Assembly (NCBI RefSeq): GCF_026385505.1
Contig: NZ_JANIDV010000004.1
Location: forward strand, 1 to 64,000
Reading direction: 5' to 3'
Length of the DNA: 64,000 bases
Source of the DNA: Bombella dulcis
GTDB taxonomy: Bacteria; Pseudomonadota; Alphaproteobacteria; Acetobacterales; Acetobacteraceae
Positions within the stretch are counted from its first letter, which is position 1. Every line of letters begins with the position of its first letter. The notes under the pieces were generated by a model. That model had not been told where the DNA came from and searched no databases. It worked only from the letters and a program-made list of their open reading frames with translations. This document shows, piece after piece, positions 1-64,000 of this stretch. Made by a program: the position numbers and the translations under genes.

Positions 1-814
1 AGAAGTTTGGCATGGAGGACAACAAATCTCCCCCCTGACGGAACGGACAGACCCTGATGGCCAGACCCGTCGCATCATCCGTCTCCACCATCAGGCCGGA
101 AACAGTCGCTTTCCCTCCCGCAGGCTGGAAACGGTCTGTCGGCACCTTCTTGAGCATCTTGCGGATGGCGTTTTCCTTTTCCATGCCGATCACACTGTCA
201 TAGTCACCGCACATGCCCGCATCCGTCTGATAGGCCGTCCCCCCTTTCAGGATACGGTGATCGGCCGTCGGCACATGGGTATGCGTGCCCACAACAAGCG
301 ACACCCGACCATCATAGAGATGACCGAACCCCATCTTCTCACTGGTCGTCTCGGCATGAACGTCCAGCACGGCCGCATGGATGGTCCCACCCAGACGATG
401 TTTTGCCAGAATGGTATCCACTGCCCTGAACGGATCATCCAGCGCATCCATGAAGACCCGCCCCATCACATTGATGACCAGAACCTTCCGCCCACAGGGC
501 AATGTGACGACACAACTCCCATGCCCCGGCGTTCCTTCAGGATAGTTGGCAGGACGGACAACAGCCGGAAGCTGGTCCAGCTGACCGATCAGGTCTTTCC
601 GGTCCCATGCGTGGTTGCCCAATGTGATGGCATCCACGCCACCATCCAGCAGGTCCCGTGCGATCTGGGGGGACAGGCCGAAACCATGAGACGCATTCTC
701 CGCATTCGCCACGACCATGTCCAATGACAGCTGCTCACGCCAGCCCTTCAGACCTGCCAAAACAGCGTCCCGCCCCGAGCGGCCAACAATATCTCCCAGA
801 AATAACAGCCTCAA
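1..814 (-). CDS. YmdB-family (TIGR00282) metallophosphoesterase, 3' end cut by window
   Basis: Reading the minus strand from a TTG at 812-814 gives about 271 residues with no stop before the window edge. Metallophosphoesterase motifs are in order: GDIVGR at the N-terminus, NAEN, GNHAWD, and GTHTHVPTAD in the C-terminal half. This pattern is that of the YmdB/TIGR00282 family (dinuclear-metal phosphodiesterase, 2',3'-cyclic nucleotide hydrolysis in Bacillus YmdB). Family members are about 265-270 residues, so only the last few codons can be missing. TTG is chosen because an in-frame TAG lies only two codons upstream. The gene starts 10 bp after the fau stop, so the two are probably co-transcribed. 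Substrate in this organism is not known. Confidence 0.88.
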   Translation of the reverse strand, partial: MRLLFLGDIVGRSGRDAVLAGLKGWREQLSLDMVVANAENASHGFGLSPQIARDLLDGGVDAITLGNHAWDRKDLIGQLDQLPAVVRPANYPEGTPGHGSCVVTLPCGRKVLVINVMGRVFMDALDDPFRAVDTILAKHRLGGTIHAAVLDVHAETTSEKMGFGHLYDGRVSLVVGTHTHVPTADHRILKGGTAYQTDAGMCGDYDSVIGMEKENAIRKMLKKVPTDRFQPAGGKATVSGLMVETDDATGLAIRVCPFRQGGDLLSSMPNF

Positions 815-824
815 AATCTATCCC

Positions 825-1394
825 TCATTCATCTTCCACATGGATGATCTCACGTTCCGTCACGATGACGGGCAATCGCTGGTCATGCTCATCCATCGGC
901 AGGGCATCCCTTTCCTGCGCTGCCAGACCATATCCTATCAACTCAGCCTGCGGGTAAAGCGGCAGGGTGCGATCATAATAGCCGCCCCCATAACCAAGCC
1001 GCCCCCCCTTCCGGTCAAACGCCACCAGAGGGACCAGAATGACATCCGGTGCCTTCCGCGCCCCGGCCGAATGACATGTGCCGATCCGCCCCTTCTTCAT
1101 CGGGGCACCATCCCGCCATTCCCGGAAAACGAGAGGCTGCCCTCTGGGTGTCGTCTCTGGCAGAACGATCTGATAACCCGCCCTTGCCAGCTGCCTGCAG
1201 AATGGACGCAGATCGACCTCTCCCGGCAGAGGCCAGGTCGCCGCCACGACCGAAGGGCGACGCTGATGGATCACGCCGAGAAGATTGGCAACAAGCTGAC
1301 GGTTCTGCCGCGGCAGGACAGGCCGACGGGACGCCAGAACATCCTGCCGGATGGCCTTCTTGTCCTGATCGGATGAGGGAACACGCTGAGCCAT
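825..1394 (-). CDS. fau: 5-formyltetrahydrofolate cyclo-ligase
   Basis: The 189-residue product matches the 5-FCL family, which converts 5-formyl-THF to 5,10-methenyl-THF with ATP in the cytosol. The C-terminal signature with GYGGGYYDRTL and the preceding LVPLVAFD are visible. The open frame extends 70 codons further upstream, but that part overlaps the 6S RNA locus and is not family sequence; the ATG at 1392-1394 gives the normal length. In many proteobacteria this gene (ygfA) lies immediately downstream of the 6S RNA gene, and the same order zapA, 6S, fau is seen here. Likely read through from the 6S promoter. Confidence 0.92.
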   Translation of the reverse strand: MAQRVPSSDQDKKAIRQDVLASRRPVLPRQNRQLVANLLGVIHQRRPSVVAATWPLPGEVDLRPFCRQLARAGYQIVLPETTPRGQPLVFREWRDGAPMKKGRIGTCHSAGARKAPDVILVPLVAFDRKGGRLGYGGGYYDRTLPLYPQAELIGYGLAAQERDALPMDEHDQRLPVIVTEREIIHVEDE

Positions 1395-1437
1395 AAAATC
1401 CGTACTGGTGAAGCCGCCTTGGCCGTTGGTCTCATCA

Positions 1438-1568
1438 GCCCTCCCGGACCTGCTAGGGCAGGTGGGCACCGGTAATAACGTGACCACAGCCACGACAGAG
1501 CCAGTTCCCTTGGAAGTGCTTATCGGCCCAGAGGTTGATCGTGCCTGACGCACCAGGCAGCTCCGGGA
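1438..1568 (-). ncRNA. ssrS: probable 6S RNA
   Basis: The 270-bp gap between zapA and fau, the standard place for ssrS in alphaproteobacteria, can fold into a long imperfect hairpin. On the minus strand CCCGGA (from 1567) pairs with TCCGGG (ending 1443); moving inward GCTGC faces GCAGG and CTGGTG faces CACCTG across a small bulge. That leaves a largely unpaired centre, as in 6S RNA, which sequesters sigma-70 RNA polymerase. A promoter-like -35/-10 pair sits just upstream of the 5' arm. Ends are estimates; the 3' end could extend towards 1410. Assignment rests on synteny and hand folding, not on a covariance model. Confidence 0.6.
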
Positions 1569-1570
1569 CT

Positions 1571-1600
1571 TATATTGCACCTCTGCCCGACTGGACACAA
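1571..1600 (-). promoter_or_regulatory. candidate promoter of 6S RNA
   Basis: On the minus strand TTGTGT (1595-1600) and AATATA (1571-1576) are separated by 18 bp, and the predicted 5' arm of the RNA begins 4-7 bp downstream of the -10 box. Inferred by eye. Confidence 0.45.
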
Positions 1601-1667
1601 GCACCGGAGCACCGCTTTCTTGCTGATCATCCTGATGACAGCCATAGCCGCTGCATATAGGCGATGA

Positions 1668-2060
1668 TCAGCCCCTGGCTGCTTTCTTTCCCCTGTTCTC
1701 CCGCTCTTCTGAAGATTTAAGCCCTTCCTCCACACGCTGGAGCAGGCTACTTGCTACATCGGCGGCATCAGCAAGCCTACCAACGATCTGCCTGTAGGAT
1801 GCCTCGATCTGACAACTACGCTCCACCAAGACACGCTCTTCCTCAGTTATATACTTTTTATGAGCCTCAAAAAGCTCATCAGCCATAAGCAGCGCCACCA
1901 TGAACAGAGCTTCACCATCGCCCCGCGGTCCCAGTGTCCGGCGTACTTCATCAAAGCGTTTCGAAATGGAGGCGGCCAGCTCTCTCAGATGATCTTCTTC
2001 ACCATCCTGGCAGCCAACCGTATAATTGAGTCCTCCGACCGGAAGCGTTACCTGCGCCAT
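1668..2060 (-). CDS. zapA: cell division protein ZapA
   Basis: 130 residues. The N-terminal globular domain begins MAQVTLPVGG and contains the family hallmarks of a short beta segment, then GEEDHLRELA and MVALLMADEL; the rest is a helical coiled coil ending in a charged tail. ZapA binds FtsZ and bundles protofilaments at the Z-ring. It follows a small coiled-coil gene by 5 bp and precedes the 6S RNA locus, the usual alphaproteobacterial order. The length is in range for the alphaproteobacterial form, which is longer than E. coli ZapA (109 residues). Confidence 0.9.
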   Translation of the reverse strand: MAQVTLPVGGLNYTVGCQDGEEDHLRELAASISKRFDEVRRTLGPRGDGEALFMVALLMADELFEAHKKYITEEERVLVERSCQIEASYRQIVGRLADAADVASSLLQRVEEGLKSSEERENRGKKAARG

Positions 2061-2065
2061 AACTC

Positions 2066-2305
2066 TTATTTATCCTCCTGCCCTTCAGGGGGTGCCATGG
2101 CCTCGGCCCTGTCCGCACGCATGTCGAGCAGTTCACGCAGCCGGACTTCCAGCGCATCAATCCGTGCCAACAGGGACTGTTTCATGTCCCGCTGCCGAAT
2201 CCGCTCGGACTCAACCTGAATCTCCTGCTGTTCCAGGGCAAAACCAAGCTGAACCAGAGTAATCTCCAATCTCTCAAGGTCCGGATTTTTCTGCACGGCA
2301 CTCAT
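2066..2305 (-). CDS. small coiled-coil protein upstream of zapA (DUF4164-like)
   Basis: 79 residues, almost entirely heptad-like and charged (LEITLVQLGFALEQQEIQV, then ALEVRLRELLDMRADRAEA), with no signal peptide or membrane segment. A short coiled-coil protein of the DUF4164 type commonly precedes zapA in alphaproteobacteria. It ends 5 bp before zapA, so the two are surely translated from one message. A ZapB-like partner role for ZapA is an inference from position and coiled-coil character only. No enzymatic motif is seen. Confidence 0.72.
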   Translation of the reverse strand: MSAVQKNPDLERLEITLVQLGFALEQQEIQVESERIRQRDMKQSLLARIDALEVRLRELLDMRADRAEAMAPPEGQEDK

Positions 2306-2427
2306 TTAGCTTTCCTCCTGCACTGACATCCCTGCTCTCATGACCTATGATGTGTACTCCCGTCCATGGCAGCATCCACCGCACATCCCCACATCAGGCG
2401 CATAGCCACCCTCTACATGAAACCAAA

Positions 2428-2799
2428 ATGACCTATCCTCACGAGACGTCAAGCATCTTTTTCCCGCCCTTCCCCCACCCTTTTGTCACCATTTCCACCC
2501 GACAGACCCTTCTGCAGGCCCAGCGGCATTTTGCCGGACAGCCCTTCACAGCCGTCTCCCCCCCCCATGCCGGGGCCAGCCTGGGGATCGACTGGTGGCT
2601 TCACGTGACGAAGGGACTATCCTGCCCCTCCGTGCTGGACTGCGGGGCCAGTGCCTCCCTGGCTCTGGAGGCTCTCCACAGGGGCATTACAGGCGTCATA
2701 TGCCGGGACTTCCGGGCGGGCCTGCCAGCCGACATGAAAGACCGCCTCTTCTCCCAGCGGCCTCCCTGTGAAGACCGTCTCGCACTGAAAATCATGTAA
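2428..2799 (+). CDS. hypothetical protein preceding the ThiE-like gene
   Basis: 124 residues from the ATG at 2428; the frame is open for 27 codons further upstream but that stretch looks like divergent promoter DNA. The second half has an orderly alpha/beta look (SVLDCGASASLALEALHRG, then ITGVICRDFRAG), resembling the small phosphate-binding-like proteins that sit before ThiE-like genes in other alphaproteobacteria. It ends 40 bp before the ThiE-like gene and is probably co-transcribed with it. I do not recognise a catalytic motif and assign no function. Confidence 0.55.
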   Translation: MTYPHETSSIFFPPFPHPFVTISTRQTLLQAQRHFAGQPFTAVSPPHAGASLGIDWWLHVTKGLSCPSVLDCGASASLALEALHRGITGVICRDFRAGLPADMKDRLFSQRPPCEDRLALKIM

Positions 2800-2839
2800 T
2801 ACTGGTCAATGAGGCCGCAATCTGTCACACCTGAAGATC

Positions 2840-3421
2840 ATGAACCACTGCGATCTCTACCCCGTCATTCCTTCCCTCCACGCTCTTGCCGAGCTTCAGG
2901 AGCAGCTGCCTGCCCTGCTGGCCCATGAGGCTGTCACCGCCCTGCGGCTCTGTTTTGACAGCTCGCTAAAGCAGGACCAGCTGGAGACACTCCGCCAGAT
3001 GGCCTGGGGGCATGACGTGGCACTGATTCTCGCCCCCGCTGGTCTCGGCCTCCTGAAAGATGTTCCCCTGAACAGGATTGACGGCGTTCACCTCACCCGT
3101 CCGGCCGATGTCAAAACGTTCGCCAGCCGTAAGGACTGCCCCAGAGACCTCCAGATCGGCTGCACCTGCCAGACACTGGATGATGCCATGTCAGCCGGGG
3201 AACAGGGAGCCGACTATATCTGCCTCCCCGCTTCCGGCCCTTCATCCCTGACACAGTGGAGCCTCTTTGCGGAACTCCCTTCCGTAGCTGAAGACGTACG
3301 CACGGCAGATGAAGCTCTGGCCGCCATACAGGCCGGAGCCGACTTCCTCGCCATCACGCTGACACCGCCAGCCGGCGAGGCCCTGTCCCGCTTTGCCACT
3401 GTGAGTGCCGCCCTGTCCTGA
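2840..3421 (+). CDS. ThiE-like TIM-barrel protein, catalytic loops degenerate
   Basis: 193 residues with the fold pattern of thiamine phosphate synthase: a strand ending in IDGVHLTRPAD (ThiE: DGVHLGQ.D), then IGCTCQTLDDAMSAGEQGADYI and a C-terminal IQAGADFLAIT. The phosphate-binding GP.F.T.TK stretch that follows GADY in real ThiE is not present here (ASGPSSLTQW instead), and the HLGQ glutamine is replaced. It is therefore called ThiE-like, not thiamine phosphate synthase. Degenerate ThiE paralogues of this kind are common in alphaproteobacteria. Convergent with the fasciclin gene downstream. Confidence 0.65.
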   Translation: MNHCDLYPVIPSLHALAELQEQLPALLAHEAVTALRLCFDSSLKQDQLETLRQMAWGHDVALILAPAGLGLLKDVPLNRIDGVHLTRPADVKTFASRKDCPRDLQIGCTCQTLDDAMSAGEQGADYICLPASGPSSLTQWSLFAELPSVAEDVRTADEALAAIQAGADFLAITLTPPAGEALSRFATVSAALS

Positions 3422-3448
3422 CCGGGCGACCCCAGTCTGACCTCACAG

Positions 3449-4156
3449 TCACTGATACGGAAGAATCGAATCTGTCACGTACAGGACGCCGTTGGACTGC
3501 GGATAGCCATTTCCAACCAGCGTCACTGACCCGTCCCTGCCAATGACCTCTATGTTGCCGAACACCGTCGGCTTCAGGATCACGTCATAGCCCGGCCCAG
3601 CAAGGGTCGGCACCTGTATGCTGCCTTTCCTGGCCGTCTTGCGCTGGATTGTCGGCAGGTCCCAGTGCCCCACAAGGATCATCTGCCCCACAAAGCCCTT
3701 CAGGAAGGTCCGACGGGCCGGTCTCATGAGGTCTGGCACGGCCTGATGCTTGTAAGCCTCGAAAGGCTCATTCGGCACGGCCAGCACGGTATATTCCCTG
3801 CTGCCTGTCAGATACGGCCAATAACCGGCCCGTATAATGGCGGCCTCAAAATCGGCCAGCTCAATCGCACCAAGAATGTTATCACTCAGCGGCCTATCTT
3901 CATAGGACATTACTGGAGGCACATGATACCGCACCCATGGATTAGGCGGATCACCGACCGGCTCCGGTCTATATCTGTCATGAATACTCTTTGCCTCTGG
4001 CAAAATTTCCCCACGAGTGGACCCACGCACGCCCGTGGGATCCTGTCTGGTCAGCACACTATCCCGGCACCCAACCAGAGCAGATAGGGCCACGCAGGCA
4101 ACACTAACCATAAGCAGGGACCGCCCCCCACGAAACCAATCTATCAAACTCAACAT
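3449..4156 (-). CDS. fasciclin-domain lipoprotein
   Basis: A hydrophobic N-terminus runs into the lipobox-like LSALVGC, so the mature protein is probably anchored by lipid at that cysteine. The C-terminal half is a single FAS1 domain: YTVLAVPNEPFEAY corresponds to the H1 box (FAP.D.AF) and GVLYVTDSILPY to the H2 box. FAS1 domains mediate adhesion or protein contacts at the cell surface. The start at 4154-4156 overlaps the upstream lipoprotein stop (ATGTTGA), implying coupling; an ATG at 4177 in the same frame is possible but would overlap more. Both lipoproteins form a two-gene unit. Confidence 0.75.
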   Translation of the reverse strand: MLSLIDWFRGGRSLLMVSVACVALSALVGCRDSVLTRQDPTGVRGSTRGEILPEAKSIHDRYRPEPVGDPPNPWVRYHVPPVMSYEDRPLSDNILGAIELADFEAAIIRAGYWPYLTGSREYTVLAVPNEPFEAYKHQAVPDLMRPARRTFLKGFVGQMILVGHWDLPTIQRKTARKGSIQVPTLAGPGYDVILKPTVFGNIEVIGRDGSVTLVGNGYPQSNGVLYVTDSILPYQ

Positions 4157-4545
4157 CCACCCCCGTACATTTTCCATCCCACAACCCTGTCGCCCACCAC
4201 TTCAAATGTCGTCCGACAGGTAGAGCTATAATAGCTCGGCGGAACGTTAGGCCCGCCCCAGCCACCATAACCATAACCGCTTCCCCAACCCCAGTCCCAA
4301 CTAGAATAGCCGGGAGAATATTGAGTTTCCGTCTCGATATAAGAAAGGAAGTTATGCCCTTGCACGTCATATGTACGAGCAGGCACACCAAAACGGCGCA
4401 GCACGTCCACGGTGGACTGCCCGACCATGCTGTTCAGCACCTTTGGCTGCTGAAGTGCCGGTGTGGAACACCCCGCCAGCACCATGACGGTACCCAGCAC
4501 CATCCCTTTCACCCACATGGCCGGACCATCGGCGTAACGTCTCAT
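4150..4545 (-). CDS. small glycine/tyrosine-rich lipoprotein
   Basis: About 131 residues. The signal sequence ends in VMVLAGC, a clear lipobox. The mature part begins with a SmpA/BamE-like stretch (LNSMVGQSTVDVLRRFGVP followed by NFLSYIET) and continues into a low-complexity segment rich in Gly, Tyr and Trp, ending with a cysteine pair region (STCRTTFEV). The start at 4543-4545 is preceded by GGAGG at good spacing; a start 13 codons earlier is possible. Cell-envelope location is a confident inference; function is unknown. Overlaps the fasciclin lipoprotein gene. Confidence 0.72.
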   Translation of the reverse strand: MRRYADGPAMWVKGMVLGTVMVLAGCSTPALQQPKVLNSMVGQSTVDVLRRFGVPARTYDVQGHNFLSYIETETQYSPGYSSWDWGWGSGYGYGGWGGPNVPPSYYSSTCRTTFEVVGDRVVGWKMYGGGC

Positions 4546-4599
4546 ACCCTTCCTCCCGGCATCATCAAGCCCGCACATCTTCATCAGGACTGTTCTGCG

Positions 4600-5601
4600 T
4601 CAGCTTAACCAAAGAATCTCTTCAAGACGAGGGGCACCCGTCGCCAGCATCACGACCCTGTCAAAGCCCAGTGCAATACCGGAAGTCGACGGCATGTCAG
4701 GCAGAGCCTCCAGAAAGGCTTCATCCAGCGGCCAGTCCTGTTCCGGCGTGATCTGGACCCGCCGTGCGCGGTCTGCTTCAAAACGCTGACGCTGCTCCTG
4801 CGGGTCTGTCAGCTCCTCAAAGGCATTGGCCAGTTCCAGCCCGGCGGCATAAAGTTCGAAACGCAGAGCCACCCGTGGGTCAGCCGGATCACGCTTTGCC
4901 AGAGCCGCCTGCTCGACAGGCCAGTGCGTCAGGAACGTGGGCCGCTCCCGCCCGATATGCGGCTCGATCTTTTCCAGCAGAAGACGGAAGAAAAGGTCTT
5001 CCCAGCTCTCTCTATCCCGCAGCTCAACACCGGCATCACCCGCCAGACGGGCTGCATCCCCGGTGCTGGCCAGCAGGTCCACCCCGACATGACGGGAAAA
5101 AACCTCCTGCATCGTCAGACGCTCGAAAGGCTGCATCAGGTCCAGCACATCCTCCCCATAGGACAGACGAGGCGGCAGGATGGAGCGCAGCAAATGTTCC
5201 GTTTCATCCATAAGGGACGACAGGGACGCACCGGGCCGGTACCATTCCAGCATGGTGAATTCCGACATATGGGTCGCACTCCGTTCCCCGTTCCGCCAGA
5301 CACGGGCCAGCTGGAACAGAGGCTGCCCGGTTGCTGCCACAAGACGCTTCATGGCGAATTCGGGACTGGTATGGAGATAACGGGGCTCTGATGTTCCGTC
5401 AGGATGCTCCAGAACCGTTCTGAAACAGCGCAGATGCACCTCTTCCCCCGGAACAGGGACAGCATAGGGCGTCTCGACTTCCAGATAGCCCCGCCCTTCG
5501 AAGAAAGCCCGCACGGCCTGCACCATCCGGGCACGCCGCCGCAGGAATGGCAGACGGTCCCGTATCCGGGCTGTTGTCTGCACCATGCTGGACCGTTCCA
5601 T
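4600..5601 (-). CDS. epmA: EF-P--(R)-beta-lysine ligase (EpmA/PoxA/GenX)
   Basis: About 333 residues, a class II lysyl-tRNA-synthetase catalytic domain without an anticodon-binding domain. Motif 1 region (FFEGRGYLEVETP), motif 2 (FQLARVWRNGERSATHMSEFTMLEWYR region) and motif 3 (GIALGFDRVVML) are visible. EpmA attaches beta-lysine to the tip lysine of elongation factor P. It is divergent from epmB, and efp follows epmB, so the full core pathway is within 3 kb. The ATG at 5601 has GGAGG six bases upstream; 5586 and 5631 are alternatives. No epmC hydroxylase is seen. Confidence 0.92.
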   Translation of the reverse strand: MERSSMVQTTARIRDRLPFLRRRARMVQAVRAFFEGRGYLEVETPYAVPVPGEEVHLRCFRTVLEHPDGTSEPRYLHTSPEFAMKRLVAATGQPLFQLARVWRNGERSATHMSEFTMLEWYRPGASLSSLMDETEHLLRSILPPRLSYGEDVLDLMQPFERLTMQEVFSRHVGVDLLASTGDAARLAGDAGVELRDRESWEDLFFRLLLEKIEPHIGRERPTFLTHWPVEQAALAKRDPADPRVALRFELYAAGLELANAFEELTDPQEQRQRFEADRARRVQITPEQDWPLDEAFLEALPDMPSTSGIALGFDRVVMLATGAPRLEEILWLS

Positions 5602-5715
5602 CATCACCCTCCCTCTGTCCCGAACAGTCATGCCTCTTCATGAGGCAGGCCCTCATGGCGGCACCATAGCAGAGTTTCCTTGCGGAAAACCGTCTCCTTT
5701 CGCTAGAGCAGCCTC

Positions 5716-6780
5716 ATGCAAGACCCTGCCTCATCTTCCCCATCATACAAGACCCTCCGCAGCACACGGTCACTTCTTGAGGCAGACCTCATCACGCCGG
5801 AACAGGTTCCTGCACTGGAGGCCGTGGCTGACCGCTATGCCACCGCCATTCCCCCGGCTTTCCAGAAGCTCATCACCAGCCCGGATGACCCGATCGGACG
5901 GCAGGTCATTCCCGATGCACGGGAGCTGCGGACCATGCCACATGAAAATGAAGACCCGATCGGTGATGACGCCCTTTCCCCCGTTCCCGGCATCGTGCAT
6001 CGCTATGAAGACAGGGCACTGCTCAAGCCCCTGCTGATCTGCCCGCTCTACTGCCGCTTCTGTTTCCGGCGGGAACATGTCGGCCCGGATGGCAGCCTGC
6101 TGGGGGAAGAGGCACTGAAAACCGCCTTTCACTGGATCGAGACACATCCACAGATACGGGAAATCATCCTGACGGGTGGAGACCCGCTGATGCTCTCCCC
6201 CCGCCGGATGAAGCACATCATCCAACGTCTGTCTTCCATCGACCATATCGACATCATCCGCATCCACAGCCGTGTGCCAGTTGCCGCCCCGGAACGCCTG
6301 ACACCAGACCTTCTGGATGCGCTGGAGACTGACCGTGCCCTCTGGATGGTCGCCCACATCAACCATGCCCGGGAATTGACGGAACAGGCCCGTCTGGCTG
6401 TCCGGCAGATGCTTGGCCGGGGCATTCCTGTCCTTTCCCAATCCGTCCTCCTCCGGGGCGTGAATGACACGACTGAATCGCTGGAGGCCCTGCTGCGTGC
6501 GCTGATCGCCGCCCGCATCAAGCCCTATTACCTCCACCATCTCGATTCCGCCCCCGGCACGGCGCATTTTCATGTTCCGGTGGAAGAAGGCCGTGCGCTG
6601 CTGGAAAGCCTGCGGGGCCGGGTCTCCGGTCTGGTCTGGCCGACCTATGTCGTGGACATTCCCGGCGGAAAGGGCAAGGTGCCTCTCGGGCCGGATTATC
6701 TCGTCAACTCGCCCTCTCATGAAACCTCTGCCCCCTCTCAGGCACGGGGACCGGATGGAAAGCACTATCCTTTTACCTAG
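5716..6780 (+). CDS. epmB: L-lysine 2,3-aminomutase EpmB (EF-P beta-lysylation)
   Basis: 354 residues. Radical SAM cluster motif CPLYCRFC gives Cys109, Cys113 and Cys116 (CX3CX2C); downstream ILTGGDPL and IRIHSRVPV are typical of lysine 2,3-aminomutases, and the PLP region near YYLHHLD is present. EpmB converts (S)-alpha-lysine to (R)-beta-lysine, the EpmA substrate. It lies divergent to epmA and 130 bp before efp. The size is slightly above E. coli EpmB (342) because of a C-terminal tail (SAPSQARGPDGK). The PLP lysine should be within GGKGKVPLGPDYL. Confidence 0.93.
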   Translation: MQDPASSSPSYKTLRSTRSLLEADLITPEQVPALEAVADRYATAIPPAFQKLITSPDDPIGRQVIPDARELRTMPHENEDPIGDDALSPVPGIVHRYEDRALLKPLLICPLYCRFCFRREHVGPDGSLLGEEALKTAFHWIETHPQIREIILTGGDPLMLSPRRMKHIIQRLSSIDHIDIIRIHSRVPVAAPERLTPDLLDALETDRALWMVAHINHARELTEQARLAVRQMLGRGIPVLSQSVLLRGVNDTTESLEALLRALIAARIKPYYLHHLDSAPGTAHFHVPVEEGRALLESLRGRVSGLVWPTYVVDIPGGKGKVPLGPDYLVNSPSHETSAPSQARGPDGKHYPFT

Positions 6781-6910
6781 AGCATACAGAGGGAGCTTGC
6801 GCCCGCCCCATCGACACGGCTAGAAGTCTCCCAGAGCTTCATCGCTTCCGCCCTGATGGCCGGAAGCCTTGAGCAATACCCGATCTTTTGCATGTACATC
6901 AGGAGCTGAC

Positions 6911-7477
6911 ATGAAACAGCAAGCCAACCTCATCCGGGCCGGGCAGGTCATCGAACATAACGGCCGCCGCTGGACCGTTCTCAAGCAGCAGATTCTGACC
7001 CCCGGCAAGGGCGGTGCGTTCATCCAGGTGGAGATGCGTGACCTTTCCAGCGGCAACAAGAGCAACGAGCGGTGGCGTACGGCTGATACCGTCGAGCGTC
7101 TCATCACTGAAGACAATGACTACATCTATTCCTACATGGATGGCGACAACATCGTCCTCATGGACCCGGAGACATTCGAACAGACCATGCTGCCGAAGGA
7201 CATCCTTGGTGATCAGCTCCCCTTCCTTCAGGACAACATGACGATCAGCGTCAAGCTGGTTGAGGGCGACCCGGTTGCCGTCACCCTGCCGCCGCAGGTC
7301 ACGCTGGAAATTGCCGAAGCCGATCCGGTCGTCAAGGGCCAGACGGCCAGCTCCTCCTACAAGCCTGCCGTTCTCTCCAATGGCGTGAAGGTCATGGTTC
7401 CTCCCTTCATCGAGGCCGGTGAACGCATCGTCGTGCGCACAGATGACGCCACTTACGTCGAGCGTGCCAAGGACTGA
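6911..7477 (+). CDS. efp: elongation factor P
   Basis: 188 residues, three beta-barrel domains. The loop TPGKGGAF places the modified lysine at residue 33 (Lys34 in E. coli), which fits the presence of epmA and epmB next door: beta-lysylation rather than rhamnosylation (which would need Arg). EF-P enters the ribosomal E site and relieves stalling at polyproline. The ATG at 6911 follows an AGGAG; a start 14 codons upstream is open but not family sequence. suhB begins 2 bp after the stop, so the two are probably an operon. Confidence 0.96.
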   Translation: MKQQANLIRAGQVIEHNGRRWTVLKQQILTPGKGGAFIQVEMRDLSSGNKSNERWRTADTVERLITEDNDYIYSYMDGDNIVLMDPETFEQTMLPKDILGDQLPFLQDNMTISVKLVEGDPVAVTLPPQVTLEIAEADPVVKGQTASSSYKPAVLSNGVKVMVPPFIEAGERIVVRTDDATYVERAKD

Positions 7478-7479
7478 TC

Positions 7480-8307
7480 ATGCGTCTTTCTCCCCATATG
7501 GCCGTCATGCAGAATACCGCACAGAAAGCGGCGCGGTCCCTCCTGCGTGACTTTGCCGAGGTCGAGCAGCTTCAGGTCAGCATCAAGGGACCGGGGGACT
7601 TTGTCTCCCAGGCCGACATGCGGGCCGAGAAGACCATCCGTGAAGAGCTGGCCCGTGCCCGCCCCGGCTATGCCTTCCTGATGGAAGAAAGCGGGGCCTC
7701 CGGTGGTGACAACTGGACATGGCGCTGGATTGTCGACCCGCTGGACGGAACCTCCAACTTCCTCCACGGCATTCCGCACTGGGCCATTTCCATCGCCCTC
7801 CAGCGTCGCCACCCGAATGGGGATGTCGAGCTGGTGGCTGCCCTCGTCTATAACCCGGCCTCCCATGAAATGTTCTGGGCGGAAAAAGGCGTCGGGGCCT
7901 TCCTCAATGACAGGCGCATCCGTGTTTCTGCACGGCGCAAGCTGTCAGAAGCCATGTTCGCCACGGGGATTCCCTTTGCCAAGGTTCCGGCCCAGTATCG
8001 TCTGCCCTTCGGCCGGGTGCTGAGCAGCCTGATGCCCAAGGTTGCCGGCATCCGCCGCTGCGGTGCCGCTGCACTGGACCTCGCCTGGCTGGCCGCCGGC
8101 CGCTATGAAGGCTACTGGGAGCTGGGGCTGAAGCCGTGGGACTGCGCCGCCGGCCTGCTGATCGTCCGGGAGGCCGGTGGTCATGCCACGGATGTTGAGG
8201 GCAACGACCTCGGTGCCCTTGATGATGATGTCCATGTGGTCGCTGGCAACCAGCACTTTCATGCGCCCCTGCGGGAGCTCGTGCATAACGCCCTCACACA
8301 GGACTGA
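7480..8307 (+). CDS. suhB: inositol monophosphatase family protein (SuhB)
   Basis: 275 residues. Metal-binding motifs of the IMPase superfamily are clear: LMEESG with the acidic pair, then WIVDPLDGTSNFLHGIP, and the C-terminal WELGLKPWDCAAGLLIVREAGG. SuhB hydrolyses inositol-1-phosphate in vitro and in E. coli also acts with Nus factors at rRNA operons. It starts 2 bp after efp. A second IMPase-fold gene (cysQ) is at 62195 but carries the bisphosphate-nucleotidase pattern, so this is the SuhB member. Confidence 0.9.
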   Translation: MRLSPHMAVMQNTAQKAARSLLRDFAEVEQLQVSIKGPGDFVSQADMRAEKTIREELARARPGYAFLMEESGASGGDNWTWRWIVDPLDGTSNFLHGIPHWAISIALQRRHPNGDVELVAALVYNPASHEMFWAEKGVGAFLNDRRIRVSARRKLSEAMFATGIPFAKVPAQYRLPFGRVLSSLMPKVAGIRRCGAAALDLAWLAAGRYEGYWELGLKPWDCAAGLLIVREAGGHATDVEGNDLGALDDDVHVVAGNQHFHAPLRELVHNALTQD

Positions 8308-8350
8308 CACCTCCGCCATTCCGACAGGAGCCGGGAGCTGCCTCCCCGTC

Positions 8351-8383
8351 CGTCATGGTGTCCATCACGGCCCCACCATGACG
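8351..8383. other. perfect 10-bp inverted repeat between suhB and the envelope cluster
   Basis: CGTCATGGTG (8351-8360) and CACCATGACG (8374-8383) are exact complements around a 13-base loop. There is no T-run, so it is not a standard intrinsic terminator. A 9-bp direct repeat AGGATGCAG (8389-8397 and 8409-8417) follows just before the next start codon. Confidence 0.5.
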
Positions 8384-8419
8384 ATTGCAGGATGCAGCTC
8401 CTCCGCATAGGATGCAGAC

Positions 8420-9145
8420 ATGAAGAACCGTCCCGCCTTCCTCTCTTCCCTGCTTGTGGCACCTCTTCTGGCAGGGCTTGCCGCACCGGTCGTCGCACGG
8501 GCGCAGGTTTCCACCAATATGGATGCCCTGCCTGATGCCTCACCTGAAGAGCCAGCCAGCCAGCCCGTCCAGCGCAGCCATGCGGCAGCTCCGGTTCATC
8601 ATGACACCACACCTCCGCCTCCCCCCACACCACCGGGCTATACACGGGTTCCCAGCATTCCCGCCGAGGCTCCGAAGCCAGCCGTCATAACACCCCCGGA
8701 TTTCCCGGTCGTACTGCATCCGCCTGTCCCGGCAGCGGTCGTCCAGCCTGAAAAAGACAGCAACAGCCAGACCGAACCGCTACAGCCCGATGCCCTGCGT
8801 ATCCTCTTCGACACGAACAGGACGACCATGAACGCTGCCACCATCGAGGCCATCCGCCATTATGCCGAGGAGATGGCACCCCAGACGGAGACCCGCTTCG
8901 TTCTCCGCAGCTATGCCGCCGTTCCGGGCAATGACATCTCCATGCCCCGCCGTCTGGCTCTCTCCCGTGCCCTGGCCGTACGCAGCCTGCTGATACAGGC
9001 AGGTATTGCCACGACACGCATCTATCCCATTGCCCAGGGCCGTCCGGACAGCACCGACACCGCACCGGCGGACCGGCTGGACATCCTCCCTGAAGCCAAC
9101 CCGGCCCCTTCAGACGATTCTGAACAAGGAAACGCGGCACCATGA
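8420..9145 (+). CDS. secreted proline-rich OmpA-like protein
   Basis: 241 residues. A cleavable signal peptide (hydrophobic stretch ending AAPVVARAQ) is followed by about 100 residues of proline-rich linker (TPPPPPTPPG and similar) and then a partial OmpA/MotB-type C-terminal domain: LRILFDTNRTTMN at the start, RLALSRALAVRSLLIQAGI and TTRIYPIAQGRPD at the end. The peptidoglycan-contact residues of OmpA domains are only partly recognisable. Its stop overlaps the next start (ATGA), so it is the first gene of a three-gene unit with the MotA-like and MotB-like proteins and probably works with them in the envelope. Confidence 0.75.
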   Translation: MKNRPAFLSSLLVAPLLAGLAAPVVARAQVSTNMDALPDASPEEPASQPVQRSHAAAPVHHDTTPPPPPTPPGYTRVPSIPAEAPKPAVITPPDFPVVLHPPVPAAVVQPEKDSNSQTEPLQPDALRILFDTNRTTMNAATIEAIRHYAEEMAPQTETRFVLRSYAAVPGNDISMPRRLALSRALAVRSLLIQAGIATTRIYPIAQGRPDSTDTAPADRLDILPEANPAPSDDSEQGNAAP

Positions 9146-10785
9146 CACGCCCGACCCGTTATCTCGTCCGTATCATTGTCTTTCTCCTGATCATTCTGGG
9201 ACTGGCCTTCTCCCTGCGGGATGTGCTGGTTCATGCCTTCATGGTCAATCCGGGGCTGGATGGTGTCATCATCGCCATTCTCCTGCTGGGCATTCTCTGG
9301 AACATCCATCTGACTGTCCGCCTCTTCCCGGAGGTCCGCTGGGTCAACATCCTGCAGCAGCCACGGGCCGGGCTGAAAGTGCCGGAGCCGCCACGCCTTC
9401 TCTCCCCCATGGCCCGTGTGCTCCGTGCCCGGCGTGAACAACCCGCCCGGCCCGCCTTCTCCACCCAGACCACACGGGCCATGCTGGAAAGCCTTGAAGC
9501 CCGCATGGATGAAGGACGGGAAATCTCCCGTTACATCACGCAGCTCCTTGTCTTTCTCGGTCTTCTGGGAACGTTCTACGGGCTGATCCTGACGGTACGG
9601 TCCGTTGCGGATGTCATAAGTGCCATGCCGTCTGGCGGGTCCGACCTGTCCGCCATGTTCGAGCATATCAAGGGTGGACTGGTCAGGCCGCTCGGGGGCA
9701 TGTCCACGGCCTTTTCGGCCTCCATGTTCGGTCTGGCCGGGTCGCTCATCCTCGGCTTCATCGACCTGACGGCCGGACAGGCACAGAACCGTTTTGCCAA
9801 TGAAATTGAGGAGTGGCTGGCCGACCAGACCTTCCTCGATGCTCCCGGTGGCGACGCCGAGCAGCAGGCCGGCAGCTCTGCCCGCTCCCAGGAAGAAAGT
9901 GCCGCAGCAATGGGCGCATGGCTGCCACGGGTGCAGGATTTCATGCGGCTGACGACCGAAAATGTCGCCCTGCTCCAGCAGAACATCACGATGCTGCGCC
10001 ACATCATGGAAACCAGCGAGGAAAACAACGCCAAGGTCATCCTCGGCCTGCGTGCCCTGAATGAGAACATCCATAAGCTTGGCGGGGCAGCCGCCCATCA
10101 GGGCGATACACTCCTGCACAGGGGGCAGACAGCCATTCTCGGCAAGCTGACGGAGATCAGCGACATTCTCCATCAGAATCATGCGACAGAACCACATCTG
10201 CCCGTCACCGCTCCCCGTGAAGGTCAGGGGTCCCTCATCGACAAGCTGACACGAATCAGCGAGTCCCTCCTTCATCATCGTGAAGCCGCCTCCCCTGCCC
10301 AAGATGAAGAGCTGCGCAAGGGCCAGGCCGCCATCATCAGGAAGCTGACGGAGATTGGTGAACATCTCCGCACGGATGAAAGCATCATCGAGGAACAGGC
10401 CGCCGTCATCGACCGGCTGACGGAGATCAGCGAAAATCTCCGCAACAGGCGGGAGGATGATGCCATCCATGAGACGCAGCGTGCCACGATCATCAACCGG
10501 CTGACAGAAATCGGTGACCACCTCCGCAGCCACCGGGAAACAGCACCGGCACCGGACCTCTCCTACCTCCAGACTGTTCTCCAGCAGCTTGAGGAAGGCA
10601 GCCAGGCCACGGTGAAGGCCATGCACTCCCTGAGCAGAAGCGTCAGCCAGCGTCACTTCGAGGACCCCGCCGTCACCCAGCTCCTTCAGGACATGGACCG
10701 GCAGCTGCTTGGCCTGCGTCAGGACATTGTCATGCTGGCCAGAGGCGAGCAGCCAGCACATTCCGCCCCGCATAAGGAGGGCTGA
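9142..10785 (+). CDS. MotA/TolQ/ExbB-family channel protein with long coiled-coil tail
   Basis: 547 residues. Four hydrophobic segments (about 10-30, 38-58, 148-170 and 202-225) include the family signature VFLGLLGTFYGLI. From about residue 230 the protein is soluble and helical. Five degenerate repeats centred on LT[ER]I[SG][ED]xL begin at DNA positions 10147, 10246, 10345, 10417 and 10501 (33, 33, 24 and 28 residues apart). The long cytoplasmic tail recalls ZorA-type rather than flagellar MotA proteins. It pairs with the MotB-like gene 2 bp downstream. No flagellar genes are nearby. Likely an ion-driven inner-membrane stator whose cargo is unknown. Confidence 0.82.
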   Translation: MTRPTRYLVRIIVFLLIILGLAFSLRDVLVHAFMVNPGLDGVIIAILLLGILWNIHLTVRLFPEVRWVNILQQPRAGLKVPEPPRLLSPMARVLRARREQPARPAFSTQTTRAMLESLEARMDEGREISRYITQLLVFLGLLGTFYGLILTVRSVADVISAMPSGGSDLSAMFEHIKGGLVRPLGGMSTAFSASMFGLAGSLILGFIDLTAGQAQNRFANEIEEWLADQTFLDAPGGDAEQQAGSSARSQEESAAAMGAWLPRVQDFMRLTTENVALLQQNITMLRHIMETSEENNAKVILGLRALNENIHKLGGAAAHQGDTLLHRGQTAILGKLTEISDILHQNHATEPHLPVTAPREGQGSLIDKLTRISESLLHHREAASPAQDEELRKGQAAIIRKLTEIGEHLRTDESIIEEQAAVIDRLTEISENLRNRREDDAIHETQRATIINRLTEIGDHLRSHRETAPAPDLSYLQTVLQQLEEGSQATVKAMHSLSRSVSQRHFEDPAVTQLLQDMDRQLLGLRQDIVMLARGEQPAHSAPHKEG

Positions 10786-10787
10786 TC

Positions 10788-11756
10788 ATGGCCCGCCGCC
10801 GTCACCGTTCCGGCTCGATCAACGCATGGCCGGGTTATGTGGATGCCCTCTCCTCCCTGCTGATGGTGGTCACCTTCGTGCTGCTGGTTTTCGTGCTGGG
10901 GCAGGAATTCCTGTCCGCCACCATCACGCAGAGGGAACATGCGCTGGAAAATCTGAAACAGGAGCTCAGCCACCTCAGTGAGATGCTGTCCCTCAGCGAA
11001 GCCAAGGTAAAAACGCTGAGCAGTGCCGAGCAGGAAGAGCATGCCCTGGTGGCCACGCTCAAAGCCCAGCTGGATGACAGGCAGCACCAGCTGGACGAAG
11101 CCCAGAGCCATGCGAAGGAGATTGAAGGGGCACAGCTCGGCAGCATTGCTGACCTCTCCTCCCAAATCACGGAACTGACCCGTCAGCTCCAGGCCGTTTC
11201 CGCCGCACTGGACCTGGAAAAGAAGAATGAGGTGGACAAGGATGCCCGCATCGCCGAGCTGGGGCAGAAACTCAATTTTGCCCTGGCAGACAAGGTCAAC
11301 CAGCTCCAGCGTTACCGGTCCGAGTTCTTCGGCAGGCTGCGGGACATCCTGAAGGGCCAGTCGGGCATTGCCGTTGTCGGGGACCGGTTCGTTTTCCAGT
11401 CCGAAATTCTCTTCCCCAGTGGCAGCGCAACCCTCACGCCTACGGGCCAGAAACAGATTCTCACGCTAGCCCGTACATTCCGTGAAGTAGCCGCCACCAT
11501 TCCGTCTGATGTCCCGTGGATTCTGCGGGTCGATGGTCATGCAGACCGTCAGCCCATCCGCTCGACATTCCCGAGCAACTGGGAGCTATCGTCCGCCCGT
11601 GCCATCACGGTCGTCAAGACCCTGATCGCCAACGGAGTGGACCCGCATCACATTGCGGCAACGGCCTTCTCCGGCTACCAGCCGCTTGATACCGGCACGA
11701 GTCCCGAGGCTCTGGCCCGCAACAGGCGAATCGAGTTCCGCCTGACAGACCGTTAA
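10788..11756 (+). CDS. MotB-like OmpA-domain stator partner
   Basis: 322 residues. One transmembrane helix (about 20-42) is preceded by Asp19 in GYVDALSSLLM, the position of the proton-binding Asp in MotB. A periplasmic coiled coil occupies about 45-165. The C-terminal OmpA domain (about 205-320) has ILFPSGSATL, LRVDGHADRQPI and ALARNRRIEFRL, so it should bind peptidoglycan. It follows the MotA-like gene by 2 bp and forms a stator pair with it. Distinguished from flagellar MotB by the coiled coil and by the absence of motility genes. Confidence 0.85.
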   Translation: MARRRHRSGSINAWPGYVDALSSLLMVVTFVLLVFVLGQEFLSATITQREHALENLKQELSHLSEMLSLSEAKVKTLSSAEQEEHALVATLKAQLDDRQHQLDEAQSHAKEIEGAQLGSIADLSSQITELTRQLQAVSAALDLEKKNEVDKDARIAELGQKLNFALADKVNQLQRYRSEFFGRLRDILKGQSGIAVVGDRFVFQSEILFPSGSATLTPTGQKQILTLARTFREVAATIPSDVPWILRVDGHADRQPIRSTFPSNWELSSARAITVVKTLIANGVDPHHIAATAFSGYQPLDTGTSPEALARNRRIEFRLTDR

Positions 11757-11765
11757 CCCTGCCCC

Positions 11766-11794
11766 GGCGGTGGAGAGCATCAGCCTCCACCGCC
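11766..11794. other. 10-bp perfect stem-loop between stator pair and lepA
   Basis: GGCGGTGGAG (11766-11775) pairs exactly with CTCCACCGCC (11785-11794) around a 9-base loop. No T-run follows on either strand, so any terminator role would have to be factor-assisted or processing-related. Confidence 0.45.
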
Positions 11795-11837
11795 CACCCT
11801 GCTGACAGAACCTCCAGAATCACCTAATTAGGGCGTC

Positions 11838-13640
11838 ATGACCGACACACCGCTTCACCTCATCCGTAATTTCTCCATCATCGCCCATATTGACCACGGC
11901 AAATCGACTCTGGCTGACCGGCTGATCGAAGCCTGCGGTGCCCTGACCGCCCGTGAAATGAAAGGGCAGGTTCTTGATTCCATGGAGCTGGAGCAGGAAC
12001 GCGGAATCACCATCAAGGCGCAGACCGTCCGGCTGACCTATCCCGCCAAGGATGGCAACGTCTACACGCTCAACCTCATGGACACACCCGGCCATGTGGA
12101 CTTTGCCTATGAAGTCAGCCGCTCCCTGGCAGCCTGTGAAGGGTCACTTCTGGTGGTCGATGCCTCGCAGGGGGTCGAAGCGCAGACACTGGCAAACGTC
12201 TATCAGGCGATTGATGCCAACCATGAGATTGTCCCCGTTCTCAACAAGATCGACCTCCCGGCCGCCGAGCCGGAGCGGGTCCGTGCCCAGATCGAGGAAG
12301 TTGTCGGCATCCCGGCTGATGATGCCGTGGAGATCAGTGCCAAGACGGGCCTGAACATTGAAGGGGTTCTGGAAGCTCTCGTCCAGCGTCTGCCCGCCCC
12401 CAAAGGCGATGCTGAAGCCCCTTTGCAGGGGCTGCTGGTGGACAGCTGGTACGACAGCTATCTCGGCGTCATCATTCTGGTCCGCATCAAGGAAGGCCGC
12501 CTGAAACGGGGTGACAAGATCCGCATGATGCAGACCGGGGCAACCTATCATGTCGATCAGGTTGGTGTGTTCCTGCCCAAGATGAAGTCGGTTGATTCCC
12601 TCGGTCCAGGTGAAATGGGGTACATCAATGCCGCCATCAAGACCGTAGCGGACTGTAATGTCGGTGACACCATCACGCTGGACAACCGCCCGGCGGAGAA
12701 GGCCCTCCCCGGCTTCAAGCCGTCCGTGCCGGTCGTCTGGTGTGGTCTCTTCCCGGTCGATGCGGATGATTTCGACAAGCTGCGGACCAGTCTGGGCAAG
12801 CTGCGGCTGAATGACGCCTCCTTCCATTTCGAGGCGGAAACCTCTGCGGCCCTCGGCTTCGGCTTCCGCTGCGGGTTCCTCGGGCTGCTGCATCTGGAAA
12901 TCATTCAGGAACGGCTCTCCCGTGAGTTCAATCTGGACCTCATCGCCACTGCTCCTTCCGTCGTGTACAAGATGCACATGAACAACGGCGATGTGGAAGA
13001 GCTGCACAACCCAGCCGACATGCCGGAAATCAGCAAGATCGACTATATCGAAGAGCCGTGGATCAAGGCCTCCATCCTCGTGCGGGATGAATATCTGGGG
13101 TCCGTCCTCACCCTCTGTACCGAACGCCGTGGCGTGCAGATCGACCTGACCTATGTTGGCGACCGGGCCATGGTCGTCTATCGCCTGCCACTCAATGAGG
13201 TCGTGTTCGATTTCTATGACCGCCTGAAGTCCCTCACACGGGGCTACGCCTCCTTCGAGTACCAGATGGATGGTTATGAGGAGAGTGATCTGGTCCGCAT
13301 CTCCATCCTCGTGAATCACGAGCCGGTGGATGCACTGGCCTTCATCGCCCACCGCACCGTGGCCGAGACACGGGGCCGGGCCATCTGCGCCAAGCTGAAA
13401 GACCTCATCCCCCGCCAGCTCTTCAAGATCGCCATTCAGGCCTCCATTGGCTCCAAGGTGATCGCCCGTGAGACGCTGGGGGCACTTTCCAAGGATGTGA
13501 CGGCAAAATGTTACGGCGGTGACATTTCCCGCAAGCGCAAGCTCCTCGAAAAACAGAAGGAGGGCAAGAAACGCATGAGGCAGTTCGGCAAGGTTGAAAT
13601 CCCCCAGAGTGCCTTCCTTGCCGCCCTGAAAATGGACTGA
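11838..13640 (+). CDS. lepA: elongation factor 4 (LepA)
   Basis: 600 residues, normal length. G1 [11 protein letters not shown]2 in EQERGITI, G3 DTPGHVD and G4 NKIDLP are intact, and the LepA-specific C-terminal domain ends [22 protein letters not shown]4 is a translational GTPase that back-translocates ribosomes and aids 70S assembly under stress. It has its own start 81 bp after the stator genes and is followed 3 bp later by a glycosyltransferase, with which it may be co-transcribed. Confidence 0.97.
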
Positions 13641-13643
13641 CCC

Positions 13644-15038
13644 ATGGTTCTGACTGCTGCCCTTCTCTGCGTCCATAATGAGGCCAACAGGCTTGGCTGG
13701 TGGATAGCCCACCATGTGGCAGCAGGATTCTCGGCCCTTCTCATCTGTGACGATCACTCCACCGATGGCAGCCAAGACGTTCTGACACAGGCAGCCCGCA
13801 ATTATGACATCCGCCTGCTGGCCACCAACCAGCAGGAAACGGACCGCCTGCAACGCCATCATGATGCCCAGCTGCAGATGCTCCGGCAGGAGGGGCAGCA
13901 TTTTGACTGGATCATCCAGCTGGCGGTTGATGAGTATTTTGCACCCAGCTACCAGTCCGTGGAGACTTTTTTCAGTGACGTGGCAGCCCGCATGGGGCCG
14001 GAAGCCTTCCAGCGGACAACGCATGTTCCCGTCAACTGGTGCCTCATGGGGCTGGGCAAGCGGAAGCATCAACGCTTCGACGACCAGATAGCTCACCCGC
14101 GGTCCCTGTTCCTGAGCCACGCTTCCGAAACCTTTCCCGACAGCCGGGTCACCAGAGTCTTCTTCCGTCCTTCAGCCCGACAAGGCCTGCCTGATCCCTT
14201 CGCCAACATCCAGACCCCGCCGGACTGGAGCCACGGCCGCATCCTGCATGACGCTGCCGCCAGCAGCCGGACACCACAGGCCCGCCGCTATTACGACCGC
14301 AACGACCAGCATTTCGCCAAAGGGCAGGCCCTCCTGTCCCGGACTCTGGACATCAGTGCCCATATCCTCCAGGGCCTGATCATGGGGGCCTGCTACGCCA
14401 TACAGAACGGCCAGGCCCCTGCCCCGAAGGCCAGACAACCCCTGCTGGAAACGCCCTGCCGCTTCAGGCAGTTCCATCTGCATCGCCATGACGGACAACT
14501 GGCACTCGACAGACAGAGCAGCGCGATCGGCTTCCACCCCACCGAAGCGATGAAGGCCCGGAATGACCTCATTCCTCTCCGCCTCACCATGCTGGATGCT
14601 CCGCCCCCGGAGATGGAAACTGTTGCATGGCTTCATGCAGAGCAGCCTGCGGGCCGCCCCTATCTGCCCGCCAGCGTCCCGTCATCCACCTATTTCTCCG
14701 CCCTGCTGGATTGCCTGCCAGTACGGCTTGAAAAAGGCGAGAAAGGGACTGTCCGACTCATCCTCCAGCCAACGGGACAGCCTCTCCCGGATCACGAACC
14801 TCTGAGCCTCACCCCGACGCAGGATACGCCTTCTTTCAAGCAGGATACCGTGGAAGACGCCCTCCGCCACTTCACGGCCTATGGCCTCACGGCTGCCGGA
14901 CTGCATGAAGCCATACGGCACAGCCGCTGGTTCTCGCCATCCATCATCGGGGCACTCTATGCCCAGCTTCCTGCCGGAGAAGCACGGACGCTGTTCACGC
15001 CCCTCCTGTATCGGCTTTTCCATGAATGGAAACGCTAG
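13644..15038 (+). CDS. glycosyltransferase family 2-like protein (GT2/GT92 type)
   Basis: 464 residues. The N-terminal nucleotide-binding fold begins with LTAALLCVHNEANRL, followed by CDDHSTDGSQDVL and the presumed metal-site strand QLAVDEYF. A conserved HGRILHD comes near residue 195. The C-terminal 200 residues are not recognised. No transmembrane segment or signal peptide is seen. This resembles the short glycosyl transferase family 2 / GT92 proteins often found at capsule or LPS loci, but no polysaccharide genes adjoin it here. It starts 3 bp after lepA. Donor and acceptor are unknown. Confidence 0.72.
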   Translation: MVLTAALLCVHNEANRLGWWIAHHVAAGFSALLICDDHSTDGSQDVLTQAARNYDIRLLATNQQETDRLQRHHDAQLQMLRQEGQHFDWIIQLAVDEYFAPSYQSVETFFSDVAARMGPEAFQRTTHVPVNWCLMGLGKRKHQRFDDQIAHPRSLFLSHASETFPDSRVTRVFFRPSARQGLPDPFANIQTPPDWSHGRILHDAAASSRTPQARRYYDRNDQHFAKGQALLSRTLDISAHILQGLIMGACYAIQNGQAPAPKARQPLLETPCRFRQFHLHRHDGQLALDRQSSAIGFHPTEAMKARNDLIPLRLTMLDAPPPEMETVAWLHAEQPAGRPYLPASVPSSTYFSALLDCLPVRLEKGEKGTVRLILQPTGQPLPDHEPLSLTPTQDTPSFKQDTVEDALRHFTAYGLTAAGLHEAIRHSRWFSPSIIGALYAQLPAGEARTLFTPLLYRLFHEWKR

Positions 15039-15324
15039 AAAGATAACCATCCGGTAGTCTGTGGAAGGCCATATCTATCAACGTTAACCTTGCCATCATT
15101 TTTCTCTGTTATGTAATCCCGTGTGGCAAGCCTTAAAGAAAACGTGCGATAAATACATCCTGAGGAGCTGCAGCAGAAACCTTTAAAAGGACGTTGCCGG
15201 CAGTCCGGAAAGCCTCACGGTGCTCCGTGATCTTTCCGAATGGACAGGATGAGGGCTGGAAAAAATCTCAGTATCCCTGTAATGCCCTGTAAGTTTCATG
15301 ATCTGAACCCCGGCTGGATAGTTC
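15039..15324. other. 286-bp gap with a strong hairpin (15206-15238)
   Basis: No open frame or RNA family was recognised. The gap is more AT-rich than its neighbours and presumably carries the xseB-ispA-dxs promoter. CGGAAAG (15206-15212) pairs with CTTTCCG (15232-15238), and inside it TCACGG (15215-15220) pairs with CCGTGA (15225-15230), giving a 13-bp stem with one small internal loop. No T-run follows. A 5'-leader element or small RNA is possible. Confidence 0.5.
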
Positions 15325-15699
15325 ATGCCCGACCCTACGACATCCCGTACGACACAGACGACACCACTCCATCAGCTTTCCTTTGAAAGTGCCCTGGCCG
15401 AGCTTGAACAGATCGTACGCGGGTTGGAAAGCGGCCAGATGAAGCTGGAAGATGCCATCTCCGCCTATGAGCGGGGGGATGCCCTACGCCGTCACTGTGA
15501 AGAACGTCTTGACGAGGCCGAGATGCGGGTGAAGGCCATTGTCCAGAATGCCGATGGCTCCCTTTCCGAAGAGGAGCTGGGTGCCACGGAGAAGGCGTCT
15601 CCCGCCCCCCGCCGCAGATCCCCCACCAGAAGCGCACAGAAACCGCAGGATACGGGCCGTTCCCCCCCTCCGGGTCTGGATGATGAAATCCCATTCTGA
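15325..15699 (+). CDS. xseB: exodeoxyribonuclease VII small subunit
   Basis: 124 residues. The family core is at 18-80: LSFESALAELEQIVRGLESG, then LEDAISAYERGDALRRHCEE, a two-helix bundle that caps XseA. The C-terminal 45 residues are a Pro/Arg/Ser-rich tail not needed for the fold (E. coli XseB is 80 residues). With XseA (not in the window) it degrades single-stranded DNA to short oligonucleotides. The order xseB-ispA-dxs is standard in proteobacteria. Confidence 0.93.
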   Translation: MPDPTTSRTTQTTPLHQLSFESALAELEQIVRGLESGQMKLEDAISAYERGDALRRHCEERLDEAEMRVKAIVQNADGSLSEEELGATEKASPAPRRRSPTRSAQKPQDTGRSPPPGLDDEIPF

Positions 15700-15749
15700 T
15701 GAAACAGTGCGTACTGATGCCCCTCGCCCCACACCAAGGAGACCCTTCC

Positions 15750-16658
15750 ATGACCGACAGCCCTGCCCTCTCCCTCAAGGAGGCCCTCCATCAGGCCTGT
15801 CGTGATATTGAATCCAGCATTGATGCGCTCCTGCCCATGGTTCCCGGGGATGAATCCCTGCTGATTGAAGCCATGCGCTATGCCGCCCTGAATGGTGGCA
15901 AACGTCTGCGTGGCTTCCTCGTGCTGGAGATCGCCGCCCTGTTTGATGCCTCCCGTGAGGCTGCCCTCCGTGTTGCGGCATCCGTCGAATTTCTCCATGC
16001 CTATTCCCTCGTCCATGATGACCTGCCAGCCATGGATGATGATGACCTCCGCCGGGGGCAGCCCTCCACGCACAAAAAATTCAACGAGGCTTTCGCCATT
16101 CTCGCTGGTGATGCCCTCCAGACCAGTGCCTTTGAAGTCCTACTGGAAGACGCCACCAGCAAGGACCCGGCCATCCGGGCCGAGCTGGCACTGGCACTGG
16201 CCCGAGCCTCCGGCAGTGCCGGCATGGTCGGCGGGCAGGTCATTGACATCCGTGGTGAAGGCAAGGCCCTCCCGCTGGAGAAAGTCCGACGGCTGCACGC
16301 CATGAAGACCGGTGCCCTGATCCGCTACGCCGCAGAGGCTGGAGCCATTCTGGCCGGTCTCAAGGCTGATGACCCCCGCCGTGAGGCCATCGTCCGCTAT
16401 GGTGCCGATCTCGGTACGGCCTTCCAGGTCGCCGATGACATTCTGGACACCACGGCCAGCACTGAAGAACTGGGCAAGACGGCAGGCAAGGATGAAGATG
16501 CCTGCAAGTCCAACTATGTCTCCCTTCTGGGCATCGACGGTGCCCGCAGGGAGGCACTGCGCCTGAGCGAGCAGGCCCGCCAGTCCCTTTCTTCCTTCGG
16601 TCCCCGTGCGGATACGCTCCGTGCCCTCGCTGATTATTTCGTTGAACGCAGGAACTGA
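15750..16658 (+). CDS. ispA: farnesyl/geranylgeranyl diphosphate synthase
   Basis: 302 residues. The first Asp-rich motif VHDDLPAMDDDDLRRG and second VADDILD are intact, with GGKRLRGFL before them. Short-chain polyprenyl synthases of this type condense IPP with DMAPP/GPP to give FPP (or GGPP). The ATG at 15750 follows an AAGGAG at ideal distance; the frame is open back to an ATG overlapping the xseB stop (15699), giving 17 extra residues, but the ribosome-binding site argues for 15750. Directly upstream of dxs, so the isoprenoid entry and chain-elongation enzymes are co-expressed. Confidence 0.92.
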   Translation: MTDSPALSLKEALHQACRDIESSIDALLPMVPGDESLLIEAMRYAALNGGKRLRGFLVLEIAALFDASREAALRVAASVEFLHAYSLVHDDLPAMDDDDLRRGQPSTHKKFNEAFAILAGDALQTSAFEVLLEDATSKDPAIRAELALALARASGSAGMVGGQVIDIRGEGKALPLEKVRRLHAMKTGALIRYAAEAGAILAGLKADDPRREAIVRYGADLGTAFQVADDILDTTASTEELGKTAGKDEDACKSNYVSLLGIDGARREALRLSEQARQSLSSFGPRADTLRALADYFVERRN

Positions 16659-16664
16659 TTGTCC

Positions 16665-18623
16665 ATGAGCACGTCTTCCTCCATCCCTACTCTGGGCCGT
16701 TATCCTCTTCTGGATCGGGTAAGCGTACCGGCGGACATGAAAAACCTGTCCATCGAACAGCTGACCACCCTCGCAGAAGAACTGCGCTCGGAAACCATCA
16801 ATGCCGTTTCCACGACAGGCGGGCATCTCGGTGCCTCCCTCGGTGTTGTCGAGCTGACAGTGGCCCTCCATGCGGTGTTCAATACGCCGGATGACCGGGT
16901 CATCTGGGACGTGGGCCATCAGGCCTACCCCCACAAGATTCTGACCGGCCGTCGTGAACATATCCGCACGCTGCGCCAGCCGGGGGGCCTCTCCGGCTTC
17001 ACGCGCCGCGCCGAAAGCCCCTACGACCCCTTCGGGGCCGCCCACTCATCCACGTCCATTTCCGCCGGACTGGGCATGGCCGTCGCCCACCACCTTTATG
17101 CGGAAGAGAATCCCTCCTACCGGGAACGGAACGTCATCTCCGTCATCGGGGACGGGTCCATCTCCGCCGGCATGGCCTATGAAGCCATGAACAATGCCGG
17201 TGCCATGGGCGGCAAGGGAGCCGAACGTCTCATCGTCATCTTGAATGACAATGAGATGTCCATTGCACCGCCTGTCGGGGCCATGTCCAACTATCTGGGC
17301 CGTCTGATGTCCTCCCGCCGCTTCCTGACCCTGCGGGACATGGCGGGCAAGCTGGCCAAGCGGCTTCCTTCCCGCATCGAGCGTACGGCCAAACGGGCCG
17401 AGGAATATGCCCGTGGCATGATCACCGGTGGCACGCTCTTCGAGGAACTCGGCTTCTATTATATCGGCCCGGTGGACGGGCACGACATGAACCAGCTTGT
17501 CCCCATCCTGCGCAACCTGCGTGATGCCGAGGACAAGGGGCCTGTCCTGCTGCACGTCATCACCGAAAAAGGCCGGGGCTACAAACCTGCCGAAGCAGCT
17601 GGCGACAAATATCATGCCGTCGCCCGCTTCGACGTGGAAACCGGCAAGCAGCAGAAGGCTCCTGCCGGCCCACCCACCTATACGGACGTTTTCTCCCGTG
17701 AGCTTCTCCACCGGGCCAATCAGGATGACAGGGTGGTTGCCATCACGGCCGCCATGCCGTCTGGCACGGGGCTGGACAAAATGGCCCAGCAGCACCCTGA
17801 CCGTTACTTTGATGTCGGCATTGCCGAGCAGCATGCCGTGACCTTTGCTGCCGGCATCGCCAGCGAGGGAATGCGCCCATTCTGCGCCATCTATTCCACG
17901 TTCCTCCAGCGAGCCTATGATCAGGTCATGCATGACGTGGCCCTCCAGAATCTGCCTGTCCGCTTTGCCGTGGACCGTGCCGGTCTGGTCGGAGCTGACG
18001 GGGCCACCCATGCCGGGTCTTTCGACCTCAACTATCTCTGCTGCCTGCCGAACATGACCGTCATGGCTCCGTCGGACGAACTGGAACTGCTCCATATGAC
18101 CGCCACGGCCTGGACGCACGACAGCGGACCGATTGCCCTGCGCTATCCCCGTGGGGCCGGGTTTGGTCTGAAGCTTCCTGAACAGGGTGAAATTCTGGAA
18201 ATCGGCAAAGGCCGCATCGTGCGTGCTTCCGAAGGCGAAGGCGTGGCCATCCTCGCCCTTGGCCCCCGCCTGCATGAAGCCCTGAAGGCTGCCGAAACGC
18301 TGGAAAAAGAAGGTATTGCCGTCACCGTGGCTGATGCCCGCTTTGCCAAGCCGGTTGATGGTGCCCTGATCGAACAGCTTGCCCGCCAACACAGAGCCTT
18401 CATCACCATTGAGGATGGCGCACCGGGTGGCTTCAGCACGCAGGTCGTACAGCATCTGGCCGCAACCGGCCTGCTGGATCAGGTCCGCTTCCGCCCGATG
18501 GCTCTGCCCGATACGTGGATCGACCACAACACGCCCGCTGCCCAGTACGAGGAAGCAGGCCTGACAGCCCATCACATTGCCGATCTGGCCCGCAGAACCC
18601 TTGATGGGAAGGCCGGGGCCTGA
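16665..18623 (+). CDS. dxs: 1-deoxy-D-xylulose-5-phosphate synthase
   Basis: 652 residues, usual length. Thiamine-diphosphate motifs: [13 protein letters not shown] near the N-terminus, [18 protein letters not shown], and the transketolase-type central domain with [18 protein letters not shown]-terminal domain present. It makes DXP from pyruvate and glyceraldehyde-3-phosphate, the first step of the MEP pathway. A TTG at 16659 two codons upstream is open but the ATG is preferred. The stop overlaps the tlyA start (TGATG). Confidence 0.97.
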
Positions 18624-19375
18624 TGGCCAAACGCCGTGCGGACCAGCTCCTTGTGGAAAGGGGGCTGGTCGAAACACGCAGCCGGGCGCAGGCCCTCATC
18701 ATGGCCGGGCTGGTCTATGCTGGCCCGCATGGTGACAAGCCCGTCAAAAAAGCAGGGGACCAGCTTGCTGAAGACATGCCCCTGACCCTGAAGGGGCAGG
18801 ATCACCCCTGGGTCTCCCGTGGCGGGCTGAAACTGGCTCATGCGCTGGAGCATTTCCCGCTCTCCGCAGAAGGGAAAATCGCCGTGGATGTCGGAGCCTC
18901 GACAGGAGGCTTTACCGACGTTCTGCTCCAGAACGGGGCGGCAAAAGTCTATGCCGTGGATGTCGGGCATGGCCAGCTGGCATGGAAAATCCGCTCCGAT
19001 GAGCGTGTCGTGGTGCTGGAAAAAACAAATGCCCGCCATCTGAGTGCAGAGCATGTGCCAGAAGCCCCGGATATTGTCGTCTGTGATGCCAGCTTCATCA
19101 GCCTGAAAACCGTTCTGGCTCCAGCCCTTGGCATGGCAAAAGAGGGCGCGTGGGCCGTGGCCCTCATCAAGCCCCAGTTCGAGGCGGGCCGGGCTGATAT
19201 TGGCCCCAAGGGGGTCGTACGTGACCCGGCGGTGCATGACCGTGTCTGTCAGGACATAACGGACTGGTTTGCCGCTCTCCCCGGCTGGACCATTCTCGGC
19301 CTTGTTCCCAGCCCGATCACGGGGCCGGAAGGCAATAAGGAATTCCTCATTGCTGCCCGCAAAGGCGCACTCTAG
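18623..19375 (+). CDS. tlyA: TlyA-family rRNA 2'-O-methyltransferase
   Basis: 250 residues. An N-terminal S4 domain (RADQLLVERGLVETRSRAQ) is followed by an FtsJ-like methyltransferase domain with VDVGASTGGFTDVLLQNGA as the SAM-binding motif and DASFISLK further on. TlyA methylates 16S/23S rRNA riboses and the same family is sometimes annotated as hemolysin A. It overlaps dxs by one base of its start (TGATG), a common alphaproteobacterial pairing. Confidence 0.92.
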   Translation: MAKRRADQLLVERGLVETRSRAQALIMAGLVYAGPHGDKPVKKAGDQLAEDMPLTLKGQDHPWVSRGGLKLAHALEHFPLSAEGKIAVDVGASTGGFTDVLLQNGAAKVYAVDVGHGQLAWKIRSDERVVVLEKTNARHLSAEHVPEAPDIVVCDASFISLKTVLAPALGMAKEGAWAVALIKPQFEAGRADIGPKGVVRDPAVHDRVCQDITDWFAALPGWTILGLVPSPITGPEGNKEFLIAARKGAL

Positions 19376-19439
19376 GTCATTCTGCCTCACCCCATCACTT
19401 TTCTGACCCGTAAACGGGTTCCCGTGCTATAGCCGCCCC

Positions 19440-20663
19440 ATGACACATCCGATGCCTTCTTCTTCCCCTGTTTCCTCCGATGCCGTGAATGCCCTCAATG
19501 AGAGCGAACGCAGACGCATCGAAGCCAAATCCGCCCTTTTTGCACCCCCCACACCCGTCACGGAAGACGGGCGGCGTGAACTGGTCGGTCTCTCCCGGGA
19601 AGAGCTGGCCGAGGTCCTGACCGAGATCGGCGAGAAGCCCTTCCGGGCCAAGCAGCTCTGGCACTGGATATACCATCAGGGCGTGACGGACTTTTCCCTC
19701 ATGTCCACCATTGCCAAACCATTACAGGCCAAGCTGGAAAAGCATTTCATCGTTGGCCGCCCCAGCCTGACAACGCAGCAGACCTCCAGGGATGATACCC
19801 GCAAATTCCTATTCCGCTTCCGTGACGGGCAGGAGGCGGAAACCGTCTATATCCCGGACCGGCGGGAAGACCGGGGGGCTGTCTGCATTTCCTCCCAGGT
19901 GGGCTGCACCCTGTCCTGCACCTTCTGCCATACGGGTACGCAGAAACTTGTCCGCAATCTGGGTGCTGCCGAAATTGTCGGGCAGTTCATGGCCGCACGG
20001 GACAGCTATGGTGAATGGCCCAGCCCCAAGGGAGACACGCCCCGCCTGCTCTCCACCATCGTGCTGATGGGCATGGGGGAACCGCTCTATAATTACGAGA
20101 ATGTCGCCAAGGCCATGAAGATCATCATGGATGGCGAAGGCATCGCCCTCTCCCGACGCCGCATCACGCTGTCCACCTCAGGCGTCGTGCCCATGATGGA
20201 CCGCTGCGGTGATGAACTGGGAATCAATCTGGCCATTTCCCTCCATGCCGTCCGCAATGACCTGCGGGACCAGCTGGTGCCCCTGAACCGGAAATACCCG
20301 ATTGAAGAGCTGATGGCCGCCTGCCACCGCTATCCGGCCGCCTCCAACTCCCGCCGCATCACCTTTGAATACATCATGATCCGGGACGTGAATGACAGTG
20401 ACGCCGAAGCCAGGGAGCTGGTGCGGCTGATCCGTGGCCTGCCTGCCAAGGTCAATCTCATTCCCTTCAATCCCTGGCCGGGATCGGACTTCCGCCCCTC
20501 CACACGGGAGCGTCTGGCCAGTTTCGCCCAGATCGTCATGGATGCCGGATACGCCGCCCCCATCCGTATGCCCCGTGGCAAGGACATTCTTGCCGCCTGC
20601 GGGCAGCTCAAGACACAGAGCGAACGGAAACGGCAGGCCGAATCCCGCAATACCGGCGCATGA
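19440..20663 (+). CDS. rlmN: dual-specificity 23S rRNA/tRNA adenine-C2 methyltransferase RlmN
   Basis: 407 residues. Radical SAM motif GCTLSCTFC gives Cys156, Cys160 and Cys163; Cys149 in GAVCISSQVG corresponds to the conserved second mechanistic cysteine region, and the C-terminal ILAACGQL supplies the methyl-carrying cysteine. It methylates A2503 of 23S rRNA and A37 of tRNAs. A 6-bp perfect stem ACCCGT/ACGGGT (19406-19419) lies in the promoter region. The C-terminal tail after CGQL is slightly longer than in E. coli. Confidence 0.95.
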   Translation: MTHPMPSSSPVSSDAVNALNESERRRIEAKSALFAPPTPVTEDGRRELVGLSREELAEVLTEIGEKPFRAKQLWHWIYHQGVTDFSLMSTIAKPLQAKLEKHFIVGRPSLTTQQTSRDDTRKFLFRFRDGQEAETVYIPDRREDRGAVCISSQVGCTLSCTFCHTGTQKLVRNLGAAEIVGQFMAARDSYGEWPSPKGDTPRLLSTIVLMGMGEPLYNYENVAKAMKIIMDGEGIALSRRRITLSTSGVVPMMDRCGDELGINLAISLHAVRNDLRDQLVPLNRKYPIEELMAACHRYPAASNSRRITFEYIMIRDVNDSDAEARELVRLIRGLPAKVNLIPFNPWPGSDFRPSTRERLASFAQIVMDAGYAAPIRMPRGKDILAACGQLKTQSERKRQAESRNTGA

Positions 20664-20695
20664 GCCTTCCCCTGCGGGGGTGGGCCTCTGGCCCA

Positions 20696-20750
20696 ATGGT
20701 CTGACAGATGTTACAAGACCATAATAACTTTGACGACATCTGGGTCTGTC
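20696..20750 (+). promoter_or_regulatory. nested inverted repeats in the argG leader/promoter
   Basis: ATGGTCT (20696-20702) pairs with AGACCAT (20716-20722), and CAGATGT (20705-20711) with ACATCTG (20736-20742). The two pairings are mutually exclusive in part, so alternative folds are possible upstream of argG. No known arginine operator is recognised. Confidence 0.35.
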
Positions 20751-20775
20751 TTTCAGCAGAGGATATATAGCGACC

Positions 20776-22008
20776 ATGAGCAAAGCCTCAGGCATCAAGA
20801 AAGTCGTTCTGGCCTATTCCGGTGGGCTGGATACGTCCGTCATTCTCCGCTGGCTTCAGGAGCATTACGGCTGCGAGGTTGTCACCTTCACGGCTGATCT
20901 CGGCCAGGGAGAAGAGCTGGAACCCGCACGCCGCAAGGCTGAATCCCTCGGCGTGAAGGAAATCTTTGTCGAAGACCTGCGGGAGACCTTCGTCAAGGAT
21001 TACGTCTTCCCGATGTTCCGGGCCAACACGGTCTATGAAGGTCAGTACCTGCTGGGCACCTCCATCGCCCGCCCGCTGATCTCCAAGCGTCAGATCGAGA
21101 TTGCCGAGGCTGTCGGGGCCGATGCCGTGGCGCATGGTGCAACAGGCAAGGGCAACGATCAGGTCCGCTTCGAGCTGGCCTATTATGCCCTGAAGCCAGA
21201 TGTGAAGGTCATTGCGCCGTGGCGTGAATGGGACCTGACCTCCCGCACCAGGCTGCTGGACTTTGCCGAGAAGAACCAGATTCCCGTCACCAAGGACAAG
21301 CGGGGCGAGGCCCCCTTCTCCGTGGATGCCAACCTGCTGCATTCTTCCTCCGAAGGGAAAATTCTGGAAGACCCCTCCCTGCCGCCGGATGAGATCGTCT
21401 TCCAGCGCACCATCTCCCCGGAAGCCGCACCGGACAAGGCCACCGAAATCACCATCGATTTCAAGCATGGCGACCCGGTGGCCATCAATGGTGAGGCCCT
21501 GTCTCCGGCCAGCCTGCTCGCCCGCCTCAACGAGCTGGGCAAGGCCAACGGCATTGGCCGTCTCGACATCGTGGAGAACCGCTTTGTCGGCATGAAGTCC
21601 CGCGGGATTTACGAAACGCCTGGCGGAACCATCCTGCTTCAGGCTCATCGTTCCATGGAATCCATCACACTGGACCGTGAAGCTGCCCATCTCAAGGACA
21701 GCATCATGCCCCGCTATGCCGAGCTGATCTATAACGGCCTGTGGTTCTCCCCGGAACGCCACATGCTCCAGGCCCTGATCGACAGCAGCCAGAACTCCGT
21801 CAATGGCCGTGTCCGCCTGAAGCTCTACAAGGGCAATGTCATCTGCGTGGGCCGTGAAAGCCCCGACAGCCTGTATGACGCCCGTGTCGTGACCTTCGAG
21901 GATGACGAAGGTGCCTATAATCAGGTGGATGCCCAGGGCTTCATCCGCCTCAATGCGCTCCGTCTGCGACTGGGTGCCAATAAAGGACGCCGTGGCGGTA
22001 CGCCCTGA
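20776..22008 (+). CDS. argG: argininosuccinate synthase
   Basis: 410 residues. ATP-binding [15 protein letters not shown] at the N-terminus, then TADLGQGEE and the substrate region [15 protein letters not shown]. It joins citrulline and aspartate with ATP to argininosuccinate in arginine biosynthesis. It stands alone: no other arg gene is in the window. A strong stem-loop follows the stop. Full family length, no anomalies. Confidence 0.97.
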
Positions 22009-22023
22009 CCCTGTGTCCTTTCC

Positions 22024-22052
22024 CCCTGCCGGATCATGCTGGTCCGGCAGGG
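22024..22052 (+). terminator. terminator-like stem-loop after argG
   Basis: CCCTGCCGGA (22024-22033) pairs perfectly with TCCGGCAGGG (22043-22052). The downstream bases (CTGTCTCTTCTC) are pyrimidine-rich but lack a clean T-run. Confidence 0.5.
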
Positions 22053-22088
22053 CTGTCTCTTCTCCCCAGCTTGCAAAGAGGCGTCTCC

Positions 22089-22592
22089 ATGTCCCACCGT
22101 CCGCGTTCCCTCTTCCGCTATCTGCCAGCCTGTGTGCTGGCTGGTCTGCTTGGTCTGACTGCCTGTTCCGGCGGCCCCAAACCGGACCTGACACCCCAGC
22201 AGTTCATGGACCAGGTCTATAAACAGCCGGGCGTGCAGAAACTGCCTGATGGTCTCGCCTACAAGGTGCTGAAATCCGGCCCCAAGGATGCTCCCCATCC
22301 GCAGAAAGGGGGCACCATGATGGTCATTTACGAGGGTCGTCTGCCCGATGGCGGCATTTTTGACGCCTCGGAAATGCACACCGGTGCCGCCTATATGGAA
22401 ATGCCTCTGGATGGCGTCATCGAAGGCTGGATGGAAGGACTGCCCATGATGCGCGTCGGCGATACATGGGAACTCTACGTCCCCCCCAAGCTGGGCTATG
22501 GCAAGCGGTCCATGGGAATCATTCCCCCCAACAGCCCGCTGATCTTCAAGATCCAGCTTCTGGGTGTTGAGGATGACAACTCCCTGCAATAA
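22089..22592 (+). CDS. FKBP-type peptidyl-prolyl isomerase, lipoprotein
   Basis: 167 residues from the ATG at 22089. Signal peptide with lipobox LGLTAC, so the protein is likely lipid-anchored in the periplasm. The C-terminal FKBP domain shows YEGRLPDGGIFDAS, VIEGWMEGLPMMRVGD, WELYVPPKLGYG and PLIFKIQLL, covering the usual active-site residues. It probably assists folding of envelope proteins. The frame is open six codons further upstream. A good intrinsic terminator follows. Confidence 0.88.
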   Translation: MSHRPRSLFRYLPACVLAGLLGLTACSGGPKPDLTPQQFMDQVYKQPGVQKLPDGLAYKVLKSGPKDAPHPQKGGTMMVIYEGRLPDGGIFDASEMHTGAAYMEMPLDGVIEGWMEGLPMMRVGDTWELYVPPKLGYGKRSMGIIPPNSPLIFKIQLLGVEDDNSLQ

Positions 22593-22632
22593 GGCCATCC
22601 CGCTTTTTCATCTGCCCTGCCCGCAGGGCACA

Positions 22633-22669
22633 CCGCCGTCCCCTCATCTCTGAGCGGGGCGGTTTTTGT
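22633..22669 (+). terminator. intrinsic terminator of the FKBP gene
   Basis: CCGCC and CCCC pair with GGGG and CGG around a short loop (stem between 22633 and 22662), followed directly by TTTTTG. Confidence 0.75.
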
Positions 22670-22695
22670 CTTCTCCTTCTGCCAGGACCATGTTC

Positions 22696-23685
22696 ATGCA
22701 GCGTGTTTTTTCAGGCATTCAGCCAACCGGTATTCCTCATCTTGGCAACTATCTCGGAGCGATCCGCAACTGGGTCACCCTGCAGAAAGACCATGACTGC
22801 CTGTTCTGCCTCGTGGACATGCACTCCCTGACCATGCCGTGGTCTCCAGAGGCCCTGCGTGAACAGACGCTCGCCTCCACAGCCTGTCTCCTGGCCTCCG
22901 GTATTGACCCGACCCGCCTATACAACCAGTCTGCCGTCAGTGCCCATGCCCGCCTCGGCTGGATTTTCAACTGCGTGTCCCGCCTTGGCTGGCTGAACCG
23001 CATGACGCAGTTCAAGGACAAGGCAGGCAAGAACCGGGAAAACCATTCAGCCGGTCTCTATGTCTATCCCAACCTGATGGCTGCCGACATTCTGGCCTTC
23101 CATGCCACACGGGTTCCTGTCGGGGATGACCAGCGACAACATCTCGAGCTGGCCAATGACATCGCCCAGAAATTCAATCATGACATGGGTGTCGAGTTCT
23201 TCCCGCTGATCGAGCCGCTCATCCCGCCTCATGCCGCCCGTGTGATGAGTCTGCGTGATGGCAGCAAGAAGATGTCCAAATCCGACCCATCCGACCAGAG
23301 CCGCATCATCCTGAATGACACGGCGGATGCGATTACCCAGAAAATCCGCAAGGCCCGCACGGATGCCGAGCCTCTCCCCAGTGAGGAAGCCGGACTGGAA
23401 GGCCGCCCGGAAGCCCGCAACCTGCTGACCATCTATGCCGCCATGTCCGGCAGGACACTGGCTGACGTGCTGACCCAGTTCTCCGGACAGGGCTTCGGCA
23501 CCTTCAAGCAGGCACTGGCTGACCTGCTGGTCGAGACTCTGGCCCCCGTCGCCGATGAAACCCGCCGCCTGATGGATGACAAGGCCCATCTCATGCAGGT
23601 TCTCCGTCAGGGGGCTGAACGTGCCCGTGCGGTCTCCGAACCCATCGTCAGTGAAGCGGAAAAGCTGGTCGGGTTCCTGCGTTAA
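22696..23685 (+). CDS. trpS: tryptophanyl-tRNA synthetase
   Basis: 329 residues from the ATG at 22696, chosen because AGGA lies 8 bases upstream; ATG 22690 and an upstream TTG are alternatives. Class I signatures: [17 protein letters not shown] (the HIGH-like motif) and [10 protein letters not shown] (KMSKS). Length matches the bacterial TrpRS family (about 330). Charges tRNA-Trp in the cytosol. Convergent with lpxB across a shared terminator. Confidence 0.96.
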
Positions 23686-23707
23686 GGCAGCAATCTCCTC
23701 TGCACGG

Positions 23708-23746
23708 AAAAAGGCCTGCCCTCTTCATGAGGGGCAGGCCTTTTTT
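23708..23746. terminator. bidirectional intrinsic terminator between trpS and lpxB
   Basis: GGCCTGCCC (23713-23721) pairs with GGGCAGGCC (23732-23740), flanked by an A-run on the left and TTTTTT on the right, so it can end transcripts from both sides. Its right edge touches the lpxB stop codon. Confidence 0.85.
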
Positions 23747-24966
23747 CATGAGGCCCGTATTTCAGAAAGTGGTGTTTCCATAAGCTCCAGCACCTGCTTT
23801 GCCGCTGCCACGGCAGGCAGGTCTCCATCCGGAGCCTCCAGCATCGCCAGAATGTTCCCGAACGCCTCCTGCTGTGCCCTGCGCTTTGCTTCGTCCGTCA
23901 GAAGGGCCGTGATCTCGTCAGCCAGTTTCTGGGGAGTGCAGTCATGCTGGATAAGCTCCGGCACGACCTCCCGCCCTGCCAGAATGTTGATCATGGACAC
24001 ATAGGGCAGGCGCAGGAACAGACGCCCCAGCAGAGCGGACAGAGGGTTGACCTTGTAAGTCACCGCCATCGGGACCCGCCCGATGGCCAGCTCCAGAATG
24101 GACGTCCCTGATTTGGTCAGCGCACAGTCAGCAGCCCGGATGGCATCGTGCTTGTCTTCCGTATCCGTCAGGATTGACGGATGAACGGCCCAGTGCCGCA
24201 CCATTTTCCTGACCAGCGGTGCCATGCCGGACGTGGCCGGAATGACAGGCTGAAGGTCCGGGAAACGCTCATGAAGAATCCTGAGCGTTTTCTCGAACAC
24301 CGGCAGCAGTTTCGGAACTTCCGATGACCGGCTCCCCGGCATGAGGATCAGGATGGGGCTGCCCGGTCTGAGGTCATGCCGCTTGTGAAAACGCTCCGCA
24401 TCCCCATGCGCCACGCCGGACTGCAAGATGGGATGCCCCACAAAGCTGGCCTGTATTCCCCGCTCCGCAAACCATGCCGGTTCAAAAGGAAAGAGACAGA
24501 GCAGACTGTCCCACAGGCCACGATACTGTCTGACCCTGTTCTCCCGCCATGCCCAGACCTGCGGAGCCACATAATGCAGCCGCCGGACATTCAGCCTGCG
24601 GATGCGCTTCAGAAGACGGAAGGAAAATCCCGGGCTGTCAATCGTGATGACGATATCCGGGCGACGGAGTTCAATATCCTGCTGCGCCTCCAGCAGCCGC
24701 TGGGACAGCAGGCGCAGCCGGGGCAGGACTTCCATGAAGCCCATGACCGTCAGCTCCTCCATCGGGAAGAGACTCCGCAGCCCCCTTGCTTCCATCCGTC
24801 CGCCCCCGACACCGGCAAAAACCAGTGTCGGGTCAATACGGTGCAGGGCCTGCATCAGGCGGGCACCAATGCTGTCCCCACTCGGTTCCCCTGCGAGAAT
24901 CCAGATCACCCGGCCATGATGGTGAAGGGGAACCTCACCTTCGACAGGAGCACCCACATCCACCAT
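23746..24966 (-). CDS. lpxB: lipid-A-disaccharide synthase
   Basis: 406 residues. The N-terminal ILAGEPSGDSIGARLMQAL is the family start motif (normally AGE.SGD); PQVWAWRENRV, LLCLFPFEPAWF, LMPGSRSSEV and LTKSGTSILELA are all present. LpxB joins UDP-2,3-diacylglucosamine and lipid X to form lipid A disaccharide at the inner face of the inner membrane. The first 18 residues may be an over-extension. It follows pheT by 36 bp rather than sitting in the usual lpxD-fabZ-lpxA-lpxB cluster. Confidence 0.94.
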   Translation of the reverse strand: MVDVGAPVEGEVPLHHHGRVIWILAGEPSGDSIGARLMQALHRIDPTLVFAGVGGGRMEARGLRSLFPMEELTVMGFMEVLPRLRLLSQRLLEAQQDIELRRPDIVITIDSPGFSFRLLKRIRRLNVRRLHYVAPQVWAWRENRVRQYRGLWDSLLCLFPFEPAWFAERGIQASFVGHPILQSGVAHGDAERFHKRHDLRPGSPILILMPGSRSSEVPKLLPVFEKTLRILHERFPDLQPVIPATSGMAPLVRKMVRHWAVHPSILTDTEDKHDAIRAADCALTKSGTSILELAIGRVPMAVTYKVNPLSALLGRLFLRLPYVSMINILAGREVVPELIQHDCTPQKLADEITALLTDEAKRRAQQEAFGNILAMLEAPDGDLPAVAAAKQVLELMETPLSEIRAS

Positions 24967-25002
24967 GACATCCGTTCCCTTCGTCTCGCTGTTTTCAGGG
25001 GA

Positions 25003-27471
25003 TCAGCGACGGAGCGTGGCCCCCGTGGCTTTCTGCACGGCAGCTTCCACTGCTGCCATCAGGGCGTCAAGCTGTGCATCCGTCAGGCTGTCCTTCTGTG
25101 GCTGGAGGGTCACCTCCACACCAAGAGACCGATGCCCGGCCGGGACGGACCCGCCTTCAAAAATGTCGAAAAGACGCACATCCATAATCAGCTTACGATC
25201 TGCCATCCGCACGGCTTTCAGAACATCCTGAATCTGAACGTTCCCGTCCGCAAGGAAGGCGAAATCACGCCGCACGGGCTGAAGGGCCGACAGGGCCGGA
25301 GCCGCTTTCCGCTTCACCTTGGGCAGCGGCACCTTGTCCAGCGTCACCTCAAAGACGGCCACCGTACCACTCAGGCCAAAATGGCGGGCTACACGGGGAT
25401 GCAGCTCCCCGAAACTGCCCAGCATGAGCTTTGGCCCCTGCCGCACGACACCGGAACGGCCCGGATGGTAATAACCCGGTGCATCCGGCGTACTGCTCAG
25501 GGATGCTTCAGCCACGCCAAGAGCAGCCAGAGCCGCCATCAGGTCCGCCTTGGCATCCATCCATGACGGTTCCTCGGCGGGCTGACCGGGAGCACGGGCA
25601 CTCACGCCCCCACGCACGCCAGCCAGCACCACACGATTACCCTGCTGCCCGAAACAGGGGCCAAGCTCGAAGAAGGACGCATCCCCCGCAAAGCCCTGTC
25701 CATGAGCCAGATTACGCCCCAATGCCCGCAGCAGATTGATGACGGGCGTCGAACGGAGCTGGTTCAGGTCCGTTGCGATCGGATTCAGCAGACGGTCCTG
25801 CTCCCGCCCCTCTTCAAACAGGGCCACATCCTGATCGGACACGAAGGAGAAGCCAACCGTCTCCATCAGGCCACGTCCCGCACACAGGCGGCGCAGCAGA
25901 GCCGCTCTGCCCTGCTGAGACGTCACGGCTGGAGACGGCACCATATGGGTCCGAGGCAGAGAGAGAGCCGGAACTTCATCCAGACCACGGATACGCAGGA
26001 CTTCCTCGACCAGATCGGCCTCGGCCTCCATGGCATCCACACTGGCGGCGGCCTTCCCGGCGATGGCGGCATCCAGTGTTTCGGCCTGTGCCAGACCATG
26101 CCCTGCTGCCACATCATGACGCCATGACGGCACGGCGAAAATCGCCTTCTCTGCCGTGCGGTCCTGCACCTCGAACCCCAGAGCCTCCAGAATCTCCACG
26201 GCCCTGTCCGCCTCAATCTCGAGACCGCCCAGCGTGGAAAGACGCTCGAAACGCAGGCTGGCCGTTCTCTGCCATGCCGGTTCTGCACCGGCTTCAGTCA
26301 CCTCACTCGGTGTACCGCCGCACAGCTCCACGATCAGAGCCGTGGCTGCCTCCAAGCCGGAACGGACAAGAGCCGGGTCCACCCCACGCTCGAAGCGGTA
26401 ACGGGCATCCGTCTGCACACCAAGGCGACGGCCCGTCAGGGCAATGCGCACGGGGTCGAACAGGGCGGACTCCACGAACACGTCGACCGTTTCCACCGTG
26501 ACGGCGCTGGCCTCGCCACCAATGATGCCCGCCAGAGATTGCACACCGGCTTCATCCGCAATGACGAGATCATCCGGACCCAGAACAAGCTCCTGCCCAT
26601 CCAGAGCACGGAAATGCTCCCCCTTGCCGGATGTCAGGGACAGCCTGTCACCCGTCAGACGGGTGGCATCGAATACATGCAGAGGGCGGCCAATGTTCAT
26701 CATCAGATAATTGGTCACGTCCACCAGGGCCGACTGGGACCGCAGCCCCACGCTCTCCAGACGCCGCTTCAGCCATGCCGGGCTGGGGCCATTCTTCACG
26801 CCACGGATCAGACGCCCGGTAGCGTAGGAACAGGCCGGATGATCCAGCTCCCAGCGGATCGGGCTTTCACCCTGCCCTTCCAGCGTTTCCGTCAGCCACG
26901 GCTTCAGCGTGCCCAGACCGGCCGCAGCGAGATCACGGGCAACCCCCCGGACGCTCAGCGCATCGCCACGATTGGGGGTAATGGCAATCTCGATGACCGG
27001 ATCATCCAGCCTGGCATGACGGACATAATCTTCACCCAGTGGCGTACCATCAGGCAGCTCGGCAATGCCGTTGGATTCTTCACCGATCCCGAGTTCCCGC
27101 AGGGAGCAGAGCATCCCGTTACTGGTCTGGCCCCGGATTTTCCCCGGCTTGATCGTCATGTCACTGCCGGGAATATACGTCCCCGGTGGGGCGAAAATGA
27201 CGTGCAATCCCGTGCGGGCATTCGGCGCACCACAGACGACCTGAACTTCCTCGAAGCCCTGACCAGCAGAGACACGGCAGAGCTGGAGGCGGTCGGCATC
27301 CGGATGACGGGTGGCCTCCAGAATCTTTGCCGTACGGAATCCGGCCAGACGTTCCGTCGGATCATCAACGCCTTCAACCTCAAGGCCGATGCGGTTGAGC
27401 GTCGCGCAGATCTCTTCCAGAGAGGCCGTGAAATCGAGATGATCCCGCAGCCATGAGAGTGAAAACTTCAT
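25003..27471 (-). CDS. pheT: phenylalanyl-tRNA synthetase beta subunit
   Basis: 822 residues. An EMAP/OB tRNA-binding domain near residues 40-150, then B3/B4 editing domain, B5 domain, a catalytic-like core and a C-terminal ferredoxin-fold anticodon-binding domain ending in the VEVTLQPQKDSLTD region. The start MKFSLSWLRDHLDF is the family start. With PheS it forms the alpha2beta2 enzyme. It follows pheS by one base. Confidence 0.97.
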   Translation of the reverse strand: MKFSLSWLRDHLDFTASLEEICATLNRIGLEVEGVDDPTERLAGFRTAKILEATRHPDADRLQLCRVSAGQGFEEVQVVCGAPNARTGLHVIFAPPGTYIPGSDMTIKPGKIRGQTSNGMLCSLRELGIGEESNGIAELPDGTPLGEDYVRHARLDDPVIEIAITPNRGDALSVRGVARDLAAAGLGTLKPWLTETLEGQGESPIRWELDHPACSYATGRLIRGVKNGPSPAWLKRRLESVGLRSQSALVDVTNYLMMNIGRPLHVFDATRLTGDRLSLTSGKGEHFRALDGQELVLGPDDLVIADEAGVQSLAGIIGGEASAVTVETVDVFVESALFDPVRIALTGRRLGVQTDARYRFERGVDPALVRSGLEAATALIVELCGGTPSEVTEAGAEPAWQRTASLRFERLSTLGGLEIEADRAVEILEALGFEVQDRTAEKAIFAVPSWRHDVAAGHGLAQAETLDAAIAGKAAASVDAMEAEADLVEEVLRIRGLDEVPALSLPRTHMVPSPAVTSQQGRAALLRRLCAGRGLMETVGFSFVSDQDVALFEEGREQDRLLNPIATDLNQLRSTPVINLLRALGRNLAHGQGFAGDASFFELGPCFGQQGNRVVLAGVRGGVSARAPGQPAEEPSWMDAKADLMAALAALGVAEASLSSTPDAPGYYHPGRSGVVRQGPKLMLGSFGELHPRVARHFGLSGTVAVFEVTLDKVPLPKVKRKAAPALSALQPVRRDFAFLADGNVQIQDVLKAVRMADRKLIMDVRLFDIFEGGSVPAGHRSLGVEVTLQPQKDSLTDAQLDALMAAVEAAVQKATGATLRR

Positions 27472-27472
27472 G

Positions 27473-28543
27473 TCAGAAACCCTCCGTCAGCGTTGCCGGG
27501 GACAGTGATGAAAAACCATAATGACGCAGCCAGCGCAGGTCACTCTCATAGAAGGAGCGCAGGTCCGTGATGCCGTTCTTCAACATGGCCAGACGCTCGA
27601 TCCCCATGCCGAAGGCAAAGCCCTGCCACTCTGCCGGGTCCAGCCCGCAATTGCCCAGCACACGGGCATGGACCATGCCAGCCCCCAGAACTTCCAGCCA
27701 GTCCGCCCCGGCACCGATCACGCCAGTCTCCCGTGACCAGCCAATGTCGATTTCCATGGATGGCTCGGTGAAGGGAAAGTAGGAGGCCCGGAACCGGACC
27801 GGCAGATCAGGCTGGTTGAAGAATGCCCGCAGAAACTCCGTCAGGCAGCCCTTCAGATGACCCAGCGTGATGCCCTTCTCGATGACCAGCCCCTCACACT
27901 GATGGAACATGGGGGAATGGGTAGCATCATGGTCGGCACGATAGGTGCGGCCCGGTGCAATGATGCGGATGGGCGGCGTCTCACCCAGCATGGTGCGGAC
28001 CTGCACACCGGATGTCTGCGTCCGCAGCACCCGGAGTTCTTCACTGTCGCCGACGGCCGGGAGATAGAACGTGTCCTGCTCGGTCCGGGCCGGGTGATGT
28101 TCCGGCGTGTTCAGGGCGGAGAAATTGTGCCACTGACTTTCAATATCCGGCCCTTCCGCCACATGGAAATCCATCGCCCCGAAAATGGTCGTGATCTCTT
28201 CAATCGTCCGGCTGACGGGATGAATGAGACCAGCGGATACGGAAGCGGGAGGTTGGGTGATGTCCACCGTCTCCTCGGCCAGACGCTTCTGGAGAGCCAG
28301 CTCCTCGATCTCCCTGCCACGCTGCTCGATCAGGGCCGTCAGCTCATCCCGCAGGCGGTTGAGAGCCTGTCCACGCTCCTTCCGCTCCTCGTGGGAGAAC
28401 AAACCGAGCTGCCGGAGCAAACCCGTCAGTCTGCCGGATCGTCCCAGCGTCCCGACCCGGACAGCATCCCATTCACCGTGAGTGCTGGCCTGCTTCAGAG
28501 CTGCCAGTGTCTCATCCTTCAGAGTTTCAAGGTCATTGGCCAT
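27473..28543 (-). CDS. pheS: phenylalanyl-tRNA synthetase alpha subunit
   Basis: 356 residues. Coiled-coil N-terminus, then motif 2 around THSPMFHQCEGLVI and motif 3 GFAFGMGIERLAML. HPVSRTIEEI is the conserved entry to the catalytic core. Ends directly before pheT. Its leader (28544-28640) contains a long inverted repeat, see separate entry. Confidence 0.97.
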   Translation of the reverse strand: MANDLETLKDETLAALKQASTHGEWDAVRVGTLGRSGRLTGLLRQLGLFSHEERKERGQALNRLRDELTALIEQRGREIEELALQKRLAEETVDITQPPASVSAGLIHPVSRTIEEITTIFGAMDFHVAEGPDIESQWHNFSALNTPEHHPARTEQDTFYLPAVGDSEELRVLRTQTSGVQVRTMLGETPPIRIIAPGRTYRADHDATHSPMFHQCEGLVIEKGITLGHLKGCLTEFLRAFFNQPDLPVRFRASYFPFTEPSMEIDIGWSRETGVIGAGADWLEVLGAGMVHARVLGNCGLDPAEWQGFAFGMGIERLAMLKNGITDLRSFYESDLRWLRHYGFSSLSPATLTEGF

Positions 28544-28569
28544 AGCCTGTCTTCCATCATCTCATGAGC

Positions 28570-28639
28570 CTGTTTCAGAAACTCTTCCCGCCTCCGGTCT
28601 CTCCCTGAAGCTCCGGATGGTGAACAGTTTCTGAAGCAG
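28570..28639 (-). promoter_or_regulatory. long inverted repeat in the pheST leader
   Basis: CTGTTTCAGAAACT (28570-28583) and AGTTTCTGAAGCAG (28626-28639) are complementary over 14 bp with one G-T position, enclosing 42 bases. It lies between the rplT terminator and pheS, so it is probably transcribed as part of a pheST leader or acts as a protein-binding site. No phenylalanine leader peptide was found. Confidence 0.45.
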
Positions 28640-28643
28640 CCTG

Positions 28644-28681
28644 AAAGAAAAGCGGGCTGCTCCGTTGCCAGAACAGCCCGC
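28644..28681 (-). terminator. intrinsic terminator after rplT
   Basis: On the minus strand GCGGGCTG (28674-28681) pairs with CAGCCCGC (28652-28659), followed by TTTTCTTT. It separates the rpmI-rplT message from pheST. Confidence 0.8.
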
Positions 28682-28746
28682 CACTCATCAGTCCCGTCCC
28701 CTCACGGTCCGCACGAACCGGAGCAGAAAGGGCATGGGGGATCGTC

Positions 28747-29100
28747 TTACAGGGCTGCCTGAGCCTTGCGCACGATCTCAGCAAAAGCTGCAGCATCATC
28801 ATAGGCAATGGCAGCCAGAACCTTGCGGTCAATCTCGATCCCGGCCTTGTTCAGACCGTTGATGAAACGGCTGTAGGTCAGGCCATGCTCACGCACGGCA
28901 GCACTGATGCGCTGGATCCACAGGGAGCGGAAATCACGCTTCTTGTTGCGGCGGTCACGATAGGCATAACGCAGTGCCTTCTCGACGCGCTCCAGAGCGA
29001 TACGGTAGTTTGTGGAAGAACGCCCGCGATAGCCTTTGGCGAGATCAAGGACCTTCTTGTGACGGGCGTGGGTGGTCGTACCCCGTTTGACACGTGCCAT
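28747..29100 (-). CDS. rplT: 50S ribosomal protein L20
   Basis: 117 residues. [18 protein letters not shown] at the start, [10 protein letters not shown] and the [14 protein letters not shown] region are typical. L20 binds 23S rRNA and is essential for early 50S assembly. It follows rpmI by 14 bp. infC, which precedes rpmI in many genomes, is not here. Confidence 0.98.
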
Positions 29101-29114
29101 GGTTTCTTAACTCC

Positions 29115-29318
29115 TTATGACAGCCCGTAGGGTGCCCACTGCTTGACGGTACGGGCATCCATGTCCGTCATTGTCTGCGGACCACGGTTGCTGCGCTTCA
29201 TCTTCTGCGGGCGGTTAATCAGGCCATGGCGTTTGTTGCCGGGACCACAGGTCACCTTGCCAGTCGCGGTGATCTTGAACCGCTTCTTGACCGAAGACTT
29301 CGTCTTCAACTTGGGCAT
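29115..29318 (-). CDS. rpmI: 50S ribosomal protein L35
   Basis: 67 residues from the ATG at 29316-29318, preceded by AAGGAG; the frame is open 45 codons further but that is the leader. [14 protein letters not shown] and the [14 protein letters not shown] stretch are family hallmarks. First gene of the rpmI-rplT operon, driven by a good sigma-70 promoter about 110 bp upstream. Confidence 0.97.
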
Positions 29319-29424
29319 TTTCATCTCCTTCAGTTCTGAAGTCCCCATTCCCCGAAGAAAATGGAGACCGCACGGCCGGGCATGCCACATCAATACGGCC
29401 CGGGCGCGTGCACAACCTAGGGGG

Positions 29425-29453
29425 CTTATAGGGGCAACACTGCCGTGCCTCAA
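29425..29453 (-). promoter_or_regulatory. sigma-70-type promoter of rpmI-rplT
   Basis: Minus strand: -35 TTGAGG (29448-29453), 17-bp spacer, -10 TATAAG (29425-29430). This would give a leader of about 100 nt, in which CTTCAG/CTGAAG form a small hairpin just before the ribosome-binding site. Confidence 0.7.
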
Positions 29454-29692
29454 GCAAAAAGCACGTCAGGCACGCATGTTTTTCCACATGACCCGGCCAC
29501 CGGCAATACCATCACATTGCCGTGAATATGATAGCAGGAGCACTCACCCGGTCCGAATTTATTGAGCGCAGATGCTTGACCGGCAGCCCCTTCCCTGTGC
29601 TTAAAGACAGTAGATCATCATCCGTGGCAGGACAGCCCTGCCGGGGTCGCACTTGAACGAGTGATCGAGTTTAACAACACTGAGGCTTATCC
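29454..29692. other. intergenic region upstream of glucose dehydrogenase gene
   Basis: Non-coding. A TTGACC at 29577-29582 could be a -35 box for the glucose dehydrogenase gene, but no convincing -10 stands at 16-18 bp. No tRNA or riboswitch was seen. Confidence 0.4.
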
Positions 29693-32140
29693 ATGTCCTC
29701 CATTTCCCGTACGGGGGGAATCTGGGTTTCGCTGGTTGCCATCCTCATGGCAATTGTCGGCCTGCTGCTGGCTGCTGGTGGTATCTATGCCATCAGCGAA
29801 GGCGGTCCCCTCTATTATCTCATCAGCGGGCTGGGCATACTGCTCAGCGCGTTCTTCGTCCACAAGCGGAAGCCGATCGGCATTGCCATCTATGCAGTCG
29901 TGCTGCTCGGCACGCTCATCTGGGCTCTCTGTGTCGTAGGACTTAACCTCTGGAGCCTCGTGCCCCGGCTGGATGTTGTCATCATCATCGGCATCGTGCT
30001 GCTGCTGCCCTTCATCCGTCGTGCACTGGCTGCCAACCAGCTGGCCACCATTCCTCTCGGCATCGGTGTCGTCCTCAGTGCGCTGGCACTGGTGGTGTCC
30101 GCCTTCATGGACCCGTATGACATCAGCGGCTCCCTGCCGACTGAGCAGGTCAACGCCCGCCCGGCAAATCCGGACAACGTGCCGGACAGTGACTGGACCT
30201 CCTACGCCCGCACACAGGATGGCAACCACTGGTCTCCCCTGACACAGATCAATGACCGGAACGTCAGCCAGCTGAAGGTGGCGTGGGTCATGCGCACGGG
30301 CGACCTGCTGGACAAGTCCCGTGACCCCGGCGAGGCCACCAACGAGGCCACACCGCTCGAGTTCGACAACACCCTCTATTTCTGCTCCCTGCATCAGAAG
30401 GTCTTCGCCGTTGATGCCGTGACCGGGAAAACGAAATGGGTGTTCGATCCCAAGCTGAACGTCAATCCGGGCTTCCAGCACCTGACATGCCGTGGCGTCA
30501 GTGCCCATACGATGCCCGCCAATGCCGTTGACAGCAGCGGCCAGCCTGTCACCTCGACGGACTGCGCCAAGCGTATCATCGCCATGGTCAATGATGGCCG
30601 CATGGTCGAAATCGACGCACAGACGGGCAAGGCCTGTCAGGGCTTCGGCGACAACGGACAGGTGGACCTGCGCTTCTCCCACCAGCCCTATACGACGGCT
30701 GGGGAATATGCACCGACCTCACCGCCGGTCATCACGGACAAGCTGATCATCGTCAACAGTGCGGTGAAGGACAACGGGTCCGTCCATCAGCCTTCCGGGG
30801 CGACACGGGCCTATGACGTCTACACGGGCAAGCTTGTCTGGGTCTTTGACGCCGCCAATCCCGATCCAAACGAAATGCCGAGCGAAGAGCATCCGCATTT
30901 CCACCCCAACTCTCCGAACTCCTGGTCCGTCTCGTCCTACGACAAGAACCTGAACATGGTGTACATCCCGATGGGTGTCGGTACGCCTGACCAGTGGGGT
31001 GGGTATCGTGACAAGGATGCCGAGCGTTATCCGCCGGGTGTCATCGCCCTGAATGCCGACACGGGCAAGCTCGTCTGGTTCTACCAGACCGTCCACCACG
31101 ACCTGTGGGACATGGATGCTTCCGCACAGCCCAACCTTGTGGACATCACCCAGAAGGATGGCAGCCTCGTTCCAGCCATCTATATCCCGACAAAGAGTGG
31201 TGACATCTTCGTTCTGGACCGCCGCACGGGCAAGCCGATCGTTCCGGCTCCGGAAATCCCGGCTCCGGGTGGTGCTGCCACAGGCGACCATACCAGCCCG
31301 ACCCAGCCACATTCTGACCTGAGCCTGCGCCCGAAAGACCCGCTGTCCGACCGTGACATCTGGGGGGCAACGATCCTCGACCAGATGGTCTGCAGCGTGT
31401 ATTTCCACAGCCTGCGCTATGAAGGGCCGTATACGCCGCCTTCCACACAGGGCACGCTGGTCTTCCCGGGCGATCTGGGCATGTTTGAATGGGGCGGTCT
31501 GGCCGTTGATCCACGGCGTCAAGTTGCCTTCACCAACCCCATTTCCATTCCCTTCGTTTCCACGCTGGTTCCCCGTGGACCAGGCAACCCGCGCTGGCCG
31601 GATGCAAACAGCAAGGGCGGCAGCGGTGGCGAAACAGGGCTTCAGCCGAACTACGGCATTCCCTACGCCATCAACCTCCATCCCTTCCTGGATCCGCTTC
31701 TGGCCAAGATCGGTCTCTTCCTGCCATGCCGCACGCCGCCGTGGGGTGCTGTTGCCGGGATCGACCTGCGGACCAACAAGGTCATCTGGCAGCATCGTAA
31801 CGGAACCCTGCGGGACTCCCTGCATGGCTCTGTCCTGCCGATCGAGCTGCCTCCCATCAAGATCGGCGTGCCGAGCCTTGGTGGCCCGCTGGCCACGGCT
31901 GGCAACGTAGCCTTCCTGACATCCACGCAGGATTACTACATCCGTGCCTATGACATGACGACCGGCAAGGTCATCTGGAAAGACCGCCTCCCCGCCGGGG
32001 CACAGTCCGCTCCCATGACCTACAGCATCAATGGTCGCCAGTACATCGTGACCTATGCTGGTGGACACGGTTCCTTCCTGAGCAGGATGGGTGATTATCT
32101 GATTGCCTATGCCCTGCCTGAGAAGGACGGGAAAAAGTGA
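29693..32140 (+). CDS. gcd: membrane-bound PQQ-dependent glucose dehydrogenase
   Basis: 815 residues. Five hydrophobic segments in the first 150 residues anchor the protein; the rest is a periplasmic eight-bladed PQQ propeller with repeated W-motifs (VTGKTKWVFD, YTGKLVWVFD, DTGKLVWFYQ, TTGKVIWKD). The catalytic-site region IYIPTKSGDIFVLDRRTGK carries the PQQ-contacting lysine, and DMDASAQPNLVD the conserved Asp stretch. It oxidises D-glucose to gluconolactone and passes electrons to ubiquinone, the direct sugar oxidation typical of acetic acid bacteria. PQQ biosynthesis genes are not in the window. An intrinsic terminator follows. Confidence 0.95.
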   Translation: MSSISRTGGIWVSLVAILMAIVGLLLAAGGIYAISEGGPLYYLISGLGILLSAFFVHKRKPIGIAIYAVVLLGTLIWALCVVGLNLWSLVPRLDVVIIIGIVLLLPFIRRALAANQLATIPLGIGVVLSALALVVSAFMDPYDISGSLPTEQVNARPANPDNVPDSDWTSYARTQDGNHWSPLTQINDRNVSQLKVAWVMRTGDLLDKSRDPGEATNEATPLEFDNTLYFCSLHQKVFAVDAVTGKTKWVFDPKLNVNPGFQHLTCRGVSAHTMPANAVDSSGQPVTSTDCAKRIIAMVNDGRMVEIDAQTGKACQGFGDNGQVDLRFSHQPYTTAGEYAPTSPPVITDKLIIVNSAVKDNGSVHQPSGATRAYDVYTGKLVWVFDAANPDPNEMPSEEHPHFHPNSPNSWSVSSYDKNLNMVYIPMGVGTPDQWGGYRDKDAERYPPGVIALNADTGKLVWFYQTVHHDLWDMDASAQPNLVDITQKDGSLVPAIYIPTKSGDIFVLDRRTGKPIVPAPEIPAPGGAATGDHTSPTQPHSDLSLRPKDPLSDRDIWGATILDQMVCSVYFHSLRYEGPYTPPSTQGTLVFPGDLGMFEWGGLAVDPRRQVAFTNPISIPFVSTLVPRGPGNPRWPDANSKGGSGGETGLQPNYGIPYAINLHPFLDPLLAKIGLFLPCRTPPWGAVAGIDLRTNKVIWQHRNGTLRDSLHGSVLPIELPPIKIGVPSLGGPLATAGNVAFLTSTQDYYIRAYDMTTGKVIWKDRLPAGAQSAPMTYSINGRQYIVTYAGGHGSFLSRMGDYLIAYALPEKDGKK

Positions 32141-32167
32141 TGATCTGAAAAAGGTTTATCACGAAGT

Positions 32168-32205
32168 AAAAAGGGGGAGTGCCCGAACAGGGCCTCCCCT
32201 TTTTT
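32168..32205 (+). terminator. intrinsic terminator of gcd
   Basis: AAAAAGGGGGAG pairs with CTCCCCTTTTTT, with an inner GCC/GGC pair and a small loop, ending in six T. Confidence 0.85.
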
Positions 32206-32365
32206 CATGCCCGTATTTTCTTCTTATTAAGATGGAATCCTAAGATAGGGTAATAGACAGGTCTGATTATTGAAAAATGACGCAGACTTCACTATTCCCC
32301 CGTGGGGCTTCCGTATAGAATAATCGACAGGCTGTTTGCCCACATTTCACAGAAGGAAAAATTCT

Positions 32366-32674
32366 ATGATGTTCCGTCGCATGGCTACGTTCGCTCTCAT
32401 CGCCGGTGCCCTGACCAGTCAGATGGCCTTTGCCGCACCGTCTCATGGCAAGGCTCACCACTGCCGCAATGAGAAAGGCCAGTTTGCAAAGTGCGAAAAG
32501 CCCAAGGCAAAGCCCTGCCGTGACAAGAGCGGCAAATTTGCCAAATGCAGCACCCAGGATGCCCAGCCCGCCAGCAAGGCTGCCGATGCCGTGAAGGACA
32601 GCACCAACCCGATGAAGTCCGACATGCCGACAGCACCAGCCGCTTCTGCCCCGGCTGCCGCAGCAACCCACTGA
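32366..32674 (+). CDS. small secreted protein with two CxxxxGxFxKC motifs
   Basis: 102 residues. Signal peptide of about 23 residues ending AFA. The mature protein starts with two copies of an 11-residue motif, CRNEKGQFAKC and CRDKSGKFAKC, separated by seven residues (EKPKAKP), then a Lys/Ala/Pro-rich tail. Each motif has its own cysteine pair, suggesting two small disulfide loops or metal sites in the periplasm. The ATG at 32366 follows GAAGGA. Between two intrinsic terminators, so a monocistronic unit. I do not recognise a named family. Confidence 0.7.
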   Translation: MMFRRMATFALIAGALTSQMAFAAPSHGKAHHCRNEKGQFAKCEKPKAKPCRDKSGKFAKCSTQDAQPASKAADAVKDSTNPMKSDMPTAPAASAPAAAATH

Positions 32675-32727
32675 GAACAGCCATCCATGCTCCATCTCCC
32701 TTCACCCGGGGTGGAGCAGGAGCTGTA

Positions 32728-32766
32728 GAAAAAAGCCCTTCCGGTTTCAGGCCGGAAGGGCTTTTT
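32728..32766. terminator. bidirectional intrinsic terminator
   Basis: AAAAAAGCCCTTCCGG pairs with CCGGAAGGGCTTTTT across a short loop. It can serve both the small secreted protein gene (+) and sufE (-). Confidence 0.85.
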
Positions 32767-32778
32767 CAGTCATGCAGG

Positions 32779-33222
32779 TCAGGAAGAGGCACGCTGCCGG
32801 ATGGCCTGTGCCATGGCTTCCACGCCATTGCCCCGATTGGCTGAAAGGGCCTTCACCAGCCCGAGATCATGAAGAAACACCGGGTCGGTCGCCATGATCT
32901 CGTCCCGTGTCCGACCGGAATAGACCCTCAGGAGCAGGGCCACCAGCCCCTGCACGATGGCAGCATCCGATGCTCCGGCAAAAAACAGACGCCCCTCCCG
33001 TTCCTCAGCCTCCAGCCAGACCTGGCTCTGGCAGCCCGGAACACGGTGCGCATCATTCTGCCAGTCCTGCGGAATCGCCGGAAGCTTCCGGCCCAGCTCG
33101 ATGATGTACTGATAACGCTCCATCCAGTCATCAAACAGGGCCAGCTCATCACCAACGGCCTCAATAGCCTGTGCTGCGTCATCTTCCTGCGGCTGCACAA
33201 AACAGGATGTCGTCTCGGCCAT
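32779..33222 (-). CDS. sufE: SufE family Fe-S assembly protein
   Basis: 147 residues from the ATG at 33222 (10 codons after the first possible start). The core reads FDDWMERYQYIIELGRKLP, then RVPGCQSQVWLEA with the sulfur-accepting cysteine, and LVALLLRVYSGRTRDEI. SufE takes persulfide sulfur from SufS for Fe-S cluster assembly on SufBCD. No other suf genes are nearby, so it may also be a CsdE-like member. Confidence 0.9.
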   Translation of the reverse strand: MAETTSCFVQPQEDDAAQAIEAVGDELALFDDWMERYQYIIELGRKLPAIPQDWQNDAHRVPGCQSQVWLEAEEREGRLFFAGASDAAIVQGLVALLLRVYSGRTRDEIMATDPVFLHDLGLVKALSANRGNGVEAMAQAIRQRASS

Positions 33223-33315
33223 GCCTTCACCTTCTCTTCCGTTATCTATCAAGGCATGGCCATCATAACCGGACCAGGGGAAATGGGAACCGCTCTTATC
33301 CAGAATCTCGCTATC

Positions 33316-34815
33316 TCAGCCTTTCAGCAGGGGCAGCAGGAGCCGCATGACCGTTCCCTGACCGGGGGTACTCTCCACCACCACATCCCCGTGATGAGCC
33401 AGGACAAAACTGTAAATTCCGGCCAGCCCCAGACCGGTCCCTTTTCCCGGCTGCTTGGTCGTGAAGAATGGCTCAAAAATATGCTTCTGGACCTCTTCAC
33501 TCATGCCCTCACCTTCATCCCGAACCTCAAGGGCAAGGGCCTGACCCTGCACGCAGTCCTGCGGGGCTTCCGGCAGAGTATAGGCGATCCGGCGGGCCGC
33601 CATCGTGACCGTGCCACCATCCGGCATGGCGTCACGGGCATTCACACACAGATTGAGCAGAGCCATCTCCAGCTGTTCCGGACAGGTCAGGACTGGGAGC
33701 GGCCCGTCATCTTCCAGCTCCAGCACGAAACGGACAGCCGGGACCGCCCCATAGAAACTCTGCCGGAACAGGCTGGCCCGTTCTTCCAGGAAAGGGGCAA
33801 TGTCAAGAGGCTGTACCGTCCGGCCACTCTGCCCCGCACGGCCAAACTGGAGCAGGCGACGGGTCAGCCCCTCGCCCCGCTCCACAGTCTCCATCGCCCG
33901 CCCCAGCCACTTCTCCTGAATGGTCCGGGCCCTCTCATCACCCTGCATCTGCCCGGACAGGGCCTCCAGGCAGCTCCCCAGAATTGTGAGCAGATTGTTG
34001 AAATCATGCGCCACGCCCCCTGCCAGACGCCCGAAGGCCTCCAGCCGCTCCCCGCGATTGAGCCGTGTCTCCAGCAGGACACGCCGGGTCACGTCACGAT
34101 CCACGCTGACCTGCCACGCTTCCGACAGGGGCACATCTTCCGGCCATTTCAGGGCCATACGGACAATCTCATGCCATGAACTCTGCCCGGTCTCATCCGT
34201 AATTTCCAACAGCTCTTCAGCCTGTCCCTCATGCCAGACCTGTTCCCGCAGCCGGGAAATCACCGGCTTCAGACTGGACGCATAATGCTCGCTTTCACAT
34301 TCCCCCTGACAGGCCCGGTTGCTCCGTATGCACCGTCCCTGCGCATCAGAGAAGACCAGCCCGAATGGCAGGCTTTCCATGAGACCATGCAGGAGAGCCT
34401 GCTCCACCTTCAGGGCACGCTGTGCCTGCCATGTCCTGTGCGCCTCATGCACAAGGCTGAATACATGGTCCGCATCCCACGGCTTGTGCACATAGGCAAC
34501 GATCCTGCCATGATTGAGAGCCGCCACGACAGCCTCCAGGTCAGCATAACCCGTCATCAGAATAGCACGGGCATCAGACCGGGCACTGGCACGGCTGAGG
34601 AACTGATCCCCGGTCATCCCCGGCATCCGCTGGTCGGAAATGATGACGGAAATTTCCGGGTGGGCCTCCAGCAGGGCAAGGGCACTGCATGGGTCCGACG
34701 CCGTCAGCAATGTGCAGCTTTCCTCCAGCAGATCACCAAGAGCGACAAGAATCTCCTCTTCATCATCCACCAGAAGAACGCAAGGTTGGGCCCTGGTACT
34801 GTAAGGCTCGTTCAT
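33316..34815 (-). CDS. receiver-PAS-histidine kinase (reverse-hybrid) protein
   Basis: 499 residues, no membrane segment. N-terminal receiver (about 10-125) has Asp17/Asp18, phospho-acceptor Asp61 in [10 protein letters not shown] and Lys111, so it looks functional. A PAS-like linker (about 140-250) follows, then a kinase with His270 in [11 protein letters not shown] and an ATPase domain with N-box [22 protein letters not shown] and [10 protein letters not shown]. The architecture (receiver first) suggests it is controlled by another kinase; the preceding gene, with which it overlaps by 53 bp, is the obvious partner. Confidence 0.85.
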
Positions 34816-36727
34816 GCTGTTTCATTTCCTCCTGTGCCCTGCGCCGCTTTGGCTCCCGCACGGCCCATCCTTCTGCCGCCCTGTATACGGGAAGGCGAAT
34901 CACAAAATGTGCACCACGCCCGGCACCGGCCTGCTTTTCCTCAGGCCAGCTTTTCCCGGCTCCACACGCATCCGTGATGTCAATCGTCCCGCCATGAGCC
35001 TGCACGATGCCATGGACGATTGAAAGCCCCAGCCCGGTTCCCTCTCCCTGTGCCTTGGTGGTGAAAAAGGGATCAAAAATCCAGGGGCGGATTGCCTCAT
35101 TTATGCCCGGACCGTTGTCGCTTACCGTAATTTCGTAAACATCATCATAAAGGCGGGTCGCAATTCGTATCAGCCCCTTGCGCTGCAGCTGCCCGTCCTG
35201 CCGAGCATCATTCAGGGCATCAGCCGCATTGGCAATGAGGTTCATGACCGCCTGATGGAACAGCGTCTCCTGACAGACAAGCTGCCGGGGAGCCTCAAGC
35301 TGGCATTCCACCGTAATGTCCCGGCTCAGCCGGTGGCTGACCAGGGCCAGTCCCATCTCTATGGCCTCGCCAGCATCCACCTCACACCAGTGCCCTTCTT
35401 CCAGACGGGAAAAACGGCGTAGACGCACGACAAGGTCCCTGATCCGGCCCAGCCCTGTCTTCATCGCCGCCAGACGGGTCATGGCCCGCTCGATGCGGGC
35501 CTGACCTTCCTCTCCCTGACCGGTTGTCTCCACCCAGCGCAGGCACCGCTCAACCGTGTCCGCATGACCGAGCGTAAACGCCAGAGGGTTGTTGATCTCA
35601 TGGGCGATACCGGCCACCAGCTCCCCCAGCGATGCCATCTTGGCTGTCTGGACCAGTCTGGCCTGTGTCTGCACAAGCTCCTCATTCATCTGGGCCAGTT
35701 CACGATTGGCCCGGGCCAGGGCATCAGCCAGTGATGCCTGCGCCTGTGCGGCCTCCAGGGCCAGAGCGGACTGCTGCCGCTCCATCTCCCGCTGCCGGAA
35801 GGCTTCATTCTCACGCCGCCGCCGGACCATGGCCCGGATGCGCAGGGCAAGCACCATGGGGGTCATGTCACTGGGCACGAGGTCTTCCAGCCCGGTTTCC
35901 AGAAAGGCCACACAGGACTCACCCCGGAAACGCTCCGCCTGGATGATGCCAAGAATGCGGAAAGGGATTCCCCCTTGTGCCCTCAGGGCATGACGACGCT
36001 GATCCAGCAGACGGCAGAAGGCAAGGTCTGCCTCATTGTCCCGTATGTCCTCCAATACGATGCAGTCCGGCCCGTCCGTCCCTGTCAGCCAGCTTCCATT
36101 CAGCAGGTCGCTGGAACGCGTGACCGATGTCACGGTATGCCCATCCCGCCAGAGCAGCTCTCCCAGCCCCGCATCCTCCGCTCCCTCGGAGGCCCTGTCA
36201 TAGCTATTGATATGAGGATCATTCCAGAAATCCAGCAGAGCTTCATCTTCCGGGGCACGGACAATGACGACGCGTGCCCGCCTCGCATGCCATTGCGGAT
36301 GGAGGAGACGCTTTTCCTCGGCAAGATGCAGCATGGTGCGTATCCGCATCAGCAGCAGGTCCGAATGGGCCGAACTGGAGAGGTAGGCATCTGCGCCACA
36401 TTCAAAACAGTCCAGCTCCACCCTGGGAGAGGTATCCTCCGTGAGCATCAGCACGGGCACATCCTGCATGGCGGGGGTCGCCTTGGCCCGCCGGACAAAC
36501 TGTCCGGCACTCATGCCTCTCTGGAGCGTGCAGCAGATGACCATGTCCACCCGCCGCTCCCGGCAATGGGCCTCCAGAACTTCCAGCATGGTTTCGGCAC
36601 TCTGGCGGCACACGACATCCATTCCCTCGCTGGACAGGAGCCGGCACACCTGGCTGTGGTCCGGCCCTGCGGGGTCCAGAAGGAGAATATGAACGTCTTT
36701 TTCGTCCAGCGTGGGTAAGATTTGCAT
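34763..36727 (-). CDS. cytosolic sensor kinase with degenerate receiver domains
   Basis: 654 residues from the ATG at 36727. Residues 12-130 fold like a receiver but Cys66 stands where the phospho-acceptor Asp should be, and only one of the acidic pair is present. A second receiver-like domain (about 150-300, with PDCIVLED and [14 protein letters not shown]) follows, then a coiled coil (315-365) and a kinase core with His376 in [11 protein letters not shown]-box [16 protein letters not shown] and [11 protein letters not shown]. No transmembrane helices, so the signal is internal. It precedes and overlaps the receiver-first kinase gene; the two probably form one phosphorelay. Confidence 0.82.
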
Positions 36728-36853
36728 TACGCCTCTCTTGAAGCTAGGTGCAGAGGGAGGGAGACAGGACAGGGAGGCTTCCGGTCCCACCTTTCCATCT
36801 CTCTTTTACGCCATTGCCAGCACGACTGTCTTACAGGAAGGTCTGAAAGATTC

Positions 36854-37294
36854 ATGGATACATCACCCTCTTCCGCCCACTCTTCCTCTGCACGGGGGGA
36901 ACGTCTCCTTTCAGGCACCCGGTCCCATTCACACCAGCAGGGCGGCATCCTCGCCGGCCGTGTCCTGCTCAACCTGATCTGGGCGCTGGCCCATTTCCTG
37001 TTCAGCTTCCTCATCCAGCTGACGGAGCTTTTCGCTCCCATACTGCTCATCCTCGGTGCAGGCTGGGCACTGCTGCCGCACCTCATCAGTCTGGCCACCG
37101 CCAATCTCGGCTCCCTGACCGAAGATCAGCAGACACATGACATCGTCAACCACATTTCCCACACCATTCCGGACCAGCTGGTCATTGCTGGCCACCAGCT
37201 CACCCCGCATGGCCTCATCACGGACGGACTGCTGCTCATGGCCCTTGCGGCGGCCTCCTCCACCGCAGCGGCATGGCTGACCCGCAGACTCTGA
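36854..37294 (+). CDS. hypothetical membrane protein upstream of ftsE
   Basis: 146 residues. A Ser/His-rich soluble N-terminus (1-32), two adjacent hydrophobic segments (about 35-58 and 62-82), a short soluble loop and a C-terminal hydrophobic segment (LLLMALAAASSTAAAWL). In many alphaproteobacteria the gene before ftsE encodes a zinc-ribbon membrane protein; no CxxC is present here, so I do not equate them. Ends 27 bp before the ftsE-like gene, suggesting an operon. Confidence 0.55.
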   Translation: MDTSPSSAHSSSARGERLLSGTRSHSHQQGGILAGRVLLNLIWALAHFLFSFLIQLTELFAPILLILGAGWALLPHLISLATANLGSLTEDQQTHDIVNHISHTIPDQLVIAGHQLTPHGLITDGLLLMALAAASSTAAAWLTRRL

Positions 37295-37321
37295 ACATAC
37301 CCGGACCCTGCGGAAACCTGC

Positions 37322-38059
37322 ATGATCATCCTGAAGACGCTGCCCCTGCCCGTCAGCACGACCCTCATGCCGCAGGGCGTGCAGCCTCTCACCCTTCGCG
37401 TCGAACGGGGGGAGGTTCTCTGGGTGACGGGACCGGCTGAATCCGGCAAGACGGCCCTGCTGGAAACCGTCGCCCTGCGCCGTCCGGTCACGGGCGGCAC
37501 CCTGTCCATCATGAACCATGAGGCAGGCCCCCGTCTCAGCTCCGGAACACACAGGACTCTCCAGCAGCGCATCAGTTACATCGAAGCCACGCCCCGCTTC
37601 ATGGACCGGCTGAACGTCGCCGACAACATCGCCCTGCCACTGGAGCTGAACCATGTCCGCCAGGCCGACATACAGCGGGAAACGGACTCCATCATCCGCT
37701 GGTTCCAGCTGGAAGGTTACGCCGGGGCACTGCTGGACGCGCTGAGCTACACCACGCGCCTTCGGGTCGCCTGCGCCCGGGCACTGATCACCCAGCCCGC
37801 CATCATTCTGGTGGATGAACCTGCCCTGACTCTCTGCCCCGCCCTGCAGGACCGCCTGCTGACGACCATACGGGGCCTGACGAAAAACGGGGCCACGGCC
37901 CTTCTGGCCACCCAGTCCCCCACGGGAAACCCGCTTCTGCCCGGGCGGTCCCTCTCCCTGCCGCAGGCCAGTCCATCACCGCCAGACAGCACGGCCTCCA
38001 GGGACAGTCTCACGGTCCCGCTGTTTCTTTCCCCCGATGACAAAGGACTGCTTCCATGA
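37322..38059 (+). CDS. ftsE: FtsE-like ABC ATPase with degenerate motifs
   Basis: 245 residues. Walker A GPAESGKT (37-44) and Walker B IILVDE (161-166) are intact, and MDRLNVADNIALPLEL matches the FtsE segment after the Q-loop. However the Q-loop Gln is replaced, the signature LSGGE is LSYTT (141-145), and the switch His is Gln198 (LLATQSPTG). ATP binding looks possible, hydrolysis doubtful. The last 45 residues are an extra tail. The next gene is FtsX-like with a 4-bp overlap. In E. coli FtsEX controls septal peptidoglycan amidases. Confidence 0.8.
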   Translation: MIILKTLPLPVSTTLMPQGVQPLTLRVERGEVLWVTGPAESGKTALLETVALRRPVTGGTLSIMNHEAGPRLSSGTHRTLQQRISYIEATPRFMDRLNVADNIALPLELNHVRQADIQRETDSIIRWFQLEGYAGALLDALSYTTRLRVACARALITQPAIILVDEPALTLCPALQDRLLTTIRGLTKNGATALLATQSPTGNPLLPGRSLSLPQASPSPPDSTASRDSLTVPLFLSPDDKGLLP

Positions 38060-38934
38060 CACGTCTGTCCCGTGCGGCAGGCTGGCCTTCACCCTGGCCA
38101 TCCCTGCTGGGGCTTTGCCTCATCACATGGCTGATCGGGCTGGCTCTGGCTCTTCCCCACGGCGTGGACAGGGCCATCCAGCAGTGGGAAAGCGAGCTGA
38201 ACGACCATGTCGTGATCGCCCTGCCCCCTGCCGACGGCAGACATGCCGAACAGATCAACACCCTGCCCCAGACCCTGATGACGGCCTTCCCCGGGACACA
38301 GGCCACCCGCCTGCCCGACCGTGATGTCGAACGCAGCCTTGCCACATGGTCCACACCGTGGGAGGGGCCGCTTCCGGCACTCATCACCCTGCACTATCAT
38401 GGAGACATGACGGCTCTGACCAGTTTCGTGCATCAGCACTCACCAGAGGCCAGGGTCATTCCACCACCACCCCAGCTGACGAAACTGACGCCACTGATGA
38501 CGGGCCTGCGTCACGCCGCCGGAAACATCGCCCTTGCTGCCGGACTGGGTGCCGCCCTGATCGTACCGGCTCTGCTCTATCTGGGTGCCCGTACCGTCGC
38601 TCTGGCCAATGCCAGCCAGCTGGCCCTTCTTCCCACTCTGGGTGGAAAAACCTCATCCCTGCATCATGTTCTGGCCCTGCGGATGGCCCTCATGATCTTC
38701 CCCGGCAGCCTTGCCGGTATCGGCCTTCTGGTCCCTACGCTGGCCCTCATCACCTCTGCCCTGCGCCCCCTGTTGCGCCTGCCCCCTTTCGCAGGGTTTG
38801 CGTCCGCCTTCCATGCCCAGACCTTCCTGCCCCTGTCATTATGGGGGATACTTTTCCTGCTCCCCTTCCTGATGGCTCTGGCTGGCTGGGGTATGGTTCA
38901 TCTGGTCCTCTTCAGGCAGGAACACAGGTCATGA
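38056..38934 (+). CDS. ftsX: FtsX-like permease
   Basis: 292 residues with four hydrophobic segments (about 15-35, 172-195, 215-245, 260-285) and a periplasmic domain between the first and second, the FtsX layout. TQATRLPDRDVERSLATW and the final FLMALAGWGMVHLV segment are consistent. It overlaps the ftsE-like gene by ATGA and the ydcF-like gene likewise. It likely couples the ATPase to peptidoglycan hydrolases during division, as in other FtsX, but the degenerate ATPase makes a purely structural role possible. Confidence 0.8.
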   Translation: MTRLSRAAGWPSPWPSLLGLCLITWLIGLALALPHGVDRAIQQWESELNDHVVIALPPADGRHAEQINTLPQTLMTAFPGTQATRLPDRDVERSLATWSTPWEGPLPALITLHYHGDMTALTSFVHQHSPEARVIPPPPQLTKLTPLMTGLRHAAGNIALAAGLGAALIVPALLYLGARTVALANASQLALLPTLGGKTSSLHHVLALRMALMIFPGSLAGIGLLVPTLALITSALRPLLRLPPFAGFASAFHAQTFLPLSLWGILFLLPFLMALAGWGMVHLVLFRQEHRS

Positions 38935-39602
38935 TGAAAGGACCGGGTATGAATATCTGGTCGCTCTTCTCTGCCGTCCTGACCATTGCCGTCTGGGTCC
39001 TGCTGGGAAGTTTCATCTATTTCTGCGCCGATGCGCTCCGCCCCTCACCAGACCTGCACAGCATCCCTGCCGACTGCGATGGCATCGTCGCCCTGACCGG
39101 AGGGGAACACCGCATAGAAGCCGGAATTGCGCTGCTCCGGCAGCAGCCGGACCGGCTCCTCCTGATCTCCGGCGTATCACCCCATACGGGGCTGTCCCAT
39201 ATTCTTGCAGCCACGAAATCAGCCCCGCTCCCACCTGAACTGACCCGACAGATCAGCCTCGGATACCGGGCAGCCACCACCATTGGCAATGCATGGGAAA
39301 CTGCCCAGTGGGCAGAACAGAAACATCTGCACCATCTCGTGCTGGTAACAGCCGGGTACCACATGCGCCGCTCCCTGCTGGAATTTCATGACATTGCTCC
39401 CCAGCTCCGTTTCACCCCTTACTGGGTACAGCCTTCCGCCATGAACACGCCACTGCACCCACGCACCATGCTGCTGATGTTCAGCCAGTATGGCAAACTG
39501 GTCGGGGCCTTCATCCGTCTCATGCTCCTGCACCAGCAGGATCATGCACAGGAAGGGTTCCGGCCCGCCTCCTCATCCCCCTCCCTCGCCACTCCTGCCT
39601 GA
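38931..39602 (+). CDS. YdcF/ElyC-family (DUF218) envelope protein
   Basis: 223 residues. One N-terminal membrane segment, then a DUF218 domain: DCDGIVALTGGEHRIEAGIAL, RLLLISGVSP, and HLVLVTAGYHMRRS, the usual three landmarks. DUF218 proteins are linked to peptidoglycan and envelope polymer handling. The ATG overlaps the ftsX stop; ATG 38949 with a better ribosome-binding site is an alternative. The order ftsE-ftsX-DUF218-plsC is conserved in alphaproteobacteria. Confidence 0.82.
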   Translation: MMKGPGMNIWSLFSAVLTIAVWVLLGSFIYFCADALRPSPDLHSIPADCDGIVALTGGEHRIEAGIALLRQQPDRLLLISGVSPHTGLSHILAATKSAPLPPELTRQISLGYRAATTIGNAWETAQWAEQKHLHHLVLVTAGYHMRRSLLEFHDIAPQLRFTPYWVQPSAMNTPLHPRTMLLMFSQYGKLVGAFIRLMLLHQQDHAQEGFRPASSSPSLATPA

Positions 39603-39668
39603 TTTTCAACGGCTGACCTCACATTTCCCTTGCCCTATGGGCTGCTTCTGCGCCATGCAGAAGCTATT

Positions 39669-40427
39669 ATGATGAGTCTTATCCGTGGCAGCCTGTTCAA
39701 TCTGTATCTTCTGATACTGACCCTCGTGATGGGGGTTTTTGCCTTTCCCATCCGCCTGCTCAACAGGCGGGACGCAGCCCTTGCCTATGCCAAGCTCTGG
39801 TCCCGGGCCGTCCTGTGGGGGCTGGAGACGCTCTGTGGCATCCGTATCGTCATCAGCGGGCAGGAGAACCTGCCTGACGGCCCGGCCCTGATCGCCTCCC
39901 AGCATCAGTCCTTCTTTGACGGTTTCATCTGGATGAACACCGTGTCCCTGCCCGCCTATGTCATCAAGAAAGAACTGACGGCCATTCCCCTCGTCGGTCC
40001 CATGCTGGTCCTCAGCGGCATGATTCCGGTCGACCGCTCCGGCGGCTCCCAGGCCCTGCGCGGTATGATGGAGGCCGTTGCCAGGGCACAGGGAGCCGGA
40101 CGGCAGATCATCATTTTCCCACAGGGGACACGCACGAAACCCGGCCAGAATGTTCCTCTCCAGAATGGCGTCATCGCTCTGGCACGGCAGGCCACCTGCC
40201 CCATCCTCCCCGTCGTGACGAATTCCGGCCTGTTCTGGCCTCACTCTCCCTGGCGGAAATATCCCGGCACGCTGAAAGTGGTCATCGGGGAGCCACTCGC
40301 TGCCAACATGAAGGGGCGTGAACTCATACCGGCCATCAGTAAAGCATGGGAGACCCTCTGCACAGACCATGACCTACCCCATGAAGCTGTGGAAAACTCT
40401 GTGGACGTGAAAGAAACCAGATCGTAA
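39669..40427 (+). CDS. plsC: 1-acyl-sn-glycerol-3-phosphate acyltransferase
   Basis: 252 residues. The catalytic HXXXXD is HQSFFD, followed by IPVDRSGGS and FPQGTRTKPG, all as in PlsC. One N-terminal hydrophobic segment anchors it in the membrane. It acylates lysophosphatidic acid to phosphatidic acid, the precursor used by pssA further along. Two consecutive ATG codons (39669, 39672) are possible starts. Confidence 0.92.
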   Translation: MMSLIRGSLFNLYLLILTLVMGVFAFPIRLLNRRDAALAYAKLWSRAVLWGLETLCGIRIVISGQENLPDGPALIASQHQSFFDGFIWMNTVSLPAYVIKKELTAIPLVGPMLVLSGMIPVDRSGGSQALRGMMEAVARAQGAGRQIIIFPQGTRTKPGQNVPLQNGVIALARQATCPILPVVTNSGLFWPHSPWRKYPGTLKVVIGEPLAANMKGRELIPAISKAWETLCTDHDLPHEAVENSVDVKETRS

Positions 40428-40655
40428 TTCCTGCCCTTCGCAAAGTAACCGCATGGGCAGAACATGAAAACATGTCCATGCAGTTCTTGGTATAACTGCC
40501 TGTAACATAACGACATTCACAGGATTCGTGCTGCATCATCTTTTCCATCATGAGCTGTCAGGAGGAAGTGATTACTCCATAACAGGCAAAGAATACTCTG
40601 GGGACAGAATAACAGCTCATCCCTTCTCCTGTTCTTCCGTAAAGGAGGCTGGAGC

Positions 40656-41843
40656 ATGAGCCTGTCCCGTCGCCATCCTGTCCTGATCATTACCTCCCTG
40701 TGCTTCATTCTGCTGGCAGGAAGCTGGGGGCTGTACCTCCGGACACAGGCCGTGCTCTCCAGCCAGCTGGCCCATCTGGCTGTCCAGTCCCTTCCATCGG
40801 ATGGCCCAACCCCAACCCTGACCATACAGAAGACCCGTGCCAGAGGCTGGCCCCTTGGGGCGTGGAGGCGGCTTTACGGGGTTTCCTTCCATACCCATCT
40901 CAATGGTGCTGATATTGTCGGGGCAACGCCGACCCTCCTTCTGGGAGGGGATTGGCTGGACTGGGCACATGCACTGACCACCGGGACAGAGCTGCCACTC
41001 CAGCTGCCCGAAAGCACCATCCTCCGCATGGTCCATGATGGCGAAAGCCTGACCCTCCGCCTGAGCAGGGCGAAACTGCGTATCAGCAAGGAAAGCACCC
41101 CCTGTCCACCAGAAGCCAGATGCCATGACCACGGCTCCCTGCCCCTGTACTGGGCCCATTTCCATATCTCCACTCTGGAAGTGGCTTCTTCACAGCTATC
41201 CTACAGCCTGACATTGCGCCACCCTGCCGGAACAGTCCGCTTTGCACCGCAATCCCTGACACATCCTGACCCGGCTCTCCAGAACAGGTCTCTTCTTTCA
41301 GCATCCATTACAGCCAGGGAGCTGATCTATCCCTCCACCCTGCTGCGGGATTTCCGGATTGAGCAGCTTCACAGTGCCTTCGCCCTGCTCCCCAGCAATG
41401 GCCCTGTACCTGCCAACCCTCACGGCAGAAACGGGCCTTCCATGTCAGCATGGCCGGATATTCCCTTACGGCTCAGAATTCATGAACTCAGTGCTACCAT
41501 CCGTCCCCTGGCACGAACAGAGCAGAAAACACCTCCCCCCCATCTCTCCCTTGGTGGTGAGCTGTATGTGCCCGCTTTCTCCGGCACCGTATCCGTCAGC
41601 CTGACCAACTGGCAGGAGCCGTTGCATAACCTTCTTCAGAGCAGCTGGGTCCAGCACAATGTTCCCATCGGCATGCAGGGCCTGCTGAATGAAATGATGG
41701 CAAGCCCCCGCATGATCTCCCTTGCCTCCCACCCCCTGACGGTCAGCATTCCTCTTGATCACGGCGTGCCGCCCGGTCTTTCCACAGACCATATGCAGAC
41801 CCTCTATGACCGCCTCCGCCGGCTTGCGCCCCATCAGCCATGA
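40656..41843 (+). CDS. DUF2125-like envelope protein
   Basis: 395 residues. An N-terminal signal-anchor (VLIITSLCFILLAGSWGLYL) is followed by a beta-rich extracytoplasmic domain that begins with GWPLGAWRRLYGVSFHT. The position after plsC and the general pattern (early GWP.. region, C-terminal DG/DLSL-like strands) fit DUF2125 proteins of alphaproteobacteria, which have no assigned biochemical role. It overlaps nadQ by ATGA, so the regulator is translated with it. A 228-bp gap separates it from plsC. Confidence 0.65.
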   Translation: MSLSRRHPVLIITSLCFILLAGSWGLYLRTQAVLSSQLAHLAVQSLPSDGPTPTLTIQKTRARGWPLGAWRRLYGVSFHTHLNGADIVGATPTLLLGGDWLDWAHALTTGTELPLQLPESTILRMVHDGESLTLRLSRAKLRISKESTPCPPEARCHDHGSLPLYWAHFHISTLEVASSQLSYSLTLRHPAGTVRFAPQSLTHPDPALQNRSLLSASITARELIYPSTLLRDFRIEQLHSAFALLPSNGPVPANPHGRNGPSMSAWPDIPLRLRIHELSATIRPLARTEQKTPPPHLSLGGELYVPAFSGTVSVSLTNWQEPLHNLLQSSWVQHNVPIGMQGLLNEMMASPRMISLASHPLTVSIPLDHGVPPGLSTDHMQTLYDRLRRLAPHQP

Positions 41844-42709
41844 CGTTCCAGAGCCTTTGCCCGACAGACCTCATAACGGTCCTCATGACCATAGGCAGTG
41901 ATGCCCCGCATGTGACCCTTCTGCGTCATGACCGGGACACACCGACCTTTGAAGAAAGCCATCATTCTTTACAGAAACGCCTCTGCCATTGGGCCGAAAC
42001 GCTGACCCACTGTTCCATCGGCTATATGGAACAGCTCTATACTTTCAGTTCTTTTCCCGTGCAGGGGCAGACGCCACATATCCACATCACCTATCTGGCC
42101 CTCAGCCCTGACCATCCCCTGTCCTGCCACGGGTCGCTTTACCACCACTTCCCCTGGGAAGATCGCCGCAACGAAAGCGGTACCCGGCAACTGGCACAGT
42201 TCATCGCAGCCATAAAACACTGGGCTGCCGGACATGACGAACGCCAGAGCCGTATTGCCCCTGCCTTTGGACTGGATGATCTGCCGTGGGATGATACCCG
42301 TGTGCTGGAACGCTATGAGCTTTTGTGGGAATCCGGCCTCGTACCCCGTTCTGCGCCCTCCCCTGAAGCGACAGAAGAGGATGACCGCCGCCTTCTGGCC
42401 ACGGCTCTCTCTCGCCTGCGTGCCCGCATCCGCTACAGTCCGGCCGTATTCGATCTGCTTCCGAAGGCCTTTACTCTTCTACAGCTACAGCAGGCAATGG
42501 AAACACTGTCCGGCCGTTTCATGCACAAACCGAACTTCCGCCGCCTTGTACTGCATCAGCAGCTCGTGGAAGAAACCGGCACCTATGAACGGGCCGCTGC
42601 GGGACGCCCTGCCCGGCTCTACCGTTTTCGACCAGCGGCCATGGCCTCCTGCTATCTGGGTGCCGCCTTCCTGCCGCTGGAAACACCCTCATGGCTGATC
42701 ATGTATTAA
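41840..42709 (+). CDS. nadQ: NadQ/NrtR-type regulator of NAD biosynthesis
   Basis: 289 residues. The N-terminal half is Nudix-like but without a catalytic Nudix box; CSIGYMEQLYTF followed by ITYLALSPD matches the sugar/nucleotide-sensing half of NadQ (COG4111). The C-terminal half is a winged helix with the characteristic series LPKAFTLLQLQQAMETLSG, then KPNFRRLVLHQQLVEETG and GRPARLYRFRP, as in NrtR/NadQ. NadQ represses nadABC in alphaproteobacteria, and nadABC start 1.65 kb downstream with a palindrome over the promoter. The only thing between is an AT-rich island, so the pairing was probably once adjacent. Confidence 0.82.
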   Translation: MTFQSLCPTDLITVLMTIGSDAPHVTLLRHDRDTPTFEESHHSLQKRLCHWAETLTHCSIGYMEQLYTFSSFPVQGQTPHIHITYLALSPDHPLSCHGSLYHHFPWEDRRNESGTRQLAQFIAAIKHWAAGHDERQSRIAPAFGLDDLPWDDTRVLERYELLWESGLVPRSAPSPEATEEDDRRLLATALSRLRARIRYSPAVFDLLPKAFTLLQLQQAMETLSGRFMHKPNFRRLVLHQQLVEETGTYERAAAGRPARLYRFRPAAMASCYLGAAFLPLETPSWLIMY

Positions 42710-42963
42710 TTCTGCATGGACAGTCTAATATTATCACAAACTCTTGCAATAAGATGAATGCTCTTATACAAATGATCAAGATAAGTGGTGTTGACGATCA
42801 CAGTTGCCAAACGTAATGATGCCAGACCACAATAGGGCTATGTTCTTCCTCACCTATCATCACGGTACTAATAACATACCAGACAATATCGTATGCCGTG
42901 TGTGACAGTTATACCACCACGAAATGGGGCTAAAAAGCTCGGGTATTAGCAGAACGGATACAC
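42710..42963. other. AT-rich non-coding left part of the island
   Basis: Composition drops sharply in GC after the nadQ stop. No ORF, tRNA or terminal repeat was recognised. It could hold the promoter or an RNA partner of the former reverse transcriptase; that is speculation. Confidence 0.4.
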
Positions 42964-44198
42964 ATGGTGCCCGGGCCTTACTCACCACACAGTACCATTG
43001 ACAGTCATCGTGGTAATAAGAGATTTTCTTCAAAAATTACTTTATGTCCTGAGGTGAGGAAGTATAAACATTTCGACCTTCCTCTGCCGTCAAAGAAAAA
43101 TCGATTTTTTGATTTTTCTACTGAACAAAAGAAACAGGTCAAGAAGACACGCTCCATTCGCTTTGTCAGCCGTTCAGATGCACTTTATCTCCAAGCCTAT
43201 GCAGAATATCTAAATCTATACTATGAGAAATATTTAACAGAGTGCGCTCTAACCCACAGAAAGGAAATAGACAACAGCGCACACCATGCTAGGTCTTTTT
43301 TTTGTGAAATCAGTCAAAAGAAAAAATGTCCTTTTCTTGCCTTAGATACAAAAAATTTCTTTAATAAAGTTAACCATATTATTCTAAGGAACGCAATAAA
43401 AATCCTGACCAATAAAAGTACATTAAGTGGGCACCATTATACAGTATAGATAAACGCAACAAAATATTCCTATGTCGATAAAGGCGAATTTCTTAAAATA
43501 ACAGAATAATAACACAATAATAAAAATCGTAATATTGCAAAAACATATGAGATCTAATATAAAATATGCACAAAAGAAGAGTTTATCTCTTATGTGCGAG
43601 GGAAACATAATAAGATTATCAAGAATCATAAAGAAACTTTCAGGATACCTCAAAGAATACCCGTACAAAGATTATACGCCAACATCTCCCTGAAATCATT
43701 TGATCTTGGTGTATTAAGGTACTTCAAAGAGAAATAGCTCATACAGAAGATACTCTGATGATATCGTCCCAGTTTTCCCCACGTCCGTATCAAGGGAAGA
43801 TATTTTTCTTAAGATGAAAACACTTCTGAAAGACGTACATCTTTCCATATCAAAAACAGAAAAAAGCCACATTCCAGCACGGTAGAACTCAGGAAGACTC
43901 CTCGCACCCATTCATACAATATCTTGGATTTACATTTGATGGAGAAAAAATTCTGATCCGCGACTCCACACAGCGTACATGCAAAAATACGCAATAAAAA
44001 TAACCCGAGAAAGGAAATATTTAAACGTGAACCACTGAGCCATTATACACATCTCGGTAGAAGAAAAACTTCCTAAAATAGGCTTATAGAGCAGGTAAAA
44101 TAATAAGGTAACCTGAAATAAGAAAACAGTTCAGACACCATATGACATGGTTGAATCAGATATGGAGAAAAGAAATAAATAACGTATTCAAAACATGA
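42964..44198 (+). pseudogene. decayed reverse transcriptase (cellular/antiphage-type RT)
   Basis: The first open segment (42964-43449) reads RFVSRSDALYLQAYAEYL, then CPFLALDTKNFFNKVNHIIL, the RT motif with the first catalytic Asp. It ends at a TAG but the same frame continues with TKYSYVDKGEFLKITE up to 43506. Other frames then supply, in the right order, FRIPQRIPVQRLYANI (43639 on; ancestral FGIPQG.P), YRRYSDDIVPVF with the YSDD box at 43751-43762, QYLGFTFDGEKILIRDS (43917 on), AYMQKYAIKITRERKYL, SHYTHLGRRKT and a C-terminal IRKQFRHH...LNQIW ending at 44198. At least four frame changes and several stops separate them. AT-rich, unlike neighbours: acquired, then inactivated. Confidence 0.85.
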
Positions 44199-44292
44199 TG
44201 ACAATATTCCTCCCAACGAAACCGATTCCATCAATTCAGACTTGGACACCGTATTTTTATTCACACCACATCCCAAAATAAAACATAATCGC

Positions 44293-44321
44293 TTGGCACG
44301 CCCCTCAGTAGGGTCTATATT
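44293..44321 (+). promoter_or_regulatory. nadABC promoter
   Basis: -35 TTGGCA (44293-44298), 17-bp spacer, -10 TATATT (44316-44321), 40 bp before the nadA start. Good match to sigma-70 consensus. Confidence 0.7.
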
Positions 44322-44340
44322 ATGCTCATAGTGAGTATAA
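44320..44340. promoter_or_regulatory. candidate NadQ operator
   Basis: A 9-3-9 palindrome: TTATGCTCA (44320-44328), spacer TAG, TGAGTATAA (44332-44340), one mismatch between arms. It covers the end of the -10 box and the transcription start, the right place for a repressor. NadQ regulator gene lies upstream. Inferred, but the symmetry is striking. Confidence 0.65.
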
Positions 44341-44361
44341 ACCTTGATGAAGGACCTCTCC

Positions 44362-45351
44362 ATGATGCAGGGCATCGCCACCTCCCCGTCCCGCGCTGCA
44401 CTTTACAGCCCCGTGGCCTCCCTCATGGCCCGGCAGGACTGGGAACGGCTTTTTGCAGATGACATCGAGGCCATTCTCGAGCTGAAGCGCAAGCATAACG
44501 CTGTCATCCTCGCCCATAACTATCAGACACCGGAAATCTTCCACTGTGTGTCGGACATCCGGGGGGACAGTCTGGCTCTGGCCCGTGAAGCCCAGAATCT
44601 GGAGCAGGATGTCATCATCATGGCGGGCGTCCATTTCATGGCCGAAACGGTCAAGCTGCTGAACCCCACCAAAACCGTCCTCATCCCCGATGCTCTGGCA
44701 GGCTGCTCTCTGGCTGAAGGCATCACCGCAGAGAATGTCCGCACCCTGCGGGAACGTCACCCCGGCGTGCCGATCGTCACCTATGTGAACAGCTCCGCTG
44801 CCGTAAAGGCTGAAACGGATGTCTGCTGCACATCCGGCAATGCCCGCCGTGTCGTGGAAAGCCTTGGTGTGCCAGAGGTCATCATGATCCCCGATGAATT
44901 CCTCGCCCGGAACATCGAGCGGGAAACCGGCATCAAGATGCACACATGGTCTGCCCGCTGTGAGGTCCATGAGCGGTTTACCCCGCAGGAAATCCGTCAG
45001 TACCGGCGTATGCATGGTCCGCTGCATATCATTGCCCATCCGGAATGCTCGCCCGATGTCGTGGCAGAAGCCGACCATGCCGGGTCCACAGCCAGCATGA
45101 TGGACTATATCGCCCAGCATAAACCTGAAAAGGTCATGCTCATCACCGAATGTTCCATGAGCGACAACCTCGCCGCCATGCATCCACAGACCGACTTCAT
45201 CCGCCCCTGCAACCTCTGCCCGCACATGAAGCGCATCACCCTGAAGAACATCCGGCAGGCTCTGGAAACCATGAGTACCGAAGTCACCATCCCGGCTGAC
45301 CTTCAGGAACCGGCCCGCCGCTCTGTCGAGCGGATGCTGGCCATCAAGTGA
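44362..45351 (+). CDS. nadA: quinolinate synthase
   Basis: 329 residues from the ATG at 44362, which has AAGGA seven bases upstream; TTG 44344 and ATG 44347 are alternatives. The three [4Fe-4S] ligand cysteines are in VCCTSGNA, HPECSPDVV and PCNLCPHM, and LAHNYQTPEI is the substrate-binding start. It condenses iminoaspartate with DHAP to quinolinate. First gene of nadABC behind a palindrome-covered promoter. Confidence 0.96.
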   Translation: MMQGIATSPSRAALYSPVASLMARQDWERLFADDIEAILELKRKHNAVILAHNYQTPEIFHCVSDIRGDSLALAREAQNLEQDVIIMAGVHFMAETVKLLNPTKTVLIPDALAGCSLAEGITAENVRTLRERHPGVPIVTYVNSSAAVKAETDVCCTSGNARRVVESLGVPEVIMIPDEFLARNIERETGIKMHTWSARCEVHERFTPQEIRQYRRMHGPLHIIAHPECSPDVVAEADHAGSTASMMDYIAQHKPEKVMLITECSMSDNLAAMHPQTDFIRPCNLCPHMKRITLKNIRQALETMSTEVTIPADLQEPARRSVERMLAIK

Positions 45352-45362
45352 AGGATCGTCCC

Positions 45363-46826
45363 ATGCAGGGACACACCCTTTCCCGCTACGCAGGGTTGCC
45401 TGTCATCATCGGGGCTGGACTGGCCGGGCTGATGGCGGCTCTGGAGATGGACGGCCCCTGTGTGCTGCTTGCTCCTTCCTTTACGGGAGAAGGAACATCC
45501 AGCACCCTGGCCCAGGGCGGCATGGCCGCTGCCGTCGGCCCCGGTGACAGCCCGGCCAACCATGCCAAGGATACGCTCCAGGCTGGAGCCGGGTTGTGCG
45601 ATCCGGCCATCGTGCAGCGCATCACCGAGGCAGGACCCAGTGCCGTTGAAACCCTCCTGCGGCTCGGTGTTCCACTGGCCCGTGATGAAAACGGCCAGCT
45701 TGCCCTCCATCTGGAAGCTGCTCACAGTCATAACCGGATTGTCTTTGCCGGTGGCGACCGGAGCGGGCAGGTCATTCTTCAGCATATTCTCCAGCAGGCC
45801 CGCAGAAAGGCTAATATCCACTGGCTGCAGGCCACGCTGGAAGGCTTCCATGCGCCTGATGGTGTCTTGCAGGGCATATGGTCATCTGTCGGATTCATCC
45901 CCACACGGCACTGCATTCTGGCCAGTGGAGGCTGCGGCGGACTATATCAGCATACGACCAGCCCGCTCTCCAATCGGGGCGTGACGCTCGCTCTGGCCGC
46001 ATGGGCAGGAGCCACCGTGCGGGACATGGAGTTCACGCAGTTCCATCCCACGGCTCTCGTCACACCGGACCAGACGAACCGTCTTTCTCTCATCAGTGAA
46101 GCCGTGCGGGGAACCGGAGCCGTTCTGCGTCTGGACGATGGCCACCGCTTTACGGAAGAACTGGCCCCCCGTGATGTCGTCAGCCGGGCCATTGCCGCCC
46201 AGCTTCGGGAAGGGCGCACCGTCTTTCTGGATGGACGTTCCCTGCCGGATGCGCCTTTCAGCACACGCTTTCCCGGCATCACACAGGCCTGCCGGAAGGC
46301 CGGTTTCGATCCGGACACCCAGCTGCTGCCCGTTCAGCCCGCCATGCATTACCATATGGGTGGCCTGAAAGTGGACCAGACAGGACGCACGACCCTGAAG
46401 GGGCTATGGGCCTGCGGAGAAGTCGCCTGTACCGGCCTTCATGGGGCCAACAGGCTGGCCAGCAATTCCCTGCTGGAAGCCCTGGTCGGCGGGCAATGGG
46501 CAGGACAGGATGTCAACGCCCATCGCGATGCAGCCGGTCCTCTCAATACCACCGCACCGGAACGCCCCACCTTTACGACAGACTGGCCATTCCGGGCAGA
46601 GATGCAGCAGCATCTGGGCATTCTCCGTACCCGCACGGAGCTGGAAAACTTTCTGGAGCGCGCCCTGCCACAGGCCCGCCAGAATCTCTGCGCCCTGACG
46701 GCCTCCTTCATCGGCTGGGCCGCCCTGAACCGCCCGGAACAGAGGGGAGCACACTGGCGGGAAGACGCACCCGGCCTGCAGTCCCCCCGTCATCTTGACC
46801 TGCAGATGAACGATCTGCCCCTGTAA
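45363..46826 (+). CDS. nadB: L-aspartate oxidase
   Basis: 487 residues. FAD-binding VIIGAGLAGLMAALEM, then GTSSTLAQGGMAAA, FTQFHPTAL, EAVRGTGAVL and the flavin loop GEVACTGLHGANRLASNSLLEALV are intact. It oxidises aspartate to iminoaspartate for NadA. About 40-50 residues shorter than E. coli NadB (540), chiefly in the C-terminal helical region, which is within the range seen in alphaproteobacteria. ATG 45363 follows AAGGA; a GTG overlapping the nadA stop is the alternative. Confidence 0.95.
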   Translation: MQGHTLSRYAGLPVIIGAGLAGLMAALEMDGPCVLLAPSFTGEGTSSTLAQGGMAAAVGPGDSPANHAKDTLQAGAGLCDPAIVQRITEAGPSAVETLLRLGVPLARDENGQLALHLEAAHSHNRIVFAGGDRSGQVILQHILQQARRKANIHWLQATLEGFHAPDGVLQGIWSSVGFIPTRHCILASGGCGGLYQHTTSPLSNRGVTLALAAWAGATVRDMEFTQFHPTALVTPDQTNRLSLISEAVRGTGAVLRLDDGHRFTEELAPRDVVSRAIAAQLREGRTVFLDGRSLPDAPFSTRFPGITQACRKAGFDPDTQLLPVQPAMHYHMGGLKVDQTGRTTLKGLWACGEVACTGLHGANRLASNSLLEALVGGQWAGQDVNAHRDAAGPLNTTAPERPTFTTDWPFRAEMQQHLGILRTRTELENFLERALPQARQNLCALTASFIGWAALNRPEQRGAHWREDAPGLQSPRHLDLQMNDLPL

Positions 46827-46858
46827 CACCTGCCACACATCATCAGGATACCACCATC

Positions 46859-47728
46859 ATGGCCCTTGATACGCTTTTCCTGCCCGACCTGCTCTGGGAA
46901 CCGGTCATCACCAATGCCCTGCGGGAGGATTTCGGCACGGGCGGGGATGTCACCACACAGGCACTCATGCAGGGCAGACCCACACTGAAAGCCTCCTTCG
47001 TCGCCCGGCAGGAGGGACGGCTGGCCGGACTGCCCGGTGCCCGTCTGGCCTTCACCCTGCTGGATGGCAGCACACGCTTTACGGCCTTCAGGCAGGATGG
47101 TAACCGCATCACCCGTGGAGACATTCTGGCCGAAGTGGAAGGCCCTGCCAGTGCGGTTCTTGGTGGGGAACGTGTGGCCCTCAATCTTCTGTCCCATCTC
47201 AGCGGGATCGCCACCACAACGGGCCAGATCGTGGACTCCGTGGAAGGTGCGGGGGTGAGCATCTGCTGTACCCGCAAGACACTCCCCGGCCTGCGTGCCC
47301 TGCAGAAATATGCCGTCCGGGCCGGTGGTGGCAGCAATCACCGCCACCGGCTAGATGATGCCATCATGCTCAAGGACAATCATCTGGCCCTGTTTGGCAG
47401 CAACATCCCTGCCGCTCTGGCGGCTGCCCGCCAGCGGGCCGGGCACCTCATGAAAATCGAGCTGGAAGTGGACTCCCTCGCCCAGCTTGCCGAAGCCCTG
47501 CAATGCCCTGATGGGCCGGATGCCTACCTGCTGGACAACATGACACCCGCCATGCTGCGGGAAGCCGTGAACATGATTGAAGGCCGTGCCATTGCCGAAG
47601 CTTCCGGCGGCATCACGCCCGCCACCGCCCGCAGCATTGCGGAAAGCGGCGTGGACATCCTCTCTCTCGGCTGGCTGACTCACAGCGTGACGGCTCTGGA
47701 CATCGGACTGGACATCCGCACGGCCTGA
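46859..47728 (+). CDS. nadC: nicotinate-nucleotide pyrophosphorylase (quinolinate phosphoribosyltransferase)
   Basis: 289 residues. REDFGTGGDVTTQAL, NLLSHLSGIATTTG, CTRKTLPGLR and GGGSNHRHRLDDAIMLKDNH are the family landmarks including the substrate-binding Arg/Lys residues. It converts quinolinate and PRPP to nicotinate mononucleotide, completing the nadABC route. It follows nadB by 32 bp and is convergent with gloB. Confidence 0.96.
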   Translation: MALDTLFLPDLLWEPVITNALREDFGTGGDVTTQALMQGRPTLKASFVARQEGRLAGLPGARLAFTLLDGSTRFTAFRQDGNRITRGDILAEVEGPASAVLGGERVALNLLSHLSGIATTTGQIVDSVEGAGVSICCTRKTLPGLRALQKYAVRAGGGSNHRHRLDDAIMLKDNHLALFGSNIPAALAAARQRAGHLMKIELEVDSLAQLAEALQCPDGPDAYLLDNMTPAMLREAVNMIEGRAIAEASGGITPATARSIAESGVDILSLGWLTHSVTALDIGLDIRTA

Positions 47729-47733
47729 CCAGC

Positions 47734-48441
47734 TCAGAACTGGTCTTTCTGCTTCCGCAGACGGGCCAGTTCTTCCGGCGTCCGGGCCATCAGAAAGGGG
47801 TTGGTCTGCCGCTCCACACCCAGCGGAACGGGTACGGAAGGCCGCCCTGCCGCCCGAAGTTTCGCAACCTCTACCATGCGGGCCTCAAGGGCTGGTGTCT
47901 TCTCTCCCAGCGAGGCGATGAATTTCAGGTTCCCCTGCGTGTATTCATGGCCGGGGCACAGCAGGGTCTCATCAGACAGGTCATCAAACTGGCGGAAGCT
48001 AGTGAAAAGCTGCCCGGCACTCCCTTCGAACAGACGGCCACTCCCTCCGCTGAACAGCGTATCGCCACTGAACAGGGCTGGCGTCTCCCCTTCCAGCGCA
48101 TAGCAGAGATGATCCAGAGTATGACCCGGAGTGGCCATGACACGGAATGTCAGCCCCGCAAGGGAGACCACGCCACCATCCTTCAGCGGATGATCAACCC
48201 CCGCCACGTCGGATGGCCCGTAGACAGGCACGTCATACCGCTTCTTCAACGTGGCAACGCCACCGACATGGTCCCCATGATGGTGAGTCAGCAGAATGGC
48301 CGCAGGAGCCTCGGTCCCCAGCACCTGTTCCGCCGGGGCCGCCTCGCCGGGATCGATCACCACCCAGGGGCCACCCTCCCTGCGGACAAACCAGACATAA
48401 TTGTCCTGAAAGGCAGGAACCGGCCTGATATCCACGCTCAT
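47734..48441 (-). CDS. gloB: hydroxyacylglutathione hydrolase (glyoxalase II)
   Basis: 235 residues from the ATG at 48441, preceded by AGAAGGAG; a longer frame to 48600 has no family similarity. Metallo-beta-lactamase motif THHHGDHVGG, then ATPGHTLDHLCY, FSGDTLFSGGSGR and CPGHEYTQGN bind the two metal ions. The C-terminal ERQTNPFLMA helix is the glutathione-binding part. It hydrolyses S-lactoylglutathione in methylglyoxal detoxification. Confidence 0.94.
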   Translation of the reverse strand: MSVDIRPVPAFQDNYVWFVRREGGPWVVIDPGEAAPAEQVLGTEAPAAILLTHHHGDHVGGVATLKKRYDVPVYGPSDVAGVDHPLKDGGVVSLAGLTFRVMATPGHTLDHLCYALEGETPALFSGDTLFSGGSGRLFEGSAGQLFTSFRQFDDLSDETLLCPGHEYTQGNLKFIASLGEKTPALEARMVEVAKLRAAGRPSVPVPLGVERQTNPFLMARTPEELARLRKQKDQF

Positions 48442-48581
48442 GACATATCTCCTTCTACAGGGAATCCCGCAGAAGATGGCGGGATGACGGACATCAATCC
48501 CGTCAAGATGGGGCCTCTCCCTCACTGCCGCAACCTCAGGGCCTCTGAAACGAAATACTTGACCCATCCGGCAGGTGACGT

Positions 48582-49271
48582 ATGAGTAATCCCATGTCAC
48601 TGATCAAATCTTTCAAACTCGTCCTTGCTCCGCCGCATCGTGCGGCAACACCGTTCCTTGGCATTGGCCTGCTGGCCGGTGTGCTGGGGCGGGCCACGCC
48701 GTGGCGGCTGACACGGGCACTGGGTACGGCAGGCTTCGCCTTCACCGGCTTCTGCCTGTACTTCTTCCGCAACCCGCGGCGGACGTCCCCGCAGGGTGAC
48801 AACCTCGTTCTCTCCAGTGCCGATGGCCGTGTGACAGGCATTGCCATGGTCCCGCCACCAGCCGCACTGGAGATGGGCAGCGAGCCGGTCTGGCGCATTT
48901 CTACCTTCCTTTCCGTACTGGATGTGCATGTGAACCGCATGCCCGTCAGCGGAACGGTCACAAAGATCGCCTATCATGCAGGCACGTTCCTCAATGCCAG
49001 CCTGGACAAGGCCTCGGAACAGAATGAACGCAACGAACTGCGTGTAACACTGAAAGATGGCCGTCAGGTGGCCGTCGTGCAGATTGCCGGGCTGGTGGCC
49101 CGTCGCATCCTCTGTGACGTGAAGGAAGGCGAGCAGGTACAGGCTGGCGACCTTTTCGGTCTCATCCGCTTCGGGTCCCGCACGGATATCTATCTGCCGC
49201 CGGGTGTCACCCCCGATGTTCTGGAAGGGCAGACGATGATCGGAGGCGAGACGGTTCTGGCGAAGCTCTGA
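48582..49271 (+). CDS. psd: phosphatidylserine decarboxylase
   Basis: 229 residues, the short PSD-B form. N-terminal hydrophobic segments (about 20-55), [18 protein letters not shown] and the self-cleavage region [11 protein letters not shown] with the pyruvoyl-forming serine are seen. It turns phosphatidylserine into phosphatidylethanolamine and pairs with pssA 11 bp downstream. Confidence 0.95.
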
Positions 49272-49282
49272 GGGTCATCAAC

Positions 49283-50149
49283 ATGCAGAAGCCATCCCCC
49301 GGCACGACCATCATGCACAGATACCGGCGCAGGCGACGCCGGGTCCACGGGCTTTCCTTCAACCGGCTTGTCCCTAACATCCTGACGATGCTTGGCCTCT
49401 GTGCCGGGCTGAGTGCCATCAAGTTCTCCATGACAGGTCACTTCACCCATGCGGCGGCGGCCCTGCTGCTGGCCGCCTGCATGGATGGGCTGGATGGCCG
49501 CATTGCCCGCCTGCTGAAGGGTACGTCCCGCTTCGGAGCTGAATTTGACAGCCTCTCAGACTTTGTCTGCTTCGGCGTGGTGCCACCGTTCATCCTCATG
49601 CTGTGGGCATTGCCCGCCACGCAGCGTCTGGCCTTCATTCCCTTCATTTTCTTCACCGTCTGCATGGCGTTGCGTCTGGCCCGCTTCAATTCCGCACTGG
49701 ATGACGACACGGCCCCGGAATATGCCGCCAACTTCTTCTCCGGCGTGCCCGCACCGGCGGGAGCGGGTCTGGCCCTCTTCCCGGTCTTTCTCGGGCTGGA
49801 AGCCAAGCGCAACCATTTGACGGGTCTGGAAAATTTCGCCCATTCCCCGTGGCTGGCAGCAGGCTGCCTGATCGTCACGGCCCTGCTTCTGGTCTCCACC
49901 CTGCCGATCTGGTCCTTCAAGAACTTCAAGGTACCGTCCCGGTATATCCTGCCCATGCTGGTCGGGACGGGAGCCTACACGGCCATTCTCATTGCGGAAC
50001 CGTGGGGTGCTCTGGCAGCAGCCGGGCTGCTCTACCTCATCATGATTCCGCTTTCCCGCCGCTCCTACTGGCGGCTGCGCCGTGAAGCCGAAGAGGCCTG
50101 GGAACCTGTTGAAGAAGACACGCCTTCCGCCAGCTCCACCAACGCCTGA
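49283..50149 (+). CDS. pssA: CDP-diacylglycerol--serine O-phosphatidyltransferase
   Basis: 288 residues, several membrane helices. The CDP-alcohol phosphotransferase motif DG(x2)AR(x8)G(x3)D(x3)D is read as MDGLDGRIARLLKGTSRFGAEFDSLSD in order across about residues 72-98. It makes phosphatidylserine for psd. Its last 85 bp overlap the 3' end of the Fe-S small-subunit gene on the other strand. Confidence 0.94.
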   Translation: MQKPSPGTTIMHRYRRRRRRVHGLSFNRLVPNILTMLGLCAGLSAIKFSMTGHFTHAAAALLLAACMDGLDGRIARLLKGTSRFGAEFDSLSDFVCFGVVPPFILMLWALPATQRLAFIPFIFFTVCMALRLARFNSALDDDTAPEYAANFFSGVPAPAGAGLALFPVFLGLEAKRNHLTGLENFAHSPWLAAGCLIVTALLLVSTLPIWSFKNFKVPSRYILPMLVGTGAYTAILIAEPWGALAAAGLLYLIMIPLSRRSYWRLRREAEEAWEPVEEDTPSASSTNA

Positions 50150-50583
50150 AGAATGGCTGAAGGCGATGGCGGGCATCCGGGGATGGAACTGTAGACCCGG
50201 GTAAGCGTGTGAATGCCGCCCAGCGTGGCATAGTTGTTCTTCCACAGCCCGCCATCATAAGCGCAGTTCCCCACGGCCACGAGGCTCCGTCCGGCGGGCA
50301 TGGCCTCCCACGCGCTGGCCAGCGCACTGGCACTGGACCGTGTCACGGACCCGGTGACCAGCAGCCAGTCCGCATCCTCCGGATGCTGGACCCGCTGGAA
50401 ACCGCTTCCCTCAAGCGGGTAGGCACTGCTGCCCAGGGAAACCAGCTCCATTGCACAGCCCTCACAGCTGCCTGCTTCCAGCGTGAAAAACCGGATGCGC
50501 GGACCATGCCGTCTCATGGGGCGGGGCCGCCATTTCTGCACATCCAGCAGAGCGAGCATCATGGTCAGGGGAGCAGGCTGCAT
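50065..50583 (-). CDS. Fe-S small subunit, HyfI/NuoB-like (Ehr-like complex)
   Basis: 172 residues. Cys40 and Cys43 (GSCEGCAMEL), Cys107 (GNCAYDGG) and Cys137 (IPGCPPSP) are placed like the four ligands of the proximal [4Fe-4S] cluster in NuoB/HyfI/HycG proteins. It is the natural partner of the large subunit at 54503 but lies apart from that operon, behind a TonB receptor gene and a broken kinase gene, and needs its own promoter. The Ser-rich tail overlaps pssA on the other strand. Electron-transfer role in a complex-I-like enzyme is inferred from family; no NADH-binding or ferredoxin subunit is seen here. Confidence 0.82.
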   Translation of the reverse strand: MQPAPLTMMLALLDVQKWRPRPMRRHGPRIRFFTLEAGSCEGCAMELVSLGSSAYPLEGSGFQRVQHPEDADWLLVTGSVTRSSASALASAWEAMPAGRSLVAVGNCAYDGGLWKNNYATLGGIHTLTRVYSSIPGCPPSPSAILQALVELAEGVSSSTGSQASSASRRSRQ

Positions 50584-50697
50584 GATGGGTGATCCTCACG
50601 GAAACAGGGACATGATAAAAGCCGTGACAGAATGTCCGGAAGCGGCACTATAGAACTCCGCCCCGTTCCCGCCCAGAGTGAAGTACTGTCTCACCTC

Positions 50698-51540
50698 ATG
50701 ATCTCACCATCCCCCTGCCTCCATACCAGGGCCCTGCTCATCGTCAATCCGACTGCGGGACATTATTCCGATCAGCGACTTGCAGAGTTCGTGCGGCATC
50801 TGGAAAAGGCAGGACTGGACGTGCAGGTCATGAAAACCCGTCATCGGGGACACGCCACACGGATCGTGCAGGATCATCTGACACGGACGGATCTCATCAT
50901 TGCCGGAGGCGGTGATGGAACGATTGCCGAGATCGCTCAGGCCATGATGGACAGCTCCTGTCCTCTTGCCCTCTGGCCTGTCGGATCCGCCAACGTGCTG
51001 GCACTGGAACTGGAAATTCCTTTCCATGATGCCCGTAACGCCGCCCTGATCGCCAGCGGGCAGTCCCGGACCCTCTGGGCCGGATGGATGGGTAGTGCAG
51101 CAGCTTTCCTCCGCCCTCAAGAAACGTGTCGGGCGGCTGGCCTATCTTCTCACTGCCCTACGTCTACCCGTTGCCCACCGTTTCCCTACTTTTGAAACCT
51201 GCGTAGATGGCAGGACCTGTCAGGCCCGTCTCACCATCATCTCCAAGGGACGGCTCTATGGCGGGCCTTTCAGGCTGTTCCCGCACAACCATCATGAAGA
51301 GCCGTTTTTTTCCATCCTCATGCTGCACCGGCTGAATCCTCTGGCCCTGCTCAGGCAGCTCCTAGCCTTCGCCAGCCATAAGCCATGCCCTGATCCTGCC
51401 GTCTCTTACATCAAAGGCCAGACCATTACCTGCTCTGGCAACAGGCCTGTACCCGTGCAGAGTGATGGCGATTTTCGTGGCACGACACCATGCCGCATCG
51501 CCAGCGCACCCACTCCTTTGCAGATCATCTGCCCGCCTAG
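50698..51540 (+). pseudogene. diacylglycerol kinase family gene, broken by deletion and frameshift
   Basis: The 5' part encodes ALLIVNPTAGHYSDQRLAEF, AGGGDGTIAEIAQAM and WPVGSANVLALEL, the ATP-binding half of DAGK_cat lipid kinases. Near 51095 the reading frame must shift to continue as SALKKRVGRLAYLLTALRL, ISKGRLYGGPFRLFP and PVPVQSDGDFRG. The segment that normally links the two (with the FVQM.G.GFDA-like stretch) is missing, so there is a deletion as well as a frame change. The ends meet the TonB receptor gene on the opposite strand. Now probably non-functional. Confidence 0.8.
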
Positions 51541-54407
51541 AAATCCGCCCCCATTTGAAGGAAGAAACTTCTTCCGGCGATATAGCCTGAATATTGGGAA
51601 AAGGCGGTATTGAAGGTCCCATCCGGCACGAATGGCGGGCGGCGGTTAAAAAGGTTGCTGATGCCCCCCATCAGCTGGAACTGATGCCACTTTCCCGTCA
51701 CCGTCACATCATGCAGGATCGTTCCGCCAACACGGGTCCGCCCGGATGTGGCCGGGTCAAGGTCCCGATGACCGTCATTCATCCTCATGCCACTGATGAT
51801 ACGGGTCATCCAGATCAGGCTGACATGGTCATGCCGCCATGTTGTGCTGATGTAATGCTGCTCCCGTGGCCGCCCGCTGCCATTCAGATAAAGCAGACGG
51901 CCCGTATAATCCTGCCAGTTGCCGTTGCGGGTCAGCTTCTGCCTGTAGCTCAGGAGATACTGAGTATTTTCGTAGAAACTCAGCTGGTCCCGATCACTCA
52001 GGGGCAGGCTATAACGCAGGCTGAAATCCAGACCATCCGTCTTCAGGGCACCGATATTCTGCGGCAGGGCCTCAATGGCCGTGATCTGCCCGCTACTGGA
52101 GCGGGACAGAATGGCACTACAGAAATCAGGCTCACTCCCTGTATAACACCCGTCCAGAAGCGTCTGGGTGCTGAGGGTCGAAATCATGTCCCGCAGGCTG
52201 TAATGCCAGTAATCCACGGAAAGCTGCAATGACCTGAGAGTTCGGGGCGTAATGTCCATTCCCACCGTTGCCGTACGCCCATATTCCGGCCCCAGCCGGG
52301 GATTGCCACCGGAGAGGGTCGGCAGCTGCCCCACCAGAGAAGACGTGAAACTGGCCGGGTTGATCCCCTCCTTCTGGCACCGTGCCCGCACCGCCCCCGC
52401 ATTGCTGCCATAGCTGCTGACATGAGCGCAGGGATCAGACGCGGACGCATAGCTCAGTGTCTGACCACCATAAACATCATACAGGCCCGGCTGCCGGAAC
52501 GACGTACCCAGCGTTCCCCGGAAGGCCACATCCTGAACCGGTGCCCAGTGCAGGCCGGTCTTCCAGTTCAGCGGGGTTCCGTAATGGCTGTACGAAGAAA
52601 CACGCCCCTGAAGATCAACCGTCAGGTCCCGTGCCAGCAGGGCACGCCGCAGCAGGGGAAGCTGGATTTCCCCATACCCTTCCGAGACGGTAAAGCCACC
52701 CCCTGTATAGGCCCCCGCCGCCCCTGTGGAGGCACCTTGCGCCACGAGGGCATCGGGATGATAGCTCAGCTGTTCACCCCTATGCTCCATCCCAACCGCC
52801 AGCCCGACCGGCCCGGCATGACGCCACGGCAGGGCGAAAAGATGCGGGTTCCGCAGGCGCAGCATCGTGTCCCGCAGCTGATAGGTCGCCCGGTCCTTCT
52901 GGGTGAAGCGGACATAACCCTTCGCCTGCTGACTGTAGGGCGCAAAGGGATTCTGCAGCACGCAGCCCTGCGCCGCCTGACAGATGCCCGGATCATAGGC
53001 CACGGCACTGCGAGGATTGCTTCCATCAAGCTGCCTCGTCCCAGTCGTTTCCAGCAGGTTACGGTAATTGATCATGTCCTGCGTATGGGAAGACAGATGG
53101 CTCCGCCCATAGGTATAGGAGGCATCATAATCCCAGCCAGCCCCCAGCTGCCCCTTCAGCCCCGGCAGGAAGGTCCATGTATCCGTGTTGATGTTATTCC
53201 GCCGTGGCCCGACATCCTCCGCCCTCTTGATGACGGAAGCATCTATGCCCCACGGATTATAGGGACTGGCAGCAGGCAGTATCCATGATGACGGCAAGGT
53301 GGAAGGCGGGACACTCCCCTGTATCGGGGCTGGCGACTGGGTACGGCTCACAAGCGTATGGCTGTAACGCATGGTGCCATAGAGTGTCACGAAACGGGAA
53401 AAGCGTTCATGCGCATCAAGAGAGACCGTCCCGTCATCATGACGGTTCATGATCGTGGAGTAACGGGCGAAATTATAGAGGTCTCCACTCGTGAAGCGGC
53501 GGAAGCCTCCCTGCCCATCCGGCACCATCTTCTGCCCCGTCTGCGGGTTTATGAGAACACCAGATGGAATGATGGATGAGCCGTAACTGGGGCTGCCCGT
53601 GGCCGGATTGTCATTCTGTGGCAGGGCTGCCCAGCTCCGGTCCCGGTTATAGATGGGGCCGGTCGTGCTGTAACTGCCCGCCAGCGTGACATTGCCCCGC
53701 CCGTCATCAAAATTCATGCCATGATAGGCGGAAATCTCCCCACCCCGGGCATCACCCACCTGCGTGATGGTCCCCCGCATGATGATGTTGCTTCCCGTCA
53801 GGTCATGCCGCAGATGGATGTTGATGACACCCGCCACGGCGTCCGCCCCATAGAGGCCGGACCCACCATCCTTGAGGATTTCCACCTTCTCGATCTGCTG
53901 CAACGGAATGGTGTTGAGGTCCACACATTCGGACCCTGCATTGAGCGGTGCCCGATGCCCGTCAATCAGCACAAGCACCCGCCCCTGCCCCAGATTTCGC
54001 AGGTCCGTGCAGGAGGCTCCCTTGCCGCCGTTGGTCATACTGTTGGGCGAGCCGGATGACCCGATGGAAGGCATCCGTTGCAGATAATCCCCCAGAGACG
54101 TCACGGCACTGCGCTGTATGTCCTTCCCCGTGATGGTCTGCACGGCATTGGGCGAATTCTTCCGCTCTCCCTGGAGAAAGGACCCCGTAACCGTCAGCTG
54201 CTCGACAGGTGGAGAACTGGCATGAACTGCCTGAAGGGATCGCCTGTCCACAGATGTTTTATGGGGTTTCCTGTCATGCGTGGCCAGAACTGCCTTCGCT
54301 GGCGTCTGCTGTGTCCCCGGTTCTGCCCGAAGCGGAGACACCGTCAGAGCCGGACAGATCAGCCCCCCACCCAGTATGAGGGCAATGCCCCGTCTGATTA
54401 GCCGCAC
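51537..54407 (-). CDS. TonB-dependent outer membrane receptor
   Basis: 956 residues from a GTG. Signal peptide (about 1-28), then a plug domain starting LTVTGSFLQGERKNSPNAVQT, with LRNLGQGRVLVLIDGHR and VEILKDGGSGLYGADAVAGVINI, then a 22-strand-type barrel with a C-terminal phenylalanine (FFLQMGADF), the outer-membrane sorting signal. Ligand unknown; the promoter carries a palindrome like a zinc-uptake regulator box, so zinc-chelate import is the best guess. It sits inside the dispersed Hyf-like gene set, same strand, but has its own promoter. Confidence 0.92.
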   Translation of the reverse strand: MRLIRRGIALILGGGLICPALTVSPLRAEPGTQQTPAKAVLATHDRKPHKTSVDRRSLQAVHASSPPVEQLTVTGSFLQGERKNSPNAVQTITGKDIQRSAVTSLGDYLQRMPSIGSSGSPNSMTNGGKGASCTDLRNLGQGRVLVLIDGHRAPLNAGSECVDLNTIPLQQIEKVEILKDGGSGLYGADAVAGVINIHLRHDLTGSNIIMRGTITQVGDARGGEISAYHGMNFDDGRGNVTLAGSYSTTGPIYNRDRSWAALPQNDNPATGSPSYGSSIIPSGVLINPQTGQKMVPDGQGGFRRFTSGDLYNFARYSTIMNRHDDGTVSLDAHERFSRFVTLYGTMRYSHTLVSRTQSPAPIQGSVPPSTLPSSWILPAASPYNPWGIDASVIKRAEDVGPRRNNINTDTWTFLPGLKGQLGAGWDYDASYTYGRSHLSSHTQDMINYRNLLETTGTRQLDGSNPRSAVAYDPGICQAAQGCVLQNPFAPYSQQAKGYVRFTQKDRATYQLRDTMLRLRNPHLFALPWRHAGPVGLAVGMEHRGEQLSYHPDALVAQGASTGAAGAYTGGGFTVSEGYGEIQLPLLRRALLARDLTVDLQGRVSSYSHYGTPLNWKTGLHWAPVQDVAFRGTLGTSFRQPGLYDVYGGQTLSYASASDPCAHVSSYGSNAGAVRARCQKEGINPASFTSSLVGQLPTLSGGNPRLGPEYGRTATVGMDITPRTLRSLQLSVDYWHYSLRDMISTLSTQTLLDGCYTGSEPDFCSAILSRSSSGQITAIEALPQNIGALKTDGLDFSLRYSLPLSDRDQLSFYENTQYLLSYRQKLTRNGNWQDYTGRLLYLNGSGRPREQHYISTTWRHDHVSLIWMTRIISGMRMNDGHRDLDPATSGRTRVGGTILHDVTVTGKWHQFQLMGGISNLFNRRPPFVPDGTFNTAFSQYSGYIAGRSFFLQMGADF

Positions 54408-54450
54408 AACCCCTCACACAGCGCATGACGAAGATTAAATTCTATTTTAG

Positions 54451-54467
54451 ATGTTATAATATAACAT
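54451..54467 (-). promoter_or_regulatory. perfect palindrome, Zur-box-like, upstream of the TonB receptor
   Basis: ATGTTATAATATAACAT has two perfect 8-bp arms around one central base, 43 bp before the receptor start. The core GTTATA-N-TATAAC is that of Zur operators known from enterobacteria. The surrounding 60 bp are AT-rich, typical of a regulated promoter. It overlaps a possible -10 TATAAT. Confidence 0.6.
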
Positions 54468-54502
54468 TCGGATGCAAGCCAGTCTTTTTGCGCAGCAGCC
54501 CG

Positions 54503-55939
54503 TTACAGGGCCACACCTGCCGGAGACACGCCCAGCGAGGCCAGAACCAGCCCAAGCTGTTCCGGCTCATGCCCTTCCAGCACGGCCCCCAGCACGGCCA
54601 GAAGCGGCAGCATCGGGTCCCGTATCTGTATGCGGGCCAGCCGCCCTTCTTCCAGCACGACATGGTACCAGACATCCCCCCGTGCCCCTTCGGCCACGCC
54701 CAGCCCTTCATCCGTGCGGGGCAGAGGCTGCCATTCATTTTCCTGCCCATAATCGGTCGTCATGCGGTCAAAAATCCGCAGGGATTCCTCAATCTCTGCC
54801 AGACGCTGCCGGTTGCGTGCCCATGCATCGCCCTCATGACGGCCCGCTCCCCCCATGGCCTGCGGGCGGACCCCTTCATCCATGTACCGCATGTCCAGAT
54901 ACCGCCCGCTGGCACGACCGGCTGCACCACCCAGCGCATAGTCCCATGCCATTTCCGTCGGTACAGGTGCCACGGCTTTCAGCCGTCCATCAAACAGACG
55001 GGTAAGCTGCCTGATCTGCTCCAGCCGGGGAGCCATCGCCTGACACACGGCCTGGGTAAATGGAATCATGGCCTCGACCCCACTCGGCTCCTCCAGCCTG
55101 ATGCTGTCCGTCAGGCGGCGTGACAGGCCATGCTCCATGCAGAGATCAGCAAAATACTCCCGTGCATGGTCACACAGGCTGGCCAGAAGACCCGCCCCGG
55201 CCTGATGGGCCGTCTGGGCCAGATCGAACAGGTGCAGCCCTATCCGCTCGGCCTCCAGCAGGAGCAGCCGCCTGTCCCGCTCCCGTGGGTCTATCCGGCG
55301 GCTCCCGGCCTGCTCCAGGGCACGGACGAACGCCAGCGGATGGGACACGAACCCGCTGGCGGAAATACGGGCCACCAGAGGCATGGCTTCCTGCGGGGTC
55401 AGCCCGATCAGACGGGACAGCACCCCCCGATGCCCGGCGGCAATCTGCACCTCGACCTGCTGCATCACGCCATCGGACAGCACATAATCAATGCCGAGCA
55501 GCCCCGGTACAGGCGTACGTGATGCTTCAATCCGGCAGCGTGGCAGCGGCTGTCCCCCACCATCCCCCACAGGCAGGGGCGTGGCCGACAGGGGAGCCGT
55601 GAGCGACCAGCTGCCATCATCCACGGCGGGGCTGTCATCCAGCGCAGACCACGCCTCCACACCCCAGAGGTCACGGGCGATGCGCTCCCCCCACTGTGCC
55701 GCCGGGAAATAGGGCGAAACCGCCTGATAATGCCCCTGCTCCACAGCCGTACTCAGCAGCAGGGGCTGTTCTCCTTCCAGCAGGAACAGGGCCGTGGCCC
55801 AGTCTCCATCTGCCCAGAAAGCCAGCAACGTCATCATCCGGGCATTCTGCTGCAGAAGACGCTGCCAGCCTTCCGCCGTCACACGGTAATGAAACAGCCC
55901 GACACGTTCCCCCTCGGAGAGGGCAGGTCCGTTCATCAT
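54503..55939 (-). CDS. NuoCD/HyfG-like large subunit lacking Ni ligands
   Basis: 478 residues. N-terminal part (about 1-110) resembles the NuoC-like domain of HyfG/HycE; the rest is NuoD-like with AAGHRGVLSRLIG at 168-180. Where hydrogenase large subunits carry CGIC the sequence has SASG (Ser193, Gly196), and the C-terminal DPCLSC is DPMLPL (Met443, Leu446): all four Ni-binding cysteines are gone. The protein therefore should not make or use H2 and belongs with hydrogenase-related complexes. ATGA overlap with the preceding gene. Confidence 0.82.
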   Translation of the reverse strand: MMNGPALSEGERVGLFHYRVTAEGWQRLLQQNARMMTLLAFWADGDWATALFLLEGEQPLLLSTAVEQGHYQAVSPYFPAAQWGERIARDLWGVEAWSALDDSPAVDDGSWSLTAPLSATPLPVGDGGGQPLPRCRIEASRTPVPGLLGIDYVLSDGVMQQVEVQIAAGHRGVLSRLIGLTPQEAMPLVARISASGFVSHPLAFVRALEQAGSRRIDPRERDRRLLLLEAERIGLHLFDLAQTAHQAGAGLLASLCDHAREYFADLCMEHGLSRRLTDSIRLEEPSGVEAMIPFTQAVCQAMAPRLEQIRQLTRLFDGRLKAVAPVPTEMAWDYALGGAAGRASGRYLDMRYMDEGVRPQAMGGAGRHEGDAWARNRQRLAEIEESLRIFDRMTTDYGQENEWQPLPRTDEGLGVAEGARGDVWYHVVLEEGRLARIQIRDPMLPLLAVLGAVLEGHEPEQLGLVLASLGVSPAGVAL

Positions 55940-57153
55940 GCCGCATGTCCTTTCAGTAGAGGCGACGCATAAACCAGCAGGATCACGGCCAGACAGGCCA
56001 GCAGACCGAGACAGAACAGGATGGACCGCATCACTCGTCCCCCCCGCTGCCAGACAACCAAAAGACTCTGCGGCAGGGTCTCAAGCCCGAGATGCCAGAA
56101 GCCCAGCACCATGCAGGCCAGCAGACTGACCAGCGCACCCCAGCCAAGCAGAGGGGCCAGAACGGCCAGCACCACCATGATGACCGGCAGGACCATCTGT
56201 ATGGGCAGCAGCGCAAGCCCGGCTGGCAGGGCCGTCTGCCCTACCGGCAGCAGCCCGTGACATCCCAGACGCAGGGCCGTCGCCAACAGGGCCGCCACAT
56301 AAAGCAGCAGCAGGCACGGCATCTGCCCTGTCCCTGCGGCCAGCAGCCCCAGCCCTGTCAGCCAGGGAAGCAGCGGCAGGGACCCTGCCCGCCTCAGGAG
56401 CAGACTGCCCAGGGCCAGCAGCCCGGCAATGACCATCAGAAGCTGCGTGAAGGGTGTTACCGCCAGCAGAGGCATGAGGAAGAGCGAAACAAACCGCAGC
56501 CCGACATCCAGAAGGGCCAGCTCGGCCCGACTGGACATGACGCTGCCCAGTCCCGCCATCATGCACAGCCCCATCAGGGCCAGGACCTGCCCGACCTGTA
56601 CCGCACTCTCAGTGCTGGCAAAAACGCCACCGCCCTGCATGACCGTAAGACCAAGCCCGGCCAGGATCACGCCACTCAGCCGCAGGCGCACCATGTCCCA
56701 GGCAGGCATGGCCCGCCGTGTTGCCCGTCCGTCCCACCAGGCCAGCAGCACGGTCCCCGCACCATCAAAGAACAGTACCGCCAGAGGGGGCCGCAGCAGG
56801 AGCCCCATGAAGATGCATCCCGTCACGAGGAAAGGCAGATAGGCTTCCATGCCTTCCCCGAAAGACGCCTTCTCCCGGAAAGAATCAGCCCCCCGCCAGA
56901 GGGCAAAAAGCAGGGCGGGCACGCAGGCTTCCATGCCCAGACAGAGTGCCTGCCCCCATGTCATGCCGGAAGAACAGCCCAGCAGGGCCAGAAGGCTCAG
57001 CCCCAGCCCCAGCCGGGCCATATGTCGGGCCTGGGCTGGCCGCCGTGACGCCCAGAGAACCCAGACCACCAGAAAAGGCCAGCAGAACAGCCCGAACAGC
57101 ACGGGAGACGCAAACAGACCAGACGCAAATGAAACCGCCGCCAGAGCCATCAT
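55936..57153 (-). CDS. antiporter-like membrane subunit, HyfF/NuoL-M-N type, divergent
   Basis: 405 residues, about 12 hydrophobic segments, rich in Leu and Gly. Position and length fit the HyfF-like proton-channel subunit (E. coli HyfF 526), but the usual lysine/glutamate motifs in the middle helices are hard to recognise. It overlaps the genes on both sides by ATGA. Probably translocates H+ or Na+, or is a structural remnant. Confidence 0.68.
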   Translation of the reverse strand: MMALAAVSFASGLFASPVLFGLFCWPFLVVWVLWASRRPAQARHMARLGLGLSLLALLGCSSGMTWGQALCLGMEACVPALLFALWRGADSFREKASFGEGMEAYLPFLVTGCIFMGLLLRPPLAVLFFDGAGTVLLAWWDGRATRRAMPAWDMVRLRLSGVILAGLGLTVMQGGGVFASTESAVQVGQVLALMGLCMMAGLGSVMSSRAELALLDVGLRFVSLFLMPLLAVTPFTQLLMVIAGLLALGSLLLRRAGSLPLLPWLTGLGLLAAGTGQMPCLLLLYVAALLATALRLGCHGLLPVGQTALPAGLALLPIQMVLPVIMVVLAVLAPLLGWGALVSLLACMVLGFWHLGLETLPQSLLVVWQRGGRVMRSILFCLGLLACLAVILLVYASPLLKGHAA

Positions 57154-57683
57154 TCATCACCCACATGCAGCCAGGCCAGTCTGGGCAGCAGCACCAGTGC
57201 CAGAAACACCATGACGGCCCAGAGAGCCGCTGCCGTCACGAACAGCCCCCAGGACGGCAGGATGGCCGCCATGACCATCAGCCCGTCCACGGCCATGATC
57301 AGCCCACAGAACTGGGCTAGAGCCACCCCGCAGGCTGCCGAACAGAGACCGGCCAGAACCAGCCCGATGCCGAACGTGGGCACCAGCCCCAGCCCTGACC
57401 CGAAGAAGGCCAGAACGAACTGAAGCAGCAGGGTCATCACCACAGGCATCAGCCCTCGCCCTCCTGCAAAGGATGCGCCCTGCCCGACCGCAAAATGCCG
57501 GACAATCCCCCAGAGCAGAAGATTGAACACGGGGAGCAGCAGGGCGCAGAACGCAGCCAGCACCCCCATCCCGGAGGTCCCTGCAATGGCTGCACAGAGT
57601 AGCCCGTAGAGCGGCAGCCAGCGGCCATCCCGCCCCAGCGTCAGCAGCACCAGCACGAGCGCACAGGCAAAACCGGTCATCAT
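57150..57683 (-). CDS. small membrane subunit, HyfE-like
   Basis: 177 residues, about six hydrophobic segments, a short MMTGFACALVLVLLTLGR start and no soluble domain. Size and place between the HyfC-like and HyfF-like genes fit the HyfE/NuoK-type subunit. ATGA overlaps on both sides. Sequence is too divergent for firm assignment. Confidence 0.6.
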   Translation of the reverse strand: MMTGFACALVLVLLTLGRDGRWLPLYGLLCAAIAGTSGMGVLAAFCALLLPVFNLLLWGIVRHFAVGQGASFAGGRGLMPVVMTLLLQFVLAFFGSGLGLVPTFGIGLVLAGLCSAACGVALAQFCGLIMAVDGLMVMAAILPSWGLFVTAAALWAVMVFLALVLLPRLAWLHVGDE

Positions 57684-58552
57684 ACGGCGAACCTCCCGGC
57701 AAGGGCCATCAACCCGGCCAGCCCGAGCAGAAGGGCCACGAAACGTCCATTCCGGCGCATCCCCGTCAGCCGCCCCAGGGATACCAGAAGACTTCCCCCC
57801 CCAAACCGGACCACAAGCCCGCTCACGCCTGCCGGTCCCTCCAGACCGAACAGGACAGGCAGCAGAAGATCACCCAGAAGCAAGGCCCAGCCAACCTGAT
57901 AGATCGCCACGATCACCTGCCGCTGATCCCGGGCCGTACGGCTGGCAGGCTGCCCACGGGCCACCATGTCCTCTGCCAGAGACTGGGGGTCCGGCAGGGC
58001 TGCCGTCAGGGCCAGTGCCACGGCACAGCAGAGGGACGTGCCCGCAAGGCTGGACCCCGGAGCCGCCAGCAGAAGGCGTTGCACCCCCTGCAACCCCGTG
58101 ACACCCGGAGCCGCCAGCACAAGAAAACATTCCGTCAGGCACAGGGCGGCACAGCACCGCCCACGCTCCGCCCAGAAACGCCCCGGCACCGCCCAGAAGG
58201 CCCCAGCCAGCAGAACCCCTCCCATCAGGAGCGGATCCGCCAGCCATGCCCCCATCACGGTTCCCACATCCGCCCTGACAATGGACAATCCCGCAAGGCA
58301 CAGCATCGCCAGAAAACCGAGAGCCAGCATCAGCCCGTCCTCCAGAGGCAGACCGTGGCGCAAAATCAGCCGCCAGAACGTCCCGAACCGCCTGTAGCGT
58401 TCTCTCAATGGAGCCACGGCCCGCCCGACCAGCAGGGCTGGCACGTCCTCCTCCAGCCAGAACATCACGGGGAGCAGAAGAAGGACAGCACCACACTGAA
58501 GGACAAGCTCCAGCACGACATGAAACACGGCAGCCAGAAATGATCCCGTCAT
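57680..58552 (-). CDS. membrane subunit, HyfC/NuoH-like, divergent
   Basis: 290 residues from an ATG overlapping the previous stop; a longer frame upstream overlaps the previous gene and is discarded. About eight hydrophobic segments; ALLVGRAVAPLRERYRRF in the first cytoplasmic loop resembles the quinone-site loop of HyfC-like proteins, and a second loop follows PDPQSLAEDM. Acidic residues typical of NuoH loops are reduced. It would link the arm to the membrane in the complex-I-type assembly. Confidence 0.66.
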   Translation of the reverse strand: MTGSFLAAVFHVVLELVLQCGAVLLLLPVMFWLEEDVPALLVGRAVAPLRERYRRFGTFWRLILRHGLPLEDGLMLALGFLAMLCLAGLSIVRADVGTVMGAWLADPLLMGGVLLAGAFWAVPGRFWAERGRCCAALCLTECFLVLAAPGVTGLQGVQRLLLAAPGSSLAGTSLCCAVALALTAALPDPQSLAEDMVARGQPASRTARDQRQVIVAIYQVGWALLLGDLLLPVLFGLEGPAGVSGLVVRFGGGSLLVSLGRLTGMRRNGRFVALLLGLAGLMALAGRFAV

Positions 58553-59877
58553 TGCGCCAGCCCCATCACGACCAGAACACATCCCAGAAAGACTAGCCAG
58601 AACACGGCACCGAGTTCCTGCGCGGGCAGAAGTGACAGAAGTTCCGTAGCGGAAAGCCGCACGCTCCGGGCCTGCCTCTTCCCCCGCATCAGCAGCCGTT
58701 TCAGGCTGTGAGGGCAGACCGGTGCCGCCTGCATGTAAGACTGAAGCCCCGCCAGCCCGGTCTCTCCTTCTTCTTCCAGAAACAGGCCGCCCTCGGAGCT
58801 GCCACGCCTGCGCCGGGACAGGCACAGCCAGACAGGCAGCATCACGCCCCAGAACAGAGGCAGGGCCATCATGCTGCCATCACCACCGGGCAGGCGATAG
58901 AGCCAGCTGGCCCAGCCCGCCCCATACCCTGTCAGCCAGTCCGCCGCCATGCCGCAGGCGGGAGGCAGGATCACGGCCAGGCACAGGCCCCAGGCCCAGT
59001 GCCTCCGCAGGCCATCCCGCAGGGCCGGAGCCGCCTGACTGAGCACCAGAACGCCATCCCCCAGTGAAAGCCCCATGATCGCCACACCAAGCAGGCAGCC
59101 CATGACAGTCCATCCCTCCGTGCTGCTGCTCAGGCCAAGCGAAGCATGAAGCCCGACCCAGCCCACGACGAATCCCGGCAGGGGCGGTGCCGGAAGCATC
59201 AGCAGGGACGCCCGGGGCCAGACCACGGCAAGGCACTGGCCGGCAAGGTCCAGAAGCAGGGCGAAGAAAGCCCCCTCCACACCCAGCTCCATCCCCTGCT
59301 GACGGGAAACCTCCATGACACCCAGCAACAGCACGGGCCGAACGAGGCGGCAGTAGCGATACAGAAAAAGCCGGTCCGCCCACATGCCAGCCATCAGGCA
59401 CAACCCGACCAGTCCGGCCACCCCCAGCATCCAGTCAAGGGGATGACGGGCTGCCATCTCATGGCCCAGCCCGAGCATCAGGATGAGGGCAACGGACCGT
59501 GCCGCTTCACGTTCCCCCACCGCCCTGCCTGCGGCCCAGAAACAGACTGCCATCACACCGAGACCACCGGCTTCCGCCGGGAAAAGACCATACCCGACCA
59601 GAGCGGGCACACCCCAGACAGGCTGGAAGACCCGTCCGCCCCCCAGCAGAACAAGCGACACGGCCATCAGACAGGCCGCTGCCCCGGCATGTGGGACGAC
59701 CGCCAGGGTCAGCAGGGCCAGAACCATGCCCGCCATGTGGCAGCCCCCCTGCCGCCAGACATCCAGCGGAACGGAACGCCACAGACCACTGACGAACACG
59801 CGGACAGACCGCTCACCACAGAGCAGCACGGCCAGCAACACCATCAGGCAGGCCATGAAAGGATCATGGAATGACAT
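58549..59877 (-). CDS. antiporter-like membrane subunit, HyfB/NuoN-like
   Basis: 442 residues, roughly 11 hydrophobic segments, with a soluble loop near the end (about 350-420). PAPPLPGFVVGWVGLHA corresponds to the PTPGF.SK-like stretch of NuoM/NuoN/HyfB proteins, though the lysine is missing. First gene of the five-gene operon, starting 8 bp after holC, so it is likely read from the pepA-holC message. Each following gene overlaps by ATGA, implying stoichiometric, coupled synthesis. Confidence 0.7.
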   Translation of the reverse strand: MSFHDPFMACLMVLLAVLLCGERSVRVFVSGLWRSVPLDVWRQGGCHMAGMVLALLTLAVVPHAGAAACLMAVSLVLLGGGRVFQPVWGVPALVGYGLFPAEAGGLGVMAVCFWAAGRAVGEREAARSVALILMLGLGHEMAARHPLDWMLGVAGLVGLCLMAGMWADRLFLYRYCRLVRPVLLLGVMEVSRQQGMELGVEGAFFALLLDLAGQCLAVVWPRASLLMLPAPPLPGFVVGWVGLHASLGLSSSTEGWTVMGCLLGVAIMGLSLGDGVLVLSQAAPALRDGLRRHWAWGLCLAVILPPACGMAADWLTGYGAGWASWLYRLPGGDGSMMALPLFWGVMLPVWLCLSRRRRGSSEGGLFLEEEGETGLAGLQSYMQAAPVCPHSLKRLLMRGKRQARSVRLSATELLSLLPAQELGAVFWLVFLGCVLVVMGLAQ

Positions 59878-59885
59878 GTCTGGCC

Positions 59886-60383
59886 TTACCCTGCCCTTTT
59901 CCAGCCTCTGGCTTCCTGTTTCCAGTACGCCATGCCGTATCCGGCCTGTTTCATGTCTTTCCAGCGCAGGCGGGCCTGCTGGACTACGGCTTCATCACGA
60001 CCGTCAAACAGGTCAAATATCCGCCTGAAGCCGTTCAGTTCCCCATCCCATGCTCCATTGATGCGGAACAGGAAGGCTGCCCCGTTGGGGCATTCATCAC
60101 AGTCCGTCAGCCAGACGGGCTGGCGGGCCGCCTGCCCCATCGCCCGGCTGCCATGAGGGAGCCATATGTCAGCCCGTGTTGCCCACAGGGCGTCATCCAG
60201 CCCCGTCACCTGCCCGGCATCCCGGCAGCGGACGATGGCACGCTCCCCACTCTCCAGAGTCTTCTCCAGAAGGGCAGGCAGGGCCTCTTCAAGAGAGGTC
60301 CGTGTGAGATGATAGAACCCCACCTGAATCTCTCGTGGCGGATGGGTCGCCATTCTGACCTGTCCGTCAGCCTGCTCCTGCAT
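59886..60383 (-). CDS. holC: DNA polymerase III chi subunit
   Basis: 165 residues (155 if the ATG at 60353 is used). QVGFYHLTRTSLEEALPALLEKTL at the start, IVRCRDAGQVTGLDDALWA, FLPH-like WLPHGS and the C-terminal RWKDMKQAGYGMAYWKQ are as in HolC. Chi links the clamp loader to SSB. The pepA-holC order is usual in alphaproteobacteria. Confidence 0.9.
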   Translation of the reverse strand: MQEQADGQVRMATHPPREIQVGFYHLTRTSLEEALPALLEKTLESGERAIVRCRDAGQVTGLDDALWATRADIWLPHGSRAMGQAARQPVWLTDCDECPNGAAFLFRINGAWDGELNGFRRIFDLFDGRDEAVVQQARLRWKDMKQAGYGMAYWKQEARGWKRAG

Positions 60384-60412
60384 GACATGCCTCTTCCATG
60401 ACGGTACCTGCC

Positions 60413-60437
60413 GGACCGGCCCTGACAGGGCCGGTCC
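60413..60437. other. 10-bp perfect stem-loop between pepA and holC
   Basis: GGACCGGCCC (60413-60422) and GGGCCGGTCC (60428-60437) pair exactly around TGACA. Very stable, but no T-run on either side, so it may stop ribosomes or RNase rather than polymerase. Confidence 0.5.
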
Positions 60438-60462
60438 ATTCCTCACTGCCCGGTGACGGAGT

Positions 60463-61971
60463 TCAGTGACGGGCCTGATAAAGCCGGACAAACTGGTCCA
60501 GCAGGCGCACGCCGAAACCACTGGCCCCCTTGGGTGTGATGGATGTGGCCTTTTCGACCCAGGCCGTACCGGCAATATCCAGATGAGCCCACGGCGTATC
60601 ACCCACGAACCGCTTGAGGAACTCTGCCGCCAGAATGGAGCTGCCCGGACGCCCACCAATATTCTTCATGTCGGCAATGTCGGAATCAATGCGGCGGTTA
60701 TAGGCGGCTCCCATCGGCATGCGCCACAGGGCTTCACCCGTTTCCTCCCCGGCCCTGGCAAGCGCACCGGCAAGCTGGTCATCATTGCTGAACAGTCCGG
60801 CATAGTTGCTGCCCAGTGCCACGACGATGGCCCCCGTCAATGTGGCCAGATTGACCATCAGGGCAGGGCTGAAGGTCTGCCGTGTGTAGGACAGCAGATC
60901 AGCCAGCACGAGACGCCCTTCCGCATCGGTGTTCAGGACCTCGATGGTCTGGCCGCTATGGCTTTTCACGATGTCACCCGGACGCTGGGCCGCACCGGAC
61001 ACCATGTTCTCCACCAGACCAACAACACCCACGGCATTGACCGGAGCCTGGCGGCGGGCCAGTGCGCTCATCACGCCGACAACGGCCGCGGCACCGCCCA
61101 TGTCCATCTTCATCTCATCCATGCCCGCAGCAGGCTTGATGGAAATGCCCCCGGAATCAAAGGTCACACCCTTGCCGATGAAGGCCAGCGGTGCCCTGTC
61201 GGACCCGGCATCACCTTTATGGCGCATGATGACCGTGAAAGGCAGCTTCTCGCTGCCCTGCGCCACGCCAAGAAGGGCACCAAAACCCAGCTCTTCCATC
61301 CGGGCACGGTCCATCACCTCAATTTCCAGCCCCAGAGATTCAAGCTCCCTGATCCGCCGGGTGAATTCTTCAGGGAAAAGGACATTGGCAGGCTCATTCA
61401 CGAGGTCCCGTGTCAGGAAGACACTCTCCCCCAGCCCTTCCAGTTCCTTCCAGCCTGTCCGGGCTGCCTCTGCCTGACCGTCTTCCGGAAGGGCAACGCA
61501 CAAGGCCTTCAGGGCCGGAGCCTTGCCGGTGATGGTCCTGTAACGGTCGAAACGGTACCCTCCCAGACGGGCACCCAGCGCAATCTCCGCTGCCAGCGGG
61601 GCCTGTCCGGCCTCAAGCAGCAGGACAGCTGCGGAGGCTTCAATGCTGCTGGCCTTCAGCAGCTTCACGGCCTCACCACCGGCCAGACGGGCAGCCGTTC
61701 CGGCACTCTGCGGCTCATCAGCCGCCGGGGCACAGCCCAGAAGATGGAACTGCGCCACATCCTTCGCCGGAGCGATCAGGCTGACGGCCTGCCCGGCCTT
61801 GCCCGTGAAGTCCCGCAGGGCCACGGCACGGGACAGGGCACCCCCCAGAGCCTCGTCATGCCTGCGAAACACGGCTCCCTGAGCAAAGGATTCCCCATGA
61901 CAGAACAGTATGGCGGAAAGGCCTGTTCCCCCCTGCGGACGAACTTCTGTAGAGAAAGAAATGTCAATCAT
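60463..61971 (-). CDS. pepA: leucyl aminopeptidase
   Basis: 502 residues, the family norm. M17 metal and active-site motifs: FIGKGVTFDSGGISIKP with the catalytic lysine, KMDMGGAAAV, NTDAEGRLVLADLL (the PROSITE signature) and EMKMD. Cytosolic hexameric Zn/Mn enzyme that trims N-terminal residues; in E. coli also a DNA-binding XerC accessory factor. First gene of the pepA-holC-(hyf-like) run. Confidence 0.96.
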   Translation of the reverse strand: MIDISFSTEVRPQGGTGLSAILFCHGESFAQGAVFRRHDEALGGALSRAVALRDFTGKAGQAVSLIAPAKDVAQFHLLGCAPAADEPQSAGTAARLAGGEAVKLLKASSIEASAAVLLLEAGQAPLAAEIALGARLGGYRFDRYRTITGKAPALKALCVALPEDGQAEAARTGWKELEGLGESVFLTRDLVNEPANVLFPEEFTRRIRELESLGLEIEVMDRARMEELGFGALLGVAQGSEKLPFTVIMRHKGDAGSDRAPLAFIGKGVTFDSGGISIKPAAGMDEMKMDMGGAAAVVGVMSALARRQAPVNAVGVVGLVENMVSGAAQRPGDIVKSHSGQTIEVLNTDAEGRLVLADLLSYTRQTFSPALMVNLATLTGAIVVALGSNYAGLFSNDDQLAGALARAGEETGEALWRMPMGAAYNRRIDSDIADMKNIGGRPGSSILAAEFLKRFVGDTPWAHLDIAGTAWVEKATSITPKGASGFGVRLLDQFVRLYQARH

Positions 61972-62194
61972 AACAAACCTGTTTCATCTCGGGAGCAGGC
62001 ATCCGCACCATCCGGCACCTTCATGAATCGCCTGCCCTCATCATGAGGGGAATGTCCCGCCTTATGACCTAATGAAGACCATCAGACCAGCCTCACATGA
62101 CCATTACGGTGTAAACACACCCCTTCTCAGTCCCCCCACCATAACAGAGAAGAGGAGAAGTGACGAACGGTCCATAATACGGTAACCTGCCACC

Positions 62195-62986
62195 ATGAAT
62201 GCTTCCCCCGATACGCCCCCGCAAGACCGTGATCTGCTGACACTCGCTCTGGACATTGTCGCCGAAGCCGCCGAGATCGTGCGGGAGATCCGCGACCGGG
62301 GTTTCCAGACAGAGATCAAGGCCGACTCCTCTCCGGTCACGGAGGCGGACAGGGCATCGGAAGCGCACATCCTCACCCGCCTGCGGGATGCCTGCCCGGA
62401 CATTCCCGCCATTGCGGAAGAGGAACATGCCGCCGGCATCCATGTCCCTGCCGGGAGCAGTTACTGGCTGATCGACCCGCTGGACGGCACACGGAGTTTT
62501 GCAGCGGGCGGTGATGACTTCACCATCAATATCGGTCTGGTCCGCCAGAACAGGCCCGTTCTGGGGGCCGTGGCCCTGCCCGCCCGGCAGGGACTCTATG
62601 GTGGCGGGATCGGACAGGGTGCCTTCCAGCTGATCGGCCCCCAACGCCACCCCATCAGGACGGCCCCGCCGGGTAAGGAGGGCCTGCGGGTCATGACCTC
62701 CTCCCACCACACATCCGAAGAACTGCTCCAGAGATGGCTGGATGGCCGTCATGTCCAGTCCGTCACCCGCATGGGGTCAGCCGCAAAGATCATCCTCATT
62801 GCCGAAGGGAAGGCCGATTTCTACCCCCGTTTCGGACCGACCATGGAATGGGACACGGCAGCCCCGCAGGCCATTCTGGAAGCCGCAGGCGGTCATCTCA
62901 TGGACGAGCATGGCCAGACGCTCCGTTACGGCAAGAAAGGCTGGCTCAATCCTCCCTTCTTCTGCACGGGCTATCCCAACGGCTGA
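62195..62986 (+). CDS. cysQ: 3'(2'),5'-bisphosphate nucleotidase CysQ
   Basis: 263 residues. IAEEEHAAG, WLIDPLDGTRSFAAGGDDFTINIGL and the C-terminal GPTMEWDTAAPQAILEAAGG are the CysQ pattern of the IMPase superfamily: the KTGDFTVNIAL-like middle and EWDTAA pattern distinguish it from SuhB. It hydrolyses PAP to AMP, needed when sulfate is assimilated. Isolated + strand gene after pepA. Confidence 0.9.
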   Translation: MNASPDTPPQDRDLLTLALDIVAEAAEIVREIRDRGFQTEIKADSSPVTEADRASEAHILTRLRDACPDIPAIAEEEHAAGIHVPAGSSYWLIDPLDGTRSFAAGGDDFTINIGLVRQNRPVLGAVALPARQGLYGGGIGQGAFQLIGPQRHPIRTAPPGKEGLRVMTSSHHTSEELLQRWLDGRHVQSVTRMGSAAKIILIAEGKADFYPRFGPTMEWDTAAPQAILEAAGGHLMDEHGQTLRYGKKGWLNPPFFCTGYPNG

Positions 62987-63036
62987 GGCCGCCCCCGTTT
63001 CACCTGTCTCCATCATCATTCCGGTACCAGCACACC

Positions 63037-64000
63037 ATGCCCCACCCTGCCCCACATCATCGTACAGAACGGCTTGATCAGGACCATGACGGAATCCGGC
63101 GGGCCGCCCGTCTGCTCCAGCAGGGGGGACTGGTCGCCTTCGGGACAGAAACGGTCTACGGGCTGGGGGGACTGGCCACGTCACAGCGGACCGTGAAACA
63201 CATCTTTCAGGCCAAGGGGCGGCCTTCCTTCAACCCGCTCATCAGCCATTTCGCATCAGCCGAGGCTGCCTTTGCGGAAGCCGACATGGCCATCCCCCTG
63301 CATGACATGGCCCGGCGTCTGGCCCGGCGTTTCTGGCCCGGCCCGCTGACACTCATCCTGCCCCGCCATGCGGAAAGCCGCCTCTGTCAGGCCGTCACGG
63401 CCGGGCTGGACACGCTGGCCGTGCGTGTCCCCAGAGGCCGGGCGGTGGAAGACCTGCTCCGCCTGACAGGCCAGCCCATCGCTGCCCCTTCCGCCAACCG
63501 GTCCGGCCGGGTCAGTCCCTCCACCGCCCGTCATGTGCTGGACGAACTTGAAGGCCGGATTGATGCCGTGCTGGATACCGGCCCCTGCCCTGTCGGGCTG
63601 GAAAGCACCGTTCTGGACCTGACAGGCCCCCATCCCATTCTCCGCCGCCCCGGCGGCGTCACGCTGGAAGAGTTGCAGGAAGTCTGCGGCCCCATCACCG
63701 TGGCAGAGCATGATGGAACGGATGATCTTCGTCCCACTGCGCCGGGACAGCTGACCTCCCATTATGCACCGTCCCTGCCCGTGCGCCTTGATGCCACCCA
63801 TGTCCATCCTCACGAAGCCTTCCTGACTTTTGGCGGACGAGAGGTGCAGGGAGCGGCTCCAGCACTCACCCTCGATCTCAGTCCCGGTGGCAGCGTGGAA
63901 GAAGCCGCACGCCGCCTCTTTGCCAGCCTCCGCCAGCTGGATCAGGCTGCCGCCCGCCACGGCCTGACCGCCATTGCCGTGGCTCCCCTGCCAGCGGAAG
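63037..64000 (+). CDS. threonylcarbamoyl-AMP synthase (Sua5/TsaC), 3' end cut by window
   Basis: From the ATG at 63037 the frame stays open to the last base, 321 codons. YrdC-domain landmarks: GGLVAFGTETVYGLGGLA, KGRPSFNPL (the KxR...NPL motif), RFWPGPLTLIL, VRVPRG, APSANRSGRVSPS and GLESTVLDL; after about residue 210 a second, Sua5-type domain begins (PGQLTSHYAPS). It makes threonylcarbamoyl-AMP for t6A37 in tRNAs. The Sua5-length form suggests about 10-30 residues are missing. Confidence 0.93.
   Translation, partial: MPHPAPHHRTERLDQDHDGIRRAARLLQQGGLVAFGTETVYGLGGLATSQRTVKHIFQAKGRPSFNPLISHFASAEAAFAEADMAIPLHDMARRLARRFWPGPLTLILPRHAESRLCQAVTAGLDTLAVRVPRGRAVEDLLRLTGQPIAAPSANRSGRVSPSTARHVLDELEGRIDAVLDTGPCPVGLESTVLDLTGPHPILRRPGGVTLEELQEVCGPITVAEHDGTDDLRPTAPGQLTSHYAPSLPVRLDATHVHPHEAFLTFGGREVQGAAPALTLDLSPGGSVEEAARRLFASLRQLDQAAARHGLTAIAVAPLPAE

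Follow-up and report, generated by a model that had tools for sequence, protein, structure and literature searches.

Relatives of respiratory complex I are a model for the coupling of redox chemistry to ion pumping. Among them, the Ehr complexes are described in the available passages of two papers as combining group-4-like large and small subunits that lack NiFe ligands with membrane subunits of the HyfB, HyfC, HyfE and HyfF types, and their Mrp-antiporter-like subunits are presumed there to translocate charge (PMC6349859, PMC10284858). The complex encoded by Bombella dulcis, a bee-associated acetic acid bacterium of the Acetobacteraceae, is similar to Ehr in having a large subunit (G) without nickel ligands, membrane subunits of the HyfB, HyfC, HyfE and HyfF types and a position nested inside the Acetobacteraceae Ehr loci in the tree of G, and differs in that its antiporter-like subunits are shorter and the canonical Lys, Glu and His residues are gone. 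In a comparison with E. coli hydrogenase-4/formate hydrogenlyase-2 (Hyf) and FHL-1 (PMC9474812, PMC7384014), the subunits B, C, E, F, G and I correspond in order to HyfB, HyfC, HyfE, HyfF, HyfG and HyfI. Unlike E. coli Hyf, the Bombella operon is without HyfA, HyfD, HyfH and HyfJ, G has neither nickel ligands nor a C-terminal tail, and the genome has no HypD. The likeness to the Nuo complex I lies in a NuoCD-like G and a NuoB-like I, with the differences that no NuoI- or NuoG-type protein is found in the genome, the quinone-ligand positions are not conserved and I has a CxxC rather than a CC arrangement.

The window, a stretch of 64,000 nucleotides from contig NZ_JANIDV010000004.1 (assembly GCF_026385505.1), carries the six ORFs B, C, E, F, G and I, all open and on the minus strand. 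The preliminary description of five genes at 54503-59877 joined by four ATGA overlaps holds, with the overlaps located at the B/C, C/E, E/F and F/G junctions, and so does its account of a small Fe-S subunit encoded apart from them at 50065-50583. The split is real, as G and I are separated by a TonB-dependent receptor gene that lies outside the complex (51537..54407, minus strand, PF00593 and PF07715) and a lipid-kinase-like gene, unlike in the sister genera, where I directly follows G. Apart from the displaced I in Bombella, the gene set and order B-C-E-F-G-I match the canonical Ehr loci of the Acetobacteraceae, and where I is gone from the operon it is still present elsewhere in the genome.

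The large subunit G (54503..55939, minus strand, 478 amino acids) is HyfG/NuoCD-like with matches to PF00346 (E 5e-13) and PF00329 (E 0.007), and its best solved relative is the MBH large subunit (6cfw_L, E 3e-12). Both nickel-ligand sites are replaced, with Ser193 and Gly196 (55352..55363, minus strand) aligned with HyfG Cys243 and Cys246 and Ser472 and Gly475 (54515..54526, minus strand) aligned with E. coli HyfG Cys517 and Cys520. The replacement of the CxxC motifs had been recognized earlier and the first site correctly placed, but the second had been misplaced at Met443/Leu446; the true site is at the extreme C terminus, the protein ending three residues past Gly475. Relatives with an intact CxxC were sought and none was found, as all 70 related loci lack a Cys pair at either site; 69 of these loci are distinct, L056 and L073 being the same place. 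The earlier conclusion that G has no nickel site therefore holds.

The small subunit I (50065..50583, minus strand, 172 amino acids, PF01058 E 1e-23) is HyfI/NuoB-like, and its Cys40, Cys43, Cys107 and Cys137 are all present in a CxxC arrangement in register with the HyfI cysteines, giving the full cysteine set of a putative [4Fe-4S] cluster. The four residues are conserved in all derived small subunits seen (that of L083 was not located) except L057 and L099, which have each lost three of the four, and the copy in G001, which has lost one.

The membrane subunits are far more divergent. B, C, E and F of the window match nothing in Pfam or NCBIfam at E<=1, and direct family searches with the membrane subunits of L048, L059 and L053 return chance matches only, with F of L057 giving a sub-threshold PF00361 match. 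Because the direct searches were empty for the window's four proteins, a stepwise profile approach was taken. Profiles grown from E. coli HyfC and HyfE reach the Bombella proteins C (57680..58552, minus strand, 290 amino acids with the start at 58552), a HyfC/NuoH-like membrane anchor, and E (57150..57683, minus strand, 177 amino acids). Profile-profile comparison with hhalign pairs F (55936..57153, minus strand, 405 amino acids) with HyfF at E 2e-18, three loci being common to both profiles, and B (58549..59877, minus strand, 442 amino acids compared with 672 in E. coli HyfB), the first of the overlapping genes, with HyfB at E 8e-9, no loci being common to both. The best non-cognate pair is F with HyfB (4e-4), which is itself homologous, and the best value in the reversed control is 7e-3. 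Structure models of B and F built from 11 Bombella sequences have mean pLDDT values of 48.0 and 48.7, respectively, and fold searches with these low-confidence models return nothing at E<=0.001; the best rows for F are complex I L/ND5 and NdhF (E 0.3 and up), with MrpA/NuoN also present and none significant, and those for B are mixed. The four proteins are thus assigned by profile to divergent forms of HyfB, HyfC, HyfE and HyfF, B and F being the shortened antiporter-like subunits, and do not come from unrelated families.

A homologue of G is present in 168 of 200 Acetobacteraceae genomes (E<=1e-10), and the earlier identification of an Ehr-type member of the complex I superfamily is upheld. 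In the G tree, whose only outgroup, E. coli HyfG, has a long branch and from which nine near-duplicate rows are omitted, the derived loci form one clade (39 rows, support 100/99) nested among canonical rows. L071, an intermediate form, and L087 sit on the stem of this clade, whereas L090 is a separate residue loss outside it; these three and L068 were set apart as partial loci. Canonical and stripped copies lie side by side in several genomes (L082/L083 in G062, L084/L081 in G099). This placement indicates that the complex descends from Ehr complexes. It is read here as the Bombella copy of a six-subunit set, B-C-E-F-G-I, found across the Acetobacteraceae.

The ion-path residues separate the two groups, and they are absent from a clade that is defined from G alone. 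The canonical group first comprised 18 loci near E. coli HyfB and was widened to 21 once the residues were known, so that its retention of residues in the following counts is partly by definition. HyfB E142, K221 and K252 are retained in 18 of 19 canonical and 0 of 44 derived loci, with the B entries of L068, L071, L084, L087 and L088 left out owing to a truncated contig or a matched ORF that resembles F, and with identities at single positions of B unsure since the alignment with HyfB is local and weak. HyfF E143 and K232 (21/21 canonical and 0/41 derived) and K351 and E406 (each 20/21 and 0/41) follow the same pattern, as do HyfE E159 (19/21 and 0/40) and E178 (21/21 and 2/40). Most of the tested E-channel residues of HyfC are also gone from the derived clade, with E282 falling from 20/20 to 0/46 and E146 from 20/20 to 4/46; D104 is retained in 39 of 46 derived loci and 41 of 46 have Lys or Arg at the K270 position, two retentions that weigh against the silenced-module reading given below. 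In G, the acidic residue HyfG E195, which precedes the first nickel site on a loop, persists in 21 of 21 canonical loci and is lost in 42 of 48 derived loci; at HyfG D515, the canopy-type Asp is replaced by Asn in all 21 canonical loci and is absent from all 48 derived ones. An alignment-free TM7-Lys motif occurs in 17 of the 21 canonical loci and in none of the 45 derived ones, and because it also misses E. coli HyfB, HyfD and HyfF it is too narrow to do more than support the alignment-based counts. A hydropathy count of charged residues in transmembrane cores did not by itself separate the groups (B of the window has four Asp/Glu), only the Lys pattern doing so.

The complex is still under selection after losing the nickel site and most of the proton-moving residues, which suggests that it probably has another job than energy conversion. 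It does not appear to be a hydrogenase, is probably not a pump, and its retention would probably reflect a role that is structural, regulatory or one of simple redox chemistry. The reading we favor, at about even confidence, is that the six proteins would still assemble as a hydrogenase-like membrane complex descended from Ehr that would neither handle H2 nor pump ions by the known route, and that would act as a catalytically silenced, membrane-anchored one-cluster module, either through its structure or by partnering another membrane system in a redox-responsive way. More tentatively, and as something we would stop short of calling likely, it may be a conserved pseudo-enzyme complex in which the nickel site was lost first and the residues of proton donation and of the ion path next, with most of the Fe-S ligands following in at least one lineage (L057, L099), while selection kept the six-subunit machine for a structural or regulatory task at the inner membrane of acetic acid bacteria. 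A likeness exists in the same family, where a deranged bc1 complex and a COX1-like protein have lost their metal ligands, the proteins are retained and a structural role is proposed in the available passages; the complexes concerned are different ones, and those passages name no Ehr or HyfG-like protein and mention hydrogenase once, as type 1 hydrogenase (PMC10715153). Among the papers listed in literature searches, none deals with Ehr complexes in acetic acid bacteria or with the loss of their ion path.

The nearest alternative to a silenced module is an uncoupled oxidoreductase, in which I and G would use their one [4Fe-4S] cluster to pass electrons between a soluble carrier and an acceptor such as quinone, and the membrane arm would serve only as an anchor. 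The Fe-S ligands kept in the window and in the derived small subunits other than the three named above point to redox use, and the large subunit has many invariant structural residues. Searches of the Bombella genome for Nuo complex I (PF00346, PF01058, PF00361, TIGR01971 and PF00384) match only G and I, with no NuoD, no second PF01058 protein and no PF00361 protein, which makes this complex the only complex I superfamily system detected there, and another electron entry would be useful in a genome without Nuo. The same genome, however, has no NuoI-, NuoG- or formate dehydrogenase-type input subunit and no molybdopterin oxidoreductase, so that the co-occurring ferredoxin-type gene proposed for a search was looked for and not found; HypD is also absent, being present in 5 of 30 genomes searched. 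The positions that we take to be those of His38 and Tyr87, which bind quinone in Thermus Nqo4, align with Pro145 and Ala194 of G, and none of the 71 rows, those of canonical loci among them, has Tyr at the second. The genes are moreover kept in two lineages that lost cluster ligands, and electron transfer of this kind is rather unlikely.

An ion pump or transporter with a rewired path, in which the canonical residues of C, F, B and E would have given way to new charged ones, is doubtful. Buried charges are conserved among near relatives (Asp107, Asp229, Arg250 and Arg288 in C; Arg147, Arg156, Arg158, Asp216 and Arg220 in F; His244 and Asp333 in B; Arg168 in E), and with membrane subunits under purifying selection they make such a path conceivable. 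Against it, these charges are partly in loops and differ among derived loci further removed, B and F have become shorter, and the canonical Lys/Glu/His residues are retained in 0/40 to 1/44 derived loci at most sites tested. The earlier proposal of an ion-pumping enzyme, for which conserved Lys/Glu in the membrane helices were to be checked, is therefore not borne out.

Degeneration, also raised in the preliminary description, fares worse. A remnant heading for loss would fit short and very divergent membrane subunits, a reduced genome of 1.87 Mb and the lack of a G homologue in 32 of 200 family genomes, but each of the 10 further Bombella loci has all six reading frames open, and the six genes have dN/dS values of 0.05-0.21 (from six of nine relatives computed, the comparison of C with L041 being unusable). 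The values for B, C and F (0.12-0.21) are above those of pssA and psd (0.03-0.12) and within the range of the neighboring holC (0.11-0.28). Other derived pairs give 0.04-0.37, with I at 0.37 and C at 0.36 in the L057/L099 pair at low divergence, where constraint is thus weaker. The complex is also kept in genomes that lost complex I, and I is kept after leaving the operon. Purifying selection on all six genes makes decay very unlikely. A working Ehr complex pumping by the canonical mechanism shares the gene set, order and common descent, but the Bombella complex has lost residues that are retained by canonical Ehr loci in its own family, and this reading has the least chance of all.

If the complex is a silenced module, parts thought essential have been removed stepwise while the assembly was kept, and the canonical, intermediate (L071) and stripped forms within one family offer a natural series in which the role of a scaffold that does not pump can be studied. 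Caution is also called for before operons of this kind are labelled proton-translocating hydrogenase-4 or NADH dehydrogenase.

The neighborhoods of the loci are similar, with pepA- and holC-type genes upstream in at least 27 of the 34 loci compared and a psd/pssA-type neighborhood downstream in at least 22 of the 34. A functional partner was sought among the neighbor genes of the compared loci and none emerged, the common neighbors marking one chromosomal place and thus vertical descent rather than function. The displaced I genes lie, in six of eight cases, upstream of what are presumably nadA-nadB-nadC, the gene names having been assigned by eye.

The genes B, C, E, F and G, named for the E. 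coli Hyf subunits they parallel, lie on the minus strand at 59877-58549, 58552-57680, 57683-57150, 57153-55936 and 55939-54503, respectively, and are joined by ATGA overlaps from B, the first, to G, the last, which encodes the large subunit. The small-subunit gene I (50583-50065, minus strand) is placed apart, with a lipid-kinase-like gene and a gene for a TonB-dependent receptor between it and G. In sister genera I directly follows G. Window G is 87% identical to the Bombella pluederhausensis large subunit and 67-87% identical to nine further Bombella-group records among the matches listed.

G matches PF00346 (E 5e-13) and NuoD models, with the membrane-bound hydrogenase large subunit 6cfw_L as best solved relative, and I matches PF01058 (E 1e-23); B, C, E and F have no match at E<=1 in Pfam or NCBIfam. 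Profiles were compared across 70 loci, drawn from 10 Bombella records plus 60 stretches belonging to other Acetobacteraceae; 69 of them are distinct, as L056 and L073 are one place. Bombella C and E are picked up by profiles built up from the E. coli HyfC and HyfE sequences, on which their assignment rests, the profile-profile scores for these subunits not being independent because the profile sets largely coincide. The HyfB-based profile picks up 43 loci and the HyfF-based one 31, Bombella not among them. Profile-profile comparison links B to HyfB at E 8e-9 with zero loci common to both profiles and F to HyfF at 2e-18 with three in common (3e-6 and 2e-17 under another column rule); the best non-cognate pair, F with the itself homologous HyfB, scores 4e-4 and the best reversed control 7e-3. 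The membrane subunits are thus Hyf-like, as had been proposed.

At the first nickel site window G has Ser193/Gly196 opposite HyfG Cys243/Cys246, in agreement with the preliminary description, which had however taken Met443/Leu446 as the second replaced CxxC. In hydrogenases this motif sits in the C-terminal block, and the aligned counterpart of HyfG Cys517/Cys520 is Ser472/Gly475, three residues before the end of window G; HyfG continues for 35 residues beyond its last Cys. Neither second-site position is Cys in any row of the alignment of related large subunits, the first site has a lone Cys (second position) in one of 71 rows (locus L079), and locus L087 has a CxxC within its last 40 residues, out of register with the second site. 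Since no row has an in-register Cys pair, the nickel ligands have been lost throughout the Acetobacteraceae loci examined, and sequencing error does not account for their absence.

Substantial differences occur at the ion-path residues between canonical loci, a group chosen first by closeness to HyfB and enlarged after the residues were viewed, and the derived clade that includes the window. HyfB E142, K221 and K252 are each present in 18/19 canonical vs 0/44 derived loci, H348 in 19/19 vs 1/44 and K352 in 18/19 vs 1/44, single B positions carrying less certainty than F, E or C positions, since B aligns weakly except in its middle part. HyfF E143 and K232 (each 21/21 vs 0/41), K351 and E406 (each 20/21 vs 0/41), HyfE E159 (19/21 vs 0/40) and E178 (21/21 vs 2/40), and HyfC E146 (20/20 vs 4/46) and E282 (20/20 vs 0/46) follow the same pattern. 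HyfB R29 (42/44), HyfF R271 (18/41) and HyfC D104 (39/46) survive in derived loci, and HyfC K270 is Lys or Arg in 41/46. HyfG E195 is Glu in 21/21 canonical vs 6/48 derived rows, and D515, an Asp preceding the second site, is replaced by Asn in 21/21 canonical rows and by Gly in most derived rows. E195 is probably the counterpart of the proton-donating HycE Glu193 (PMC9474812), and HyfC E146 probably that of HycD E138, whose change, like that of E199/E201/E203 together, is reported in the same paper to lower H2 production by 98-99%.

The cluster cysteines of I (Cys40, 43, 107 and 137) are kept. Three of four ligands are replaced in the small subunits of L057 and L099, from one genus, and one of four in that of L128 (genome G001), the genes still being open. 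Opposite the quinone ligands His38 and Tyr87 of Thermus Nqo4, window G aligns Pro145 and Ala194, and Tyr occurs at the latter position in 0/71 rows. A search of the window's own genome (1.87 Mb, 27 contigs) found no second PF00346 or PF01058 protein and no PF00361, HypD, molybdopterin oxidoreductase or NuoI, a test for a NuoI/HyfH-type gene elsewhere in the genome having been proposed. By these searches the genome therefore lacks the nickel maturation enzyme as well as the electron-input modules that are known, and B-C-E-F-G-I is the only complex-I-superfamily system found.

G homologues (E<=1e-10, matches not each inspected) occur in 168/200 Acetobacteraceae genomes. In a maximum-likelihood tree of 63 large subunits, with E. 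coli HyfG as its sole root, stripped loci group in one clade (39 rows, support 100/99) nested among canonical Ehr-type (energy-converting hydrogenase-related) rows; in its two deepest rows, L071 and L087, the stripping is incomplete. The Ehr-like locus L090 (genome G127), which lies outside the clade and is stripped as well, is a second, independent loss. Both forms coexist in some genomes (L082 and L083 in G062; L084 and L081 in G099). A search with a 16-row alignment found the short-B form in 22/200 Acetobacteraceae genomes (12 genera) and, across the class, in 1/385 sampled genomes, namely that of the window. Ehr complexes that lack NiFe ligands have been reported (PMC6349859, PMC10284858), charge translocation being presumed from the antiporter-like subunits in the former; links of this kind were reportedly first described by Marreiros et al. 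in 2013. The literature searched yielded nothing on an Ehr form with its ion path lost.

The descent, composition, losses and selection of the complex are established, and the six subunits would still assemble. Its likeliest function in the inner membrane would be a structural or a redox-responsive one. A ligand-less bc1 complex of the same family is likewise retained (PMC10715153), and the authors of that paper propose a structural role for it. Uncoupled electron transfer through one cluster ranks second. A rewired ion transporter ranks third, a rewired path being possible because near relatives conserve other buried charges. An ion-pumping Ehr-type enzyme had been suggested; with the canonical ion-path residues lost in derived loci, the assembled complex would probably be no pump of known kind, and it would be no hydrogenase. 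A degenerating complex is unlikely: the six frames are open in 10/10 other Bombella loci, dN/dS of the six genes against six relatives is 0.05-0.21 (five neighbour genes, 0.03-0.28; other derived pairs, 0.04-0.37), I is found elsewhere in the genome where it is not near G (e.g. G022, G149, G037, G008, G046, G001, G085 and G126) and follows G in the sister genera, all of which argue against decay.

The six window proteins contain 0-1.2% Lys vs 1.2-3.6% in nine neighbour proteins, with a single Lys among the 478 residues of G; relatives, canonical as well as derived, likewise have little Lys on average. A diacylglycerol-kinase-like gene (50632-51613, plus strand) carries a frame change that splits PF00781 and YegS_C (PF19279) into different frames, whereas its homologue is a single frame in 10/10 other Bombella loci. 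The displaced small-subunit gene lies upstream of an apparent nadA-nadB-nadC in 6/8 loci (L139, L140, L142, L143, L145 and L146), and nadB-/nadC-like genes are also near I in the window (45348-47728), the names being assigned by eye. The stretch 42001-44000 has a low G+C (0.444 vs about 0.6 around) and is perhaps a recent insertion.
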